A stretch of DNA of 58,295 nt from Dictyobacter arantiisoli (GTDB taxonomy: Bacteria; Chloroflexota; Ktedonobacteria; Ktedonobacterales; Ktedonobacteraceae), in contig NZ_BIXY01000008.1 of NCBI RefSeq assembly GCF_008326305.1, positions 59,918 through 118,212 on the forward strand. The letters run 5' to 3'. Under the pieces are notes generated by a model. The model saw nothing but the letters and a program-made list of their open reading frames with translations, did not search any database and had not been told where the DNA came from. Both the position numbers and the translations under genes were made by a program. This document shows positions 1-58,295 of this stretch, one piece after another. Within the stretch, counting starts at the first letter, position 1. Every line of letters begins with the position of its first letter.

Positions 1-1301
1 GCGGGCGGGGCGTATCTGCCCCTCGATCCGATGTATCCCACCGAGCGTTTGCATTTTATGCTTGCCGATGCCGGGGTAGAGCGCATCGTGACCGAGCCAG
101 CTCATACCCGGCTCTTTGCTGCGCAGCCCGATCTGCAGCTGTTCCTGCTCGATCCCAGCGAACAGTGTTTTGTCGACGAGAGCATCCAGAATCTGGAGAA
201 CCGGAACACGCCACAGGATCTGGCCTATGTCATCTATACCTCGGGTTCAACCGGCAAACCGAAAGGGGTCTGTATTCCGCATGCCAATGTCCAGCGTTTA
301 TTTGCGGGTACCGAGCACTGGTTCTCCTTTGATGCCCGTGATGTCTGGACCTTGTTCCATTCCTATGCCTTCGATTTCTCGGTCTGGGAGATCTGGGGGG
401 CGCTGCTCTATGGCGGCAAACTGGTCGTGGTTTCCTATGAGACCAGTCGGACTCCGTCAGCCTTTTATCAGTTGCTAGTGGATGAGCAGGTCACGATTCT
501 CAATCAGACCCCCTCGGCCTTTGAGCAGTTGCAGCAGGCGGAAGCCCTGTTTGCAGGCTCTTCGACGAAGACGCCGGGTGCGCTGCGGGCCGTGATTTTC
601 GGGGGTGAGGCGCTGGAATTGGGGCGTCTGCGCCCCTGGTTGCAGCGACATGGAGACGAGCACCCGCAGTTGATCAATATGTATGGCATCACGGAGACGA
701 CGGTTCACGTCACCTATCGCCGCATTCGCTGGGAGGATGTGGAGCAGGGGCGTGGAAGTGTGATTGGTCGGGCGATTCCAGACTTACAGCTCTATGTACT
801 CAATCGGTGGTTACAACCTGTGCCGATTGGGGTAGCTGGTCAACTCTATGTTGGAGGAGCGGGATTGGCCGCAGGCTATCTCCAGCGCGAGGAACTGACG
901 GCGCAACGCTTTATCCGCTCGCCATTCAGTCAAGGGGATCAGCGCCTCTATCAGACCGGGGATCTGGTGCGCTATCGCAGCAATGGAGAGTTAGAATATC
1001 TGGGCCGGATCGATCAGCAGGTCAAGATCCGTGGTTTCCGCATTGAGTTAGGAGAGATTGAGGATCGCTTGCTGAAACTTGCTGGCATCCGAGCCTGTAC
1101 GGTGCAGGTTTCAAGTGATGCTCAGGGTGACAAGCGTCTGGTCGGTTATATCGTGCAGGAAGAGGAGGGGACCTGGGAAACGGGTTCGTTGCGCCAGCAG
1201 TTGCGAACCGACCTGCCCGATTACATGGTGCCATCTCTCTTTATCAGCTTGCCCGAGTTGCCACTGACGGCCAATGGAAAACTAGATCGGAACGCTTTAC
1301 C
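1..1301 (+). repeat. Near-identical adenylation-domain duplication, copy 1
   Basis: Bases 1-1301 align without gaps to 3400-4700. I counted about 23 mismatches by eye, giving roughly 98 percent identity and six or seven amino-acid changes. Similarity stops abruptly at 1301/4700, just after the GKLDRNALP end of the A domain. The carrier domains that follow are unrelated at DNA level. The left limit lies at or beyond the window edge. Confidence 0.95.
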
Positions 1302-1674
1302 GTCCCCGGAAAAAGCTGCCACGCATACTATTCGGGAATGTGTGGCTCCGCGCGATCCAGTTGAGGAAATTGTGGTTGATCTCTGGAAAGACATTCTAGG
1401 GTTAGAAACGATTAGCGTGTACGATAATTTCTTTGAAATCGGCGGCCATTCTTTGTTAGCAACCCGGCTACTCTCACATCTGCGCCAGCTCTTACAACTG
1501 GATGTACCTTTACGTGATCTCTTTGAAAAACCAGTTCTGGCGGATTTCGCTTTGCATCTGCAATCGTTTGCTGTTGATGAGACTGCTGATGCAGAGGCCG
1601 CAGAGATGTTAGCTGAGATCGAACAGCTTTCTGAACAGGAAGTCGAGCAGTACTTCCTTGAGAAGAATGCCTGA
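1..1674 (+). CDS. NRPS C-terminal fragment: adenylation (Thr) and carrier domain, 5' end outside the window
   Basis: The reading frame is open from base 1, so the gene starts left of the window. What remains is most of an adenylation domain, with YTSGSTGKPKG, YGITETT and the GKLDR lysine motif, followed by a carrier domain with the phosphopantetheine Ser in FFEIGGHSLL and an acidic C-terminal tail (AEIEQLSEQEVEQ) of the kind that ends NRPS subunits. My reading of the specificity positions is D-F-W-N-I-G-M-V-H, the known Thr code. It ends on a carrier domain, so the chain must pass to the condensation domain that opens the next gene, 21 bp downstream and probably in the same operon. The A domain is almost identical to the first one of the next gene. 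Confidence 0.93.
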   Translation, partial: AGGAYLPLDPMYPTERLHFMLADAGVERIVTEPAHTRLFAAQPDLQLFLLDPSEQCFVDESIQNLENRNTPQDLAYVIYTSGSTGKPKGVCIPHANVQRLFAGTEHWFSFDARDVWTLFHSYAFDFSVWEIWGALLYGGKLVVVSYETSRTPSAFYQLLVDEQVTILNQTPSAFEQLQQAEALFAGSSTKTPGALRAVIFGGEALELGRLRPWLQRHGDEHPQLINMYGITETTVHVTYRRIRWEDVEQGRGSVIGRAIPDLQLYVLNRWLQPVPIGVAGQLYVGGAGLAAGYLQREELTAQRFIRSPFSQGDQRLYQTGDLVRYRSNGELEYLGRIDQQVKIRGFRIELGEIEDRLLKLAGIRACTVQVSSDAQGDKRLVGYIVQEEEGTWETGSLRQQLRTDLPDYMVPSLFISLPELPLTANGKLDRNALPSPEKAATHTIRECVAPRDPVEEIVVDLWKDILGLETISVYDNFFEIGGHSLLATRLLSHLRQLLQLDVPLRDLFEKPVLADFALHLQSFAVDETADAEAAEMLAEIEQLSEQEVEQYFLEKNA

Positions 1675-1695
1675 GTGCCATAGAGGAGTAGAATT

Positions 1696-4600
1696 ATGCC
1701 TGGTCTTGCTCAACGCATTGCAACCCTTTCACCAGAGAAGCGCAAGCTTTTTCTGAAGAATATCGCCGAGAAGCGTGAGAATACGGCATCTTATCCAGTC
1801 TTAATGCGGCGTAAAAATGATGATCTGGCACCACTCTCGTTTGCTCAACAGCGTCTCTGGTTTCTTGAGCAATTGGAGCCTGGTCTCTCTACCTATACTA
1901 TTCCGCTGGCTTTACGTTTACATGGCGCGTTCAATGTGTCTGCTCTCGAGCAGACACTACGCGAAATTGTGCGTCGCCATGAAAGCTTGCGTACGCGCTT
2001 TGTCTCTCGCGCTGGTGTAGCGTATCAACAGATTGATCCTATCGAGAGTTTTGTCTTTTCGATTGTCCCTGTTGAGCAGGAGGAGCAGGTACAGAGCTTG
2101 CTTGAGCAGGAGGCACAACAGCCTTTTGATCTGGAGCAGGGTCCCTTGTTTCGGGCATGTCTGTTGTTGCTCTCAGATCGGGAAGCGGTTTTACTGCTGA
2201 CACTGCACCATAGTATCGCCGATGGCTGGTCAATGGGTGTCCTGACGCATGAGCTCGGTCAACTTTATCCAGCTTTTGTGGCTGGTCAGCCCTCACCACT
2301 GCCAGAATTGCCGCTGCAATATGCTGATTATGCGCTGTGGCAGCGCCAATGGTTGCAGGGAGAGGTTCTGGATGTACAACTGGATTATTGGAAAAAGCAA
2401 CTGGGCGGGGCCGAGCCACTGGCATTGCCCACTGATCGTGCGCGCCCAGCCATACAGACACATCGAGGTGCCAGTCAGCGCATTGAACTGTCTGGTGAGC
2501 TGAGCCAGGCACTTAAACTGTTCAGCCAGCGCGAAGGCTGTACGTTATTTATGACATTGCTGGCCGCCTGGCAGGTCCTGTTGAGTCATTACAGTGGACA
2601 GGACGATATCAGCGTGGGTACGCCAATTGCTAACCGCACGCAAGCTCAGCTCGAAGATCTGATTGGTTTTTTCATCAATACATTGGTCTTACGCAGTGAT
2701 CTCTCTGGTAATCCTGATTTTCGTGAAGTTTTACGCCGCGTGAAAGAGGTCTCTCTGGGAGCCTATGCTCACCAGGATATTCCCTTTGAACAACTGGTTG
2801 ATGTGGTACAACCGGAACGTGACCGTAGCCGTTCCCCCCTCTTTCAGGTCCTTTTTGTGCTGCAAAATCTGCCTGAGAAGCAGCAAACATGGACAGATAT
2901 TCGCATTGAGGCGATTGAGATCGAGCATAAGACCGCCAAATTTGATTTGAGCCTGGCGGCTTCAGAAGCACCACAGGGATTAATTTTTGACCTGGAATAT
3001 AATACTGATCTATTTGATGCTGAGACCATTGAACGTTTGTTAGGCCACTGGCAACGCCTGCTGTCAGTTCTGATAACACAACCAGAGATCCCAGTACAGG
3101 AACTTACTTTCCTCAGTTCGCAGGAGCGGCAACAACTGTTGTTTGACTGGAATGAGCCGCAACAGCAATTTCCTGTAGTGGACACCCTGGTACAGCGCTT
3201 TGAGCAGCAAGCCCGGATGCATCCCCAGGCGATCGCAGTGAGTGATGAGCAACAGAGCCTGACCTATGCGCAACTGAATGCCCGGGCGAACCAGTTGGCG
3301 CATGCCCTGCGACGGCAAGGAGTTGAGCCCAATCAATTGGTCGGGTTAAGTATGGACCGTTCTGTGCAGCTACTGGTCGGTCTGCTGGGGATTTTAAAAG
3401 CGAGCGGGGCGTATCTGCCCCTCGATCCGATGTATCCCACCGAGCGTTTGCATTTTATGCTTGCCGATGCCGGGGTAGAGCGCATCGTGACCGAGCCAGC
3501 TCATACCCGGCTCTTTGCTGCGCGGCCCGATCTGCAGCTGTTCCTGCTCGATCCCAGCGAACAGTGTTTTGTCGACGAGAGCATCCAGAATCTGGAGAAC
3601 CGGAACACGCCACAGGATCTGGCCTATGTCATCTATACCTCGGGTTCGACCGGCAAACCCAAAGGGGTCTGTATTCCGCATGCCAATGTCCAGCGTTTAT
3701 TTGCGGGTACCGAGCACTGGTTCTCCTTTGATGCCCGTGATGTCTGGACCTTGTTCCATTCCTATGCCTTCGATTTCTCGGTCTGGGAGATCTGGGGAGC
3801 GCTGCTCTATGGCGGCAAACTGGTCGTGGTTTCCTATGAGACCAGTCGGACTCCGTCAGCCTTTTATCAGTTGCTATTGGATGAGCAGGTCACGATTCTC
3901 AATCAGACCCCTTCGGCCTTTGAGCAGTTGCAGCAGGCGGAAGCCCTGTTTGCAGACTCTTCGACGAAGACGCCGGGTGCGCTGCGGGCCGTGATTTTCG
4001 GGGGCGAGGCGCTGGAATTGGGGCGTCTGCGCCCCTGGTTGCAGCGACATGGAGACGAGCACCCGCAGTTGATCAATATGTATGGCATCACGGAGACGAC
4101 TGTTCACGTCACCTATCGCCGCATTCGCTGGGAGGATATGGAGCAGGGGCGTGGAAGTGTGATTGGTCGGGCGATTCCAGACTTACAGCTCTATGTACTC
4201 AATCGGTGGTTACAACCTGTGCCGATTGGGGTAGCTGGTCAACTCTATGTTGGAGGGGCAGGATTGGCCGCAGGCTATCTCCAGCGCGAGGAACTGACGG
4301 CGCAACGCTTTATCCGCTCGCCGTTCAGTCATGGGGACCAGCGCCTCTATCAGACGGGGGATCTGGTGCGCTATCGCAGCAATGGCGAGTTAGAGTATCT
4401 GGGCCGGATCGATCAGCAGGTCAAGATCCGTGGTTTCCGCATTGAGTTAGGAGAGATTGAGGATCGCTTGCTGAAGCTTGCTGGCATCCGAGCCTGTACG
4501 GTGCAGGTCTCAAGTGATGCTCAGGGTGACAAGCGTCTGGTCGGTTATATCGTGCAGGAAGAGGAGGGGGCCTGGGAAACGGGTTCGTTGCGCCAGCAGT

Positions 4601-7600
4601 TGCGAACCGACCTGCCCGATTACATGGTGCCATCCCTCTTTATCAGCTTGCCCGAGTTGCCACTGACGGCCAATGGAAAACTAGATCGGAACGCTTTACC
4701 TGCGCCTGAGAGTAGTCTGGCGCAATTGGCACTTGAGTATGTCGCTCCACGCACGCCGCTTGAAATGCGACTCGCTGCCATCTGGAGTGCTGTGTTACAG
4801 CATGAAAAGGTTGGCATTCATGCCAACTTTTTTACCCTGGGTGGTGACTCTATTCGCAGTATCCAGATTGTTGCAAAGGCGAAGGAGCAGGAAATCTATT
4901 TTACTTTGCAGCAACTCTTTCAATATCAGACTATTGCTGAGCTGGCTGCACAACTTCAGACGTCACAAACGCAGCTCCCGCTTCAGGAGAGCGTTTTGCC
5001 ATTTGCCTTGATCTCTGAAAAAGATCGTTTGAAGCTACCGGAAGATGTTGAAGATGCCTATCCTCTGGCTTTAATGCAGGCAGGGATGTTGTATCATAGT
5101 CAACTCAATTCTGCCAATGGTATGTATCATGATATAACCAGCTATCATCTTGAGGCAGTGTTTCATCCAGCCTATTTTCAGCAGGCAATCCAACTGTTAG
5201 CTATGCAGCATCCTGTGCTAAGAACTTCTTTTGATATTACGAACTATAGTGAATTTTTGCAGTTAGTACACAAAAATGTGCAGGTCCCTTTCTCTATCCA
5301 TGACATCACCGCTATGACCGAGTTGGAGCAGCGCGAGGCACTCTTGCATTGGATTGAAGAGGACAAACTGCAGGTGCTCAACCTTGCTGAAGCTCCACTC
5401 ATTAGGATTACGGTTCATCTGCGTAGTGAAAATTCATTCCAGTTTTCGCTGACCTGCCATCATGCAATTCTGGATGGCTGGAGTGTCGCTTCGTTTGTGA
5501 CTGAAGTCTTTAAAGTCTATCTGGATCTCTTACAGGGTAAAAAGGATCTGCCTGTTGCGCCTCTTACCCATTCGCATCACGATTTTGTTGCTTTAGAGCG
5601 GTTGCAATTATCTGCGCCCGCTGAACATGTTTACTGGCAGGAGATGCTGGCGAACTATAGTGTGACACCTCTGCCCATATGGTCATCTGTAGAGCCTGAC
5701 GAAGAGGATGTTCCTCAGTTTACCGTCACTATCAGTGCCGAAATGGGAAGAGATCTTAGAAAGCTTGCGCAACGACTGACGGTTCCCTATAAAAGTGTTT
5801 TATTAGCAGCTCATCTTTTTGTCCTGACGATGTTAAGCGGACAACACGATGTTATCACTGGCTATGTCTCGAATGGACGTCCTGAGACAATGGATAGTGA
5901 ACGCATCCTGGGTCTGTTCCTGAATACGCTGCCCTTACGGGTTCATCTTGGTGGTGGCAGCTGGCGGGAACTGATTCAAGCGGTTTTTCAGCAGGAAAAG
6001 GAGTTGCTGGCTCATCGCTGGTATCCGTTGGCAGAAATACAGCGCCGCTATGGTGGGACCGCTCTTTTTAATGTCATCTTTAATTATACGCATTTCCATA
6101 TCTACAAAGATCTGCTCTCTTCTCCCGGGGCCTCCGAGGTGAAAGTGCTTGGGCAACATGGCTTTGAGCGCAATAACTTTGCCTTAAGTACCAATGTAAT
6201 GGTTGATCCGATTTCAGATCAGGTGCGCCTGTCTCTGCAAAGTAATGGGGAGACCTTTACTACCCCACATTTACAGCGTATTGCTGGCTATTATGTACAG
6301 GTCTTAGCAGCCATCGCTCATAATGCTATGGATGCCTACCAGTCGCAAAATGTGCTGCCTGATCAAGAGCAGGAGTGGCTTCTGCGCCGCTGGAATGCCA
6401 CGACACAGCCTTATGCGCGGGACAAGAGTATTCATCAACTCTTTGAGGAGCAGGTGGAGCGCACACCAGATGCACCAGCCATCCATTTTGCGGATAAGCA
6501 GTTTACTTATCGCGAAGCCAATCAACTGGCGAATGTGCTTGCGCATCAGCTTCTGGCATCAGGAGTCGGTCCAGGTATGCTGGTTGGACATTGTATGGAG
6601 CGTTCAGCCGAGATGCTGGTGGCTTTACTGGGTATCCTGAAGACCGGGGCCGCTTATGTTCCTATTGATCCTGAATATCCTCAGGATCGGGTAGCGTATA
6701 TGTTAGAGGATAGCCAGGTTCAGGTAATTGTTTCACAGCCCTGGCTTGTTGCTAGCTTACCAGCACATCAAGCTCAGATTGTTTGCCTGGAAGATCTTCC
6801 CGTTGACATGATTGTGAGTAATCCTGACATTCAGTTTTCTCCGCAACAGCCGGCGTATGTCATTTATACTTCTGGCTCAACGGGTAAACCCAAGGGGACA
6901 ATTCTGCCCCATCAATCTGTGGTTAATTTCTTTGAGAGTATTGCCCGGCGTCCTGGTATGAGCGCGGAAGATCGTATTCTAGCCGTAACGTCACTCTCTT
7001 TTGACATTGCGGTCCTCGAACTACTCCTGCCCTTAACTCTTGGTGCACAGGTGTTTATCGTGAGTCGTGCGGTGGCGACAAATGGAACTGATCTCGTGCA
7101 TTGGCTTGAGAAAACGCGTCCTACCCTGTTGCAGGCTACCCCGGCAACGTGGCGGCTGCTATTGGCGAGCGGCTGGTCAGGTGAAGAGCAAACTTCAAAT
7201 GCTCCGGGTTTGAAGATGCTCTGTGGTGGCGAGGTCTTGCCACAAGAGATTGTCCAGCCATTACTTGAGCGTGGTGCTAGCTTATGGAATATGTATGGAC
7301 CTACCGAAACCACCATCTGGTCAACGCTTGCTCAGGTGGTATCTGAGCAACAGATTCTGATAGGTCAGCCGATCGCTAACACACAGATCTATATCCTTAA
7401 TGCCTGGTTCGCACCAACACCAGTTGGGGTCGCAGGTGAACTGTATATTGCAGGTGATGGCCTGGCCTGGGGATATCTCCATCGAGCAGATTTGACCGCG
7501 GAAAGATTCCTGCCCGATCCTTTTAGTGCTATTCCTGGTGCGCGCATGTATCGTACTGGCGACCTTGCCCATTGGAATGTCGATGGTAAGCTAGCGTGTC

Positions 7601-10600
7601 TGGGTCGTACCGACCGGCAGGTGAAGTTGCGCGGACATCGCATCGAATTGGGAGAGATTGAGACGGTGCTGGCACAGCATCCAGATGTGCAGTCCTGTGC
7701 GGTCATTGTCTATGAAATTGGGGCTGGCAATCAGCAATTAGTTGGATATGTGGTACCTGTGTCAGGTGCGAATCCGACGCAGAGCGAACTACGCCTCTAC
7801 TTACTTGCCGTTCTGCCTGAATATATGGTGCCGAATATCTGTGTCCTGCTGGAAGCCTTACCACTCACACCCAATGGCAAGGTTGATCGGAAGAATCTGC
7901 CAGCACCTGTTGCGCTACCGGAGTCACAAAAAGGGCCACTGGTGGCTCCCCGTAACAGCTTTGAAGAGCTTATTCTAACATTCTGGCGTGAGATTCTGGG
8001 TTATCCACAGATCAGCATTGACGACAATTTCTTTGAGATTGGAGGTCACTCACTGCTGGTCAATCAACTTATCGCACGTTTGCGCTCAACCTTTCATGTG
8101 CAGATCTCTATGCGTAGTATCTTTCAAGCTGCAACAATTCAAGAGCAGGCTGTGGTGATCCAGGAATTGTTGCAGACAGAGCAGGATCTTCTGGTTCCAC
8201 CGCTCCTGCCATTGTCTCGGGATGAGTCTATACCTCTTTCCTTTGCGCAGCAGCGTCTCTGGCTACTGGAGCAACTGGTTGAAGAGAGCAGTGCCTATAC
8301 AATGCCACTGGCATTGAAGGTGCGGGGCAACCTGGATGTTACTGCGCTAGAACAAAGTTTACAGCGTATTGTGGTACGCCATGAGACGCTACGCACAGTC
8401 TTCCTGGATCGCGATGGTGTGCCTGTCCAGGTTATCCTGCCTGTCTCGCCTGTCCATTTGCGCCATCAAGACCTGCGTGGTCTTGATGCTGTGGCGTGTG
8501 AAGCGGAGCTTGAATGTTTAATTCAGCACGAGCTACAACAACCCTTCTCGCTTGCACATGGACCGCTATTGCGGGCCTGTCTCTTCTGGTTGGCGGGGAA
8601 CGAGTATGTGCTGGTTATGGCAATGCACCACATTATCTGGGATGGCTGGTCAATGGGTATATTTGTACGTGAGTTGACCACGCTTTATAAAGCTGAGCAC
8701 GAAAAATCAGATGCTCATCTACCGCACCTTCCAGTACAGTATGCAGATTATGCGAGCTGGCAGCGCAACTGGTTGCAGGGGAAACATCTGAACATGCAAC
8801 TTGCCTACTGGAAAATGCAACTGGCGGGTGCTGATGTTTTGCAGTTGCCGTGTGACCATCCGCGACCAGCGCAACAGACTCAGAATGGGAACATTCTGTT
8901 GAGGCAAATGCCAGCCGAGTTAGCTACACATCTGAAACAACTCAGCCAGCAAGAGGGCGTAACACTCTTTATGCTGCTCCTGGCCGCTTTTCAAACGCTG
9001 CTCAGTCGCTATAGTGGACAGGACGATATCAGCGTCGGTACACCGATTGCTAATCGCGACCAGGTCGAACTCGAACACCTGATCGGCTTCTTCGTGAATA
9101 CCCTGGTGCTGCGGAGCGATCTCTCTGGCAATCCAACCTTTAGCGAACTTCTGCGCAGGGTGCGCGAGACAACCTTAAATGCCTACATGTATAAAGATGT
9201 GCCGTTTGAAAAGGTTGTCGAAGCTGTCCAGCCCGAACGCGATCCCAGCCGCTCTCCCCTCTTCCAGGTGCTCTTTAGCCTGCAGAGTGGGACACAGACA
9301 AACCGTGTTATCGAGGTTCTTGATGATTTATCAATCAGTCCGCTTGAAGTGAGCGGACAGACTGCACGCTTTGATATAAGCCTGATTCTGGCGGATACTG
9401 AGGAGGGTTTGAGTTGTGCAATTGAATATAATACCGATCTGTTTGAGCAAGCTACCATTGAGCGTCTCTTTACGCACTGGCAGACGCTCTTAGCCAGCGT
9501 GGTGAGTAATCCCACACAGCATCTCAGTGAACTTACGCTTCTCTCAGAGCGTGAACGGGAACAAATTGTCTGTACCTGGAATGATACTGATCGTCCTTAT
9601 ACACCAGCTTGCTGGCATCATCTGTTTGAACTCCAGGTTGCGCGTACACCACAACAGGATGCCTTAGTCTTTGGCGAGCAGAGCTTGAGCTATCAGCAAC
9701 TGGATCAGCGCGCGAACCAGCTGGCCCATTATCTGCTCCAGCGGGGTATTCAACGTGGGGATCGGGTCGGAGTATGTATGGAGCGTTCCTTTGAGATGGT
9801 GGTGAGTATTCTGGCGATCTTAAAAGCTGGCGCCGCTTACGTTACTCTGGACCCTGCCTATCCTTTCCAACGCCTGGATTATATGGTCGAGGACGCGCAG
9901 ATCCAGCTTATCCTGAGTCAGCAATCGCTTGCCAACCAGCTATCATTCAGACAGGCACAGTTAGTGTATCTGGACATGCTGGCCCCACGTTTGGCGCAAG
10001 AGAAAGGGAGTTCACCCGATGTCGAGGTCGGGGCGAGCGATCTGGCCTATATCATTTATACCTCGGGTTCTACCGGCAAACCCAAGGGTGTGCTTGTCCC
10101 ACACTATGGTCTTGCGAATCTGGTTGAGACGCAGCAGCAGGCTTTCGCCCTCACCCCAGCAGATCGGATCTTACAATTTGCTTCCATCAGTTTTGATGCC
10201 TCTGTCTGGGATATCGTGGGTGCACTCTGTACGGGAGCGACGCTCTGCCTGGCTCAAGCTGACGAGTTACTCTCACTTCATACGCTGATCGCTTTGATTG
10301 GTCGGCAGCGCATCAGCATGGTCACGCTAGCGCCATCGATGCTGGCACAGTTAAATCCAGAAGATGTCCCTGGCCTGTCCAGAATTGTAGTAGTGGGGGA
10401 GGCCTGTTCAGAGGAATTGATGCGTCGTTGGGTCGAGCCAGCGAAGCGCCGCTTCTATAATGCTTATGGACCGACTGAGAGTACTATCTGTGCGACCATC
10501 ATGGAGTGTACGCCGCAGTTGCAAGGCCGTCCACCGATTGGGAGGCCAATTCCGCGCTTCCAAATCTATCTTTTAGATAGCTCTTTGCAGCCAGTGCCCG

Positions 10601-12882
10601 TAGGGGTTGCCGGCGAACTGCATATCGCTGGCATTGGTCTGGCATGGGGCTACCTGGATAAGCCTGAATTGACGGCAACCAAATTTATTCCTGATCATTT
10701 CAGCGCAAAGCCGGGAGCACGGCTTTATCGTAGCGGTGATCTGGCTCGTTATCTCCCGGATGGCACAATAGAGTTCTTAGGACGTATTGACCATCAAGTG
10801 AAGTTACGCGGTTTGCGTATCGAGTTGGGGGAAATTGAAGATGTCCTCAACCTTCATGATGCAGTGCGTGAATGCCTGGTACTGGTTCGTGAGGATCGAC
10901 CGGGCCATCAATCCCTGGTCGCTTATCTGGTCGGCCCATCCCTGTTGCCAACGGTGGTTGCTGAGCTACGCGAAATGGTGCGTGAGTGTCTCCCTGAATA
11001 TATGTTGCCGTCTGCCTTTATCTTGTTGGATGCGTTTCCCGTGACACCCAATGGCAAAATTGATCGCAATGCACTGCCTGCACCTGAAACACTGGATCGC
11101 GCTACAGAGCAATCCCTGGTCGCGCCACGTAGCGCTCTTGAAATCCAGTTACTGGATCACTGGCGAGCGATATTGGGACGGACCCATATCGGTATCCATG
11201 ATAACTTTTTTGAGCTTGGTGGTCACTCTTTGCTGGCTACCCAACTGTTGACACGCCTGCATAAGGCAGGCATGGAACTGTCACTCCGTAGTATCTTCAC
11301 TGCAACGACTATCGCGGAACAAGCCACCCTGCTTGAGAGGCAATTGCATGGCAATCAATCCATGCACCAGGCTGCTTTGACGGTCGTCGCGAGAAACCAG
11401 CACATACCGCTTTCCTTTGCTCAACAACGCCTCTGGTTCCTGGATCAATTGCATCCAGGTGACGCATCACAAAATATTCCTTTGTTTTTGCAACTGGAAG
11501 GCATGCTTGATCAAGAGGCACTAAGCTGGAGCGTGCAGGAGATTATACGCCGTCACGAGAGCCTGCGTACAACCTTTCAAACGATTGAAGGTGAGGCTGT
11601 CCAATGTATTGCTCCTCCTGACGAGAATTTTGTGCTTCCATACCTGGATTTTAGCGTTATGGAGAGAGACCAGCAGGAACAAGCGGTCAAAGAGTTACTG
11701 TCGCAGGAGGCAGGCCGAGCCTTCATTATTGCCCAGGATCGCCTCTTGCGCACCCTGCTCGTCAAGGTACAGCCACAGAAATATCTGTTCCTGCTAATTA
11801 TGCACCATATTATCACTGATGGTTGGTCAATTGGCATCTTCTCCTCCGAGCTTCAGGCACTCTATCAGGCGCGTGTTCAACGTCAACCATCTCCATTGTC
11901 GGAACCAGTTCTTCACTATGCCGACTTCGCGGTATGGCAGCGGCAATGGTTACAGGGAGATGCCTGTACTGAGCATTTGAACTACTGGAAGCAGCGCCTG
12001 AATGGTGCTCAGGCCCTTGAATATCCTGTAGATCATCCACGGCCTGAAGTAAGCAGCCATCGTGGCGCAAACTATACCTTTACGCTGTCTGAGCAGATAA
12101 CCCGGTCCCTAAAAGCGTTGAGTCAGCAGGAAGCGGCAACCATCTTTATGACGCTACTGGCGGCCTTTAAATGTGTGCTTGCCCGCAAGACTGGAGTTGA
12201 CGACATTGTGGTTGGTACTGATATTGCTAATAGAACGCATCAAGAGACAGAAGGGATGATTGGCTTTTTTGTCAATCTATTGGCACTCCGAACGGATTTG
12301 AGCGGAGAGCCTTCTTTCCGTCAGGTGCTGGCCCGTGTCCGAGAGAATGTGTTGGGGGCATTTACCTATCAGGATCTGCCATATGATGTATTGGTAGATC
12401 GTTTGCACCTCAAGCGTAGCTATGATCGTACCCCATTGATTAATTTGCTCTTTGTGTTACAAAACATTAGTGCTGCACCCGCTATTATCCCGCAAGAGCA
12501 GCAGGAGAGCTTGCGCATTTCCTCTTTACCAAATGAAGTGACCAGTTCAAAATTCGACTTTGCTGTTTTTATGGCGGAAACAGTAGAAGGAGGCATGTCT
12601 GGTTCTATCACGTATAGTACAGATCTCTTTGACGCTGTGAGCATGCAAAATTTGATTGTGGCCTTTGAGCATTTTCTCCAGGCTGTCTTAGCACAACCTG
12701 ATCGTAAGATTTATGAGGTTCCACTGCCTCTCAGCGCCGAAATGAATCGAACAGATGCAACTGGAAATGCACTACAGGTGTTGCATGTAGATAATGGTGT
12801 GCGCAAGCAAGAGCGTCGCTCTGCCAATCTGCGCAAATTAGGCAGCATCAAAGGTAATCGCACGAAACTCACCAACCATTAA
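1696..12882 (+). CDS. Nonribosomal peptide synthetase, C-A(Thr)-T-C-A(Gly)-T-C-A(Phe-like)-T-C
   Basis: A 3728-residue, three-module synthetase with an extra C-terminal condensation domain. Approximate domains: C1 38-480 (HHSIADGW), A1 495-1000, T1 1015-1090 (LGGDSIRS), C2 1118-1560 (HHAILDGW), A2 1575-2070, T2 2082-2155 (IGGHSLL), C3 2175-2620 (HHIIWDGW), A3 2635-3128, T3 3138-3213 (LGGHSLL), C4 3235-3680 (HHIITDGW). A codes read by hand: A1 DFWNIGMVH (Thr), A2 DILQLGMIW (Gly-like), A3 DAWTVVAIC (close to the GrsA Phe code; aromatic or hydrophobic). C2 starts YPLALMQAGMLYH, unlike the LSFAQQRLW of C1, C3 and C4, and has no E domain before it. The protein ends in a basic tail (RKLGSIKGNR) that may dock to the next subunit. 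A GAGGAG motif precedes the ATG. Confidence 0.95.
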   Translation: MPGLAQRIATLSPEKRKLFLKNIAEKRENTASYPVLMRRKNDDLAPLSFAQQRLWFLEQLEPGLSTYTIPLALRLHGAFNVSALEQTLREIVRRHESLRTRFVSRAGVAYQQIDPIESFVFSIVPVEQEEQVQSLLEQEAQQPFDLEQGPLFRACLLLLSDREAVLLLTLHHSIADGWSMGVLTHELGQLYPAFVAGQPSPLPELPLQYADYALWQRQWLQGEVLDVQLDYWKKQLGGAEPLALPTDRARPAIQTHRGASQRIELSGELSQALKLFSQREGCTLFMTLLAAWQVLLSHYSGQDDISVGTPIANRTQAQLEDLIGFFINTLVLRSDLSGNPDFREVLRRVKEVSLGAYAHQDIPFEQLVDVVQPERDRSRSPLFQVLFVLQNLPEKQQTWTDIRIEAIEIEHKTAKFDLSLAASEAPQGLIFDLEYNTDLFDAETIERLLGHWQRLLSVLITQPEIPVQELTFLSSQERQQLLFDWNEPQQQFPVVDTLVQRFEQQARMHPQAIAVSDEQQSLTYAQLNARANQLAHALRRQGVEPNQLVGLSMDRSVQLLVGLLGILKASGAYLPLDPMYPTERLHFMLADAGVERIVTEPAHTRLFAARPDLQLFLLDPSEQCFVDESIQNLENRNTPQDLAYVIYTSGSTGKPKGVCIPHANVQRLFAGTEHWFSFDARDVWTLFHSYAFDFSVWEIWGALLYGGKLVVVSYETSRTPSAFYQLLLDEQVTILNQTPSAFEQLQQAEALFADSSTKTPGALRAVIFGGEALELGRLRPWLQRHGDEHPQLINMYGITETTVHVTYRRIRWEDMEQGRGSVIGRAIPDLQLYVLNRWLQPVPIGVAGQLYVGGAGLAAGYLQREELTAQRFIRSPFSHGDQRLYQTGDLVRYRSNGELEYLGRIDQQVKIRGFRIELGEIEDRLLKLAGIRACTVQVSSDAQGDKRLVGYIVQEEEGAWETGSLRQQLRTDLPDYMVPSLFISLPELPLTANGKLDRNALPAPESSLAQLALEYVAPRTPLEMRLAAIWSAVLQHEKVGIHANFFTLGGDSIRSIQIVAKAKEQEIYFTLQQLFQYQTIAELAAQLQTSQTQLPLQESVLPFALISEKDRLKLPEDVEDAYPLALMQAGMLYHSQLNSANGMYHDITSYHLEAVFHPAYFQQAIQLLAMQHPVLRTSFDITNYSEFLQLVHKNVQVPFSIHDITAMTELEQREALLHWIEEDKLQVLNLAEAPLIRITVHLRSENSFQFSLTCHHAILDGWSVASFVTEVFKVYLDLLQGKKDLPVAPLTHSHHDFVALERLQLSAPAEHVYWQEMLANYSVTPLPIWSSVEPDEEDVPQFTVTISAEMGRDLRKLAQRLTVPYKSVLLAAHLFVLTMLSGQHDVITGYVSNGRPETMDSERILGLFLNTLPLRVHLGGGSWRELIQAVFQQEKELLAHRWYPLAEIQRRYGGTALFNVIFNYTHFHIYKDLLSSPGASEVKVLGQHGFERNNFALSTNVMVDPISDQVRLSLQSNGETFTTPHLQRIAGYYVQVLAAIAHNAMDAYQSQNVLPDQEQEWLLRRWNATTQPYARDKSIHQLFEEQVERTPDAPAIHFADKQFTYREANQLANVLAHQLLASGVGPGMLVGHCMERSAEMLVALLGILKTGAAYVPIDPEYPQDRVAYMLEDSQVQVIVSQPWLVASLPAHQAQIVCLEDLPVDMIVSNPDIQFSPQQPAYVIYTSGSTGKPKGTILPHQSVVNFFESIARRPGMSAEDRILAVTSLSFDIAVLELLLPLTLGAQVFIVSRAVATNGTDLVHWLEKTRPTLLQATPATWRLLLASGWSGEEQTSNAPGLKMLCGGEVLPQEIVQPLLERGASLWNMYGPTETTIWSTLAQVVSEQQILIGQPIANTQIYILNAWFAPTPVGVAGELYIAGDGLAWGYLHRADLTAERFLPDPFSAIPGARMYRTGDLAHWNVDGKLACLGRTDRQVKLRGHRIELGEIETVLAQHPDVQSCAVIVYEIGAGNQQLVGYVVPVSGANPTQSELRLYLLAVLPEYMVPNICVLLEALPLTPNGKVDRKNLPAPVALPESQKGPLVAPRNSFEELILTFWREILGYPQISIDDNFFEIGGHSLLVNQLIARLRSTFHVQISMRSIFQAATIQEQAVVIQELLQTEQDLLVPPLLPLSRDESIPLSFAQQRLWLLEQLVEESSAYTMPLALKVRGNLDVTALEQSLQRIVVRHETLRTVFLDRDGVPVQVILPVSPVHLRHQDLRGLDAVACEAELECLIQHELQQPFSLAHGPLLRACLFWLAGNEYVLVMAMHHIIWDGWSMGIFVRELTTLYKAEHEKSDAHLPHLPVQYADYASWQRNWLQGKHLNMQLAYWKMQLAGADVLQLPCDHPRPAQQTQNGNILLRQMPAELATHLKQLSQQEGVTLFMLLLAAFQTLLSRYSGQDDISVGTPIANRDQVELEHLIGFFVNTLVLRSDLSGNPTFSELLRRVRETTLNAYMYKDVPFEKVVEAVQPERDPSRSPLFQVLFSLQSGTQTNRVIEVLDDLSISPLEVSGQTARFDISLILADTEEGLSCAIEYNTDLFEQATIERLFTHWQTLLASVVSNPTQHLSELTLLSEREREQIVCTWNDTDRPYTPACWHHLFELQVARTPQQDALVFGEQSLSYQQLDQRANQLAHYLLQRGIQRGDRVGVCMERSFEMVVSILAILKAGAAYVTLDPAYPFQRLDYMVEDAQIQLILSQQSLANQLSFRQAQLVYLDMLAPRLAQEKGSSPDVEVGASDLAYIIYTSGSTGKPKGVLVPHYGLANLVETQQQAFALTPADRILQFASISFDASVWDIVGALCTGATLCLAQADELLSLHTLIALIGRQRISMVTLAPSMLAQLNPEDVPGLSRIVVVGEACSEELMRRWVEPAKRRFYNAYGPTESTICATIMECTPQLQGRPPIGRPIPRFQIYLLDSSLQPVPVGVAGELHIAGIGLAWGYLDKPELTATKFIPDHFSAKPGARLYRSGDLARYLPDGTIEFLGRIDHQVKLRGLRIELGEIEDVLNLHDAVRECLVLVREDRPGHQSLVAYLVGPSLLPTVVAELREMVRECLPEYMLPSAFILLDAFPVTPNGKIDRNALPAPETLDRATEQSLVAPRSALEIQLLDHWRAILGRTHIGIHDNFFELGGHSLLATQLLTRLHKAGMELSLRSIFTATTIAEQATLLERQLHGNQSMHQAALTVVARNQHIPLSFAQQRLWFLDQLHPGDASQNIPLFLQLEGMLDQEALSWSVQEIIRRHESLRTTFQTIEGEAVQCIAPPDENFVLPYLDFSVMERDQQEQAVKELLSQEAGRAFIIAQDRLLRTLLVKVQPQKYLFLLIMHHIITDGWSIGIFSSELQALYQARVQRQPSPLSEPVLHYADFAVWQRQWLQGDACTEHLNYWKQRLNGAQALEYPVDHPRPEVSSHRGANYTFTLSEQITRSLKALSQQEAATIFMTLLAAFKCVLARKTGVDDIVVGTDIANRTHQETEGMIGFFVNLLALRTDLSGEPSFRQVLARVRENVLGAFTYQDLPYDVLVDRLHLKRSYDRTPLINLLFVLQNISAAPAIIPQEQQESLRISSLPNEVTSSKFDFAVFMAETVEGGMSGSITYSTDLFDAVSMQNLIVAFEHFLQAVLAQPDRKIYEVPLPLSAEMNRTDATGNALQVLHVDNGVRKQERRSANLRKLGSIKGNRTKLTNH
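3400..4700 (+). repeat. Near-identical adenylation-domain duplication, copy 2
   Basis: Second copy of the 1301-bp block that encodes the Thr adenylation domain, here inside module 1 of the 3728-residue NRPS. Most mismatches with copy 1 are in third codon positions. The coding changes seen include Q/R, V/L, G/D, V/M, Q/H and T/A, and none falls on a specificity-code residue. The sharp edge at the A-T linker points to a domain-sized duplication or gene conversion. Confidence 0.95.
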
Positions 12883-12978
12883 GTGGTAGGGCGGATCATG
12901 GAAGGAGCAATCCCTCTGTGATCCGTGGCTCTCGATGTTTAATCAGACCCGAATAGAAATAGAAGGAGCTACGATTCC

Positions 12979-15900
12979 ATGGAAACATTTCAACTTCATG
13001 CTTCTCCCTTATCAATGCAGCAGGCGCGTTTATGGGACTTTTATCAGCATACTGCTATATATCATGCGGTCGGCGTCATTGAGCTGGAAGGTGCGGTTGC
13101 TCTGGATCTTCTTCAGGAGGCTATTGCGGACATCGTTGCACGCAATGAGATTTTACGCACAGCCTTCTCTGCCCTGCCAGGTATGGATGTGCCGATGCAG
13201 ATTGTGAGTAAGCCACACTATGGCTATCAAGTCACGTCGCTTGAACACTTATTGCCGGTTGATCAAGATGATTTTCTGAAGAATATCGTGCTACAACTGC
13301 GCACACAGCCAGTTGCTATCAGTCAGATGCCCTGTCTGCATTGCCATCTCCTCACGCTGAACGCTAATCAGCATTTCCTGGTTCTCAGCCTGCCAGCCTT
13401 CTGTGCGGACAGTAAAACCCTCCAGCTTTTGACGTCGGCATTGCAGCAAACATATTATGGCTTGCTCTCTCCTGCTACTAGCGAGCATGAAGAAGAGGAT
13501 GAACCGTTACAATATATCGATGTATCCGCGTGGCAGAACGAGCTGCTGGCAGAAGAAGATGCTGTTGAGCATAGTCTGTTCTGGAAGCATCTGGACTTAA
13601 CCTTGCTCGATACCTTTTCCATGCCAGGTGCCACTGCTGCGACGGAAGCAGCCTTTCGTCCAGAAATTTATCATATTCCTTTTCATGCTTCTCTGATGCC
13701 GACCCTTGAAGCACTGGCCCTTGAGTTCCATGCCTCGATTGATACGCTGCTTTTATCTGTCTGGTATCTGTTCCTGGCCTCGTATACCAATCAGGAAGAG
13801 ATCATCATGGGAGTAGGGAATGATGGTCGCACCTATGATGAACTTGCAACAGCCCTGGGATTATATACCCGCTTTGTGCCTTTGCCCGCTGTTATCGATG
13901 CAGAAGAAACATTTGCACATATCGTGAGCCAGATTGGCAGCACCTATAAAAATGCTATAGAAGAGCAAAACTATTTTTCCTGGGCTGCGCATGAGCACAA
14001 GCAGAGCCAACAATTACCAGTTCAGTATATCTATGAACAGGCTTCATCGTCGTATAGTCATACTAACGCTGAGCCTGTCCATTTTTCATTGCGGGCAAGT
14101 TATCAATGTAGTGAACCGTTTCTGCTGAAGTTAGAGGCGGTACACACTGCTGAAAGCCTGAAATTCCAATTACACTTTGCGGCTAACCGCTTTACGCATG
14201 AGAAGATCGAGCTGCTTGCGCTTGCATTTCAAACCATCTTAGAGGATGCTTTGTCCCATCCTCATCTGCCAGTGAAAAATCTGCACCTGCTTCAACCCTG
14301 GCAGGAAAAACAGTTGCGTACACAATTTCAAGGTCCTATCGTCCAATTTCCCGCTCTCCATCTGGTGGATCTCTTTGAGCAACAGGTGGCACGTAATGCC
14401 TCGGCGCTGGCGGTCAGACATAATGACAGCACCCTGACCTATGGTGAGCTGAACCATCGAGCTAATCTTGCCGCGCATGCTTTGCGGGCCCGGGGCGTTG
14501 GACGGAATACCGTGGTTGGAATCTGCGTTGAGCGTTCCGTTGATATGATTGTGGGTTTGCTGGCGATTCTCAAAGCGGGTGCTGCGTATCTGGCGCTGGA
14601 TGCGCAATTGCCGTTGCAACGGCTGCAGTATCAACTGCAAGATGCTCAGGTGGCTATGGTGGTGACACAGCAAAAGTTGAGTTCGCTCTTTCTGGATTAT
14701 CCAGTTGAGACCTGCACACTTTCTACACTGTATGAGCACAACGTACCTGGCGCTGCTGAGAACGTCCCGGCTGGCATACAGCTCTCCGATCTCGCCTATG
14801 TGATCTATACATCTGGTTCAACTGGTAATCCCAAAGGTGTACTGATTGAGCATCAGAATGTGAGCAATTATATTCAGGGTATGCAGCAGCAATTGGCCTG
14901 GCAAGCTGGTTGGCAGTTTGCGACGGTTTCGACGCTGGCCGCCGATCTTGGCAATACCGTGATCTTTGGTTCACTTATTGCAGGTGGTTGCCTGCATATT
15001 CTGGATTATGAGATTGCAACTTCCGCCTCACGATGGAGTCGCTATCTTCAGCAGCATCCCATTGACGTCCTAAAGATTGTGCCATCTCATATGAGTGCGC
15101 TCCTGTCCGCTGAGACAGAGGTATCAGCCAATGCATTTTTGCCGCGCCAACAGCTTATTCTTGGCGGTGAAGCGCTGAAGCGCACATTATTAGCGCGCCT
15201 GATCGAAATGCAGGCTGGCTGTCAAATCATTAATCACTATGGTCCAACGGAGACGACGATTGGGGTACTGGTTAACCACCATGTGCACATCCAAGAGGAT
15301 GAGATTATTCCTCTCGGTAAACCTCTGAGCAATCTTTCAGCCGTGATTCTCAATGCTGGAGGGAATATGGTTCCAGTCGGGGCGGCTGGCGAGCTGTATA
15401 TTGCCGGTGCGGGGCTGGCACGAGGCTATCTCAATCAGCCAGATCAGACGCAGGCAAAATTTGTGCTGAAAAGATGGAGCGAGCAGGAGTGCGTCCGTTA
15501 TTATCGGACAGGCGATCTGGCTCGTGCTACTTTCGATGGTACTATCGAGTTTCTAGGTCGAGCGGATACGCAGGTAAAAATACGTGGTTTCCGTGTAGAA
15601 CTGGGTGAGATTGAACAGACATTGCAGCAGTGGCCGCAAGTACAGGAATGTATCGTCTTATTGGATGAAGCACAGCCGGGCGAACAACGGCTTGTTGCTT
15701 ATGTCATCGCGACCCAATCCTCAATCCTGGTTGAAAAAGAGTTGAAAGCATTTCTACAAGAGCACCTACCAGCATATATGGTTCCCAATAGCATCATTCA
15801 GCTTGCAGCCTTCCCATTAACCCTCAATGGAAAAATTGATCGCAAGCAGTTACCTGCGCAACAACCCGTCTCTACTGGTAGTAGCGCGTCTGTTCCTACT

Positions 15901-16998
15901 GAGAAAACCTATATCCGTCCACGTGATCATGTTGAAATGAGACTTGCCACTATCTGGTCAAAGATTCTCAATGTGCATACGATTGGTGTGCTGGACGATT
16001 TCTTTGATCTGGGGGGAAACTCTATTATTGCTGTCCGTTTAATGTCATTGATCCATAAAGAATTTCATTGTGATCTAGCTCTTTCCACATTATTCAAACA
16101 TCCTACTCTGGGTGCCTTTGCTCATATTTTGCGTGAAGATGGGCTGGAAGAAATATCTGCCATCATTGTACCATTACAAACGCATGGCGAGCGTCTACCT
16201 TTCTTCTGCGTGCATCCTTCAGGTGGGACCGTGTTTCGCTATCAGGCGTTTGCGCAGGCGCTAGGAGCTGAGCAGCCCTTCTATGGACTTCAGTCGCCGG
16301 AGTATGAGATAGGTAGCCTGCGTTTAGAAGATATGGCCGCTCAGTATGTGCAGGCTATACAAAATATTCAGCCCACAGGTCCCTATCAAATAGGAGGATG
16401 GTCGTTAGGAGGAGTGGTAGCATTTGAGATTGCGCAGCAATTAACACGGCAAGGAGAGAGCGTTTCACTGCTGGCGCTTTTCGATAGTAGCCTGCCACCT
16501 TCATGCCTGTTAGAACCATCCGCACGCACTCCTGGTATCCAGCTGCTCGATGATCGAATAGTAGTCAATGTCTTGCGGGAAGAAGGGGTCTTGTCTCTCA
16601 GTGAAGAGGATGTGATGCGCGCCGAGCCACAGATACAACTGATCCATGCATGGGAGCAAGCCAGGCAGACTAATTTGCTGCCAGCAGACATTGGTTTTGA
16701 GCAATTTCGTCGGCTCGCTTATATGAACTGTCGCAACCTTTTAGCGGTCAAGCAGTATGAGCCGGAAGTATATCCCGGTCGCATTACCTTTTTCCGCTCA
16801 AGTGAAGTTCTGCAATTGCAGCAAAGCCAGCCGAATGCCTTGACGGGCGGCTGGGAACAGCTCTGTCAGCAAGAGATTATTGCCTATGTTGTGCCAGGGA
16901 AGCATAGTGAGATGGTTGACGAGCCATATGTACGAGAACTGGCCCGGTTTCTGACTCTCTCGTTAGGCACACAGGCGCAGAATCTTTCAGCTGCCTGA
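12979..16998 (+). CDS. Terminal NRPS: degenerate C-like domain, A(Asp), T, thioesterase
   Basis: A 1339-residue termination subunit. Residues about 5-435 have the condensation-family fold signature, but the catalytic HHxxxDG site reads SLPAFCADS (137-145), so both His are gone. The A domain (about 452-960) contains AADLGNT and reads D-L-T-K-I-G-H-I-G, which matches the Asp code. The carrier domain (about 981-1055) has DLGGNSIIA. The type I thioesterase (about 1061-1330) shows Ser1142 in GWSLGG, Asp1169 in FDSS and His1309 in GKHSE, a complete triad for hydrolysis or cyclisation. The preceding protein already ends in an intact C domain, so the N-terminal C-like domain is not needed for bond formation. 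It resembles the interface domains of beta-hydroxy-Asp siderophore NRPSs, which are proposed to recruit a hydroxylase. AGAAGGAG lies about 10 nt before the ATG. Confidence 0.93.
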   Translation: METFQLHASPLSMQQARLWDFYQHTAIYHAVGVIELEGAVALDLLQEAIADIVARNEILRTAFSALPGMDVPMQIVSKPHYGYQVTSLEHLLPVDQDDFLKNIVLQLRTQPVAISQMPCLHCHLLTLNANQHFLVLSLPAFCADSKTLQLLTSALQQTYYGLLSPATSEHEEEDEPLQYIDVSAWQNELLAEEDAVEHSLFWKHLDLTLLDTFSMPGATAATEAAFRPEIYHIPFHASLMPTLEALALEFHASIDTLLLSVWYLFLASYTNQEEIIMGVGNDGRTYDELATALGLYTRFVPLPAVIDAEETFAHIVSQIGSTYKNAIEEQNYFSWAAHEHKQSQQLPVQYIYEQASSSYSHTNAEPVHFSLRASYQCSEPFLLKLEAVHTAESLKFQLHFAANRFTHEKIELLALAFQTILEDALSHPHLPVKNLHLLQPWQEKQLRTQFQGPIVQFPALHLVDLFEQQVARNASALAVRHNDSTLTYGELNHRANLAAHALRARGVGRNTVVGICVERSVDMIVGLLAILKAGAAYLALDAQLPLQRLQYQLQDAQVAMVVTQQKLSSLFLDYPVETCTLSTLYEHNVPGAAENVPAGIQLSDLAYVIYTSGSTGNPKGVLIEHQNVSNYIQGMQQQLAWQAGWQFATVSTLAADLGNTVIFGSLIAGGCLHILDYEIATSASRWSRYLQQHPIDVLKIVPSHMSALLSAETEVSANAFLPRQQLILGGEALKRTLLARLIEMQAGCQIINHYGPTETTIGVLVNHHVHIQEDEIIPLGKPLSNLSAVILNAGGNMVPVGAAGELYIAGAGLARGYLNQPDQTQAKFVLKRWSEQECVRYYRTGDLARATFDGTIEFLGRADTQVKIRGFRVELGEIEQTLQQWPQVQECIVLLDEAQPGEQRLVAYVIATQSSILVEKELKAFLQEHLPAYMVPNSIIQLAAFPLTLNGKIDRKQLPAQQPVSTGSSASVPTEKTYIRPRDHVEMRLATIWSKILNVHTIGVLDDFFDLGGNSIIAVRLMSLIHKEFHCDLALSTLFKHPTLGAFAHILREDGLEEISAIIVPLQTHGERLPFFCVHPSGGTVFRYQAFAQALGAEQPFYGLQSPEYEIGSLRLEDMAAQYVQAIQNIQPTGPYQIGGWSLGGVVAFEIAQQLTRQGESVSLLALFDSSLPPSCLLEPSARTPGIQLLDDRIVVNVLREEGVLSLSEEDVMRAEPQIQLIHAWEQARQTNLLPADIGFEQFRRLAYMNCRNLLAVKQYEPEVYPGRITFFRSSEVLQLQQSQPNALTGGWEQLCQQEIIAYVVPGKHSEMVDEPYVRELARFLTLSLGTQAQNLSAA

Positions 16999-17051
16999 GC
17001 GCATATTGGCAGCTCACTCCCAGTGGAATCTCGTTGCTTGCTCATTAGATT

Positions 17052-17094
17052 ATGCGCCCGCACTCTTTTTATTCTATGGTATAGTCGGGCGCAT
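17052..17094. terminator. Hairpin between convergent NRPS and HTH-GNAT genes
   Basis: Arms ATGCGCCCG (17052-17060) and CGGGCGCAT (17086-17094) form a perfect 9-bp stem around a 25-nt AT-rich loop. It lies between the stop codons of two convergent genes, so it could serve both. The T-run is weak. Confidence 0.55.
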
Positions 17095-17141
17095 GACAAA
17101 AGTGTATGTGCTATCCTGATTGTGAGGCGTGTGATAGAGTA

Positions 17142-17912
17142 TTATCCTTGCCAGAAAGAAGAAAGCGTTTGAAGGTGTTGTTCGCAAAGTGGAAGTTCCC
17201 ACACAACGCGGTTTGGTGTCAATGAGCTGGTTTGAACCTTGTGAAAACCAGCATGAGCTGCGAGCTTATCTGCTTCTTTTGTGCTGGTAATAGTGTATAC
17301 CTTGTCAATCAAATATCCATTGTTCTGCAAAGAGCGCAGTAAACTGAATAGATGAGATACAAGGAGACCGGCATAAAGATTTCTCAGGTGATGAGAAAGA
17401 AGAGGATCAGTTACCAGAACATCGATATAGATATGGAAAGGCTCAAGCCGTGTAAAAGATAACATGTCATCAATGCTGATGCTACGTTCGATCTGTTCTC
17501 CGTGTAAAAGCTGATCCAGAAAAGTATCTGTCAAGCGAAATAGTGAGAAATAGCCGACAACTTTACCGTGAGCTTTTAGAGAATGAAAGGTAAACTCGCA
17601 TTTTTTTTGAAAGGAGATCCGTTCTGCAAGAGGTGTAATAAAATCTTTGCCGAAGGCGCGAATGCCAATTTCCATCTCCTCTTTCTGGTCTTCAGGACTA
17701 GAGCAGCTGAAAACAATTGTTTGGAATTGTTCAAAAATAGTATGCATTGAAAGAGCTAACGCATCGATATCTCGTTTCGGATAAACACCCTGTTTCATTC
17801 CTGGTGGAACTACTTTCCTGATGATGCCCTGCTTCACTTTGCGGAAGAATGCAGCTCTGGAAAAACCAAGTTTTTTTTGTGCCTCTGAGGCGGTATAGTA
17901 CTGTTGGGGCAT
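17142..17912 (-). CDS. MerR/AlpA-type HTH protein with C-terminal GNAT-like domain, paralogue A
   Basis: A 256-residue protein. Residues about 5-50 (YYTASEAQKKLGFSRAAFF, then PKRDID) form a winged-helix of the MerR/excisionase type, which usually binds DNA. Residues about 75-240 look like a GNAT acetyltransferase fold: a strand with the segment IYIDVLVTDP, then a helix, then ITSTKEADKLAAHAGF where GNATs carry the final helix-strand. No clear acetyl-CoA loop (QxxGxG/A) is visible, so the domain may bind a ligand rather than catalyse. It is similar along its whole length to the divergently transcribed gene at 18283-19074. It sits directly after the NRPS terminal gene on the opposite strand and is a candidate cluster regulator. 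AAAGGAGA precedes the start by about 12 nt. Confidence 0.75.
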   Translation of the reverse strand: MPQQYYTASEAQKKLGFSRAAFFRKVKQGIIRKVVPPGMKQGVYPKRDIDALALSMHTIFEQFQTIVFSCSSPEDQKEEMEIGIRAFGKDFITPLAERISFQKKCEFTFHSLKAHGKVVGYFSLFRLTDTFLDQLLHGEQIERSISIDDMLSFTRLEPFHIYIDVLVTDPLLSHHLRNLYAGLLVSHLFSLLRSLQNNGYLIDKVYTITSTKEADKLAAHAGFHKVQTSSLTPNRVVWELPLCEQHLQTLSSFWQG

Positions 17913-17923
17913 ATCTCGCTCTG

Positions 17924-17977
17924 TCTCCTTTAGGCGTAAACCAGATTATCTTGTTCTATCTCCTTTAGGTGTAAATC
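17924..17977 (-). repeat. Imperfect direct repeat in the leader of HTH-GNAT paralogue A
   Basis: TCTCCTTTAGGYGTAAAYC occurs at 17924-17942 and again at 17959-17977, a 35-bp period. On the transcribed minus strand each copy contains AAAGGAGA, so the proximal copy supplies the likely ribosome binding site and the distal copy duplicates it. The repeats may also be operator half-sites. Confidence 0.6.
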
Positions 17978-17998
17978 GGAATATTTCATAATGTGTTT

Positions 17999-18027
17999 AT
18001 TATAGCATAGATAATTTTTGATGTATA
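17999..18027 (-). promoter_or_regulatory. Predicted promoter of HTH-GNAT paralogue A
   Basis: On the minus strand, TATACA (18022-18027) and TATAAT (17999-18004) are separated by 17 bp. This would give a leader of about 80 nt that contains the direct repeats. No other gene-sized feature lies in the 370-bp divergent region. Confidence 0.5.
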
Positions 18028-18215
18028 CAATAGAGATAATAAATCAACCTGGTTTAAGATAGTTTAAAGATTCTCAAGGCTACTAAAGGTTTAATTACTA
18101 TCGACCTGTTGATTAACAAAACCGAAGTGTAAACCAGGGTGCTTCATGTTTTTTTCATCACTATTGTTTTCAATCAGGAAGCTGAGTAGCCATAGTGTTT
18201 CCATATTTCCAAAAG

Positions 18216-18244
18216 TTTACAAAGTCTCGACAATATGTTATATT
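18216..18244 (+). promoter_or_regulatory. Predicted promoter of HTH-GNAT paralogue B
   Basis: TTTACA (18216-18221) and TATATT (18239-18244) have 17-bp spacing and point toward the ATG at 18283. GGTTTA/TAAACC-type words recur between the two divergent promoters (around 18048, 18087 and 18128) and could be sites for the two regulators. Confidence 0.5.
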
Positions 18245-18282
18245 TTATAATGGTTAATTATAGGACAAGAAAGGCTAATTCC

Positions 18283-19074
18283 ATGGCAGATCAATACTAT
18301 ACAGCTTCAGAAGCGCAACAGCGGCTTGGATTATCAAAGGCCATGTTTTTTCGGAAAGTGAAGCAGGGTTTCATCAGGAAAGTAGTTCCACCAGGGATGA
18401 AGCAGGGGGTCTATCCGAAACGAGATATCGATGGATTGGCTCTCTCAATGCAAATACTTTTTGAGCAGGACCAGGGCATTACATTTAGTCGCTCGATGAT
18501 CGCTGATCAGGTAGAAGAGTTGGAGATAGGATCGCGGGCATTTGGACGGAATTTTATTACACCGTTGCCTGAGCGCATCGCTTTTCAACAGAAAAGCGAG
18601 TTCACCTTTCATTCGCTAAAGATTGAGGGGTCGGTAGTCGGGTATATCTCTATGTTTCATTTTTCTGATGAGTTGCTGGATCACCTTTTGACTGGTAAGA
18701 AAATTGAGCGCGAAATTAAAGTCAATGATGTGCTGCCATTCCCACGCCTTGAGCCTTTTACTATTTATATTGATGTCCTGGTCATTGATCCAGCACTCTC
18801 CAACCACCTTCAGAAATTGTATGCCGGGATTCTTATTTCTCGTTTTGTGGATCTCCTTTTGCATTTAAGAAGCAATGGCTATCTGTTTGATAAAATATAT
18901 ACAGTTACTTCGTCAGGTGCAGGGGAACGATTGGTGAAAAAGCTCGGCTTTGAAAAATTAGAGCATAAATCATTAGTTCCTGCACGAATACCCTTTGTGG
19001 CATGCTTTGATCAGGAGCATATTTATACTTTGCAAATGAAGCAGCGAAAAATGTTAGGTTTCGCTCGTCGTTGA
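18283..19074 (+). CDS. MerR/AlpA-type HTH protein with C-terminal GNAT-like domain, paralogue B
   Basis: A 263-residue paralogue of the 17142-17912 product with the same layout: N-terminal HTH (YYTASEAQQRLGLSKAMFF) and a GNAT-like domain (IYIDVLVIDP, then VTSSGAGERLVKKLGF). The start is set at the ATG of MADQYYTASEAQ because paralogue A starts at the same place and AAGAAAGG lies 8 nt upstream. An in-frame upstream start at 18235 would overlap the predicted promoter. It is divergent from paralogue A and co-directional with the acyl-AMP ligase 207 bp downstream. The pair may be mutual or auto-regulators of the lipopeptide genes on either side. No ligand or substrate can be named from the sequence. 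Confidence 0.75.
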   Translation: MADQYYTASEAQQRLGLSKAMFFRKVKQGFIRKVVPPGMKQGVYPKRDIDGLALSMQILFEQDQGITFSRSMIADQVEELEIGSRAFGRNFITPLPERIAFQQKSEFTFHSLKIEGSVVGYISMFHFSDELLDHLLTGKKIEREIKVNDVLPFPRLEPFTIYIDVLVIDPALSNHLQKLYAGILISRFVDLLLHLRSNGYLFDKIYTVTSSGAGERLVKKLGFEKLEHKSLVPARIPFVACFDQEHIYTLQMKQRKMLGFARR

Positions 19075-19281
19075 GGGGTGTGATGCGGTTCTTTTATCTA
19101 CTCTCCTACCGAAAAGTATTTCACTACGTGTAAGAATATGCTCTATCTACATAATACGGACCTTCCCAGGCAGCGTTTATAATCAGACGGTAGAGCAATG
19201 TGCCTGCTGATACGGTACGTTGTGAGCTAAAGTCTAGTTTTGCTGTTGGCCTTTCGAAATTGCAGAGGTAAGGAGTAGAGC

Positions 19282-21051
19282 ATGAGCCAAACAATGACTT
19301 CTACAGTTGTAGAAGTGGATACGATTGTAGATCTTTTACAGTTGCGTGCACGAGAGAATCCATTTAATGCTGCTTATACTTTTTTGCGCTATGGTGGAGC
19401 GGCGAATGAATGCATCAATTATTTGGAGTTGGATAGGAGAGCACGTGCGATTAGCAATGTACTACGTCAGCATGGAGGTGAAGGCAAGCAGGTTCTTTTG
19501 CTCTATCCTTCGGGCATCGATTATATGGCGGCCTACTTTGGCTGTTTGTATGCTGGTGCTATCGCCATCCCTGCTTATCCGCCCCATTCACAACGAGCGC
19601 TCCCACGTATTCAGGCGATTGTTGAGGATGCCAATGCTGCTATTGTGGTAACTACAGCGGCTGTTTTGCATAAAGTTCAGCAATGGACAGAAAATGTTGC
19701 GGAATTATCTCATTTGGTGTGGCTGGAGACCGATACTATAGATGTGTCTACTGCTGACGCATGGGTGGCACCAGACATTGATGGCGCTTCGGTAGCCTTT
19801 CTCCAATACACCTCGGGCTCTACCACTACTCCCAAGGGTGTCATGGTCAGCCATAACAATTTGCTGCACAATCTTTCAATGCTTCATGATCAGCTTGGTA
19901 TTGATACTCATTCAGTTGGTGTTTCGTGGTTACCGATTTTTCATGACATGGGGTTAATTGCTGGCATGTTATTGCCGCTATATGGGAATGTGCCCTCTGT
20001 TTTTATGACCCCGGCTGATTTTCTCCAACGTCCGTTACGCTGGCTCCAGGCTATCACTGATTATCAAGGCACGTTTAGTTGTGCCCCAAATTTCGCGTAT
20101 GAACTTTGCCTGCGTCGTATTGCTCAGCAAGAACTCTCTGATCTTGATCTGAGCTCATGGACGGTTGCACTTAATGGAGCCGAACCTATTCGAGCCGAGA
20201 CATTGCATCGTTTTACGCAAATGTTTGCCCGCTGTGGTTTTCGTCCTCAGGCATTTACGCCTGGTTTTGGTCTGGCCGAGAATACCTTAATGGTCTGTTG
20301 TGAACAGGCTGACCAGATGCCATATATTAAGAATATCAGTAGATCAGCTCTGGAAGAGAACCTGGTCCTTCCCGCCGGTGCGACGATCGATGATGTACAG
20401 CAACTGGTTGGCTGTGGAGGGGCGGTACGTGAAAAAGGTGTAGAGATTGTGATTGTTAATCCAGAAACGTTACAGGCATGCGATGCAAGTGAAGTTGGCG
20501 AAATCTGGGTATCTGGCCCTAGCGTCGCCCAGGGATACTGGCAGCGGCCTGAAGAGAGCGCTCAAACGATGCAGGCACATCTGTCAACGGGTGAAGGACC
20601 TTTTTTACGTACGGGTGATCTTGGTGCCTATCAGAATGGACAGCTTTTTGTCACTGGACGTCTGAAAGATCTGATTATTCTGGGTGGACGTAATTACTAT
20701 CCACAGGACATAGAGCAAACTCTGGAATATAGTCATCCAGCGCTCCGTCCGGGTTGTAGTGTTGCCTTCTCTGTTGAACATGAGGATGAGGAACGTCTGG
20801 TTGTAATGGCAGAGGTTGATCATCGCTATAAGTTCTCCGAGGGCACTCCTTCTGAGCAGACCTTAGCCACGGGCCGGCAAGAAATTCTGCGTGCTATTCG
20901 TAAAGCGATTGCTGACTATCATGATCTGTCTGTGTATAAAATTGTCTTATTACGTATGAATGGTGTTCACAAGACATCGAGTGGTAAAGTTCAGAGACGC
21001 TCATCTCGAGCAGCCTTTTTACGCAATGAATATCAGGAATGGAAAGCCTGA
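19282..21051 (+). CDS. Fatty acyl-AMP ligase (FAAL), stand-alone lipopeptide starter enzyme
   Basis: This 589-residue member of the ANL superfamily activates a fatty acid with ATP to acyl-AMP and hands it to a carrier protein. Seen: the ATP-binding loop YTSGSTTTPKG (about 178-188), LPIFHDMGLIAG, GFGLAENT in place of the usual YGxTE, RTGDLG, and a C-terminal GKVQRR lysine motif. The pattern and length fit FAALs rather than acyl-CoA ligases. There is no fused acyl carrier domain, so the acyl group must go to a carrier elsewhere. The ACP of the convergent KS-NRPS protein is the obvious candidate in this window. A good AAGGAG site lies 7 nt before the ATG. The gene ends 42 bp before a very long hairpin. 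Confidence 0.92.
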   Translation: MSQTMTSTVVEVDTIVDLLQLRARENPFNAAYTFLRYGGAANECINYLELDRRARAISNVLRQHGGEGKQVLLLYPSGIDYMAAYFGCLYAGAIAIPAYPPHSQRALPRIQAIVEDANAAIVVTTAAVLHKVQQWTENVAELSHLVWLETDTIDVSTADAWVAPDIDGASVAFLQYTSGSTTTPKGVMVSHNNLLHNLSMLHDQLGIDTHSVGVSWLPIFHDMGLIAGMLLPLYGNVPSVFMTPADFLQRPLRWLQAITDYQGTFSCAPNFAYELCLRRIAQQELSDLDLSSWTVALNGAEPIRAETLHRFTQMFARCGFRPQAFTPGFGLAENTLMVCCEQADQMPYIKNISRSALEENLVLPAGATIDDVQQLVGCGGAVREKGVEIVIVNPETLQACDASEVGEIWVSGPSVAQGYWQRPEESAQTMQAHLSTGEGPFLRTGDLGAYQNGQLFVTGRLKDLIILGGRNYYPQDIEQTLEYSHPALRPGCSVAFSVEHEDEERLVVMAEVDHRYKFSEGTPSEQTLATGRQEILRAIRKAIADYHDLSVYKIVLLRMNGVHKTSSGKVQRRSSRAAFLRNEYQEWKA

Positions 21052-21092
21052 GCTGCCTACTTGAGGGTTGAAAAAAAGGTTAAGCATTCCTG

Positions 21093-21169
21093 TTTAATTG
21101 AGGAGATAGTGAAAGAGGAGAGGGCTGGCGGCGCCAGCCCTCTCCTCTTTCACTATCTCCTCAATTAAA
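21093..21169. terminator. Perfect 37-bp inverted repeat between convergent FAAL and KS-NRPS genes
   Basis: Bases 21093-21129 pair perfectly with 21133-21169 around a 3-nt GGC loop. The tip is GGGCTGGC/GCCAGCCC and the base is AT-rich, so transcripts from either side would end in a strong hairpin followed by a short U/A-rich base. It lies 42 bp after the ligase stop and 23 bp after the NRPS stop, consistent with a bidirectional terminator. The stem is much longer than ordinary intrinsic terminators. Confidence 0.85.
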
Positions 21170-21192
21170 GTGTCCTGTCTTCTCCTCTTCTC

Positions 21193-24100
21193 CTATTCGC
21201 CCAGATCGATTTCAGCTAGCAGATATTCCAATTCTTCCTGGCTCACTTCAAGATCGGGAAAATCGGATGGTGTATAGATCGTTTCGGATTGTGGTGTCTG
21301 GGCCAGTGCGATGATAGCTTGTAAGGCCTGTATATAGGCATGAGCCAGGCCGACAATCGTTTCGCGCTTATGAATCTGTGGGCTAAATTCCCAGGAAACA
21401 TGCAGCTCTCCTGTTTGAATGAGACTGTTGATTGCCAGCAGATGGCTACGTGTACTCTCCTGATGATGCGTGGGTCCAGGTGATGGTTTGAGCTGGCTAA
21501 ATGCAGTCCCTGGATTCGATGAAGCGGCCCCCAGTTGTCCTAAGTAGTTGAAAACAATCTGTGGCTGTCGGCATCCCTGAAGTTCTCTGCTCAACGAAGT
21601 GCTTGTATTCAGGTAGCGTAGAATACCATAGCCAATGCCATGTTGTGGGATACAACGCAAATGTTCTTTGAGCTGTTTCAGTGTTTCAAGCGTACTTGCA
21701 TCTGCTGGTATGGTAAGTTTGACTGGAAAGAGAGAGGTAAACCAGCCAACGGTACGAGAGAGATCACTGTTGGCGAAGAGTTCTTCTCGTCCGTGTCCTT
21801 CCAGGTCGATCAAAACGTCTTCGTGATTACTCCAGCGGGCAAGTACCTGTGCTAACGCTGTCAGCAGAACATCATTTATCTGTGTATGATACATTTCTGG
21901 TAATGTTTCCAGCAATATACGTGTTTCTGCAGTTGGAAGGATAACTTCAACCTGTTCAATATCATGACTTTGTTCCTGCGTATCATAATCAACTGGAATT
22001 GATTGATGAGTACCGCTGGTCTCACGCAACCAGTATTCGGCTTCTTGTTGAGCCTGTTCTGCCTGGGCGTAGGTCACCAGATGTTCTGCCCAGCACTGAA
22101 ACGAAGTGGTTTTCTTTGGTAACTGAATAGATGTATGCTGGCAACATTGTTGATACGCTGTTTGCAAATCATCGAGCAAGATGCGCCATGAGACACCATC
22201 AACCGCCAGATGGTGAATGATGAGGAGCAGTTGATCCGGCGTCTCTCTTTGATCCAGATGGAAGTAAACGGCTTTAAACAAGGGTCCCTGCGCAATATCT
22301 AATGACGCCTGAGCTTGAGCCTCTTTATCCAACATCTTGCGTTGTTGTTCCGCTTCTGGTAGCGCTGAAAGGTCAACATAGTCGAAATCAAGAGGTGCGC
22401 CTGGTGCATCGTTGCGTTGTTGCCAGCCTGTTTCTGTATAGGTGAAGCGCAAGCGTAGCGCGTCATGGTGTTCGAGTAGTGCTGCCAGCGCCTGTGTGAG
22501 ATAGTGATAATTGATAGCTCCTGTGATTGAAACCAGGACAGATTGATTCCAGTAGTCTGGATGAGGTTGTTGTTGTGCAAAAAACCACTGTTGAATTGGC
22601 GTTAATGCCACCGGCCCTGTGACAGGTTCCTGTTGGGCTTGTACCGTGGGTGTATGATTGACAACCTGGCTCAATTGCTCGATGGTTTGATATTGAAAGA
22701 GTTGCTTGGGTGTCAGGTGTAATCCGAGCTGATTTGCTCGTCCGATAATCTGGATACTCAAGATAGAATCGCCTCCCAGGGAGAAGAAGTTATCTTGAAT
22801 TCCCACGCGTTCCAGGTGCATGATTTCAGCCCAGACATCTGCAAGTTTTTGCTGAATATCGTTTTGTGGTTCAATATAGTGTCTTTCACTCTCTTGCACA
22901 ATGCTCTCTCTCTCAGGGAGCGCCTGACGATCAACTTTCCCATTGTGATTGAGTGGTAGTGCCTCCAGGAAAACGATGGTGGAAGGCACCATATAGTGTG
23001 GCAGTTTTTCTTGCAGGTGAGCCTGTAGCTCTGCCTCACTCAGCTCCTCTCCTGGTTTTCTGACGACATATGCGACCAGTTGTTTGGTGCCCATATGATT
23101 CTGACGAGCCAGCACAATATTCTCTTGTACCGCAGGCTGCGATCCTATCGTCGCCTCAATCTCTCCAAGCTCAATACGGAAACCGCGTATCTTGACTTGA
23201 TGATCAATACGGCCCAGATATTCTATATCGCCGTTGGGCAGGCGACGTGCTAGATCCCCAGAGCGATAGAGTCGCGCACCTGGTTCGCTACTAAATGGAT
23301 GAGGGACAAAGCGCTGGGCTGTTAAATCTGGTCTGTGTAAGTAACCGCGGGCGATACCAGGGCCTCCCACATACATCTCTCCGGCCACACCCAGCGGTGC
23401 TGGTTGGCCATAATGATCCATGATGACCACGTGGAGATCATCAATCGGAAGGCCAATCACGCTTCCGAGATTATTGGAGAGCTCTTTTTCTGTGATTGGA
23501 CGATAGGTAACATGCACAGTTGTTTCTGTGATACCATACATATTCACCAATTGGGGCTGTTGATCTCCATGGATAGAGAACCAGGAGCGTAAGCTTTGGA
23601 GTTCTAATGCCTCTCCTCCGAAGATAACGAGCCGCAGGGCTAATTGCTTCCGTTGTTCCGCCACACGTTCAATTTGCATCAATTGATTGAATGCCGATGG
23701 TGTTTGATTAAGTACAGTGACCCTGTGGGTATGTAATAACTGATAAAACAATTCTGGCGAACGACTGATCCAGAATGGTACAACGACCAGGCTTCCTCCA
23801 TGAAGTAGGGCTCCCCAGATCTCCCAGACTGAGAAATCAAAGGCGTACGAATGGAAGAGTGTCCATACATCCCGATTATCAAAGTTATAGTACGACGCTG
23901 TCGCTGTAAAGAGACGGATGACATTGGCATGTGAGACCACCACGCCCTTTGGATTGCCGGTAGAACCAGAGGTGTAGATGATATACGCTGCATTTTCTGG
24001 ATCTGCCGTCTGGATTGGATTGAACACCTCCTCCAGTGAGAGGAGTGGATCAATTGCATCCAGACCAATGACGTATTCGCTGATGATCGGCAGCTTCTGC

Positions 24101-27100
24101 CTGAGGTGCTCTTGCGTGAGTATAATCGAGATATGGGCGTCTTCGAGAATATAGGCCAGGCGCTCAGGTGGATAGGTTGGATCAAGAGGAACATAGGTTC
24201 CTCCTGCCTTAAGGATGGCCAGAATACCAATGAGCAATTCAAGAGAACGTTCCACGCACAGGCCGACGTTGACATCGGGTCCGACTCCAAGCTGACGTAA
24301 GTACCAGGCCGTTTGATTCGCTCGTCGATTTAGTTCCTGATAATTCAGCGTTTCATGTTCACAGATAACTGCGGTAGAGAAGGGCGTTTGTTCTACCCGG
24401 GCTTCAAAGATCTCATGTAAGGTCTGCCCCACCGGGAATGAGCGTGTTGTCTCTGCGATAGTCGCTTTGAGGTGTTCATGCTCGCCCTTTGTCCAGAGCT
24501 GTATCTCTGTGAGTGGGCGATCCGCTTTCTGCGTGAAGTCTACTAATATCTGTTCAAGCTGTTGCAACATCTGCGTGATGGGAGCAGACGAGAAACGCTC
24601 TCGATCATAAAGCACTTTGAATTTGAGCTGCTGTCCAGGTATCACTATCAGTGTGATGGGATAACTCGTTTGCTCTGCTACTTTTATGCTCTCAAGAACT
24701 GTTGCGATATGTTCATTCTCGCCACTGATTGCAGAGGAGTCGAGCGGATAATTTTCAAAGACGAGCAGGCTTTGAAAAAGTTGTGTACCGTGTGGGATCT
24801 CGCTCCAGGATTGTATCTGTGCCAGTGGTGTGTATCCATATTGCAAGATTTCGGTCTGTTGTTCATGGAGCTTGTAGAGCCACTTCTGAACGGAGATCTG
24901 CGGTTCGAGTTGTACGCGAACTGGGAGTGTATTAATGAGCAGACCTACCATTTTCTCAATATCTGTGATTGTGGCGGTCCGTCCTGACGTGACTGCGCCA
25001 AAGATGACATCGTTTTCACCACTATAATGGCTGAGCAGGAGAGCCCAGGCACCTTGTATCAGTGTATTAATAGTGACATGTTCCTGGCGAGCCAATTGGG
25101 TCAGTGCTTGTGTTGCCTGTATCGAGAGTGTGCCCGCCCACTCATCATAGCCAGATTGTTGAGCCTCTTGTTGTGTATGATCGATACCAAGTGCAGTCGG
25201 TGCGGAGAAGCCGCGCAATGTCTCCTTCCAGAACTCCTGTGCTTTCTGCATATCTTGCTGGCGTAACCAGCGGATATATTCTCGATAGGGTGGTCGATTT
25301 ACCTGACCTATCAATTGCTGTTTTTCCAGTGCTGCATAGGATTTAAAGAACAATTCAAGTACGAGTGGGAGGCTCCAGCCATCGAGTAGCAAGTGATGAT
25401 ATGTCCAGACCATAGTATACTCTTCATCACTTAGACGGGCGATAAACAAACGCATCAACGGGGCCTGGGAGAGTTGAAAGCCGCGCAAACGGTCTGTATG
25501 GTGGTATTCCTTTATGCGTTCTTGTTGTTGTTCGCCGGTCAGATGCCGCCAGTCTTGTCGTTCGACTGGTAGAGAAACGTCTTGATAGACCACCTGATGA
25601 GCTTCCTCCAATCCTTCCCACCAGAAACCTGTTCTCAAGATAGTATGATTCTGTATAACATGTGTCCAGGCATCGAAGAAGGTTTGCTCATTGAAACCTT
25701 TTTCAAAGGTCATGCCCACCTGAATAACATAGTCACCATGGTCAGGCTCATAGAAAGAATGGAAGAGCAAACCTTGTTGGAGTGGTGTGAGCGGATAGAT
25801 ATCCTCAATATGACGACTATTCTTTAAGTGCAAATCGATCTGTGGCTGTGTCAGAAGTGCCATTGGGAAGTCTGAAGGTGTATAGCCACCGGCCTCGGGT
25901 TGCTGACAATGCTCAATGATTGCACGCAGGGTCGCCATAAATTCTTCCGCAAGTTCGCTAATGGTCTCGGGATGATAGATGTTCTGACTATACGTCCACT
26001 CAAATTGGATCTTACCATTGATGATGCGACAGGCTACGTCCAGCAAGTGACGGCGCAAGCCGTGTGGACTATAATCTGAACCGAATTTCTCTTTCGCGAG
26101 CGCAAACATTTGGTCTTCGGAGAGTACTTGATGAAATTGTCCCAGATAGTTAAAGCTGATCATTGGTGTCGGAAGCTCAGCCAGTTGGGACCTTATAGAT
26201 TCTGGCGCGAGATAGCGTAACAAACCATAGCCAATACCATGCCCGGGCAGATTATGAAGTTGCTCTTTCACAGTTTTGATGGCTTGGTCCAGGGCATTAC
26301 ACCCGCTGAGATCAAAGTGGACTGGATAGATACTGGTAAACCAGCCGATTGTACGTGAGACATCTAATCCAAAAAGATCTTCCCGCCCATGACCTTCAAG
26401 GTTAATGGTGATCTGCTCTTTTCCACTCCAGCGGGTGAGTGTGAGTGCCAGGGCTGTCAGTAAGATATCATTCATGTGTGTCTGATAGAGTGGTGGAACA
26501 TCATAGAGGAGTGCATGTGTCTCCTCCTGGGTGAAGGCAACCTCAAGCGTGTCTGCAGATGCGACGGTATTTCTGCCGTCGGCTCTGTCTGTTGGGAGTT
26601 CAACTGTGAATTTCTGACCTTGCTGTTGCCAGTAAGCGAACTCTTGAATGCATGCTTCCTCCTGCGCATATTCCTGCATATGCCGGGACCATTGTTGGAA
26701 CGAAGCCGTCTTAGGGGGAAGTTGGACCTCTTGCTGGATATCGAGTTGTTCGCAGATATTCTGAAGATCTTCAAGCAAGATGCGCCAGGAAACGCTATCA
26801 ATGATGAGATGGTGAATAGTAATGAATAAGCGCACCTGCTCATTCTCTCCAGGCTTGAAATATAGAACGCGTAGGAGCGGGCCATGTTCAATATTCAGAC
26901 TTTTTTGTGCCTCATCTGTATGGGTGAGCATGGCCTGTGATTGCTCCTCAGGTGATAGATGTGAGATATCAATAACCTGGCAGAGAACGGAAGACGTTAA
27001 TGTTTCGTCGACGCTTATCTCCTGGCGCCAGGTGCCGTCCTCCCGGGTAAAGCGCATGCGGAGCGCATCATGATGACGCATCAGATAAGCAAAGGCCTGT

Positions 27101-30100
27101 TCAATGATCTCAGGTTCAACAGGATAAAAGAGCCGCAGGATGGCCGCTTGATTCCAATGATGTACAGGGACATCAAGTTCAAAAAACCAACGTTGAACAG
27201 CCGTCAGTGCTACCTCTCCTTCAACCAGACCATACTCAGCTATTGCATTGGCATCCTGGGTGATGGTAGTGGCTTGCTGTTCCCTTATCATCTGAGCCAT
27301 CTCAGCGATCGTTTGATATTGGAAGAAGTGTTTGGGATGGATGCGCACTCCATGCTGTGCAGCCTGCGCCACAATTTGAATACTGAGGATGGAGTCTCCG
27401 CCCGATCCAAAGAAGTTATCGTGCAGGCCAATACTTTCTATTCCTAGAGCCTGACACCATAGCTCTATGAGAATAGTTTCCACCTCATTTTGTGCAGCCT
27501 CCGGCTCCGGTCCCGCTATCTCATTGGATTGGCCAAAGTTTGGATTGGGAAGTGCCCGGCGATCTATTTTGCCATGCGTGGTGAGAGGCAGTTGTTCCAG
27601 GGGAACAAAGCAAACAGGGATCATGTAATCAGGCAGGATCTCTTGCAGATAGCCACGTATCTCGTGGGCTGACAGAGGAGCTTTCTGTACCAGATATGCT
27701 ACCAGGCGTTTGGTGCCAATATCATCAGTATGGACGATGACTGTACCATCGGCAATGGCTGGATGTTGTAACAGGATACTTTCAATCTCTCCCAGTTCGA
27801 TACGAAAACCTCTTATTTTGACCTGGTTGTCGCGTCGTCCGATAAATTCGATCGACCCATTACTCCGATAGCGGGCGAGATCTCCTGTTCTATAGAGACG
27901 AGTACCAGATGTACTGAATGGATTTGGCACAAAGCGTTCGGCCGTCAAGTCGGCGTGGTTGAGGTAACCGCGAGCCAGACCAGCTCCTCCTGTATAGAGT
28001 TCACCGGCAACTCCAATGGGAACGGGTTGCATCAATGCATCCAGAAGGTAGACGGTCGAGTTGCTAATCGGCATACCAATGGGAACTGATGTTCCAACCT
28101 GCTCACTATTCTGCATGGGATAGCAGCAGGTGAAGGTGGTGTTCTCTGTTGGACCATAGCCGTTGATAAGCGTACAATTGCTATTCTGCTGCAATACTTT
28201 CTGCACTTGTGCGCTAGCCAGGACATCGCCACCAGCCAATAGGAGACGCAAACTGGCCAGAGCAGGCAGATGATGTTCGACCATTTGATGAAACAGTCCC
28301 GCTGTCAGCCACAGGATACTGATCTGTTCCTCATGTAAGATCCGTGCCAATTCTTCTAGAGATGGTGTATGAGCCGGGAAGAGAACCAGGCGACCTCCAT
28401 TGAGTAAACTTCCCCATAACTCTAAGGTTGAGGCATCGAAAGAACTGGGTGCTAGATGTAAAAAGATATCCTCTGCATTGAAGGTAGCATAGTTTGTCTC
28501 GCGTACCAGACGCACAATGGCGCGATGGACAGCGCCCACTCCTTTCGGTCGTCCTGTTGAGCCAGAGGTATACATAACATAAGCCAGTTGATCTGGATCT
28601 AGCGTGTGCTGCAAGTTCTCCTGAGAGAATTCAGCGAGTAGATCGTCGTATGTCTCCGCACAGATAATCTGGTGTCGCCCATCTAAGGGGAGCTGTGTGG
28701 CAACCTCCTCACTGGTCAGAATGAGTGAAAGATTGGTATCCTCAAGCATATAAGTCAGGCGTTCTTGTGGATAACTGGGATCGAGAGGAACATAGGCTCC
28801 TCCAGCTTTGAGAATTGCCAGAATACTGATAACCATAGACAAAGAGCGAGCCATGCTCAATCCTACCAGTGTCTCTCTTGTGACCCCCAGTGTTTGTAGA
28901 TAATGAGCTAGCTGATTGGCGTGTGCATTCAGCTCCCGATAGGTCATCTCTTGACCCTGGCAGCGTAAGGCAACTGCATGTGGTGTTGCCGCCACCTGTT
29001 CTTCAAACAACTGTGGAATGGTTCCCTGCTGTGGATAGTTGCTCGACGTTGTATGCCACTCTTTGAGTAGCTGATGCTCTTCTGTCTGGCTCAATAGAGG
29101 TAGAGAAGCAATAGTTTGTTGGGTATCTTTAACGATGTTTTCCAACAGTATTTGATAGTGTTCAGCCATGCGTATGATTGTACTCTCATCAAACAGATCT
29201 GTATTGTATTCCAGGGTTCCTGTGATGCCTCCTTTGTTTTCTGTCAATGATAAAGTAAGATCAAAACTTGCAGTACCTTTATTAACCGCCAGGAATTCAA
29301 GCTCTACATCCTGAAGATGAAGATCAGAAAAGGGAGTGTTTTGCAGCACAAACATTACCTGGAAGAGTGGCGAGATACCGGCATGGCGTTCTGGTTGTAT
29401 GACCTCAACAACTTGTTCGAAGGGAACATGTTGATTGGCATAAGCATCCAGACAGACCTGGCGTATCTGTTGCAGGAATGTACGAAAGTCCGGGTTGCCC
29501 GTCATATCTGCATACATAACGAGTGTATTGACGAAAAAGCCAATCAAGGTTTCCATCTCAGCACGGTCCCGATTTGCGATCCCGGTTCCGACGGCTATCT
29601 TCTCCTGCCCACTATAACGATAGAGCAGTACGTGCCAGGCTGCCAGCAGTGTCATGAAGAGCGTGACCCCTTCATGGCGACTTATCTCCTGAAGCCCCTC
29701 GGTCAACTGTTCTGACAGTTTGAATTCGATCTGTGAGCCAGTGAATGTCTGCTCCAGGGGGCGAGGACGATCAGTTGGTAGTTCTAGCCGGGCCGGGGCA
29801 TCTGCTAGATGCTCTTTCCAGTAGCGCAGTTGAGATTGTAGTGTACTACTATCCATCCATTTGCGCTGCCAGACCGCGAAATCGACATATTGAATCGGCA
29901 AATCTGCCAGTATAGCTGGTTGTTGGGTCAGGTATGCATTATACAGGGTACTGAATTCGCGAATGAACACGCCCAGTGACCAACCATCAGAAACGATATG
30001 ATGAACGGTGAGGAGAAAGACGTATTCCTGGCTATCCAGTTGGAACAGGTGTGCCCGCAAAAGTGGACCATTAACCAGATCGAAAGGCTTTTGTACGTTG

Positions 30101-33100
30101 CGTTGCATTAAAGATTCAAGGGTCGATGCTCGTTGTTCAGGAGAAAGCTGTGTCAGATCGACGGCTTCTACGTCGAGGGGCATTGACGGAAGAATAACTT
30201 GTACCGGATTGCCTTGCGTCGCCTGGAATACTGTGCGCAATGCTTCATGGCGGCGAATAATCTCCTGCAAGCTATATGCGAGTCCGGCACGATGCACTTT
30301 TCCTGTTAAACGTATCGCGACACAGAGATTATAGGTTGCGCTCTCATGCGCGAGTTGATCCAGGAACCAGAGGCGTTGTTGTGAAAATGAGAGTGGGAGT
30401 AAGGAATCACGCGTAACTGATTGGATCGCTGGTAGTGTATGTTCTTGCACTACTTGCTGATAGGTTTCAATCAGGGCTGCGAATGATTCGATCGTTGGAG
30501 CTTGAAACAAGCTACGTAGTGGCAGTTCAACATGCAACTGATCCCTGACCCGTGAGATCAGCTGTGTTGCCAGTAGTGAGTGACCTCCACATGCAAAGAA
30601 ATTTTCGCGCCTTCCCACCCAGGGGCGACCAATCAAGGATTTCCAGATCTCGGTTAATGATTGTTCTAGCGCGCTGAGAGGCATGGACTCCTCATCCTCT
30701 GGCTGTTTTTCATAGGTTGGTATTGGCAGTGCTTGACGATCTATTTTGCTATTGGCGCTTAACGGCATTGCTTCAAGGGAGACAAACATGCTCGGAATCA
30801 TATACGCCGGCAGTTTGGTATGGAGAAAAACCTGTAGCTCTGCTTGCGTTGGTATGTGCGAACTTGTGGAAACGATATATGCTACCAGTTGCTGATTCCC
30901 AGGAACATCTTCACGTATCAGCACCACATTTTCGCGAATGCTGGGATGCTGTTGTAATACTGCCTCGATTTCTTCTAATTCAATGCGATAGCCACGCAGT
31001 TTCACTTGATGATCAATGCGTCCTAGAAACTCAATCGTTCCATCTGGCTGGAAGCGTGCGAGATCGCCAGTACGATACAGGCGAGCTCCTGCTTGCTGAC
31101 TAAAAGGATCTGGCACAAAGGACTGAGCGGTGCGTTGTGGATTGAAGAGATAGCCTGGTCCTACTCCCATGCCACCTACACAGAGTTCGCCAACGACACC
31201 TACTGGCACCGGTTGCCAATACCTATCCAATATATACAATTGTGTATTCGCGAGTGGCTGTCCAATGGGCATAATCGGTGCTATAGCGTTGGGTGTATCA
31301 TCTATAATCAGATGGGTCACATCGTCTGAACACTCTGTTGGCCCATAGGCATTAAGCAATGGAACCTGCTGATTGGCTTGCCACCAGCGCTGACAAAGTT
31401 CTGTTGGCAAGGCTTCGCCAGTTACAAGCAACCAGCGTAAACTCCGAGGTTTTTGTGCTAAGTCTGTTGAACTGTTTGTCTCCAGGAGAGAACGTAAAAG
31501 AGACGGTACGACCTCAAGAATAGTGATCTGTCTATGTTCAACCTCTTGTAGGAGATAGAGAGGATCGTGAGCAATCTCATCTGGCAAGATATGAACCTCT
31601 CCGCCGCTCAACAGGGCTGCAAAGAATTGCCAGACAGAAATGTCAAAGCAGTGAGATGCTGTTTGGGCGATTTTGTCCCGTGGTGCTAGCTGTAGAGCAT
31701 GTATTTTGGCGTAGAGATGATTGACCATCCCCTGATGATTGATCATCACTCCTTTGGGTTGGCCCGTTGAACCTGATGTATAGATCACATACGCCAGCTG
31801 CTGTGGATGGGAAGGTATTGCTAACGATGGCACTGTGCTTATTTGTAGCTCTGGTTGTTGCGTATCCAGGCAGATGAGAGGAATTGAGTGAGCCGGTAAA
31901 TCCTCTTGCAGGGTAGAGATGGTCAGGATGGCGACCGGTTTGGCTTCAGCAAAGATCGTTGCAAGGCGTTCGGTTGGCATAAATGGATCGAGAGGGAGAT
32001 AGGCGCCATTGACCAGCCAGGTAGCTAAAATACCAACGACCATCTCGATGGAGCGAGGGAGATAGAGCCCGACTAAGCGATTGGGACCTACGCCAGCTTG
32101 CTGGAGTGTATATGCCAGACGTTGGGCCTGTTCTAGTAATTGAGCATAGGTTAGTTGTTGGTTCTGATCTACGAGTGCGATGGCATCTGGCTGTAACTCC
32201 ATTTGTTGCGCGATCAGTTCGGGTACTGTTTTGTCGAGTGGATAGTGTGTGGCGGTTGTATTCCACTCTTTGAGCATCCTCTGTTGTTCGTTCTGTGTGA
32301 GCAGCGGGAAGGTCATAATAGTCTGTTCTGGCTGTGCGGTCATGGTCTCTAACACTACCACGAAATGTTCCACCATACGCTGAATGGTTTCTGGTTGAAA
32401 CAAATGGGTATTATATTCCAGTGATCCATAGAGATCGTCTCCACGATCCGCAAGAGAAAGATACAGATCAAACTTTGCCACATGGCTTTCTAATTCAAAG
32501 GTATCGATGTCTAGCTCTGGCAGCGTGAGATCAAACCAGGCTTTATCTTGAAGTACAAAGAGCACTTGAAAGAGTGGTGAACGGCTAAGATCTCTTTGCA
32601 CCTGTAATGCCTGGAGTAGTTGTTCAAATGGCATATCGCCGTGTTGGAAAGCTTCCATAACGGTCCGTTTTGTTCGTTGTACGCATTCCTGGAAAGTAGG
32701 ATTACCATGCATGCGTCCACGCATCACGACGTTATTCAGAAAGAGACCAACAATCCCTTCAAGTTCAGGTCGCGAGCGGTTAGCTAAAGATGTGCCGATG
32801 AGAATGTCTTCTTGCCCGCTATAGCGACCGAGCAAAATATGGAGAGCTGTTAGCAACGTCATATAGACAGTGATGCCTTCCTGTTTACTAAAGGCTCGCA
32901 TACGTTGCGTGAGCTCCTGCGAGAGTGTGAAGACATGATGTTTCCCATGTGTCTCTAACACGGCTGGACGAGGATAATCGGTAGGCAACTCCAGGATCGA
33001 AGGTGCATCTGCCAGTTGTTTGATCCAGTATTGTTTTTGTTCGGCTAGCGCCTCTCCTTGTAGCCATTGATGTTGCCAGCTGATAAAGTCGGGATAGGTG

Positions 33101-36100
33101 ATAGATAAGGAAGGCACTGCGGGACGTTGATCCATGATATAGGCCGTATAGTAGGTTTCCAGTTCCTTATAGAGAACACCCAGGGACCAGCCATCCCCGA
33201 TAATATGGTGGAAGGCAATGAGCAAGATGAAATCGGCTGGACCAATCTCAAATAAGCAGAAGCGTGTAAGCGGGCCTGTTGTAAGATCAAAAGGTTCACT
33301 GAGCGCCTGTTGGGCGAGCTGGAGGGCAGTCGTTTCGCGTGCCTCTTCGGGCAGATGGGAGAGCGTTACGTGTGATAGCCTCGCTCTGGCATCAGGGGTA
33401 GTGTGCTGTACAGGTTGTCCATTTTGTTCATGGAAGGTCATATTCAGCATTGCATGGCGCTGGTGTAACTCATCAATGCCATGTGCCAGTGCCGCGACAT
33501 GTACATTGCCGCGAATGCGTAGAGCGCTATGCTCGTTATAAACGCTTGTGCCGGGAGTTAGTTTTTCCAGGAACCAGAGTCGTTGTTGTGCAAAGGAGAG
33601 AGGCATCTCACGCTCATGCTGTGTTGCTACAATTGGTAGCAGTGCCTGATCGAGTGTAGAACCTGTGGCCTGACTATCCTCTAGCGGGAAAAGCCTCTGG
33701 AGTAGTGCTGTGATAAAGTCTCCCAGGGTATTACTCTGAAAGAGAAGTGTAAAAGGAATGGAGCCTTCCAGGTTTTTCTGCAAGCTATTGATTAACTGTG
33801 AGATGGTCAGCGAATCCAGGCCAAGGGCAAAGATAGCGTTTTCCTGGTGGAGTGTGGGTAACTCGTCCAGTTCCAGGAAGGAGGCAATCAAGGTGCTGAT
33901 ATGTTGCAGGAGCAGCGTGGTTTTTTTGGTATCCGTGGCATCCGCCAACTGGCGACGCAACGAACTATTTGGGATTTGTGCCTCCTTTTCTCTCCGTTCC
34001 TCTGCGACGATTTCTCCTTGACCACTGGCATATATCTCCCATTGTGTGCTGCCTGCTCTCTGCCAGAAGATTTGAAAGCTCAGTTTTTGCTCATGCTGTG
34101 TCGTAACTAAAAGTTGTCCTTTACTTCCATCGTCTGGTTGCTCTGCATTATGCAATGTCAGCTCGTTTAAATGGAATGATTGTTCTTTTTGTGCCAGGGA
34201 AGCGAAGCTTGCCAATACCAGGCTTTCATAGATATTTTTCAGTTGTTCGCCAGATAGTTTTGTGGACGGAGAAGCTGATCGGTTGGTATCATGCTGTAAT
34301 GGATGGATCTGCCAGAGGTGTGTGTTTGCAGGATACGCCAGTGCCGTAGATGAATGCAAAAGTGGGTGTTCAGATGAAGATTGCCGCCATGACTTGTGTT
34401 CAGGTGGGGTATTCATCTCCTCCTGGTCCAACCAATCTAACCAGACGCGTTTGCGTTGCCAGGGATAATGGGGGAGATCAACATGTTGGAATGGCTCGGA
34501 ATTGACCTGTGACCATTGAATAGTGCACCCATGTTGATAGCAGATGCTCACAACTTCCAGCAAGGCGGTCCGATAGGAGGATGGGTTGACCGTCCCCAAT
34601 GATGACAGGATAAGCATGGGCTGATGGTGTTCTGCATTGAGCTTCGCGAATGAGCTTATGAATTCTGAACAGTACGTGAGTTCTAGGATGAGCGTACAAC
34701 CCATGGCATATAACTGTGCCACTTCTGCGTTGTGAACGATTGGCAATGGCGTGGATTCATCAGGTATGAATATCTCAGGGAGCAGTTGTACCTGTGGAAT
34801 GGAGTACTGATGGTGCTGGCAGAACGTGTGGAATACAGAAGCTAATGATCTTCCTTCAAGCGCCAGCGAAATGGCATGGGCTAATAGCTCATCATCTCCC
34901 AGGATAGCGCCAGGAGCCAGGCCCCATTTTTTCCAGAGAGCGGCCAGACCAAGTTGGAGCACAAAATTTCCTATGCGTGCCGTTGTCTCTTCTGACAGCT
35001 CGTATTCTTGTGCTGTATTATCTAAATAGGTCAGGAGTGACCAGTTGATCAGTGCATCGAGGTGTTGATCACATTCAGACACAAGCTGATAGAAAGCTGG
35101 TTCTCGCAGCAATTCTTTGCAAAAGCCCTGCCAGAGTTTTTGAGGTTTAGTGCTAAGGGCAAAGGCAATTTTAGGTTCTCTGCCACTTTTTTTGTTTTGT
35201 GCCAGATAGGAAGGGGCCGCTAGAAAATTGTGTATTTTCTCTCCCAATTGTTGCGCCGTTGCTCCCTGGAAGGCAAGACGATATGCGTGATGGCTGCGCC
35301 CTATAGACGCATTTGAGCAGAGATTATGGGCTGAAGGTAGCTGTGCCTCAGACTGCGCTAGAAGCTGGCTATAGTTATTGGTAAGTTCGATAAGCGCGTC
35401 AGTTGAACGAGCTGAGATTGGCAAAAGATAGCTTGTAGCAGCGGGATGTGTCGTATTTTTATCCTCCGACTGTGGCGCAGCCTGAAGGATGGCATGGGCA
35501 TTACTGCCAGTAAGTCCAACCGAAGTCATCGCCGCCAGGGGAGTCCCTTCTTTCGCCGGCCAGTTTGTTAAAGTTGTTTGTGGTTGGAGTCTATTGGCGG
35601 CAAGGTCAATGGCGGGATTAACTGTTTGCAGATGAAGGGTTGGAAAGATCTCACGATGAAAGAGCGAGAGCGCTACCTTCATAAAGCCTGCCATGCCTGA
35701 GGCAGCGCCCAGGTGTCCAAAATTTGTTTTCACCGAGCCTACCAGGCAAGGGTTTTCGCTTGACCGCTCGCCATGCCAGATAGCACCGAGGATCTGAGCT
35801 TCTAGAGGATCGCCTTTTGGCAAACCAGCACTATGCAGTTCGATATAGTCAATCTCGTTTGGATCAATACCTGCCTGGGCATGAGTTTGTTGAATAACTG
35901 CCTCTTGTGCCTGAGGATTAACTGCCGTGATCCATTCATTATGACCATTATGATTCAAGCCAATGCCGGTGAGAAGCGCATAAACACGTTCGGAGGAACG
36001 CACGTGTGAGAGTGGTTTAAGAATAACAACGCCAGCACCTTCCCCACGGACAAAGCCATCGGCTTCGGCATCAAAGGTACGGCAACGTCCGGTAGGTGAA

Positions 36101-36774
36101 AGCACACCTGCTTTTGACAACATAATAGAGCTATCGGGAGAGAGCATGAGCTCGACTCCACCCGCGATCGCCAGATCCGCCTCTCCTGACCAGAGGCTCT
36201 GGCAGGCATAGTAGATGCTGGCTAGAGAGGACGCACAGGCCGTATCGAGTGTAATGCTTGGACCCTGGAGATCAAAGATATAGGATAGGCGGTTGCTGGC
36301 GAGTGACGGCATGGCCCCAAGTCCTGTATAGCCGTCTAACTTAGACCAGTTCTTACTCTGCATTCGCAGATAATCATTCCATACCTGCCCAATTGTCACG
36401 CTCGTCCGACTCTGGACTACATCCTCAAGAGGAATGCCCGCATCCTCAAACGCCTCCCAGACGATTTCGAGGAGCAAGCGATGTTGCGGATCGAGATATT
36501 TCGCTTCGCGAGGAGAGATATGGAACGCTTTCCAGTCGAACTGATCAATTTGGTTCAGAAATGAACCCCAGCGGCTCGTCATCTTACCGGGTTCCGTTAT
36601 ATCAGGATCATAAAACTGGTCAATATTCCAACGCTCTGGAGGTACTTCGCGTACCATATCTCGTCCTTGACGTAACAATTGCCATAATTCGTGAGCAGTA
36701 CTGGCACCCGGGAAGCGAAGCCCCATACCAATTACGGCGATTGGCTCTCTGCCTGGATTATGTATCGTATTCAT
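21193..36774 (-). CDS. Hybrid PKS-NRPS: KS-AT(degenerate)-DH(remnant)-ACP-C-A-T-C-A(Val)-T-E-C-A(Thr)-T-E
   Basis: About 5193 residues. The ATG at 36774 is preferred over the in-frame GTG at 36786, which would abut the GGAGG site. Domain positions on DNA: KS 36750-35490 (DTACASS nucleophile, LHSAG instead of HGTGT, KTNFGHL); AT-like 35175-34420, where GHSxG reads GDDELL and the catalytic Ser is absent; DH-like 34370-34005, truncated, no HxxxGxxxxP; ACP 33930-33700 (LGLDSLT). Then C 33610-32270, A 32230-30740 (code D-I-W-E-L-T-A-D-D, unassigned), T; C 30400-29090, A 29040-27560 (D-A-L-W-L-A-G-T-F, Val-like), T, E 27230-25870 (HHLIIDSVSW); C of the D-accepting type 25830-24480, A 24430-22930 (DFWNIGMVH, Thr), T, E 22610-21260 (HHLAVDGVSW). 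Likely assembles acyl-X-D-Val-D-Thr and passes it in trans. The P450 gene lies upstream in the same orientation. Confidence 0.94.
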   Translation of the reverse strand: MNTIHNPGREPIAVIGMGLRFPGASTAHELWQLLRQGRDMVREVPPERWNIDQFYDPDITEPGKMTSRWGSFLNQIDQFDWKAFHISPREAKYLDPQHRLLLEIVWEAFEDAGIPLEDVVQSRTSVTIGQVWNDYLRMQSKNWSKLDGYTGLGAMPSLASNRLSYIFDLQGPSITLDTACASSLASIYYACQSLWSGEADLAIAGGVELMLSPDSSIMLSKAGVLSPTGRCRTFDAEADGFVRGEGAGVVILKPLSHVRSSERVYALLTGIGLNHNGHNEWITAVNPQAQEAVIQQTHAQAGIDPNEIDYIELHSAGLPKGDPLEAQILGAIWHGERSSENPCLVGSVKTNFGHLGAASGMAGFMKVALSLFHREIFPTLHLQTVNPAIDLAANRLQPQTTLTNWPAKEGTPLAAMTSVGLTGSNAHAILQAAPQSEDKNTTHPAATSYLLPISARSTDALIELTNNYSQLLAQSEAQLPSAHNLCSNASIGRSHHAYRLAFQGATAQQLGEKIHNFLAAPSYLAQNKKSGREPKIAFALSTKPQKLWQGFCKELLREPAFYQLVSECDQHLDALINWSLLTYLDNTAQEYELSEETTARIGNFVLQLGLAALWKKWGLAPGAILGDDELLAHAISLALEGRSLASVFHTFCQHHQYSIPQVQLLPEIFIPDESTPLPIVHNAEVAQLYAMGCTLILELTYCSEFISSFAKLNAEHHQPMLILSSLGTVNPSSYRTALLEVVSICYQHGCTIQWSQVNSEPFQHVDLPHYPWQRKRVWLDWLDQEEMNTPPEHKSWRQSSSEHPLLHSSTALAYPANTHLWQIHPLQHDTNRSASPSTKLSGEQLKNIYESLVLASFASLAQKEQSFHLNELTLHNAEQPDDGSKGQLLVTTQHEQKLSFQIFWQRAGSTQWEIYASGQGEIVAEERREKEAQIPNSSLRRQLADATDTKKTTLLLQHISTLIASFLELDELPTLHQENAIFALGLDSLTISQLINSLQKNLEGSIPFTLLFQSNTLGDFITALLQRLFPLEDSQATGSTLDQALLPIVATQHEREMPLSFAQQRLWFLEKLTPGTSVYNEHSALRIRGNVHVAALAHGIDELHQRHAMLNMTFHEQNGQPVQHTTPDARARLSHVTLSHLPEEARETTALQLAQQALSEPFDLTTGPLTRFCLFEIGPADFILLIAFHHIIGDGWSLGVLYKELETYYTAYIMDQRPAVPSLSITYPDFISWQHQWLQGEALAEQKQYWIKQLADAPSILELPTDYPRPAVLETHGKHHVFTLSQELTQRMRAFSKQEGITVYMTLLTALHILLGRYSGQEDILIGTSLANRSRPELEGIVGLFLNNVVMRGRMHGNPTFQECVQRTKRTVMEAFQHGDMPFEQLLQALQVQRDLSRSPLFQVLFVLQDKAWFDLTLPELDIDTFELESHVAKFDLYLSLADRGDDLYGSLEYNTHLFQPETIQRMVEHFVVVLETMTAQPEQTIMTFPLLTQNEQQRMLKEWNTTATHYPLDKTVPELIAQQMELQPDAIALVDQNQQLTYAQLLEQAQRLAYTLQQAGVGPNRLVGLYLPRSIEMVVGILATWLVNGAYLPLDPFMPTERLATIFAEAKPVAILTISTLQEDLPAHSIPLICLDTQQPELQISTVPSLAIPSHPQQLAYVIYTSGSTGQPKGVMINHQGMVNHLYAKIHALQLAPRDKIAQTASHCFDISVWQFFAALLSGGEVHILPDEIAHDPLYLLQEVEHRQITILEVVPSLLRSLLETNSSTDLAQKPRSLRWLLVTGEALPTELCQRWWQANQQVPLLNAYGPTECSDDVTHLIIDDTPNAIAPIMPIGQPLANTQLYILDRYWQPVPVGVVGELCVGGMGVGPGYLFNPQRTAQSFVPDPFSQQAGARLYRTGDLARFQPDGTIEFLGRIDHQVKLRGYRIELEEIEAVLQQHPSIRENVVLIREDVPGNQQLVAYIVSTSSHIPTQAELQVFLHTKLPAYMIPSMFVSLEAMPLSANSKIDRQALPIPTYEKQPEDEESMPLSALEQSLTEIWKSLIGRPWVGRRENFFACGGHSLLATQLISRVRDQLHVELPLRSLFQAPTIESFAALIETYQQVVQEHTLPAIQSVTRDSLLPLSFSQQRLWFLDQLAHESATYNLCVAIRLTGKVHRAGLAYSLQEIIRRHEALRTVFQATQGNPVQVILPSMPLDVEAVDLTQLSPEQRASTLESLMQRNVQKPFDLVNGPLLRAHLFQLDSQEYVFLLTVHHIVSDGWSLGVFIREFSTLYNAYLTQQPAILADLPIQYVDFAVWQRKWMDSSTLQSQLRYWKEHLADAPARLELPTDRPRPLEQTFTGSQIEFKLSEQLTEGLQEISRHEGVTLFMTLLAAWHVLLYRYSGQEKIAVGTGIANRDRAEMETLIGFFVNTLVMYADMTGNPDFRTFLQQIRQVCLDAYANQHVPFEQVVEVIQPERHAGISPLFQVMFVLQNTPFSDLHLQDVELEFLAVNKGTASFDLTLSLTENKGGITGTLEYNTDLFDESTIIRMAEHYQILLENIVKDTQQTIASLPLLSQTEEHQLLKEWHTTSSNYPQQGTIPQLFEEQVAATPHAVALRCQGQEMTYRELNAHANQLAHYLQTLGVTRETLVGLSMARSLSMVISILAILKAGGAYVPLDPSYPQERLTYMLEDTNLSLILTSEEVATQLPLDGRHQIICAETYDDLLAEFSQENLQHTLDPDQLAYVMYTSGSTGRPKGVGAVHRAIVRLVRETNYATFNAEDIFLHLAPSSFDASTLELWGSLLNGGRLVLFPAHTPSLEELARILHEEQISILWLTAGLFHQMVEHHLPALASLRLLLAGGDVLASAQVQKVLQQNSNCTLINGYGPTENTTFTCCYPMQNSEQVGTSVPIGMPISNSTVYLLDALMQPVPIGVAGELYTGGAGLARGYLNHADLTAERFVPNPFSTSGTRLYRTGDLARYRSNGSIEFIGRRDNQVKIRGFRIELGEIESILLQHPAIADGTVIVHTDDIGTKRLVAYLVQKAPLSAHEIRGYLQEILPDYMIPVCFVPLEQLPLTTHGKIDRRALPNPNFGQSNEIAGPEPEAAQNEVETILIELWCQALGIESIGLHDNFFGSGGDSILSIQIVAQAAQHGVRIHPKHFFQYQTIAEMAQMIREQQATTITQDANAIAEYGLVEGEVALTAVQRWFFELDVPVHHWNQAAILRLFYPVEPEIIEQAFAYLMRHHDALRMRFTREDGTWRQEISVDETLTSSVLCQVIDISHLSPEEQSQAMLTHTDEAQKSLNIEHGPLLRVLYFKPGENEQVRLFITIHHLIIDSVSWRILLEDLQNICEQLDIQQEVQLPPKTASFQQWSRHMQEYAQEEACIQEFAYWQQQGQKFTVELPTDRADGRNTVASADTLEVAFTQEETHALLYDVPPLYQTHMNDILLTALALTLTRWSGKEQITINLEGHGREDLFGLDVSRTIGWFTSIYPVHFDLSGCNALDQAIKTVKEQLHNLPGHGIGYGLLRYLAPESIRSQLAELPTPMISFNYLGQFHQVLSEDQMFALAKEKFGSDYSPHGLRRHLLDVACRIINGKIQFEWTYSQNIYHPETISELAEEFMATLRAIIEHCQQPEAGGYTPSDFPMALLTQPQIDLHLKNSRHIEDIYPLTPLQQGLLFHSFYEPDHGDYVIQVGMTFEKGFNEQTFFDAWTHVIQNHTILRTGFWWEGLEEAHQVVYQDVSLPVERQDWRHLTGEQQQERIKEYHHTDRLRGFQLSQAPLMRLFIARLSDEEYTMVWTYHHLLLDGWSLPLVLELFFKSYAALEKQQLIGQVNRPPYREYIRWLRQQDMQKAQEFWKETLRGFSAPTALGIDHTQQEAQQSGYDEWAGTLSIQATQALTQLARQEHVTINTLIQGAWALLLSHYSGENDVIFGAVTSGRTATITDIEKMVGLLINTLPVRVQLEPQISVQKWLYKLHEQQTEILQYGYTPLAQIQSWSEIPHGTQLFQSLLVFENYPLDSSAISGENEHIATVLESIKVAEQTSYPITLIVIPGQQLKFKVLYDRERFSSAPITQMLQQLEQILVDFTQKADRPLTEIQLWTKGEHEHLKATIAETTRSFPVGQTLHEIFEARVEQTPFSTAVICEHETLNYQELNRRANQTAWYLRQLGVGPDVNVGLCVERSLELLIGILAILKAGGTYVPLDPTYPPERLAYILEDAHISIILTQEHLRQKLPIISEYVIGLDAIDPLLSLEEVFNPIQTADPENAAYIIYTSGSTGNPKGVVVSHANVIRLFTATASYYNFDNRDVWTLFHSYAFDFSVWEIWGALLHGGSLVVVPFWISRSPELFYQLLHTHRVTVLNQTPSAFNQLMQIERVAEQRKQLALRLVIFGGEALELQSLRSWFSIHGDQQPQLVNMYGITETTVHVTYRPITEKELSNNLGSVIGLPIDDLHVVIMDHYGQPAPLGVAGEMYVGGPGIARGYLHRPDLTAQRFVPHPFSSEPGARLYRSGDLARRLPNGDIEYLGRIDHQVKIRGFRIELGEIEATIGSQPAVQENIVLARQNHMGTKQLVAYVVRKPGEELSEAELQAHLQEKLPHYMVPSTIVFLEALPLNHNGKVDRQALPERESIVQESERHYIEPQNDIQQKLADVWAEIMHLERVGIQDNFFSLGGDSILSIQIIGRANQLGLHLTPKQLFQYQTIEQLSQVVNHTPTVQAQQEPVTGPVALTPIQQWFFAQQQPHPDYWNQSVLVSITGAINYHYLTQALAALLEHHDALRLRFTYTETGWQQRNDAPGAPLDFDYVDLSALPEAEQQRKMLDKEAQAQASLDIAQGPLFKAVYFHLDQRETPDQLLLIIHHLAVDGVSWRILLDDLQTAYQQCCQHTSIQLPKKTTSFQCWAEHLVTYAQAEQAQQEAEYWLRETSGTHQSIPVDYDTQEQSHDIEQVEVILPTAETRILLETLPEMYHTQINDVLLTALAQVLARWSNHEDVLIDLEGHGREELFANSDLSRTVGWFTSLFPVKLTIPADASTLETLKQLKEHLRCIPQHGIGYGILRYLNTSTSLSRELQGCRQPQIVFNYLGQLGAASSNPGTAFSQLKPSPGPTHHQESTRSHLLAINSLIQTGELHVSWEFSPQIHKRETIVGLAHAYIQALQAIIALAQTPQSETIYTPSDFPDLEVSQEELEYLLAEIDLGE

Positions 36775-36852
36775 AAGGTTTATCACCCTCCGCGTCTATG
36801 TAGCTGTGTCATAGAGCTTAACCATTTTTGTCTGCTTTATTTTTCAAGCATA

Positions 36853-36892
36853 CTGTTACGCTGTTAGTGCAGCTGTTAGTTCAGCCGTTAAC
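36853..36892. repeat. Short tandem repeat upstream of the KS-NRPS gene
   Basis: Units CTGTTAGTGCAG (36861-36872) and CTGTTAGTTCAG (36873-36884) are flanked by shorter variants CTGTTACG and CCGTTAAC. They sit in the 141-bp gap between the P450 stop and the NRPS start. They could be binding sites or simple-sequence drift. Confidence 0.5.
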
Positions 36893-36915
36893 TTGTATAA
36901 AAGTAGCGCCAATGC

Positions 36916-38136
36916 TTATTGGTGTGGATCAAAGGTGACGGGACAGGAACGAAAGCCGCCCAGAATCGGATTAGGATTCCATACCGCTGGATGAGCTGGA
37001 TCAAGCTTTAGATGCGAAAGGTGAAGGAGTTCTTGAAGCGACGCGTGCGCTTCAATGCGAGCGATTGATGCTCCTGGACAGCGATGCTTTCCGAATCCAA
37101 ATGTCAGGTGCTTTACTGGACGATGGGCTAAATTAAATTCCTTCGGATTCTCAAAATACCTGGGATCATAATTGGCGGCTTCCAGGAAGAGGAGCACCTT
37201 TTGTCCACGACGGATGTGATGTTTCCCGGGAAATTGTTCCGATAGATCCGCGTCTTGGCGGGCCCAGCGAGCGATATAGCGGGTTGGTGGGCTCATACGC
37301 AATGCCTCTTCACAGATCAGTTTTGGCAGTGCTGGATTATTTACAAATTCTGCCTGTAACTCGGGCCAGCGATCGAGTATTTTCGCGGTGCCGGTTCCGA
37401 TCAGTTTTTTCGTGGTGACGTGTCCTGCTGTCAAGATCATCAACGTGCTTGACAGTACGGCTTCCTCATCAGGGAAAATATCAGGAGCTGCGAGAAAGGC
37501 GCTAATCAGATCGTCAGATGGAGCCTTCTTTTTTTGTGCAACTTGCTGGCGCAGATAAGAGATAAGCATGGCGAGGTCTTGCGCGTTTCCGACTGGATAG
37601 CCGCTAGCGATATCTGAGATTGTTTCTGAATAGCCCAGGAAACGTATAAACTTCTGTTGTTCATCAATATCGATACCAAGGACGCGTAATGTTGCGGCAA
37701 AAGAGATCGCTGAAGCAAAATCTTTGACAATATCCATCGATCCGTCAGGGGCCAGGGTTGAGAAGCGTTGATGCACGATGGTTTTAATATCGTTTGTTAA
37801 GCGTTTAGCCGTTTGCGCTATATGCTTGAGTAGATAATGATTCGCGTGTTGATGTTCAATGCCATCTTTAAAAAAGACAGACTGCGTCAAGGTCGCTTGC
37901 ACTGCATCCCAGCCCATGGCTGATTTTGGTGAGTAGGTGCCCAGATCGGAAGTAAAGCGCTCATCTTCCAGAATCGCGATAACTTCTGCGTAGCCTGTCA
38001 CGATCCAACACTGACTTAAGGAATCAAAATAGATTGGATCAGTCGCACGCAGATCATCATAGAGTTTGTGTGGATTTGCATAGCCTCGTTTGAGGGCAGA
38101 AAAGCTAAACGGTTGGTGACTATTAGTCAAAGTCAT
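36916..38136 (-). CDS. Cytochrome P450 monooxygenase
   Basis: A 406-residue soluble bacterial P450 with no membrane anchor. Seen: I-helix TAGHVTT (oxygen-activation region), K-helix EEALR (ExxR) and the heme loop FGFGKHRCPGA with the Cys thiolate ligand. It is upstream of and co-directional with the hybrid PKS-NRPS across a 141-bp gap, so it is probably part of that operon and tailors the lipopeptide. P450s of this kind hydroxylate or cross-link carrier-bound residues in several NRPS pathways. Whether it acts on the acyl chain, on Asp at the terminal module or on the free product cannot be told from sequence. AGAGGAG lies about 10 nt before the ATG. It is the only recognisable oxygenase within the NRPS locus. 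Confidence 0.93.
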   Translation of the reverse strand: MTLTNSHQPFSFSALKRGYANPHKLYDDLRATDPIYFDSLSQCWIVTGYAEVIAILEDERFTSDLGTYSPKSAMGWDAVQATLTQSVFFKDGIEHQHANHYLLKHIAQTAKRLTNDIKTIVHQRFSTLAPDGSMDIVKDFASAISFAATLRVLGIDIDEQQKFIRFLGYSETISDIASGYPVGNAQDLAMLISYLRQQVAQKKKAPSDDLISAFLAAPDIFPDEEAVLSSTLMILTAGHVTTKKLIGTGTAKILDRWPELQAEFVNNPALPKLICEEALRMSPPTRYIARWARQDADLSEQFPGKHHIRRGQKVLLFLEAANYDPRYFENPKEFNLAHRPVKHLTFGFGKHRCPGASIARIEAHASLQELLHLSHLKLDPAHPAVWNPNPILGGFRSCPVTFDPHQ

Positions 38137-38287
38137 GATGACACTACTCCTCTTTAGACATATCTACTCTCATTATGTAAAGCACATGAGATAATCGAAA
38201 TATGGTAATACCCATCATTTTTCATTGTAGATAACAAGAGGCATTGCTGTCATGCTCTTTATTGCGTATTTTTCATACCGATGATTC

Positions 38288-38899
38288 TTACGTGCGCGAC
38301 GCTTCTGATCGCAAGCGGAGAATCAGCTTGACAATTTCCCTGGCGAACACATCATCCAATGGCGCAGGATGTAAGAGAAAGCGATACCATTTGGCTCCAT
38401 AAATCAAGTCCGCTAGAACCTCTAGATTGGTATCAGGGGCCAGTTCCCCTCGTTGGAGACCGCGTTGCAAGAGAGCAACCAGCTCTTGCTTTCGTGGCAC
38501 AATGAACGTGCGTTGAAATTCATGAGCAAATACCGGGTCCAACTGCGCTTCAGCAGCGAGCCCGCTCAGCACTGTTCCTGATTTTCCTTGCAAGCCCGGA
38601 AAAGAAAGCTCAAAGTACAGAGTCAAATCCCTCTCCAGAGAACCTGTATCGGGAAAAGGCACATACACCTCGGTATGCGAGGTCAGAGATTCAAGCGCCA
38701 CTGCTGCTTTGGAAGGCCACCAGCGATAAATAGTTTTTTTTCCCACACCAGCTCTTGCAGCAATCGCTTCAATCGTCATGGCTTGATAACCCACCTGCTC
38801 CAGGACTTCTCTAGCTGCTTGCAAAATTGCCTGGTGAGATTGGCTACTTCGCCGACGACCCCGTGCGAAAGACTCCTGATTTTTCTCCTGTTCAGCCAT
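38288..38899 (-). CDS. TetR/AcrR family transcriptional regulator
   Basis: A 203-residue repressor-type protein. The N-terminal TetR helix-turn-helix spans about 22-68 (AREVLEQVGYQAMTIEAIA, then VGKKTIYRWWPSK), followed by an all-helical ligand-binding domain (about 85-200) with the LEVLADLIYGAKWYR segment typical of the TetR_C_11-like group. It is divergent from the SDR gene at 39066, and an operator-like palindrome lies inside the SDR promoter, so it most likely represses that operon and perhaps itself. It also precedes the P450 in the same orientation (151-bp gap), so a role in the NRPS block is possible but less supported. AGAGGT precedes the ATG by about 8 nt. Confidence 0.9.
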   Translation of the reverse strand: MAEQEKNQESFARGRRRSSQSHQAILQAAREVLEQVGYQAMTIEAIAARAGVGKKTIYRWWPSKAAVALESLTSHTEVYVPFPDTGSLERDLTLYFELSFPGLQGKSGTVLSGLAAEAQLDPVFAHEFQRTFIVPRKQELVALLQRGLQRGELAPDTNLEVLADLIYGAKWYRFLLHPAPLDDVFAREIVKLILRLRSEASRT

Positions 38900-38935
38900 C
38901 GTTGTTTACCTCTTTTCGACGTCAAGAAAATTCTC

Positions 38936-38965
38936 TTGACATATACGACTCGTATCGTATATATT
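38936..38965 (+). promoter_or_regulatory. SDR promoter with embedded TetR-type operator
   Basis: TTGACA (38936-38941) and TATATA/TATATT (about 38958-38965) have 16-18 bp spacing and point to the SDR gene. The palindrome ATATACGA-N6-TCGTATAT (38941-38962) fills the spacer, the classic position for a repressor that blocks RNA polymerase. The divergent TetR gene starts 37 bp to the left. Confidence 0.65.
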
Positions 38966-39065
38966 TACTTTGTTAGATATGACACGCTACGTATAGTTTA
39001 TTCTACCAGAAGCCGGATGGAGAGACAAGTAGTCTTCTTCTTCCAGCGAAAGGAATGTAGGTTCT

Positions 39066-39944
39066 ATGGCAACAATGACTCAGGCACAGCGAGGAGCTGT
39101 TTTGATTACGGGAGCCGCTGGTGGCATTGGTATGGCTGCTGTACGACGGCTTGATGAATTAGGATTTCGGGTCTTTGCAGGTGTGAGAAAATCTTCTGAT
39201 GGTGAGAGGCTTCAGCGCGAAATCTCTGCCCGGATCACCCCTGTTTTGTTCGATATCACTGACGATGCCTCCATCGCTCAGGCTGCTGAAATCGTAACCA
39301 GGGCAGTTGGGGAGGTTGGGCTTGTTGGACTGGTGAATAATGCCGGTATGATCGTTGAAGGACCGCTTGAATTGATCCCTACCGATGAGATACGCAAACA
39401 ATTCGAGGTAAATGTCATTGGACATATTGCGGTCACACAAGCTTTTCTGCCTCTGTTGCGGAAAGCGAAAGGACATATCGTCAATATTAGCGCGCCGACA
39501 GGACAAGTGGCGATGCCTTATCTGGGAGCGCTTTCGGGCTCCAAAGCTGCGCTAGAATTTGTGACTGACGCGCTGCGGAGCGAGCTTCGCCCCTTCGGGA
39601 TATCCGTCTCTATCATTGAGCCAGGGGCTATGCAGACGGATATCTTTAAAAAGTCGGCGGCTAGCGCCCAACAGTTCAGGCAGCGGTTGCCTGGAGAACT
39701 TCTGCAACTGTATGCACCGGCACTTGCCGCAGTAGCTAAAGCTTTAGCTAACCAGCGTCTGGAGTCTCCTGGTGTGGTAGTCGCTGCCATTGTCCACTCG
39801 CTGACCTCTCGCAGTCCCAAAACACGCTATCTCGCTGGGCGAGGGACCGGAATGATTGCTGTTCTCCGCCTGTTGCCTGACCATGTACGTGATGGGCTGT
39901 TGCTGAGAGCATTTGGCCTTGCAAATACCCGACGCGTCTCATAG
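39066..39944 (+). CDS. SDR-fold oxidoreductase with altered active site
   Basis: A 292-residue short-chain dehydrogenase/reductase family protein. The cofactor loop TGAAGGIG (about 15-22) and NNAG are intact, as is the Lys of the active site (SGSKAAL). The catalytic Tyr of the YxxxK motif is replaced by Leu (ALSGSK), and the paired Ser of the SS motif reads SA (NISAPTG). Either the protein is not a conventional dehydrogenase or a nearby residue substitutes. It is closest in layout to the group with VALPFLGPYSASK. It is probably the first gene of a two-SDR operon (gap 65 bp) controlled by the divergent TetR. Confidence 0.85.
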   Translation: MATMTQAQRGAVLITGAAGGIGMAAVRRLDELGFRVFAGVRKSSDGERLQREISARITPVLFDITDDASIAQAAEIVTRAVGEVGLVGLVNNAGMIVEGPLELIPTDEIRKQFEVNVIGHIAVTQAFLPLLRKAKGHIVNISAPTGQVAMPYLGALSGSKAALEFVTDALRSELRPFGISVSIIEPGAMQTDIFKKSAASAQQFRQRLPGELLQLYAPALAAVAKALANQRLESPGVVVAAIVHSLTSRSPKTRYLAGRGTGMIAVLRLLPDHVRDGLLLRAFGLANTRRVS

Positions 39945-40009
39945 CTGAAGGAGACGCAGAGCAAAATATCCTCGTAGGCAGAAAAATAGCTTGCTTGAAA
40001 AGAGAACAA

Positions 40010-40867
40010 ATGATGAAACCTCTTGCGCAACAAACGATCCTGGTTACCGGATCGACAGATGGACTTGGGAAACAGACTGCACTTGCACTGGCCAGACAGG
40101 GCGCAACTGTACTGCTTCATGGCCGCAATCAGCAGCGGTTGGATGCGACGTTACGGGAAATCAAAGATATAACAGGAAATAGACGGCTGGAGGCTTATCT
40201 TGCTGACCTGTCCGAGCTTTCAGCAGTTCGCAGGCTGGCTGAGCAGGTGCAAACGCAACATCCCCAGCTTGATATGCTCATCAACAACGCAGGCGTGGGT
40301 GGCGGAAAGCTCCTCGGTGCGAGACGTGAACTCAGTCGAGACGGGTATGAGCTTCGTTTTGCGGTAAACTATCTCGCTCCTTTCTTACTCACCCATCTAC
40401 TATTAGCCAGTCTGCGTTACGGCCCGCCTTCTCGCATTATCCATGTGGGATCGGTGGGGCAGAGTCCGCTTGATTTTGACGACATCATGTTTGAACGTCG
40501 CTACAATGGTGTCGAAGCCTATCGTCGCAGTAAACTCGCGCTGATGATGTTTACCATTGATCTGGCTGATGTGTTGAAAGGAGAGCATATCACCGTTAAC
40601 TGTGTCCATCCTGCCTCATTGATGAACACCAAAATGGTTCGTGAGACAATCCCTTTTACCCAGACCACGGTCGAAGAGGGACTCCGTTCCGTGATGTATC
40701 TGGCAACGTCGCCTACGCTAGACAATGTGACAGGCCAATATTTTGATCAGCAACAGGAGGCACGCGCGCATCCACAAGCGTATGACATAGCTGCACGCCG
40801 CCGACTCCGACAGATCAGTGAACAGTTAACCGGGTTGTCTGACATGGAAGCCTCTCAAGCAGGTTAA
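40010..40867 (+). CDS. SDR family NAD(P)-dependent oxidoreductase
   Basis: About 285 residues with a complete SDR signature: TGSTDGLG cofactor loop, NNAG, Ser in HVGSVG and YRRSK as the YxxxK catalytic pair. It resembles the retinol-dehydrogenase/protochlorophyllide-reductase-like group, which has the long N-terminal segment LLHGRN. The start is placed at the ATG at 40010 (or 40013) rather than an upstream in-frame TTG. It follows the altered SDR by 65 bp and is probably co-transcribed. The substrate is unknown. It is followed directly by the isochorismatase fragment. Confidence 0.87.
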   Translation: MMKPLAQQTILVTGSTDGLGKQTALALARQGATVLLHGRNQQRLDATLREIKDITGNRRLEAYLADLSELSAVRRLAEQVQTQHPQLDMLINNAGVGGGKLLGARRELSRDGYELRFAVNYLAPFLLTHLLLASLRYGPPSRIIHVGSVGQSPLDFDDIMFERRYNGVEAYRRSKLALMMFTIDLADVLKGEHITVNCVHPASLMNTKMVRETIPFTQTTVEEGLRSVMYLATSPTLDNVTGQYFDQQQEARAHPQAYDIAARRRLRQISEQLTGLSDMEASQAG

Positions 40868-40879
40868 ATCTCTTTCCCA

Positions 40880-41136
40880 ATGGGAGCGATCTAGAGGTGG
40901 TGCTTCGATCACAAGATATCTCGCATCTGGTGCTTTGTGGGATAGCCACCAGCGGAGTGGTCTTATCAACACTCCGAGAAGCGGCCGATAAAGATTATCA
41001 ACTGACAGTCTTAGCCGATTGCTGTGCTGATGCTGACGAAGAAGTCCAGCGCGTCCAACTCTCCAAAGTTTTCCCACGCCAGGCCAGCGTTGTATTCGCA
41101 AATGCATCCTCCCGCATCATGCAAGAATCTTGCTAA
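40880..41136 (+). pseudogene. Isochorismatase-family cysteine hydrolase, C-terminal fragment
   Basis: From about 40880 the frame reads DLEVVLRSQDISHLVLCGIA, then TSGVVLSTLREAAD and VFPRQASVV. This is the C-terminal half of an isochorismatase-like hydrolase and includes the catalytic Cys region (CGIATSGVV). The N-terminal half with the Asp and Lys of the triad is absent; the SDR stop codon lies just upstream. It is a remnant, not a working enzyme. Confidence 0.8.
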
Positions 41137-41160
41137 GTCCAGCTTAGCAAGATTCTTGCA
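41120..41160. terminator. Hairpin at the convergent junction
   Basis: An 18-bp perfect stem (41120-41137 with 41143-41160) with a 5-nt loop overlaps the end of the isochorismatase fragment. It lies 10 bp from the stop of the minus-strand hydrolase, so it can terminate both directions. Confidence 0.75.
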
Positions 41161-41170
41161 CTGACACCTT

Positions 41171-41999
41171 TTAGCGTTCCAATTTGGAAGCCAACCACGA
41201 ATGTAGGATTGGCACAACTTGCGTCGCCTGCATGGCCTGGATATGATCGAGACCATCGAGTATTTTCACATCCCAGCCAAGCTCTTCCAGCTGTGCTTGT
41301 TCGTGTATGATCGGGCCGGCTAAGCTCACATGCACGTCACCCCAATTCTTGCCATACTCTATCTCGTCCGCTGAACCCACAAATCAGAGGCGGGGGCAGG
41401 TGATCCGGGACTGGACAGTTCGGTTGTTGAACTTCTGTAGCGCCTGATAAAGAGTAACGAACTGCTGAGTCTGGCCTTTCGAGAGAGCCGCCGTCGACCA
41501 CTCATCTTCATCCGATGTTTGCGAGGACTGATCTGCCCCCGCCATCTCGTTGGCTGCGGTGGTGACGCGGAGCATTTCCATATATGGCCCGCCCACAGGT
41601 GGAAAACCGCCCATGATGAGAGCTGATAGACGGTCGGTCCGCATGGCGAGTTGAAGACCACTCATCGCAAGCCAGGAGTATCCATAGTAGGCGAACCGAT
41701 CCACTCCCACGGCATCAGCCACGGAGAGGAGATCAGTGACAATGTTTGCTGGCGTCAGCGTGTCGGGTTTTGGTGTGCGAAGGCACTGTCCCTCATAGTC
41801 GAAGACAACCACACGAAAAGTATTGCGGAGTCCTTTGATCAGAGATTGGCCAAGGGCTGGATCTACGCCATAATTGAGCATTTGCTCCGCCTGCGGTCCT
41901 TCGACCGGGTGCGGATTGACCGGCAGCAGCAGGGTCGGTCCTGCGCCAGCGACCTCGATCTCGATGGTGCTTCCGTCATGCAATCTCGCTTCAGACATT
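41171..41999 (-). pseudogene. Alpha/beta hydrolase interrupted by one in-frame TGA
   Basis: The frame starts at the ATG at 41999 (GGAGGT 8 nt upstream) and reads MSEARLHDGSTIEIEV through a nucleophile elbow YGYSWLAM to ITCPRL. It then meets TGA (41384-41386) and continues in the same frame with FVGSADEIEYGKNWGD to a second stop at 41171, including the likely catalytic His near LDGLDHIQ. Only one codon is wrong. Relatives have a hydrophobic or Cys residue there, so TGC/TGT to TGA is the simplest change. The C-terminal part could be started separately at GTG 41380, but it would lack the Ser. Most likely a recent pseudogene or a sequence error; recoding is a remote option. Confidence 0.8.
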
Positions 42000-42383
42000 T
42001 GAATTACCTCCATAATTTTCTCTATGGCTGCCTCGAATATAGGAGGCAGCATCTTGTCGTATTGTGCGTCGTTTATGCAGGGGTATTGCTCCTTCTGCTA
42101 TCTATCTAGCTTTTGGTTCCCGCTTCAAGAGCAGCACCCCTTTATCTTCTAAGTAGATTGCTCATTTAGATGCACGCATGCGTTGTGATCCAAGCTGGCC
42201 AGGCTTTTTATCTGGATCATATCTCTACTATACAACACCCATGCCCAATTTGAGTGTTGAGCAGCATTCAGTATTTGCATAGAGACACAATAGAGTCCTA
42301 TTTACGCTCAATTTCCTCGTTAAATATGGTAGAAAGAAGAGTGTTTATTGAAAGAAGTCTCTAAAAGAACCTGGGGGTTTTAC
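42000..42383. other. Divergent intergenic region without recognised gene
   Basis: 384 bp between the broken hydrolase (minus) and the double-MerR gene (plus). It should contain both promoters, but I see no convincing -35/-10 pair, conserved RNA or coding frame. Confidence 0.4.
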
Positions 42384-43130
42384 ATGACAGATCATCTCTA
42401 TCTGCGCACACGAGATCTCGCACTGGCCGGGCATATCAGCGTCCAACAAGTACGCAATTACGAAGCCAGTGGCTTGATCCCGAAAGCACAGCGCAGTCCA
42501 AGTGGTTACCGTCTCTACACCCAGCAACATCTTGTTGCACTCAAAACGGTGAAAAGCATGGTTCCTGGTTATGGCTGGCAGTGGACAGCAGCGATCATAC
42601 AGGCGCTTCATCGAGGAGAACTCTCAACTGCGTTTGCGACTATCGACACGCGCCACGCCGAGCTTGCCAGCAAACGTCTTCAGATTGAGCAAACGCTGGC
42701 CGCCCTGCATACATTGGCCGCACAACCCGCTCCTCTGCCTGGTACGTATCATCCCCAACGCTTCCGAGTGGGAGAGGCAGCCAAACAGGTAGGAGTACGT
42801 GTCTCGGCCCTGCATTTCTGGGAACAACAGGGCCTTTTGCAGCCACTACGCGAGCAGAACAGCCACTATCGCCTCTATGACGAGCAACAGATGCGTCGCT
42901 TGCATATCGTGGTCCTGCTCAGAGATGCAGGCTACGACTCCAAGGTCATCCTATCGGTATTAGACGAGTTGGCGGCAGGTCGGCCAGAAAAAGCCATCGC
43001 GGCCGTGGAGGCGAGAAGCGAGGAACTGACGCGGACAAGTTGGGTGTGTATTGAAGCAATGGCCTTTTTTCAGCGCTATGTGAGCGAGTTTTGGGCGCAG
43101 CACATCTTTGTACGCGGATCAACCCTTTAA
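42384..43130 (+). CDS. Transcriptional regulator with two MerR-type HTH domains
   Basis: About 248 residues, beginning at the ATG at 42384 (GGGGGT about 6 nt upstream; an in-frame TTG lies 36 bp earlier). Residues about 5-60 (YLRTRDLALAGHISVQQVRN, then SGLIPKAQRSPSGYRLYT) are one MerR winged helix. Residues about 130-200 (RFRVGEAAKQVGVRVSALHF, then EQQGLLQPL and HYRLYDEQQ) are a second one, separated by a helical linker with RHAELASKRLQIEQTL. Ordinary MerR proteins have one HTH and dimerise through a coiled coil. This one could bind an operator as a pseudo-dimer. No metal-binding Cys cluster is visible. It overlaps nothing; the B3/4 fragment follows directly. Confidence 0.85.
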   Translation: MTDHLYLRTRDLALAGHISVQQVRNYEASGLIPKAQRSPSGYRLYTQQHLVALKTVKSMVPGYGWQWTAAIIQALHRGELSTAFATIDTRHAELASKRLQIEQTLAALHTLAAQPAPLPGTYHPQRFRVGEAAKQVGVRVSALHFWEQQGLLQPLREQNSHYRLYDEQQMRRLHIVVLLRDAGYDSKVILSVLDELAAGRPEKAIAAVEARSEELTRTSWVCIEAMAFFQRYVSEFWAQHIFVRGSTL

Positions 43131-43141
43131 CCCTTAGATCC

Positions 43142-43384
43142 CCAAACGAGGTGGTGTTTTCCGATGAAACCAGGCTGGTGATCGCACGCCGCTGGTGCTG
43201 GCGACAAAGTAAAGCAAGCGCTGCTGTCGAGCAGACGCGAGAGTGCCTGATTACGATCGAAGCACACCATGCTACAGGTCGCCATGACATCGAGGCCGCA
43301 TTGGACGACCTGCTTGCTTTACTGAAAGAATATGCCGGGGAACCTCTACCTTTGACATCCTGGATGCACACCATCCGGCACTGA
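43142..43384 (+). pseudogene. B3/4-domain protein, C-terminal fragment
   Basis: NEVVFSDE, then ARRWCWRQS and TIEAHH match the end of B3/4-domain proteins (related to the tRNA-editing part of phenylalanyl-tRNA synthetase beta; typical text is EGVTCRRWNWRQ). The N-terminal two thirds are missing. The frame upstream overlaps the MerR gene and shows no similarity. A decayed remnant. Confidence 0.65.
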
Positions 43385-43416
43385 TTTGTTCACTCGAGGA
43401 TTGAGAAGCTCTTCTC

Positions 43417-43878
43417 CTACTTTCTCTCTCCGCCATAGTAGTCAAGCCATGTTTCCTTTAAGGGCCATGGCCCACTACTATCTGGAAAAGGATCTGATGC
43501 AAAGCGTAAGAGGTATGAATAAATGGACTGCTGACTATCAAATGGCTTGTCAATGAAAAACGGACCATCCAAGAGATGAAACGCGACCATTTTCAAAGCA
43601 TTCTCCTCTGTTCTTTCAAACATCTTTTTTCCTCCCCAGAAAGGGGTCCAGTAGGGATCAACTGTGTCAAAGAACTCGAAATGGATTTGCATATCGGCAG
43701 AGATATCATAGCGAAAATGAATGATGCTTTTTACAGCCTGGCACTCTCCATACACCATCTCGCCAGTGCCATCCTGACGGAATTCAATGCTCAGGATAAA
43801 ATCATACTCTTCAAGGCCGGAATTCCAACCATGAGAACCATGCAAAATGTCCTTGATCTGTTCAATCTTTCTGCTCAT
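43417..43878 (-). CDS. Hypothetical protein, 153 residues
   Basis: Not recognised. It is a soluble, mixed alpha/beta-looking protein without signal peptide or transmembrane segment, rich in aromatic and acidic residues (e.g. PYWTPFWGG, WLDYYGG at the end). Codon use and length suggest a real gene. It is co-directional with the AraC-GyrI gene upstream (302-bp gap, so probably not one operon). Confidence 0.6.
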   Translation of the reverse strand: MSRKIEQIKDILHGSHGWNSGLEEYDFILSIEFRQDGTGEMVYGECQAVKSIIHFRYDISADMQIHFEFFDTVDPYWTPFWGGKKMFERTEENALKMVAFHLLDGPFFIDKPFDSQQSIYSYLLRFASDPFPDSSGPWPLKETWLDYYGGERK

Positions 43879-43964
43879 CAGAAAAGCCTTCCGCTTTTTT
43901 TCTTCCGGCTCTGTTCAAGACCTGATCAAAGCCGGACAGTGGTCATTTCTCCCTTATTGTATAA

Positions 43965-44002
43965 GTATATCGTTTTTTTGACGATATACATTGTCAAAAA
44001 AA
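43965..44002. promoter_or_regulatory. Overlapping alternative hairpins upstream of the 153-residue protein gene
   Basis: GTATATCGT (43965-43973) pairs with ACGATATAC (43981-43989). The same sequence also allows TTTTTTTGAC to pair with GTCAAAAAAA a few bases to the right. The two stems share bases and cannot form together. It lies about 90 bp before the gene at 43878 and about 190 bp after the AraC stop, so it is either a terminator or a regulatory site. The rest of the 302-bp gap shows nothing else. Confidence 0.4.
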
Positions 44003-44180
44003 TCGTGAATTTTTCGCCAGCTTGTGTAGGTGGACAGCATTGGACAAACGCTGGAGCGTAGTCAAATTTGGAAAACCCCTCTTAGCGGTAGAAAAAGTTC
44101 CTGCCGGTAAACTGAACGCTGCGCATTACGTCAGAAATCTGAGCAGGAACCGACCGGACAGGTGTCACATTGAAGATGAT

Positions 44181-45059
44181 TTATGCTTTTTTCATGATGG
44201 GGATATAGACCTCAACATTGTTTCCCTCTAAGTAAAGTTCATAATCGACTTTTCCTTCGGCAAACTCATAGCCGGAGTCAGGGAACCAGGTGCCATGAAT
44301 GTATTTCCATGTTCCCTGGATCGCATCAGAGAACTCAGGCCCCATGCTCTCAACTGGCGGAACCTTAAATACCGCATAGGTCGCTTCTGGTATCTTGCCA
44401 CGAAACATGTCTGATGCGACACCAGCATAACCATGAACCTCTACCGCAACCACATAGGAAAAGTCGCCAGTGACAGGATCAGGGGGGAAGCAGGCCCCGA
44501 GTTCGTGATGATGGACAACATGGAGTTGTTTGTGGAGTACATCGAACTTCTCAGGGGTCATGTTCCCCCAAAATGCCGGGATCTCCTGGAGGTTTTTCCC
44601 CTCGTTGCACGTCGTTTTGAGCTCATAGCCTGCGATTTTGACTGCTGGTTTCGTCACAATCTTTGGTTCCACGACAATTGCTCCTTTCAAGTTGCATTGC
44701 GTCAAAAGTAGTAAATCTACTTTTTTGGGCAGCCGCCCTGAGACATGGATACGGTATTGTTCAGGAGAACAGCCATACGTCTTACGAAAAGCTTTGGCAA
44801 AGCCATTGTAGGTATCAAAGCCATAGTCCATTGCGATATCGATGATACGTTTGCCGCGTGCGAGTTGTGCTGCTGCGTGAGCCAGGCGTCTGCGTCTGAT
44901 ATAGTCCACAACGGGGATACCCACATAAGCGTTAAACACACGATAGTAGTGATAGGAGGAGAAACCTGCAATCTTTGCCAGCGTATCGACCGTAAGGCTT
45001 CCTTGCAGGTTCTCTTCGATATAATCAATACTATTCTGGATACACTTGAGGTAGTCCAC
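44181..45059 (-). CDS. AraC-family regulator with GyrI-like effector domain (Rob/SoxS-type fusion)
   Basis: About 292 residues. The two AraC helix-turn-helix motifs occupy about 8-105 (SLTVDTLAKIAGFSSYHYYR and YGFDTYNGFAKAFRKTYGCS). The rest is a GyrI-like/BmrR C-terminal ligand-binding domain (AGYELKTTC, SYVVAVEVHGY, GTWKYIHGTWFPDSGYEF, then an IPIMKK end), as in Rob and multidrug-sensing regulators. The start is placed at GTG 45059, 6 nt after AGGAGG; longer in-frame starts would include the Shine-Dalgarno sequence in the protein. It probably senses a small hydrophobic ligand. No target gene is adjacent on the same strand except the 153-residue protein. Confidence 0.9.
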   Translation of the reverse strand: MDYLKCIQNSIDYIEENLQGSLTVDTLAKIAGFSSYHYYRVFNAYVGIPVVDYIRRRRLAHAAAQLARGKRIIDIAMDYGFDTYNGFAKAFRKTYGCSPEQYRIHVSGRLPKKVDLLLLTQCNLKGAIVVEPKIVTKPAVKIAGYELKTTCNEGKNLQEIPAFWGNMTPEKFDVLHKQLHVVHHHELGACFPPDPVTGDFSYVVAVEVHGYAGVASDMFRGKIPEATYAVFKVPPVESMGPEFSDAIQGTWKYIHGTWFPDSGYEFAEGKVDYELYLEGNNVEVYIPIMKKA

Positions 45060-45555
45060 AACGTTCCTCCTCTGAACCGATGTCAAGATTATAGCAGGCG
45101 AAAATGCGTTCTACTGTTCCATTTTTGCGCTTTTCTTTCATCTCCGGCAAACTTGGTGATGGTAAGCAATCTGTGCTGTACAACCTTTGTATTCTTTGAA
45201 GCGTATCTCAAAGAAGAATGCAGAGACTCATAGAAAGATTAAATGCGTGAAATAATGCATGTGATGCTCAACACTCTTTGAAGAATTGAAAATGAAGGAA
45301 CAGATATTGATGTAGATGTGTTCACGACCATGACCGCTGCTTTGGTGGTTAGATACACCGCATATGTGGTGGGGGCATCTCGAACTGATTCTACCGTAGG
45401 GGACTTCCGAGAATAAATAGACAAAGAGAGGCCGGGATGATATGCCACACCATCTCACACCAGGCGTTCATACACTGTTTCCGTTTTTCTGGGCCTCTGT
45501 GAGAATGCCAGCTTAAAGCAAAAAGAAGGCATTGCGTTTTGCAGGGAGGAACCAT
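45060..45555. other. Divergent intergenic region without recognised gene
   Basis: 496 bp between two divergent AraC-type genes. A 28-codon ATG frame (about 45330-45416) has no ribosome binding site and no recognisable product. No clear promoter or RNA element was seen. Confidence 0.4.
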
Positions 45556-46344
45556 TTGGAGACGTATTTTGAGGGGAGAGGTTCGGACTCTCCTTCTATT
45601 GAGGCCGTCTGGCGTGGCGGAGCGGGGCAAGGGTATACCCCTGTCTGCCCGGCCTCCGGACAATGGCATTTACTCTTTCTCAAGCGGTACGACAGGCTGC
45701 ATATTTTTGTACAGGGACCGTTGACCAGAGCGACCCCTGTGGCTCAACCCGAAGGGACCGAGTGGTTCGGGGTCACGTTTCCTCTCGGCACTTTTCTGCC
45801 CGCACTCTCCATTCAACGCTTGTTGGATGAGCAGGCGTTCCTGCCCCTGGCCTCGCAAACATCCTTTCATCTGGCTGACTCCAGCTGGCCGATCCCTGAC
45901 TATGAAAATGTTGAGACCTTCATTGAGCGCCTGGTTCGCCAGCATGTGCTGGTCTCTGATCCCGTGGTGCAGGCGGTCCTGGCTCATCACCCGGTAGAGA
46001 TGTCGTTGCGCACCATCAGGCGCCGCTTTGTCCTGGCGACCGGGCTCCCCTACAAGACAATTGAGCAGATCGAGCGCGCCAAACAGGCTACCGAGCTTCT
46101 GGGGCAGGGCGTTTCGCTGATCGACGCGGCATATCAGACCGGGTATGCGGATCAGTCCCATCTGACCCGGGCGCTGAAGCATTTCATTGGCTACACTCCC
46201 GCCCTCATTGCTCGGACTCAACATGGGCTCCCGCTTGTTGATAAAACCTTAGCGGATGACCATTTTCTTCAAGACGCTTCCCCTCTGTTAGAGTATACTC
46301 GTGTTGCTGACTCTTCATGTGAAGAAAGCGGCTACACTGGTTAA
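45556..46344 (+). CDS. AraC-family transcriptional regulator
   Basis: About 262 residues, likely starting at TTG 45556, which follows GGGAGG at the right distance; earlier in-frame codons would contain the binding site. The C-terminal AraC HTH is at about 150-235 (SLRTIRRRFVLATGLPYKT, then ISLIDAAYQTGYADQSHLTR with V at the first position, and FIGYTPALI). The N-terminal about 90 residues (GQGYTPVCPASGQWHL, then EWFGVTFPLGTFLP) look like the small sensing domain common in such stand-alone regulators. The target is unknown; the reductase gene follows about 300 bp downstream. Confidence 0.85.
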   Translation: METYFEGRGSDSPSIEAVWRGGAGQGYTPVCPASGQWHLLFLKRYDRLHIFVQGPLTRATPVAQPEGTEWFGVTFPLGTFLPALSIQRLLDEQAFLPLASQTSFHLADSSWPIPDYENVETFIERLVRQHVLVSDPVVQAVLAHHPVEMSLRTIRRRFVLATGLPYKTIEQIERAKQATELLGQGVSLIDAAYQTGYADQSHLTRALKHFIGYTPALIARTQHGLPLVDKTLADDHFLQDASPLLEYTRVADSSCEESGYTG

Positions 46345-46374
46345 ATCAGAGTTGAACGATAAAAGGAGCATGCT

Positions 46375-46434
46375 ATGAGAAAAATCATTTCTCTGAATGG
46401 CCATTACCCCACAGGCTTTTGCCGACTTACTTGA
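46375..46434 (+). other. Short frame with strong ribosome binding site, probable gene remnant
   Basis: AAAAGGAGCATGCT precedes an ATG that opens only 19 codons (MRKIISLNGHYPTGFCRLT). A second frame continues for a further stretch with no similarity I recognise. The good start signal and early stop suggest the beginning of a decayed gene. The rest of the 295-bp gap before the reductase gene holds nothing else. Confidence 0.35.
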
Positions 46435-46639
46435 TTTCTAACTCACACCAAGCGTATGCCGATGGCATGGAGACGGGATCGAAACAACACATCTATCAAG
46501 AGATGTGAGCCTTACTCAACGAAAAGCAGTGAAGGCAATATCTTGCCACAGCAGGAAAGAGTAAGATGTGAGAAGTTTTTTTCGGTGGAAGCGCGTAAGC
46601 TTGTGGTAAAGAAAGTTTGATGCATTGCATGGAGGTGTT

Positions 46640-47191
46640 ATGGGAAACGTTATTATCGGTGCAACCATGTCACTGGACGGGTTTATGAATGACCGAAATG
46701 GCGATGTGAGCCGCCTGTATCCGGATCTGGAAGCATTGCGAAGCACAGAGATGTTACAGGAAGAAATACAGACGACAGGCGCGGTGGTGATGGGCCGACA
46801 TGCCTACAATATGGCAGAGGGGGATGTCACGGATTACGAATATCAAGTGCCGATCTTTGTCCTGACGCATGTGGTTCCAGAAAAGGTGGCCAAAGGAGAG
46901 AATGACAAGTTGACGTTTACCTTCGTTACCAATGGTATTGAAAGTGCTATTGAGAAGGCAAAAGCAGCCGCAGGAGACAAACATGTCATGGTGGTAGGTG
47001 GCGCGAATACCGCTCAGCAATGTCTACGAGCCGGGCTCGTAGACGAAATCCACATTGGTATCGTCCCGGTCCTCTTTGGTGAAGGTCTTCGGTTTTTTGA
47101 ACCCCTGGACAATGAGCAGATAAAATTGGAAAAAATGAGGATATTCGAGATTCCGACGAGAACCGATCTATGGTTCCGCGTTGTCAGGTAA
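46640..47191 (+). CDS. RibD C-terminal/dihydrofolate reductase-like protein
   Basis: A 183-residue protein of the bacterial deaminase-reductase (RibD_C/DHFR fold) group. Seen: MSLDGFMND near the N-terminus, VVMGRHAYNM, a VVGGANTAQQ nucleotide-binding segment and the strand IHIGIVPVLFGEGLRFF. Such proteins bind NADPH, but most have no known substrate. The start is the ATG with GGAGGTGTT immediately before it. Monocistronic by context. Confidence 0.88.
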   Translation: MGNVIIGATMSLDGFMNDRNGDVSRLYPDLEALRSTEMLQEEIQTTGAVVMGRHAYNMAEGDVTDYEYQVPIFVLTHVVPEKVAKGENDKLTFTFVTNGIESAIEKAKAAAGDKHVMVVGGANTAQQCLRAGLVDEIHIGIVPVLFGEGLRFFEPLDNEQIKLEKMRIFEIPTRTDLWFRVVR

Positions 47192-47721
47192 GATCCGTAC
47201 TTAACTATGGTCAGATGATTGTCCAGGTCTGGAATGGCAAAGGCACTCTACCTCTATCACACGCCGGGCAGAGCGTTGCCATCAATGAAAGGCTGCCTCA
47301 AACCCACTCACTGGCTATGATCACGCTGCTGCGTATCAGGGTATCAGGTCACATGCTCTCTCTGTTACAATCGCATCGATGTTGTTGTGTGTCACTATAG
47401 TTGTGTGTCACTATATAAGATAATATTTTACTGCAGCCGCCATCAATTTTATTCGTCTCGACGCCTTTTTGGAGGGAACGAAGGCAACGAAGACGCGTAC
47501 TTCACGTTTCGCCGCCTTAGCTTCCGTCGAACTCGCTGGCTAATCAGCGTTTTCTAACGGTATCAAAATCCGATACCGTTGGGAAACCCTTGCGCGGTGC
47601 TCATCTATTTGGAGTGAGTACGCTCAAAAGATGTTTCGTAACAGGGTTTCCCAACGGTATCAAATCCGGGATGACTCATAGTTCCTCTTTCTCATGCACC
47701 TCAACCTGGCTTCCTACACAA
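47192..47721. other. Intergenic region containing an inverted-repeat cluster
   Basis: 530 bp between convergent genes. Besides the inverted repeats at 47556-47661, listed separately, no coding frame with recognisable similarity was found. The first 200 bp contain a plus-strand frame of unclear origin. Confidence 0.4.
47556..47661. repeat. 18-bp inverted repeat with a third copy of its core
   Basis: GATACCGTTGGGAAACCC (47572-47589) is the exact reverse complement of 47644-47661. The core AACGGTATC also occurs at 47556-47564, giving a nearer 9-bp hairpin with 47572-47580. The 54-bp spacer shows no gene. It could be a small non-autonomous element, a terminator pair or an intergenic repeat family. 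Confidence 0.7.
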
Positions 47722-48564
47722 TCAGGAAAATGTGGAAACGTAGTCGGTGGCAAACTCTTCAAGGGAGCGTGCCGGGCGACCGAGGAGGACTGGCACATCC
47801 TCACTGAGCCAGTCACAGTCGCCACCAGCGACCATGCCGAAGAACTGAGCGTTCATCTCGGCTAACTCTTTCGGAAGACCAGCATGAATCATCGCGTTCT
47901 TGTCCTCCTCGAAGCTCAGCTCGTGGTAGCTGACCGGTCGACCGAGTACCTTTGAGAGTGTCGCCGCCACCTCGGAATAGGTGATCAGTGCCGGGCCGGT
48001 GAGTTTGTATGTCTTTCCGACATGCGTGACGGATGAAGCGGCAATCTCGGCGGCTACTGCGGCGACATCTCGGGCATCGATCATGCCCATGCGCCCCAGG
48101 CCAGCCGAGGAGCCGAATCCGCCGGTCTTCTTGATTGCTGGAGCGAGCGCCAGGACGTTTTGCATGTAGGCATTTGCACGTAACAGCGTGTAGTTGAGTC
48201 CAGAAGCAAGAAGCTCGGCTTCGATCTCATACTGCCAACGCCGCCGGGCGATGGGAGAGTCTGCCGATGCGTCGTTCGTGATCTTAATGACCCGTTTGAC
48301 ACCCGCACGTTTTGCGCTATGCACGACGTTCAGCTCCTGAGCAGGGATGCCCGGGCTGACGAGCACCACGGTTTGTATCCCCTTCATCGCCTTGTCGATG
48401 CTTGGCAACGAGTCTAAATCACCCACGACGATCTCCGCTCCGATCTCTACCAACGACTTCACCTTTTCAGGGTTCCGAACCAGCACACGGACAGACAATG
48501 CTTTTTGCCGTAGTAAACGCACGGTTTCGAAACCGACCTTCCCTGCTGTTGTGACTAAAATCAT
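47722..48564 (-). CDS. NmrA-like NAD(P)-binding protein
   Basis: About 280 residues of the atypical SDR/NmrA group. The N-terminal dinucleotide loop reads TTAGKVG rather than TGATGxxG, followed by VRVLVRNPEK, VVGDLDS and YTLLRANAYMQN. The active-site Tyr/Lys of classical SDRs is absent, as is usual for this group. These proteins act as redox sensors or as quinone/azo reductase-like enzymes. The start is the ATG at 48564 with GAGGAC upstream. It is in line with the DUF5519 gene (187-bp gap), and an HxlR regulator diverges beyond that, a common redox-response arrangement. Confidence 0.87.
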   Translation of the reverse strand: MILVTTAGKVGFETVRLLRQKALSVRVLVRNPEKVKSLVEIGAEIVVGDLDSLPSIDKAMKGIQTVVLVSPGIPAQELNVVHSAKRAGVKRVIKITNDASADSPIARRRWQYEIEAELLASGLNYTLLRANAYMQNVLALAPAIKKTGGFGSSAGLGRMGMIDARDVAAVAAEIAASSVTHVGKTYKLTGPALITYSEVAATLSKVLGRPVSYHELSFEEDKNAMIHAGLPKELAEMNAQFFGMVAGGDCDWLSEDVPVLLGRPARSLEEFATDYVSTFS

Positions 48565-48751
48565 GATTGGGTCCTCTCTCTGCCACAAAAATGGCTAATA
48601 CAATTTACTCTCGTTATCGATTGGATCACTCTGTGTCGTCATTTTCTGATCATTGCCTGTCGTAAAACACCTATCCTCTCATCAAAAACATAAATGGACA
48701 AATGAACGACCTTTCATATCAACGTCATCTCTTTTTCTTTTTCGTTCTCTT

Positions 48752-49348
48752 CTACTTTTTTTCACCTGGGATTGGTTTTTCTGTGTGTTCAGGCAAGCGA
48801 CCACCGGCATAGCGATAGGCAGCTTGCAGCAAGGCAAACAGAACATTGACCTCTTGCTCGTCGCGCGGGCTATAGACCATTACCAGGTTCTCTGGTGCCA
48901 TCCCTGCTGCCGCGACAGGATGGACCTCAGCCCATCCAGAGGCGACGGCTTGTCGCGCAACGTCAGGTGGCAACATGACATGCATGCTCCCATCCCAGGG
49001 GTGAAAGTGACCAATTTCGCGCCTTCCAAGAAAGGCGTTCGGTGGGCCAGCAGGCACAGAGCGTTTGAGCCAGAAGGCTCGTGAACGAGGATCGGAGATC
49101 GTACTCTGACCCTCCTCGATGTCGGGAAGCGCGAACACGCGCTCGGCAAGCATGGCAGACATCTCTGGTGCCCCATGCTGATCCTGTTGAAGGTGAGGGG
49201 TCCGAGGCGTTGTGCGCGGACGAGGCCCGAGACGCTGAGGAACGGCCATTGTTCTCTCTGAGAGAAGAGCCTCCTGCTTCTGCCCTTCTTCCCTCTCTCT
49301 CTTTATCATTGAAGACTTTCCTTTCTGTTCACAGGGTGTTGAGCCCAT
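48752..49348 (-). CDS. DUF5519/luciferase-like domain protein
   Basis: About 198 residues. The conserved part (about 65-180) reads ERVFALPDIEEG, AFWLKRSVPAGPPNAFLGRR, GHFHPWDGSMHVMLPPD and MVYSPRDEQE, which fits the DUF5519 family, also called luciferase-family proteins. The function is not established. The N-terminal about 60 residues are charged and low in complexity. The start is the ATG at 49348, with GGAGG 8 nt upstream; 18 codons of open frame precede it. Divergent from the HxlR gene, so it may be controlled by it. Confidence 0.8.
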   Translation of the reverse strand: MGSTPCEQKGKSSMIKREREEGQKQEALLSERTMAVPQRLGPRPRTTPRTPHLQQDQHGAPEMSAMLAERVFALPDIEEGQSTISDPRSRAFWLKRSVPAGPPNAFLGRREIGHFHPWDGSMHVMLPPDVARQAVASGWAEVHPVAAAGMAPENLVMVYSPRDEQEVNVLFALLQAAYRYAGGRLPEHTEKPIPGEKK

Positions 49349-49525
49349 TTCGCTCTCCTCCCCGTGAAGGTAAAAGCAGCGAACGTGGAACACCTGGTTC
49401 ACATCGACACAGTAAGTATGGACGACAACGCCTGTTTGGACAAGTACGCAGTTTTTTGTGCTATACTTACAAAAAAGTAACTATAGGCGACAGTCGTTGC
49501 GACGATTGTTGCGGAGGAGGCGCGA

Positions 49526-49879
49526 ATGGACATCAGAGGAGAGGACGACGGGTGCCCGAAGGGCTACGGATGCCCAGTAGAGGTACTCATGGAGGCGATC
49601 GGCGGTCGATGGAAGCCAGTCATACTGTATCATTTGATGGGCGGGACCCGCCGCTTCAACGAATTCCGCCGCCTGGTGCCGGGGGGCAGCCAGCGGATGC
49701 TGACCCAGCACTTGCGTGAGCTGGAGGACGATGGGCTTGTCCATCGCGAGGTGTACCGGGAGGTGCCGCCGAAGGTGGAGTATTCCTTGACTGCGCAGGG
49801 TCGGACCCTGGAGCCACTCCTCCTTCAGATGAACGAGTGGGCCGTGATACATATGGTCGAGGCGTCGAGGGGCGAGTAA
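49526..49879 (+). CDS. HxlR-family transcriptional regulator
   Basis: A 117-residue winged-helix protein with the HxlR signature: Cys-containing start (CPKGYGCPVE), IGGRWKPVILYHL, RRFNEFRRL, SQRMLTQHLRELEDDGLV, VEYSLTAQG. Such regulators respond to aldehydes, quinones or disulfide stress through the N-terminal Cys. It is divergent from DUF5519 and NmrA-like genes, which are typical partners. Confidence 0.93.
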   Translation: MDIRGEDDGCPKGYGCPVEVLMEAIGGRWKPVILYHLMGGTRRFNEFRRLVPGGSQRMLTQHLRELEDDGLVHREVYREVPPKVEYSLTAQGRTLEPLLLQMNEWAVIHMVEASRGE

Positions 49880-50047
49880 CCCTGGGTAATCTCTTAATAA
49901 GGGCGTGAGTTTCCTGAAAGCAGTGGATTAATATCACACTGTTTCATACCTTCCAATGGTAAATGTGGGAAAATGCTGGCGTTTATGCTTGAAGTGCTTC
50001 AGTTGTGTGATAAATTTAGGCAGATACAATGGTTTAGCATGGCTGGA

Positions 50048-50066
50048 GTACATTGTTGTATTGTAC
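50048..50066. promoter_or_regulatory. GTACA-N9-TGTAC palindrome upstream of the TIM-barrel gene
   Basis: An interrupted palindrome about 42 bp before the start of the next gene. A very similar GTACAC-N6-GTGTAC lies before hpd, suggesting one shared regulator for both transcripts. Confidence 0.4.
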
Positions 50067-50107
50067 AGTAGCTGCGATGTTTTTTTATTGGCGAGAGAGG
50101 CATTGAG

Positions 50108-50959
50108 ATGAGCGAAAATACGGCTGTTCAAACGCTACCACGAGTTTCGGTGTCAACATGGAGTTTGAAACGAACAATTGGTAGTCCACCGATTTATGCT
50201 GTCGGCGAGGATATTCCCCAGGCTGCCCATGGCAATGGGGAATTGACGTTGTTGGAGTTACCTGCGAAATTGGCTGCTTTTGGCATTCATACCGTAGAAA
50301 TTGTCTATTTCCATCTGCCCACTTTGGAGCGTAGCTATCTGTTGAAGTTGCGCCAGGCTCTGGATACAGCTGGTGTAGAACTTTTTTCATTGCTGATTGA
50401 TAATGGGGATATTACCCATCCACAATATGCTGAACGCGATCTGGCCTGGATTAGTTCCTTTATTGAGGTGGCAGGTGTTCTAGGTGCCAAAAATGCACGC
50501 GTGATCGCTGGAAAGTCTGCACCTTCAGAGGAGAACCTGGCGCTAAGTGTACGCAATATGCAGCGTCTGCTCAAAGTTGCCCGGGAGAATAATGTGCACT
50601 TGATGACAGAGAACTGGTTTGCTCTCCTCTCGACTCCATCTGCAGTTTCCTATGTATTGGATAATCTGGCTGGCAAGGTTGGCCTGTGCTTTGATTTTGG
50701 TAATTGGAGTGGAGCAACCAAATATGCGGACCTGCAGGCGATTGCCCCGTATGCCCAATCCTGCCATACCAAGGCCCATTTCTCGGATCAGGGAGAAATT
50801 GATCGTGAGGATTATGTACGTTGTCTGGATATTACACGGGCCGCCAATTTTTCTGGCCCCTATACATTGATCTACGATGGCCCAAATAATGACGAGTGGG
50901 AAGGATTAACGACAGAACTTGCGATTGTCAAACCCTACCTGACGGGCACTCTCGTCTAA
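50108..50959 (+). CDS. Sugar phosphate isomerase/epimerase-like TIM-barrel protein
   Basis: A 283-residue protein of the xylose-isomerase-like (AP endonuclease 2) superfamily. Landmarks are FGIHTVEIVYFHLP, GAKNARVIAGKSAP, VHLMTENWFALL (metal-site Glu), VGLCFDFGNW (Asp) and SCHTKAHF (His/Lys), the usual arrangement of divalent-metal ligands at strand ends. The substrate is not predictable. It lies upstream of, and in the same direction as, the tyrosine-degradation operon, but a 304-bp gap with its own regulatory-looking site separates them. Confidence 0.85.
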   Translation: MSENTAVQTLPRVSVSTWSLKRTIGSPPIYAVGEDIPQAAHGNGELTLLELPAKLAAFGIHTVEIVYFHLPTLERSYLLKLRQALDTAGVELFSLLIDNGDITHPQYAERDLAWISSFIEVAGVLGAKNARVIAGKSAPSEENLALSVRNMQRLLKVARENNVHLMTENWFALLSTPSAVSYVLDNLAGKVGLCFDFGNWSGATKYADLQAIAPYAQSCHTKAHFSDQGEIDREDYVRCLDITRAANFSGPYTLIYDGPNNDEWEGLTTELAIVKPYLTGTLV

Positions 50960-51013
50960 AAGCTAATCCCTTCCCAATTGGGGGATTACATTAGCCCCCC
51001 ATTAGTTTCCTGT

Positions 51014-51150
51014 TTAAACTGATGCGACGATCCTTTGGGCGGCGGCGAGGACGCGGGTGGAGATGCTTTCTTCGTCAAGATACCCTGGCATGATGACGCC
51101 GAAATCCTCTCGTATTGCGCCTGGATAACCTTGACATTCTATTATAGATC
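51014..51150 (-). other. Possible degenerate C-terminal coding fragment
   Basis: The minus-strand frame reads GYPGAIREDFGVIMP, then DEESISTRVLAAAQRIVAS and stops at 51014. It looks like a real C-terminus, perhaps of an IclR- or other regulator-type protein, but has no start and no upstream domain. The rest of the 304-bp gap holds only the palindrome before hpd. Confidence 0.3.
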
Positions 51151-51152
51151 AT

Positions 51153-51170
51153 GTACACAGAGTAGTGTAC
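51153..51170. promoter_or_regulatory. GTACAC-N6-GTGTAC palindrome upstream of hpd
   Basis: A perfect 6-bp palindrome about 95 bp before the hpd start. TTGACA (51131-51136) lies 16 bp to its left, so the palindrome would overlap the -10 region and could act as an operator. Confidence 0.45.
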
Positions 51171-51263
51171 CTATTATCGGATTAACTGTTCGATTATAGA
51201 ACATTGGGCGAGTATGACGCTGTGTTGCTAACTGCTCGTAGCATCCAAAGAAGGAGCCCTGCA

Positions 51264-52367
51264 ATGATCAATGCTGATTTTATGCCGATTCAAAATTTTG
51301 ATTATCTGGAATTTTATGTTGGTGATGCTCGCCAGGCAGCCTATTACTTTTGTCATGCCTGGGGCTTTGTACCTGTGGCTTACGCCGGCCTGGAGACCGG
51401 GATACGGGATCACATGAGCTATGTGTTGGAGCAGGGGAATATCCGTTTCCTGGTTACTTCGCCGATGGGACCCGATGGCGAGATTGCGGCCCATGTGCAG
51501 CTCCATGGAGATGGTGTGAAGGATGTGGCGTTTCGCGTTGAGAGCGCTGAGCGGGCTTATCGAGAGGTGACCAGTCGAGGGGCGCACGGGATCTTGCCAC
51601 CCACGGAGCGCAGGGATGCCTATGGCTCGGTCAAGCTGGCTACGATCCAGATCTATGGAGAGACGACCCATACTTTTGTGGAGCGGCAGGATTATCAAGG
51701 TGCATTTCTACCCGGCTTTCGGGCGGTAGAAAGCACGTTGCCGCGCCGGGCTCGGCCAGCTGGTCTGGCTGGTATTGATCATGTGGTTGGCAACGTTGAA
51801 TTGGGCAAGATGAATGAGTGGGTCTCTTTCTATGAGCGGATTATGGGCTTCTCCCAGATGATTCATTTTGATGATCGCCAGATCAGTACTGAGTATTCGG
51901 CGTTGATGTCGAAGGTCATGCAGAATGGGAGCGGACGCATCAAGTTGCCGATCAATGAGCCTGCGCCTGGCCGTAAGAAATCTCAGATTGAGGAATATCT
52001 GGACTTTTATCGTTCACCAGGGGTGCAGCATCTGGCTTTGATTACCGATGATATTGTTGCGACGGTACGTAATCTGACCGAGCGGGGCGTTGAGTTTTTG
52101 CAGACTCCGCAGAGCTATTATAAGGATGTGTTGGATCGCGTCGGGCCTATCGATGAGGATCTACAACAACTGGCGGATCTCGGTATTCTGGTTGATCACG
52201 ATGAGGATGGTTATCTTCTCCAAATTTTCTCCAAACCTATTGTGAGTCGTCCAACGGTTTTCTTTGAGATTATTCAGCGTAAAGGGGCGCGTGGTTTTGG
52301 TGAGGGCAACTTTAAAGCGCTCTTTGAGGCTTTGGAGCGAGAGCAGGAACTACGAGGGAATCTCTAG
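51264..52367 (+). CDS. hpd: 4-hydroxyphenylpyruvate dioxygenase
   Basis: About 367 residues. It converts 4-hydroxyphenylpyruvate to homogentisate with Fe(II) and O2, the second step of tyrosine breakdown. It has two vicinal-oxygen-chelate domains. The C-terminal one carries the iron ligands: His in GIDHVVGNV, His in GVQHLALI and Glu in FFEIIQRKG. The end (GEGNFKALFEALEREQ) is typical of HPPD. Hydroxymandelate synthase is the alternative for this fold, but the downstream genes for homogentisate degradation settle it. The start is the ATG at 51264, 7 nt after AAGGAG; an in-frame ATG 60 bp earlier lacks a site. First gene of a three-gene operon. Confidence 0.95.
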   Translation: MINADFMPIQNFDYLEFYVGDARQAAYYFCHAWGFVPVAYAGLETGIRDHMSYVLEQGNIRFLVTSPMGPDGEIAAHVQLHGDGVKDVAFRVESAERAYREVTSRGAHGILPPTERRDAYGSVKLATIQIYGETTHTFVERQDYQGAFLPGFRAVESTLPRRARPAGLAGIDHVVGNVELGKMNEWVSFYERIMGFSQMIHFDDRQISTEYSALMSKVMQNGSGRIKLPINEPAPGRKKSQIEEYLDFYRSPGVQHLALITDDIVATVRNLTERGVEFLQTPQSYYKDVLDRVGPIDEDLQQLADLGILVDHDEDGYLLQIFSKPIVSRPTVFFEIIQRKGARGFGEGNFKALFEALEREQELRGNL

Positions 52368-53258
52368 ATGAAGCTAGTAACTGTGCAGAACGAGCAGAAT
52401 GTCTCGGCTGGCGTATTGCGCGGAGAGCGTGTGCTCCTCTTAAACTATCCTACGCTACTGGAACTCTTGCAAGATCCTGCTGGTATGACTTCGGCACGTC
52501 AGGCTCTGGAGAGTTCTGAGCAAGGTCTGGCGCTGGATACGGTTACGCTGCTCGCGCCCATCCCTGCTCCACCGACATTACGGGATTTCTATGCCTTCGA
52601 ACAGCACGTCAAGAGCGCTCGGGCCAGGCGTGGGGCTGGGATGATCCCGGCGTGGTATGAAATCCCTACGTTCTACTTCTCTAATACCAGCGAAATATAT
52701 GGCCCCCGGCAGCCCGTGCCGTATCCGTCGGGCAGCCAGGAACTGGATTTTGAATTAGAAATTGCCTGTGTTGTTGGACGTGCTGGCAAGGATATCCCGG
52801 TAGATGACGCTGCTAACTATATTGCTGGCTATACTATTATGAACGATTGGAGTGCGCGGGACTTTCAGCGCCTGGACATGCAATTGAATCTAGGCCCTGG
52901 CAAAGGCAAAGATTTTGCGACCTCCATTGGTCCCTGGCTGGTCACACCGGATGAATTGGTTGCGCGGCGCACTGGAGAGGGTGCAAGCGAGCGCTACGAT
53001 ATGACGATGCTGGCACGCGTGGATGGACAGGAGATTTCGCGTGGTAATTTTCAGCAGATCTATTATAGCTTTCCCCGGCTGATCGCTTATGCCTCACGCA
53101 ATGTTCGTCTGCGTCCTGGTGATATTATCGGCTCTGGTACAGTGGGGAGTGGCTGCCTGTTGGAGCTTAGCTCCACAGTTCACCCCTGGCTGCAGCGCGG
53201 AGAGACAATTGAGTTAGAAATTGATGGTATCGGAATACTGCGTAACAAGATTGTTTAG
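52368..53258 (+). CDS. Fumarylacetoacetate hydrolase family protein
   Basis: A 296-residue FAH-family enzyme that would hydrolyse fumarylacetoacetate to fumarate and acetoacetate at the end of the homogentisate route. Seen: FYAFEQHVKSAR, PTFYFSN, the metal site EIYGP...DFELEIACV, NDWSARDFQ and GSGTVGSGC. Its ATG directly abuts the hpd stop codon, indicating tight co-transcription. It is shorter than the animal enzyme and resembles the bacterial short form. Other FAH-family activities (e.g. decarboxylase) cannot be excluded by sequence alone, but context favours this one. No maleylacetoacetate isomerase is present in the window. Confidence 0.9.
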   Translation: MKLVTVQNEQNVSAGVLRGERVLLLNYPTLLELLQDPAGMTSARQALESSEQGLALDTVTLLAPIPAPPTLRDFYAFEQHVKSARARRGAGMIPAWYEIPTFYFSNTSEIYGPRQPVPYPSGSQELDFELEIACVVGRAGKDIPVDDAANYIAGYTIMNDWSARDFQRLDMQLNLGPGKGKDFATSIGPWLVTPDELVARRTGEGASERYDMTMLARVDGQEISRGNFQQIYYSFPRLIAYASRNVRLRPGDIIGSGTVGSGCLLELSSTVHPWLQRGETIELEIDGIGILRNKIV

Positions 53259-53303
53259 TAGTGCAGTGGAAAAGCCTGTAAGCCTGCTTTTCAGGAGGAC
53301 GAG

Positions 53304-54464
53304 ATGCCACCTTATCATCACCTGGGAGAGATACCGCCCAAACGACATACACAATTTCGTAAAGCAGATGGTTCGCTCTATTCTGAGGAGCTCTTTGGCA
53401 CCGAGGGATTCTCAAATAACTACTCGAATATCTATTATCATTATCCACCAACGCGCGTGACTAGAATTGAGCCCTTTCAAGAGTTGCAATTAGAAGCCTG
53501 GAATGTAGGTGTGCAACGCCATCATCACTTAAAAACCGCTCAATTACAGCCTGCTAAGGATGCTGTGTTGGGCAATCAGGTCTTGATGTATAATCAGGAT
53601 CTAACGATTGGGATTGCTCTACCGAGCGAGACGATGAATTATTATTATCGCTCCGGTGATGCAGATACTCTGTATTTTGTGCACGATGGTCATGGTGTGC
53701 TTGAAACTACTTTTGGCCTCTTGCCTTATCATGAGGGCGACTATATCATCATTCCGCGCGGTACCACGTATCGTTTTGCTCTCTCTGAAGAGAGTGTGCA
53801 GAGTCGTTTTCTGGTGGTTGAGGCTCATGGGAACATTGAGCCGCCGCGTCGCTATGTTAGTCCCAGTGGTCAGCTGCTAGAGCACGCACCATACTGTGAG
53901 CGTGATCTACGCCGACCTGAAGAGCTGGTGACCCATACCGAACAAGGCAAGTTCGAGGTACGTCTGAAGGTAGATAACCTGATCACTAGCTACTGGTATG
54001 ACTTTCATCCTTTCAACGTGGTTGGTTGGGATGGCTGTGAGTATCCCTGGATCTTCAATATCAGCGATTTCGAGCCGATTACTGGACGGGTGCACCAGCC
54101 TCCACCCGTGCATCAAACCTTCCAGGGACCGAACTTCGTGGTGTGCTCTTTCGTACCTCGCAAGCTAGATTACCATCCCCTTTCAATTCCTGTTCCTTAT
54201 AATCACAGCAACATTGACAGCGACGAAATGCTCTACTATGTCAATGGCAACTTCGGCAGTCGGCGCGGCATCGAACGTTCCTCGATCTCTCTCCATCCTC
54301 GTGGCATTCCCCACGGCCCTCATCCAGGTGCCGTCGAAAAAAGCCTCGGTGTTCAACAAACCGATGAACTTGCCGTCATGATTGACACATTTCATCCCCT
54401 TAAATACACTACTGCCGCCCAGACCATCGACGATCCAGCTTACCCTTACAGCTGGCTGTCCTGA
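53304..54464 (+). CDS. hmgA: Homogentisate 1,2-dioxygenase
   Basis: A 386-residue cupin-fold Fe(II) enzyme that opens the ring of homogentisate to maleylacetoacetate. Landmarks: YYHYPPTRV near the start, YYRSGDADTLYFVHDG, DYIIIPRGTTYRF, the conserved VVGWDG region and SISLHPRGIPHGPHPG with iron-binding His. CAGGAGGACGAG gives a strong start 45 bp after the hydrolase gene. It completes the hpd operon; order is hpd, hydrolase, dioxygenase. The product is shorter than the human enzyme, as in many bacteria. Confidence 0.93.
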   Translation: MPPYHHLGEIPPKRHTQFRKADGSLYSEELFGTEGFSNNYSNIYYHYPPTRVTRIEPFQELQLEAWNVGVQRHHHLKTAQLQPAKDAVLGNQVLMYNQDLTIGIALPSETMNYYYRSGDADTLYFVHDGHGVLETTFGLLPYHEGDYIIIPRGTTYRFALSEESVQSRFLVVEAHGNIEPPRRYVSPSGQLLEHAPYCERDLRRPEELVTHTEQGKFEVRLKVDNLITSYWYDFHPFNVVGWDGCEYPWIFNISDFEPITGRVHQPPPVHQTFQGPNFVVCSFVPRKLDYHPLSIPVPYNHSNIDSDEMLYYVNGNFGSRRGIERSSISLHPRGIPHGPHPGAVEKSLGVQQTDELAVMIDTFHPLKYTTAAQTIDDPAYPYSWLS

Positions 54465-54574
54465 CGTACGTCTGTTGTATTAACATCAGGATTGTGAAGA
54501 ACAGGTGAGCGCAGCACGCAGGAAGGGACATTGACATTAAACTCTGTTCATATACGCTGTATCGCATTGTTGTC

Positions 54575-54627
54575 AAAATCCTCAGGACAACAAGATATCT
54601 ATCTTACTATCCTGAGGATTTTTATAA
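54575..54627 (+). terminator. Intrinsic terminator of the homogentisate operon
   Basis: AAAATCCTCAGGA (54575-54587) pairs perfectly with TCCTGAGGATTTT (54610-54622) and runs into a T-stretch, 111 bp after the stop codon. The 22-nt loop is longish, but the stem is perfect. It may also serve the convergent GNAT gene. Confidence 0.75.
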
Positions 54628-54712
54628 CCTCCTGACCTCCTGGCCTACTGATGAAGGTCCTCATGCGAAGTTTGTGAAAGGAAGGGCCTTTGAGTGAAAA
54701 TAGCCAGTCCTT

Positions 54713-55264
54713 TCATTCGCCAGGTACAATGGGAAGATGGAAGAAATGGGCGCTTGCTTGAGCATACGCACTTGCATTGAAAAGGGCAAGGCCGGACACG
54801 CGACCTTCAGAGATGACAAGATCACTTTCTACATGAAAGCCAGCTTTCGTGATGCCACGCATTGAGGCTTCATTCCCCGGCTCATATCCGATCCAGAAGC
54901 GATCAACAGATTGTTCCTGCTGGATGATTGCCTGCAGGAGACGAGGATAGATGCCGCGCCCTCGCCATTCAGGAAGCGTCATAAAATCCCACAGATAACA
55001 GTTTTTCGTTTGAATGGGAAAAGAAAATTGTAATTCAGCGATTCTTCCTTCGTGTGTCGCGGTCCATCCATAGGCAACTGGAGTTTCATCCATGAACGCG
55101 ATATAAGGGTAATTACCACTTTGAATACGCGTGTTTATTTCCTGATCAGAAAGATGGGCAAGCTGTGCAATCACATGTTTGTCTGTCGAGAGACAAGCTG
55201 AGAACGGTAATAGAGGCGAGAGTTTGGGGAAAGGATCTCCTCGCCACCAGGTTGCGAAAGGCAT
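54713..55264 (-). CDS. GNAT-family N-acetyltransferase
   Basis: A 183-residue protein with a recognisable GNAT core at about 75-165. The acetyl-CoA loop reads RGRGIYPRLLQA (Q/RxxGxG/A motif) after the strand YLWDFMTLPEW, and the family's last helix-strand reads NEASMRGITKAGF. The N-terminal about 60 residues are a variable substrate-side extension. The substrate is unknown. AAGGAGG lies about 11 nt before the ATG. Monocistronic by context and convergent with the homogentisate operon. Confidence 0.85.
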   Translation of the reverse strand: MPFATWWRGDPFPKLSPLLPFSACLSTDKHVIAQLAHLSDQEINTRIQSGNYPYIAFMDETPVAYGWTATHEGRIAELQFSFPIQTKNCYLWDFMTLPEWRGRGIYPRLLQAIIQQEQSVDRFWIGYEPGNEASMRGITKAGFHVESDLVISEGRVSGLALFNASAYAQASAHFFHLPIVPGE

Positions 55265-55336
55265 AGAAACAGGGACCTCCTTATAAATGCTGACACAGAG
55301 AGCTTACTCGTTTCTTTTGCTAAAAGCAATGCTTTA

Positions 55337-55450
55337 CTACTGGAGGATGCGCGCCGACACGCGATTGACCGCATAGTCCAAAACGCCGCCGTGATGGGTG
55401 CGAATGCGGTTGTGCGCATGCAGTTTGATTCTGCGGAGATTGGCAACTAA
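55337..55450 (+). pseudogene. YbjQ/DUF74-family protein, C-terminal fragment
   Basis: LLEDARRHAIDRIVQNAA, then GANAVVRMQFDSAEIGN and a stop match the last half of the small YbjQ (UPF0145) heavy-metal-binding-like proteins. The N-terminal half with the GxxVVG segment is absent. A remnant. Confidence 0.6.
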
Positions 55451-55644
55451 CCTGTACAACCTCTTTGTTTCAATTGTGTTACTGCGCATCTTGTAGGCGA
55501 CTTCTTGACAAGGGTTGCAGGCTCGAAACACCGGTCACGCGCACCAGCCAGCATGGATGAGCGCGTTGGAACCAGCAGGCCCCGAAAACCAGGGATGCCA
55601 AAAATAACGATGTCAGGGAAGAGTATATACAGATCCTCCCGGGT

Positions 55645-55758
55645 ATGCAAGAGGCAGCGATGGGAAAAATGAACGATGCATTTCAAACGTCCAGTGATGA
55701 TCATGATAAGGATTTATCGAATGATGACGGCCTGGATGAGGGGGATGAATTGCCATAA
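55645..55758 (+). other. Small acidic reading frame, uncertain
   Basis: A 37-codon frame starts MQEAAMGKMNDAFQ and ends in an Asp/Glu-rich tail (DDGLDEGDELP). The same frame is open for about 84 bp upstream without ATG. No family recognised and no good ribosome binding site. It may be the tail of a broken gene. The surrounding 55265-55820 region is otherwise decayed sequence. Confidence 0.25.
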
Positions 55759-55821
55759 AAACAGGGAAATTTGAGGAACTGCCGTAAGATTTGCCGTAAG
55801 TAGAGGGTTGCTACAGAAAAG

Positions 55822-55864
55822 AAAAGCGTCTCAAGTGGCTTGTGGCCTTGCTTGAGACGCTTTT
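55822..55864 (-). terminator. Terminator downstream of tRNA-Leu
   Basis: AAAAGCGTCTCAAG (55822-55835) pairs perfectly with 55851-55864, a 14-bp stem with a 15-nt loop. On the minus strand it is followed by CTTTTCTTTT-like sequence and lies 15 bp after the tRNA 3' end. Confidence 0.8.
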
Positions 55865-55878
55865 TCCTAACAACTGAG

Positions 55879-55959
55879 TGCCGATGGAGAGATTCGAACC
55901 CTCAACCCTTGCGGGATCTGTTTTTGAGACAGACGCGTATACCGTTCCGCCACATCGGC
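55879..55959 (-). tRNA. tRNA-Leu (anticodon CAA)
   Basis: The minus-strand sequence folds as a class II tRNA. Acceptor arms GCCGATG and CATCGGC pair. The anticodon stem TCTGT/ACAGA holds the loop CTCAAAA, giving CAA (Leu, UUG codon). A long variable arm (CCCGCAAGGG) and the T-loop GTTCGAAT follow. The discriminator base is A. The CCA end is not encoded. Confidence 0.95.
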
Positions 55960-56338
55960 TTGTCCTTGACGGGTTGTATAATACCGCATCTATACGTGGT
56001 TGTCAATAGCTTTTTGGGCTTTTTTTGTCAGTCGGTATTTTTGATCCGGTTTTGATGCGTGGATGTCTTGCGCGTGTTGTTTTTTTGCCCGTTCCTGAAT
56101 CAGGTTGCGCCTCGTCTCGCCTCGCCTCGTCGGGACCTATGGTTGATTGGTTGGTTGGTTGGGCCTTCTGGGCCAAAGAATGTGATAGCACTGGATGCTT
56201 CTTTATACTGCTCCGATTTTCGTATGCAAATGTGTGCAAGCACACCTCCACGCAGAATTTCGTTGTTGCTGCTTCATCCTCAACAGCCTCCCTGCCGAAG
56301 CATTTTGGTCTTCTATCAAGTCCACAGCCGATTTTACG
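55960..56338. other. Region between tRNA-Leu and tnpB, presumed right end of the IS607-type element
   Basis: 379 bp without a credible protein gene. In IS607/IS605 elements the guide RNA overlaps the 3' end of tnpB and runs to the element end, so this stretch should contain that RNA and the boundary. I cannot fix the edge. Short tandem repeats occur at 56109-56163. Confidence 0.4.
56109..56163. repeat. Short tandem repeats (GCCTC and TTGG types) next to the IS607-type element
   Basis: A GCCTCGTCTCGCCTCGCCTC tract at 56109-56128 is followed by a TTGATTGGTTGGTTGGTTGG tract at 56143-56162. Both are short-unit repeats in the 3' flank of tnpB, perhaps part of the element end. Confidence 0.6.
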
Positions 56339-57475
56339 TCATTCGTCCAAGCCAGTACCGGAGACGGCTTGATCAATGAGCCCGATCAAGCGAAGGGCTT
56401 CCTGCAAGATGTTGAGCGAGGCGTTATAATCGCGATCTTGCCTCAATTCGTAGTAAGCGCAGGTAGGGTCCTGGCACACAAAGATCCGATCGGAAAGCGT
56501 GATGTCGTCCCATCTCCACTGGCATGCATGGCACTGTTTGCTCGAAGGGAAAAATCGCCCTACTTTCACGACCTGCCCACCCCGTTGCTCGACCTTACTG
56601 GTCAACAGCGCCAGCAGTTTGCCCAGGGCCGCATCAGAGAACGAGCGAGCCAGATGGCGATTCTTGAGCAACCCTTTGAGATGCAGATCTTCAATGCCAA
56701 TGATGCCGTAACAGTCTGCCAGCCGTGTGGTAAGCTTTTGGAGCACATCATCACGCTTACAGGTAACCCGATAATGCAATCGAGCTACCTGCCGTCGTGC
56801 TTTCTCGCGGTTCTTTGACCCTTGTTTGCGACGGTGGAGCCGTTTGTTGGCTTGCCGAAGCTTCTTGAGGTTCGTTTTGAGGAACGCTTGGTTCTCGCAT
56901 TCCTCGCCCGTACTCAAGGTCGCTAATCGGTTCAAGCCGACGTCCCCGCCCACCGCTGCGGGTCGCTTCTGTGGCACTTCATCAGGAACTTCCACTGTGA
57001 TCGAAATGAACCACCAATCTGCCTGGCGGGTTACACGAGCCCCGCTGATTTTCCCCTTGAAGCGAAGATTTTCGGCGAGGTTCACCCAACCGAGTTTTGG
57101 TATCCAGACGCGATGATCACCAAGCTCAAACTGATCGTTTGCGAGATAAAAGCTTGGTTTGCTTTTCTTTTTGCTTTTGAACTTCGGATAGTGGGCTTTT
57201 TTCTCAAAGAAAGCGGTAAATGCCTTGCCCAGGTCGAGGAACGGTTGATCTGACGCGTTTTTCGTTACTTCCCATGTCCAAGGAAACTGTTCCCGACGGA
57301 TGGCATTAAACTGTTTCTTGAGCTTCAATGCAGTAGGTTTCTCTCCTGCAGCATACTGCCGGTTCCACTCCGCCAGCGCCCAATTCCACACATATCGCGA
57401 GGTTCCGGCAGCCTTCGACAAAGAGACGAACTGCTCGGCAGTAGGATGGAGGCGCATCTTATGAGCTTTGATCAT
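56339..57475 (-). CDS. tnpB: TnpB, RuvC-type RNA-guided nuclease of an IS607-type element
   Basis: About 378 residues, starting at the ATG at 57475. The N-terminal OrfB helix-turn-helix (MRLHPTAEQ, then YVWNWALAEWNRQY) and the split RuvC nuclease are present: Asp in GGDVGLNRLATL, Glu in GIEDLHLKG, a Cys4 zinc knuckle (CHAC and CQDPTC), and Asp in QDRDYNASLNI. All catalytic residues are in place, so the protein may be active. In this family it cuts DNA next to a transposon-adjacent motif using an RNA from the element's right end, and helps the element persist. It overlaps tnpA by 17 bp. Confidence 0.93.
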   Translation of the reverse strand: MIKAHKMRLHPTAEQFVSLSKAAGTSRYVWNWALAEWNRQYAAGEKPTALKLKKQFNAIRREQFPWTWEVTKNASDQPFLDLGKAFTAFFEKKAHYPKFKSKKKSKPSFYLANDQFELGDHRVWIPKLGWVNLAENLRFKGKISGARVTRQADWWFISITVEVPDEVPQKRPAAVGGDVGLNRLATLSTGEECENQAFLKTNLKKLRQANKRLHRRKQGSKNREKARRQVARLHYRVTCKRDDVLQKLTTRLADCYGIIGIEDLHLKGLLKNRHLARSFSDAALGKLLALLTSKVEQRGGQVVKVGRFFPSSKQCHACQWRWDDITLSDRIFVCQDPTCAYYELRQDRDYNASLNILQEALRLIGLIDQAVSGTGLDE

Positions 57476-58085
57476 CGTTCGCCCCTTTGCCCAAAGCCGC
57501 TGCTCGCAGAGCATTCTTGTGGGAACGCAAGCCATGCAGCCGCGCAGAAAAGACCGTCACAATGGCGATAACATCACGCACCAGTTCTTCCTCGGGGGAG
57601 AAGGTTTCATCATTGATGACCACGATATCCGTCCCATGGCGCTGACAGAACGCCTCAAACCAGTCGTAGCCAAAACGCACAAAGCGATCCTGGTAGGCAA
57701 TGATCAGTTGGCGCACCTGCCCAAGCTCGATCTGCTCGATGATGGAATTGAACCCCTTGCGTTTGTAGTTGAGGGCGGAGCCAACGTCTTCGATCCATTG
57801 ATCCACCGCAATGGAATGATCGAGGCAATAGGCTCGCAACGCTTGCATCTGAATGACAAGATCTTTCTTCTGGGCGGGTGAGGAGACGCGAGCATACGCA
57901 ATGACCCCGCCACTCTGTGGAGCAATGAGCCCACGGTACTGCAAGTATTGTTCATGGGTATAATAGCGGCGATTGGTCGGGCTGCGAAAGGCAGGAAAAA
58001 TCCCCTTGCGATCCCATTTCTGCAAAGTATTGACCGACTTGCCGATTAATTTCCCAAACTGTTTTGGTGAATATGTATGCTCCAT
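57459..58085 (-). CDS. tnpA: TnpA, IS607-family serine recombinase
   Basis: About 208 residues from the ATG at 58085. An N-terminal MerR-like HTH (YSPKQFGKLIGKSVNTLQKW, then YYTHEQYLQY) precedes a small serine-recombinase domain: nucleophile Ser in YARVSSPAQ, EDVGSALNYKRKG, and DRFVRFGYDW with the conserved Arg. It catalyses single-step excision and integration of the element. The start is uncertain: the ribosome binding site is weak, and an in-frame start 69 bp earlier exists. Overlaps tnpB by 17 bp, so the two are co-translated. Confidence 0.92.
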   Translation of the reverse strand: MEHTYSPKQFGKLIGKSVNTLQKWDRKGIFPAFRSPTNRRYYTHEQYLQYRGLIAPQSGGVIAYARVSSPAQKKDLVIQMQALRAYCLDHSIAVDQWIEDVGSALNYKRKGFNSIIEQIELGQVRQLIIAYQDRFVRFGYDWFEAFCQRHGTDIVVINDETFSPEEELVRDVIAIVTVFSARLHGLRSHKNALRAAALGKGANDDQSS

Positions 58086-58187
58086 GAATAGTGTATAACA
58101 TATTTTACCTCGTTTTTCAATACAGTTGTAAGCTCTTTCTATAAGGATGAGCAAGGGGCCAGTACAAGTTGTCAGGGCTTTCCAATT

Positions 58188-58295
58188 CTAAAAAACGGAA
58201 CAGTAGCCAGTGAGCAAGAGATCAAGAGCCTTGTCATACGATGCATCAAAATAGCGCATCTGTCGGGCAACATTGCACACGCCGACACGATCCAT
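58188..58295 (-). CDS. Partial reading frame running off the right edge
   Basis: The minus-strand frame is open from the window edge to TAG at 58188 and encodes 35 residues, including ARQMRYFDASYDKALDLL. Not recognised. The upstream part is outside the window, so it may be a real C-terminus. It lies 102 bp from the tnpA start. Confidence 0.3.
   Translation of the reverse strand: MDRVGVCNVARQMRYFDASYDKALDLLLTGYCSVF

Follow-up and report, generated by a model that had tools for sequence, protein, structure and literature searches.

An interface domain before an aspartate module in a Dictyobacter arantiisoli peptide synthetase and its likely TauD-type partner

Described interface domains and the domain of the window

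Interface domains were reportedly described by Reitz et al. in PNAS in 2019 from the nonribosomal peptide synthetases (NRPSs) of β-hydroxyaspartate (β-OH-Asp) and β-OH-His siderophores, in which a dead domain of the condensation (C) superfamily stands before an Asp or His adenylation (A) domain and is paired with an Fe/2-oxoglutarate hydroxylase; to our knowledge, their role has so far been proposed rather than proven. The glycopeptide X domain is likewise a dead C-fold domain that recruits an oxygenase, in that case P450s, and it precedes the thioesterase (TE), not an A domain. The interface domain is accepted as a subtype of C domain (PMC10212144), with a profile in antiSMASH 8 (PMC12230676). 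Cyanochelin B, made by one such system, bears L-threo-β-OH-Asp (PMC12628792). Its cluster, a plasmid locus of Leptolyngbya sp. NIES-3755, encodes BAU16013, which ends in a C domain followed by a TauD hydroxylase, and BAU16012 (CcsI), which consists of an interface (C*) domain, an A domain with the code DLTKIGHVG and a carrier (T) domain. Empedopeptin, a Massilia lipopeptide with two β-OH-Asp residues, has its Asp residues hydroxylated by separate stand-alone dioxygenases, EmpA and EmpB, which serve several residues (PMC8069584), and turnercyclamycin is named as a further lipopeptide with β-OH-Asp (PMC12971057); the comparison with them covers the lipopeptides and, for empedopeptin, the dioxygenases.

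We analysed a window of 58,295 nucleotides from the 7.2-Mb genome of the soil bacterium Dictyobacter arantiisoli (C8:59918-118212, C8 being contig NZ_BIXY01000008.1); coordinates without a contig prefix are those of the window. Profile searches resolved the 1339-aa product of ORF 12979-16998 into a C-family, an A, a T and a TE domain, the last of which makes this module the final one. The upstream protein (1696-12882) ends with an intact C domain. The features concerned are as follows.

11404-12747, forward strand: intact C domain (HHIITDG) closing the upstream subunit, presumed to form the peptide bond in trans (profile match, motif)
12979-14316, forward strand: interface (C*) domain, residues 1-446, a catalytically dead C fold (PF00668; clade with 25 other interface domains, support 100; AlphaFold)
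13387-13413, forward strand: altered C3 motif SLPAFCADS, residues 137-145 (alignment; D144 invariant)
14374-15834, forward strand: A domain with the Asp code DLTKIGHIG (profile match, specificity code)
15940-16125, forward strand: T domain, presumed site of Asp hydroxylation (profile match for the domain; hydroxylation putative)
16201-16950, forward strand: TE domain, marking the last module (profile match)

The PF00668 match of the window domain (residues 9-446) reaches 168 bits, which is weak for this genome, where most ordinary C domains score about 400 bits. On the HHxxxDG columns of the alignment it reads LPAFCAD, so that the catalytic second His is now Ala while the Asp is retained, and this Asp (D144) is invariant across 48 interface domains. 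An AlphaFold model (pLDDT 90) matched C domains in the PDB with a best Z score of 38.5, and X domains ranked lower in the same match list (Z 33.4). The A domain that follows directly carries, besides its Asp signature, the AADLGNT segment. The degenerate C-like domain before an Asp A domain, behind a subunit with an intact terminal C domain, had been noticed in the initial annotation and is confirmed in each of these elements.

Recurrence, phylogeny and selection

Among 77 C-family matches in the genome, ten share this altered motif, the window domain included, and all ten form the N-termini of subunits:

C8:31787, 51733 and 72896; C22:18343, 30412, 36349, 44201, 64429 and 72356; C17:29619

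Seven of them are followed by Asp and three by Asn A domains, whereas the 39 modules with ordinary C domains include two Asn and no Asp. With these ten domains as queries, the GTDB genome collection yielded 78 loci, mostly in cyanobacteria, with others in Acidobacteria, Nitrospira and Ktedonobacteria. Over all loci examined, C* domains were N-terminal in 117 of 117 cases, and 94 of the 117 had a TauD no more than 600 bp upstream, either fused after the preceding C domain (47) or stand-alone (47). Behind them stood 75 Asp and 10 Asn A domains, and 15 whose code, DSALIAEVW, is His-like. An Asp, Asn or His A domain follows C* in 10/10 cases in this genome and in 93/98 at the other loci; for ordinary C domains the corresponding figures are 2/39 and 8/129.

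The initial annotation had proposed to place the domain in a tree, and we did so with 70 C-superfamily domains. The 26 C* rows formed one clade with a support of 100, separate from LCL, DCL and E domains; the window domain did not cluster there with catalytic LCL or DCL domains or with E domains. The clade holds CcsI, from the β-OH-Asp module of cyanochelin B, as well as Variovorax members; CcsI also shares with the window protein the order C / interface-A(Asp)-T, and its Asp code is the DLTKIGHVG given above. The nearest named relatives of the window domain are from Dictyobacter vulcani (66% identity) and Ktedonobacter. Common descent with the cyanochelin B domain, recurrence, near confinement to Asp, Asn and His modules and TauD neighbours together mark the region 12979-14316 as an NRPS interface domain of known kind, a family membership that we regard as solid on sequence grounds and that upholds the C / interface-A(Asp) order suggested initially.

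Chance or isolated decay of the motif was rejected on account of the recurrence and of the dN/dS between the window domain and its D. vulcani ortholog, which at 0.21 indicates purifying selection, so that the domain is not free to decay and a relic is argued against. The adjoining A domain gave 74% identity and a dN/dS of 0.14, that is, C* evolves slightly faster. Across 47 Ktedonobacteria genomes, a hydroxylase was present in 6/6 with C* and in 1/41 without; in total these genomes hold 39 C* domains and 18 TauDs, or about twice as many of the former.

Interface domains and hydroxylases also appear to have evolved together. The type of partner (fused or stand-alone TauD) changes six times on the C* tree, while shuffles gave no fewer than 24 changes and 200 within-locus swaps no fewer than 12. 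C* and TauD correlated in their pairwise distances at 0.71, as against a mean of 0.52 and a maximum of 0.64 when TauDs were swapped within loci. Among Asp pairs, the partial correlation given the A and upstream C domains was 0.35 for C* and TauD, about 0 for A and TauD and 0.38 for the upstream C domain and TauD. Since C*, the upstream C domain and TauD are intercorrelated, linkage, that is, co-inheritance of neighbouring genes, may account for part of this signal.

Several observations concern the outer range of the family. His-like A domains (DSALIAEVW) follow interface domains at L065, L035, L116 and other loci, and most of these interface domains have TauDs that belong to one clade; three further interface domains precede A domains with the codes SSRDVAMGI or SSRDLTMGT. 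Clear members among the proteobacterial reference loci came only from Variovorax (L114) and Methylocystis (L116). Loci with TauD from Burkholderia, Caballeronia, Methylomagnum and Vibrio gave no C* match with profiles built from Ktedonobacteria, perhaps owing to that origin of the profiles. A C-family domain of high divergence, which reads DGLFADG in the columns of the active site, occurs at residue 1541 of the protein encoded at C58:23853-36437 (reverse strand); it lies on a long branch near E domains and is not an interface domain by these profiles.

Hydroxylases of the genome and their assignment to modules

The genome encodes six TauD-family proteins, all within NRPS regions that bear C* domains:

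C22:30412 and C17:29619 (positions of the C* subunits): two TauDs, each fused after the C-terminal C domain of the subunit preceding the C* subunit
C8:50718-51743: TauD overlapping the start of the C* gene at C8:51733
C22, just ahead of the C* at C22:36349: TauD
C22, divergent from the C* at C22:18343: TauD
C8:10884-12074, reverse strand: TauD following a C-T-C protein

The initial annotation saw no Fe/2-oxoglutarate hydroxylase, which is correct for the window itself; all six TauDs lie outside it and were missed for that reason, and two of them belong to the same cluster. A search upstream for a TauD-type enzyme, likewise suggested there, leads to these two genes, C8:50718-51743 and C8:10884-12074, at 8.2 kb and 48 kb upstream of the window, respectively. 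No hydroxylase gene adjoins the C* module of the window, and the nearest TauD, which ends 21 kb upstream of that module, is of the Asn type. The PF05118 (AspH-type) profile had no match in the genome and none in control genomes either, and is therefore uninformative.

The two TauDs of the cluster fall in different parts of the TauD tree. C8:50718, which sits before an Asn module, groups (support 99) with five others whose known partners are all Asn, namely its D. vulcani ortholog, a fused Asn partner on C22 and three cyanobacterial Asn partners. C8:10884 groups (support 100) with C22:16793 and a K. robiniae TauD encoded immediately before a C* from the window domain's own clade. The residues around the metal site are HNESSH in both C8:10884 and the cyanochelin B enzyme, and HNENSF in C8:50718 and the other Asn partners. 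By these sequence comparisons, the Asp-type C8:10884-12074 is the likely trans-acting partner of the window domain, C8:50718 more likely serves the Asn module to which it is coupled, and, judged from tree matching and counts, the Asp modules at C8:31787 and in the window probably share C8:10884.

We therefore consider a scheme in which the C-terminal C domain of the upstream subunit would form the peptide bond in trans, and the interface domain would dock a TauD-type Fe(II)/2-oxoglutarate hydroxylase next to the carrier domain that bears the Asp, giving β-OH-Asp. We infer that hydroxylation takes place at the Asp of the window module; the TE would then release or cyclise the peptide with β-OH-Asp as its last residue. 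C8:10884-12074 would serve the two Asp modules of the cluster in trans, and its likeness to the cyanochelin B enzyme would make the residue L-threo-β-OH-Asp. We give this explanation as a whole, docking and hydroxylation with C8:10884-12074 as the likeliest partner, a probability of about 0.74. The cyanochelin B system carries its hydroxylase as part of the preceding subunit, whereas the window module has none next to it and its presumed partner is encoded separately, far upstream. The less ordinary features are a module apart from any hydroxylase gene and one enzyme likely shared between modules.

A tentative extension, which we hold at somewhat less than even odds, is that one assembly line carries separate Asp and Asn sets of interface domain and hydroxylase, that a stand-alone hydroxylase of an otherwise fused subtype serves several interface modules in trans, with the interface domain and not the gene position determining the match, and that the Asn sets, which cyanobacteria also have, form a β-OH-Asn branch. 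The data add an apparent Asn branch to the interface system. Ktedonobacteria, whose genomes have as many as eleven interface modules and three hydroxylases, offer a natural test of module choice by the interface domain; if it is this domain that directs a trans hydroxylase to its module, β-hydroxylation could be moved between NRPS modules together with it.

The orthologous cluster of D. vulcani keeps three interface domains and two TauDs, the latter 91-92% identical to their C8 counterparts. There, the gene of the 5197-aa NRPS ortholog is followed by those of the C-T-C protein and the Asp-type TauD, a succession that orders the assembly line. In D. arantiisoli, the 5197-aa NRPS (21193-36786, reverse strand) and the C-T-C protein (C8:12046-15153, reverse strand) are 66 kb apart, while their D. 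vulcani orthologs are neighbours (C4:222279-239859); a rearrangement has thus separated the two in one of the genomes.

Three other readings have to be weighed against docking of the hydroxylase. The window domain could be a true family member that has lost its hydroxylase, and now only supports, structurally, the A domain of a module that incorporates plain Asp; the lack of an adjoining TauD, the slightly faster evolution of C* than of the A domain and the excess of C* over hydroxylases in Ktedonobacteria all agree with this. Yet the domain is still under purifying selection and is kept alongside two TauDs in the D. vulcani cluster, and among the 47 Ktedonobacteria genomes C* was never found without TauD, so we regard such an orphan as unlikely. 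That the dead C domain mainly joins subunits through the C-terminal C domain of its partner, unrelated to hydroxylation, would suit the invariably N-terminal position and the upstream subunits, which end in C or C-TauD in the main clusters; other subunit junctions of the same genome, however, do without C*, and C* is nearly confined to Asp, Asn and His modules and tracks both the presence and the type of hydroxylase, which leaves this reading very improbable.

The initial annotation had instead envisaged that a P450 is recruited to hydroxylate Asp, as by X domains. A P450 gene does lie in the window (36916-38136), directly upstream of a cluster NRPS gene, and X domains share the C fold, the only level at which we compared them with the window domain. 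Its D. vulcani ortholog (85%), however, is on contig C1, away from the cluster on C4, where a search at E 1e-30 gave no P450; a 43% relative neighbours an NRPS that has no interface domains; and the window domain is N-terminal, before an A domain, and not between the last T domain and the TE. With the linkage to the cluster not kept and TauDs present in it, P450 recruitment was rejected, and we see next to no chance of it.

Product and surroundings of the cluster

Unlike the siderophore NRPSs with interface domains, the cluster includes Asn modules, has its hydroxylase away from the window module and lacks a gene for a siderophore-uptake binding protein: the sole match to PF01497 in the genome is on another contig, and none was found near the cluster. 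The siderophore hypothesis was set aside for lack of a nearby PF01497 gene, and the product may as plausibly be a lipopeptide that depends on calcium or acts on the cell wall as a siderophore. Interface domains are tied here to a cluster without a gene for a siderophore-binding protein, a point of importance for software that predicts metallophores from hydroxylases of this kind. A β-OH-Asp lipopeptide, thought unusual at the outset, has precedents in empedopeptin and turnercyclamycin.

Two 300-nt stretches of the window (1-300 and 3400-3699), which lie in consecutive Thr-type (DFWNIGMVH) A domains, are 99% identical, and the repeat may extend upstream of the window start. At this repeat, the NRPS gene starting at C8:51733 is broken by a frame change within an A domain (C8:59810-60249; window 1-332), through either an assembly error or a genuine interruption of the gene.

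The cluster further contains FAAL, two ABC half-transporter genes, a D-Ala-D-Ala ligase gene and genes for an ornithine cyclodeaminase family protein and a PLP-dependent enzyme (C8:25125-26195 and C8:27782-29023). We take this pair to be of the kind that makes 2,3-diaminopropionate, whose supply it suggests, and A domains with the code DIWE(L/V)TADD are candidate users. The D-Ala-D-Ala ligase gene (C8:20899-22014, reverse strand) is kept in D. vulcani, and self-resistance to a cell-wall-active product is a possible role for it.
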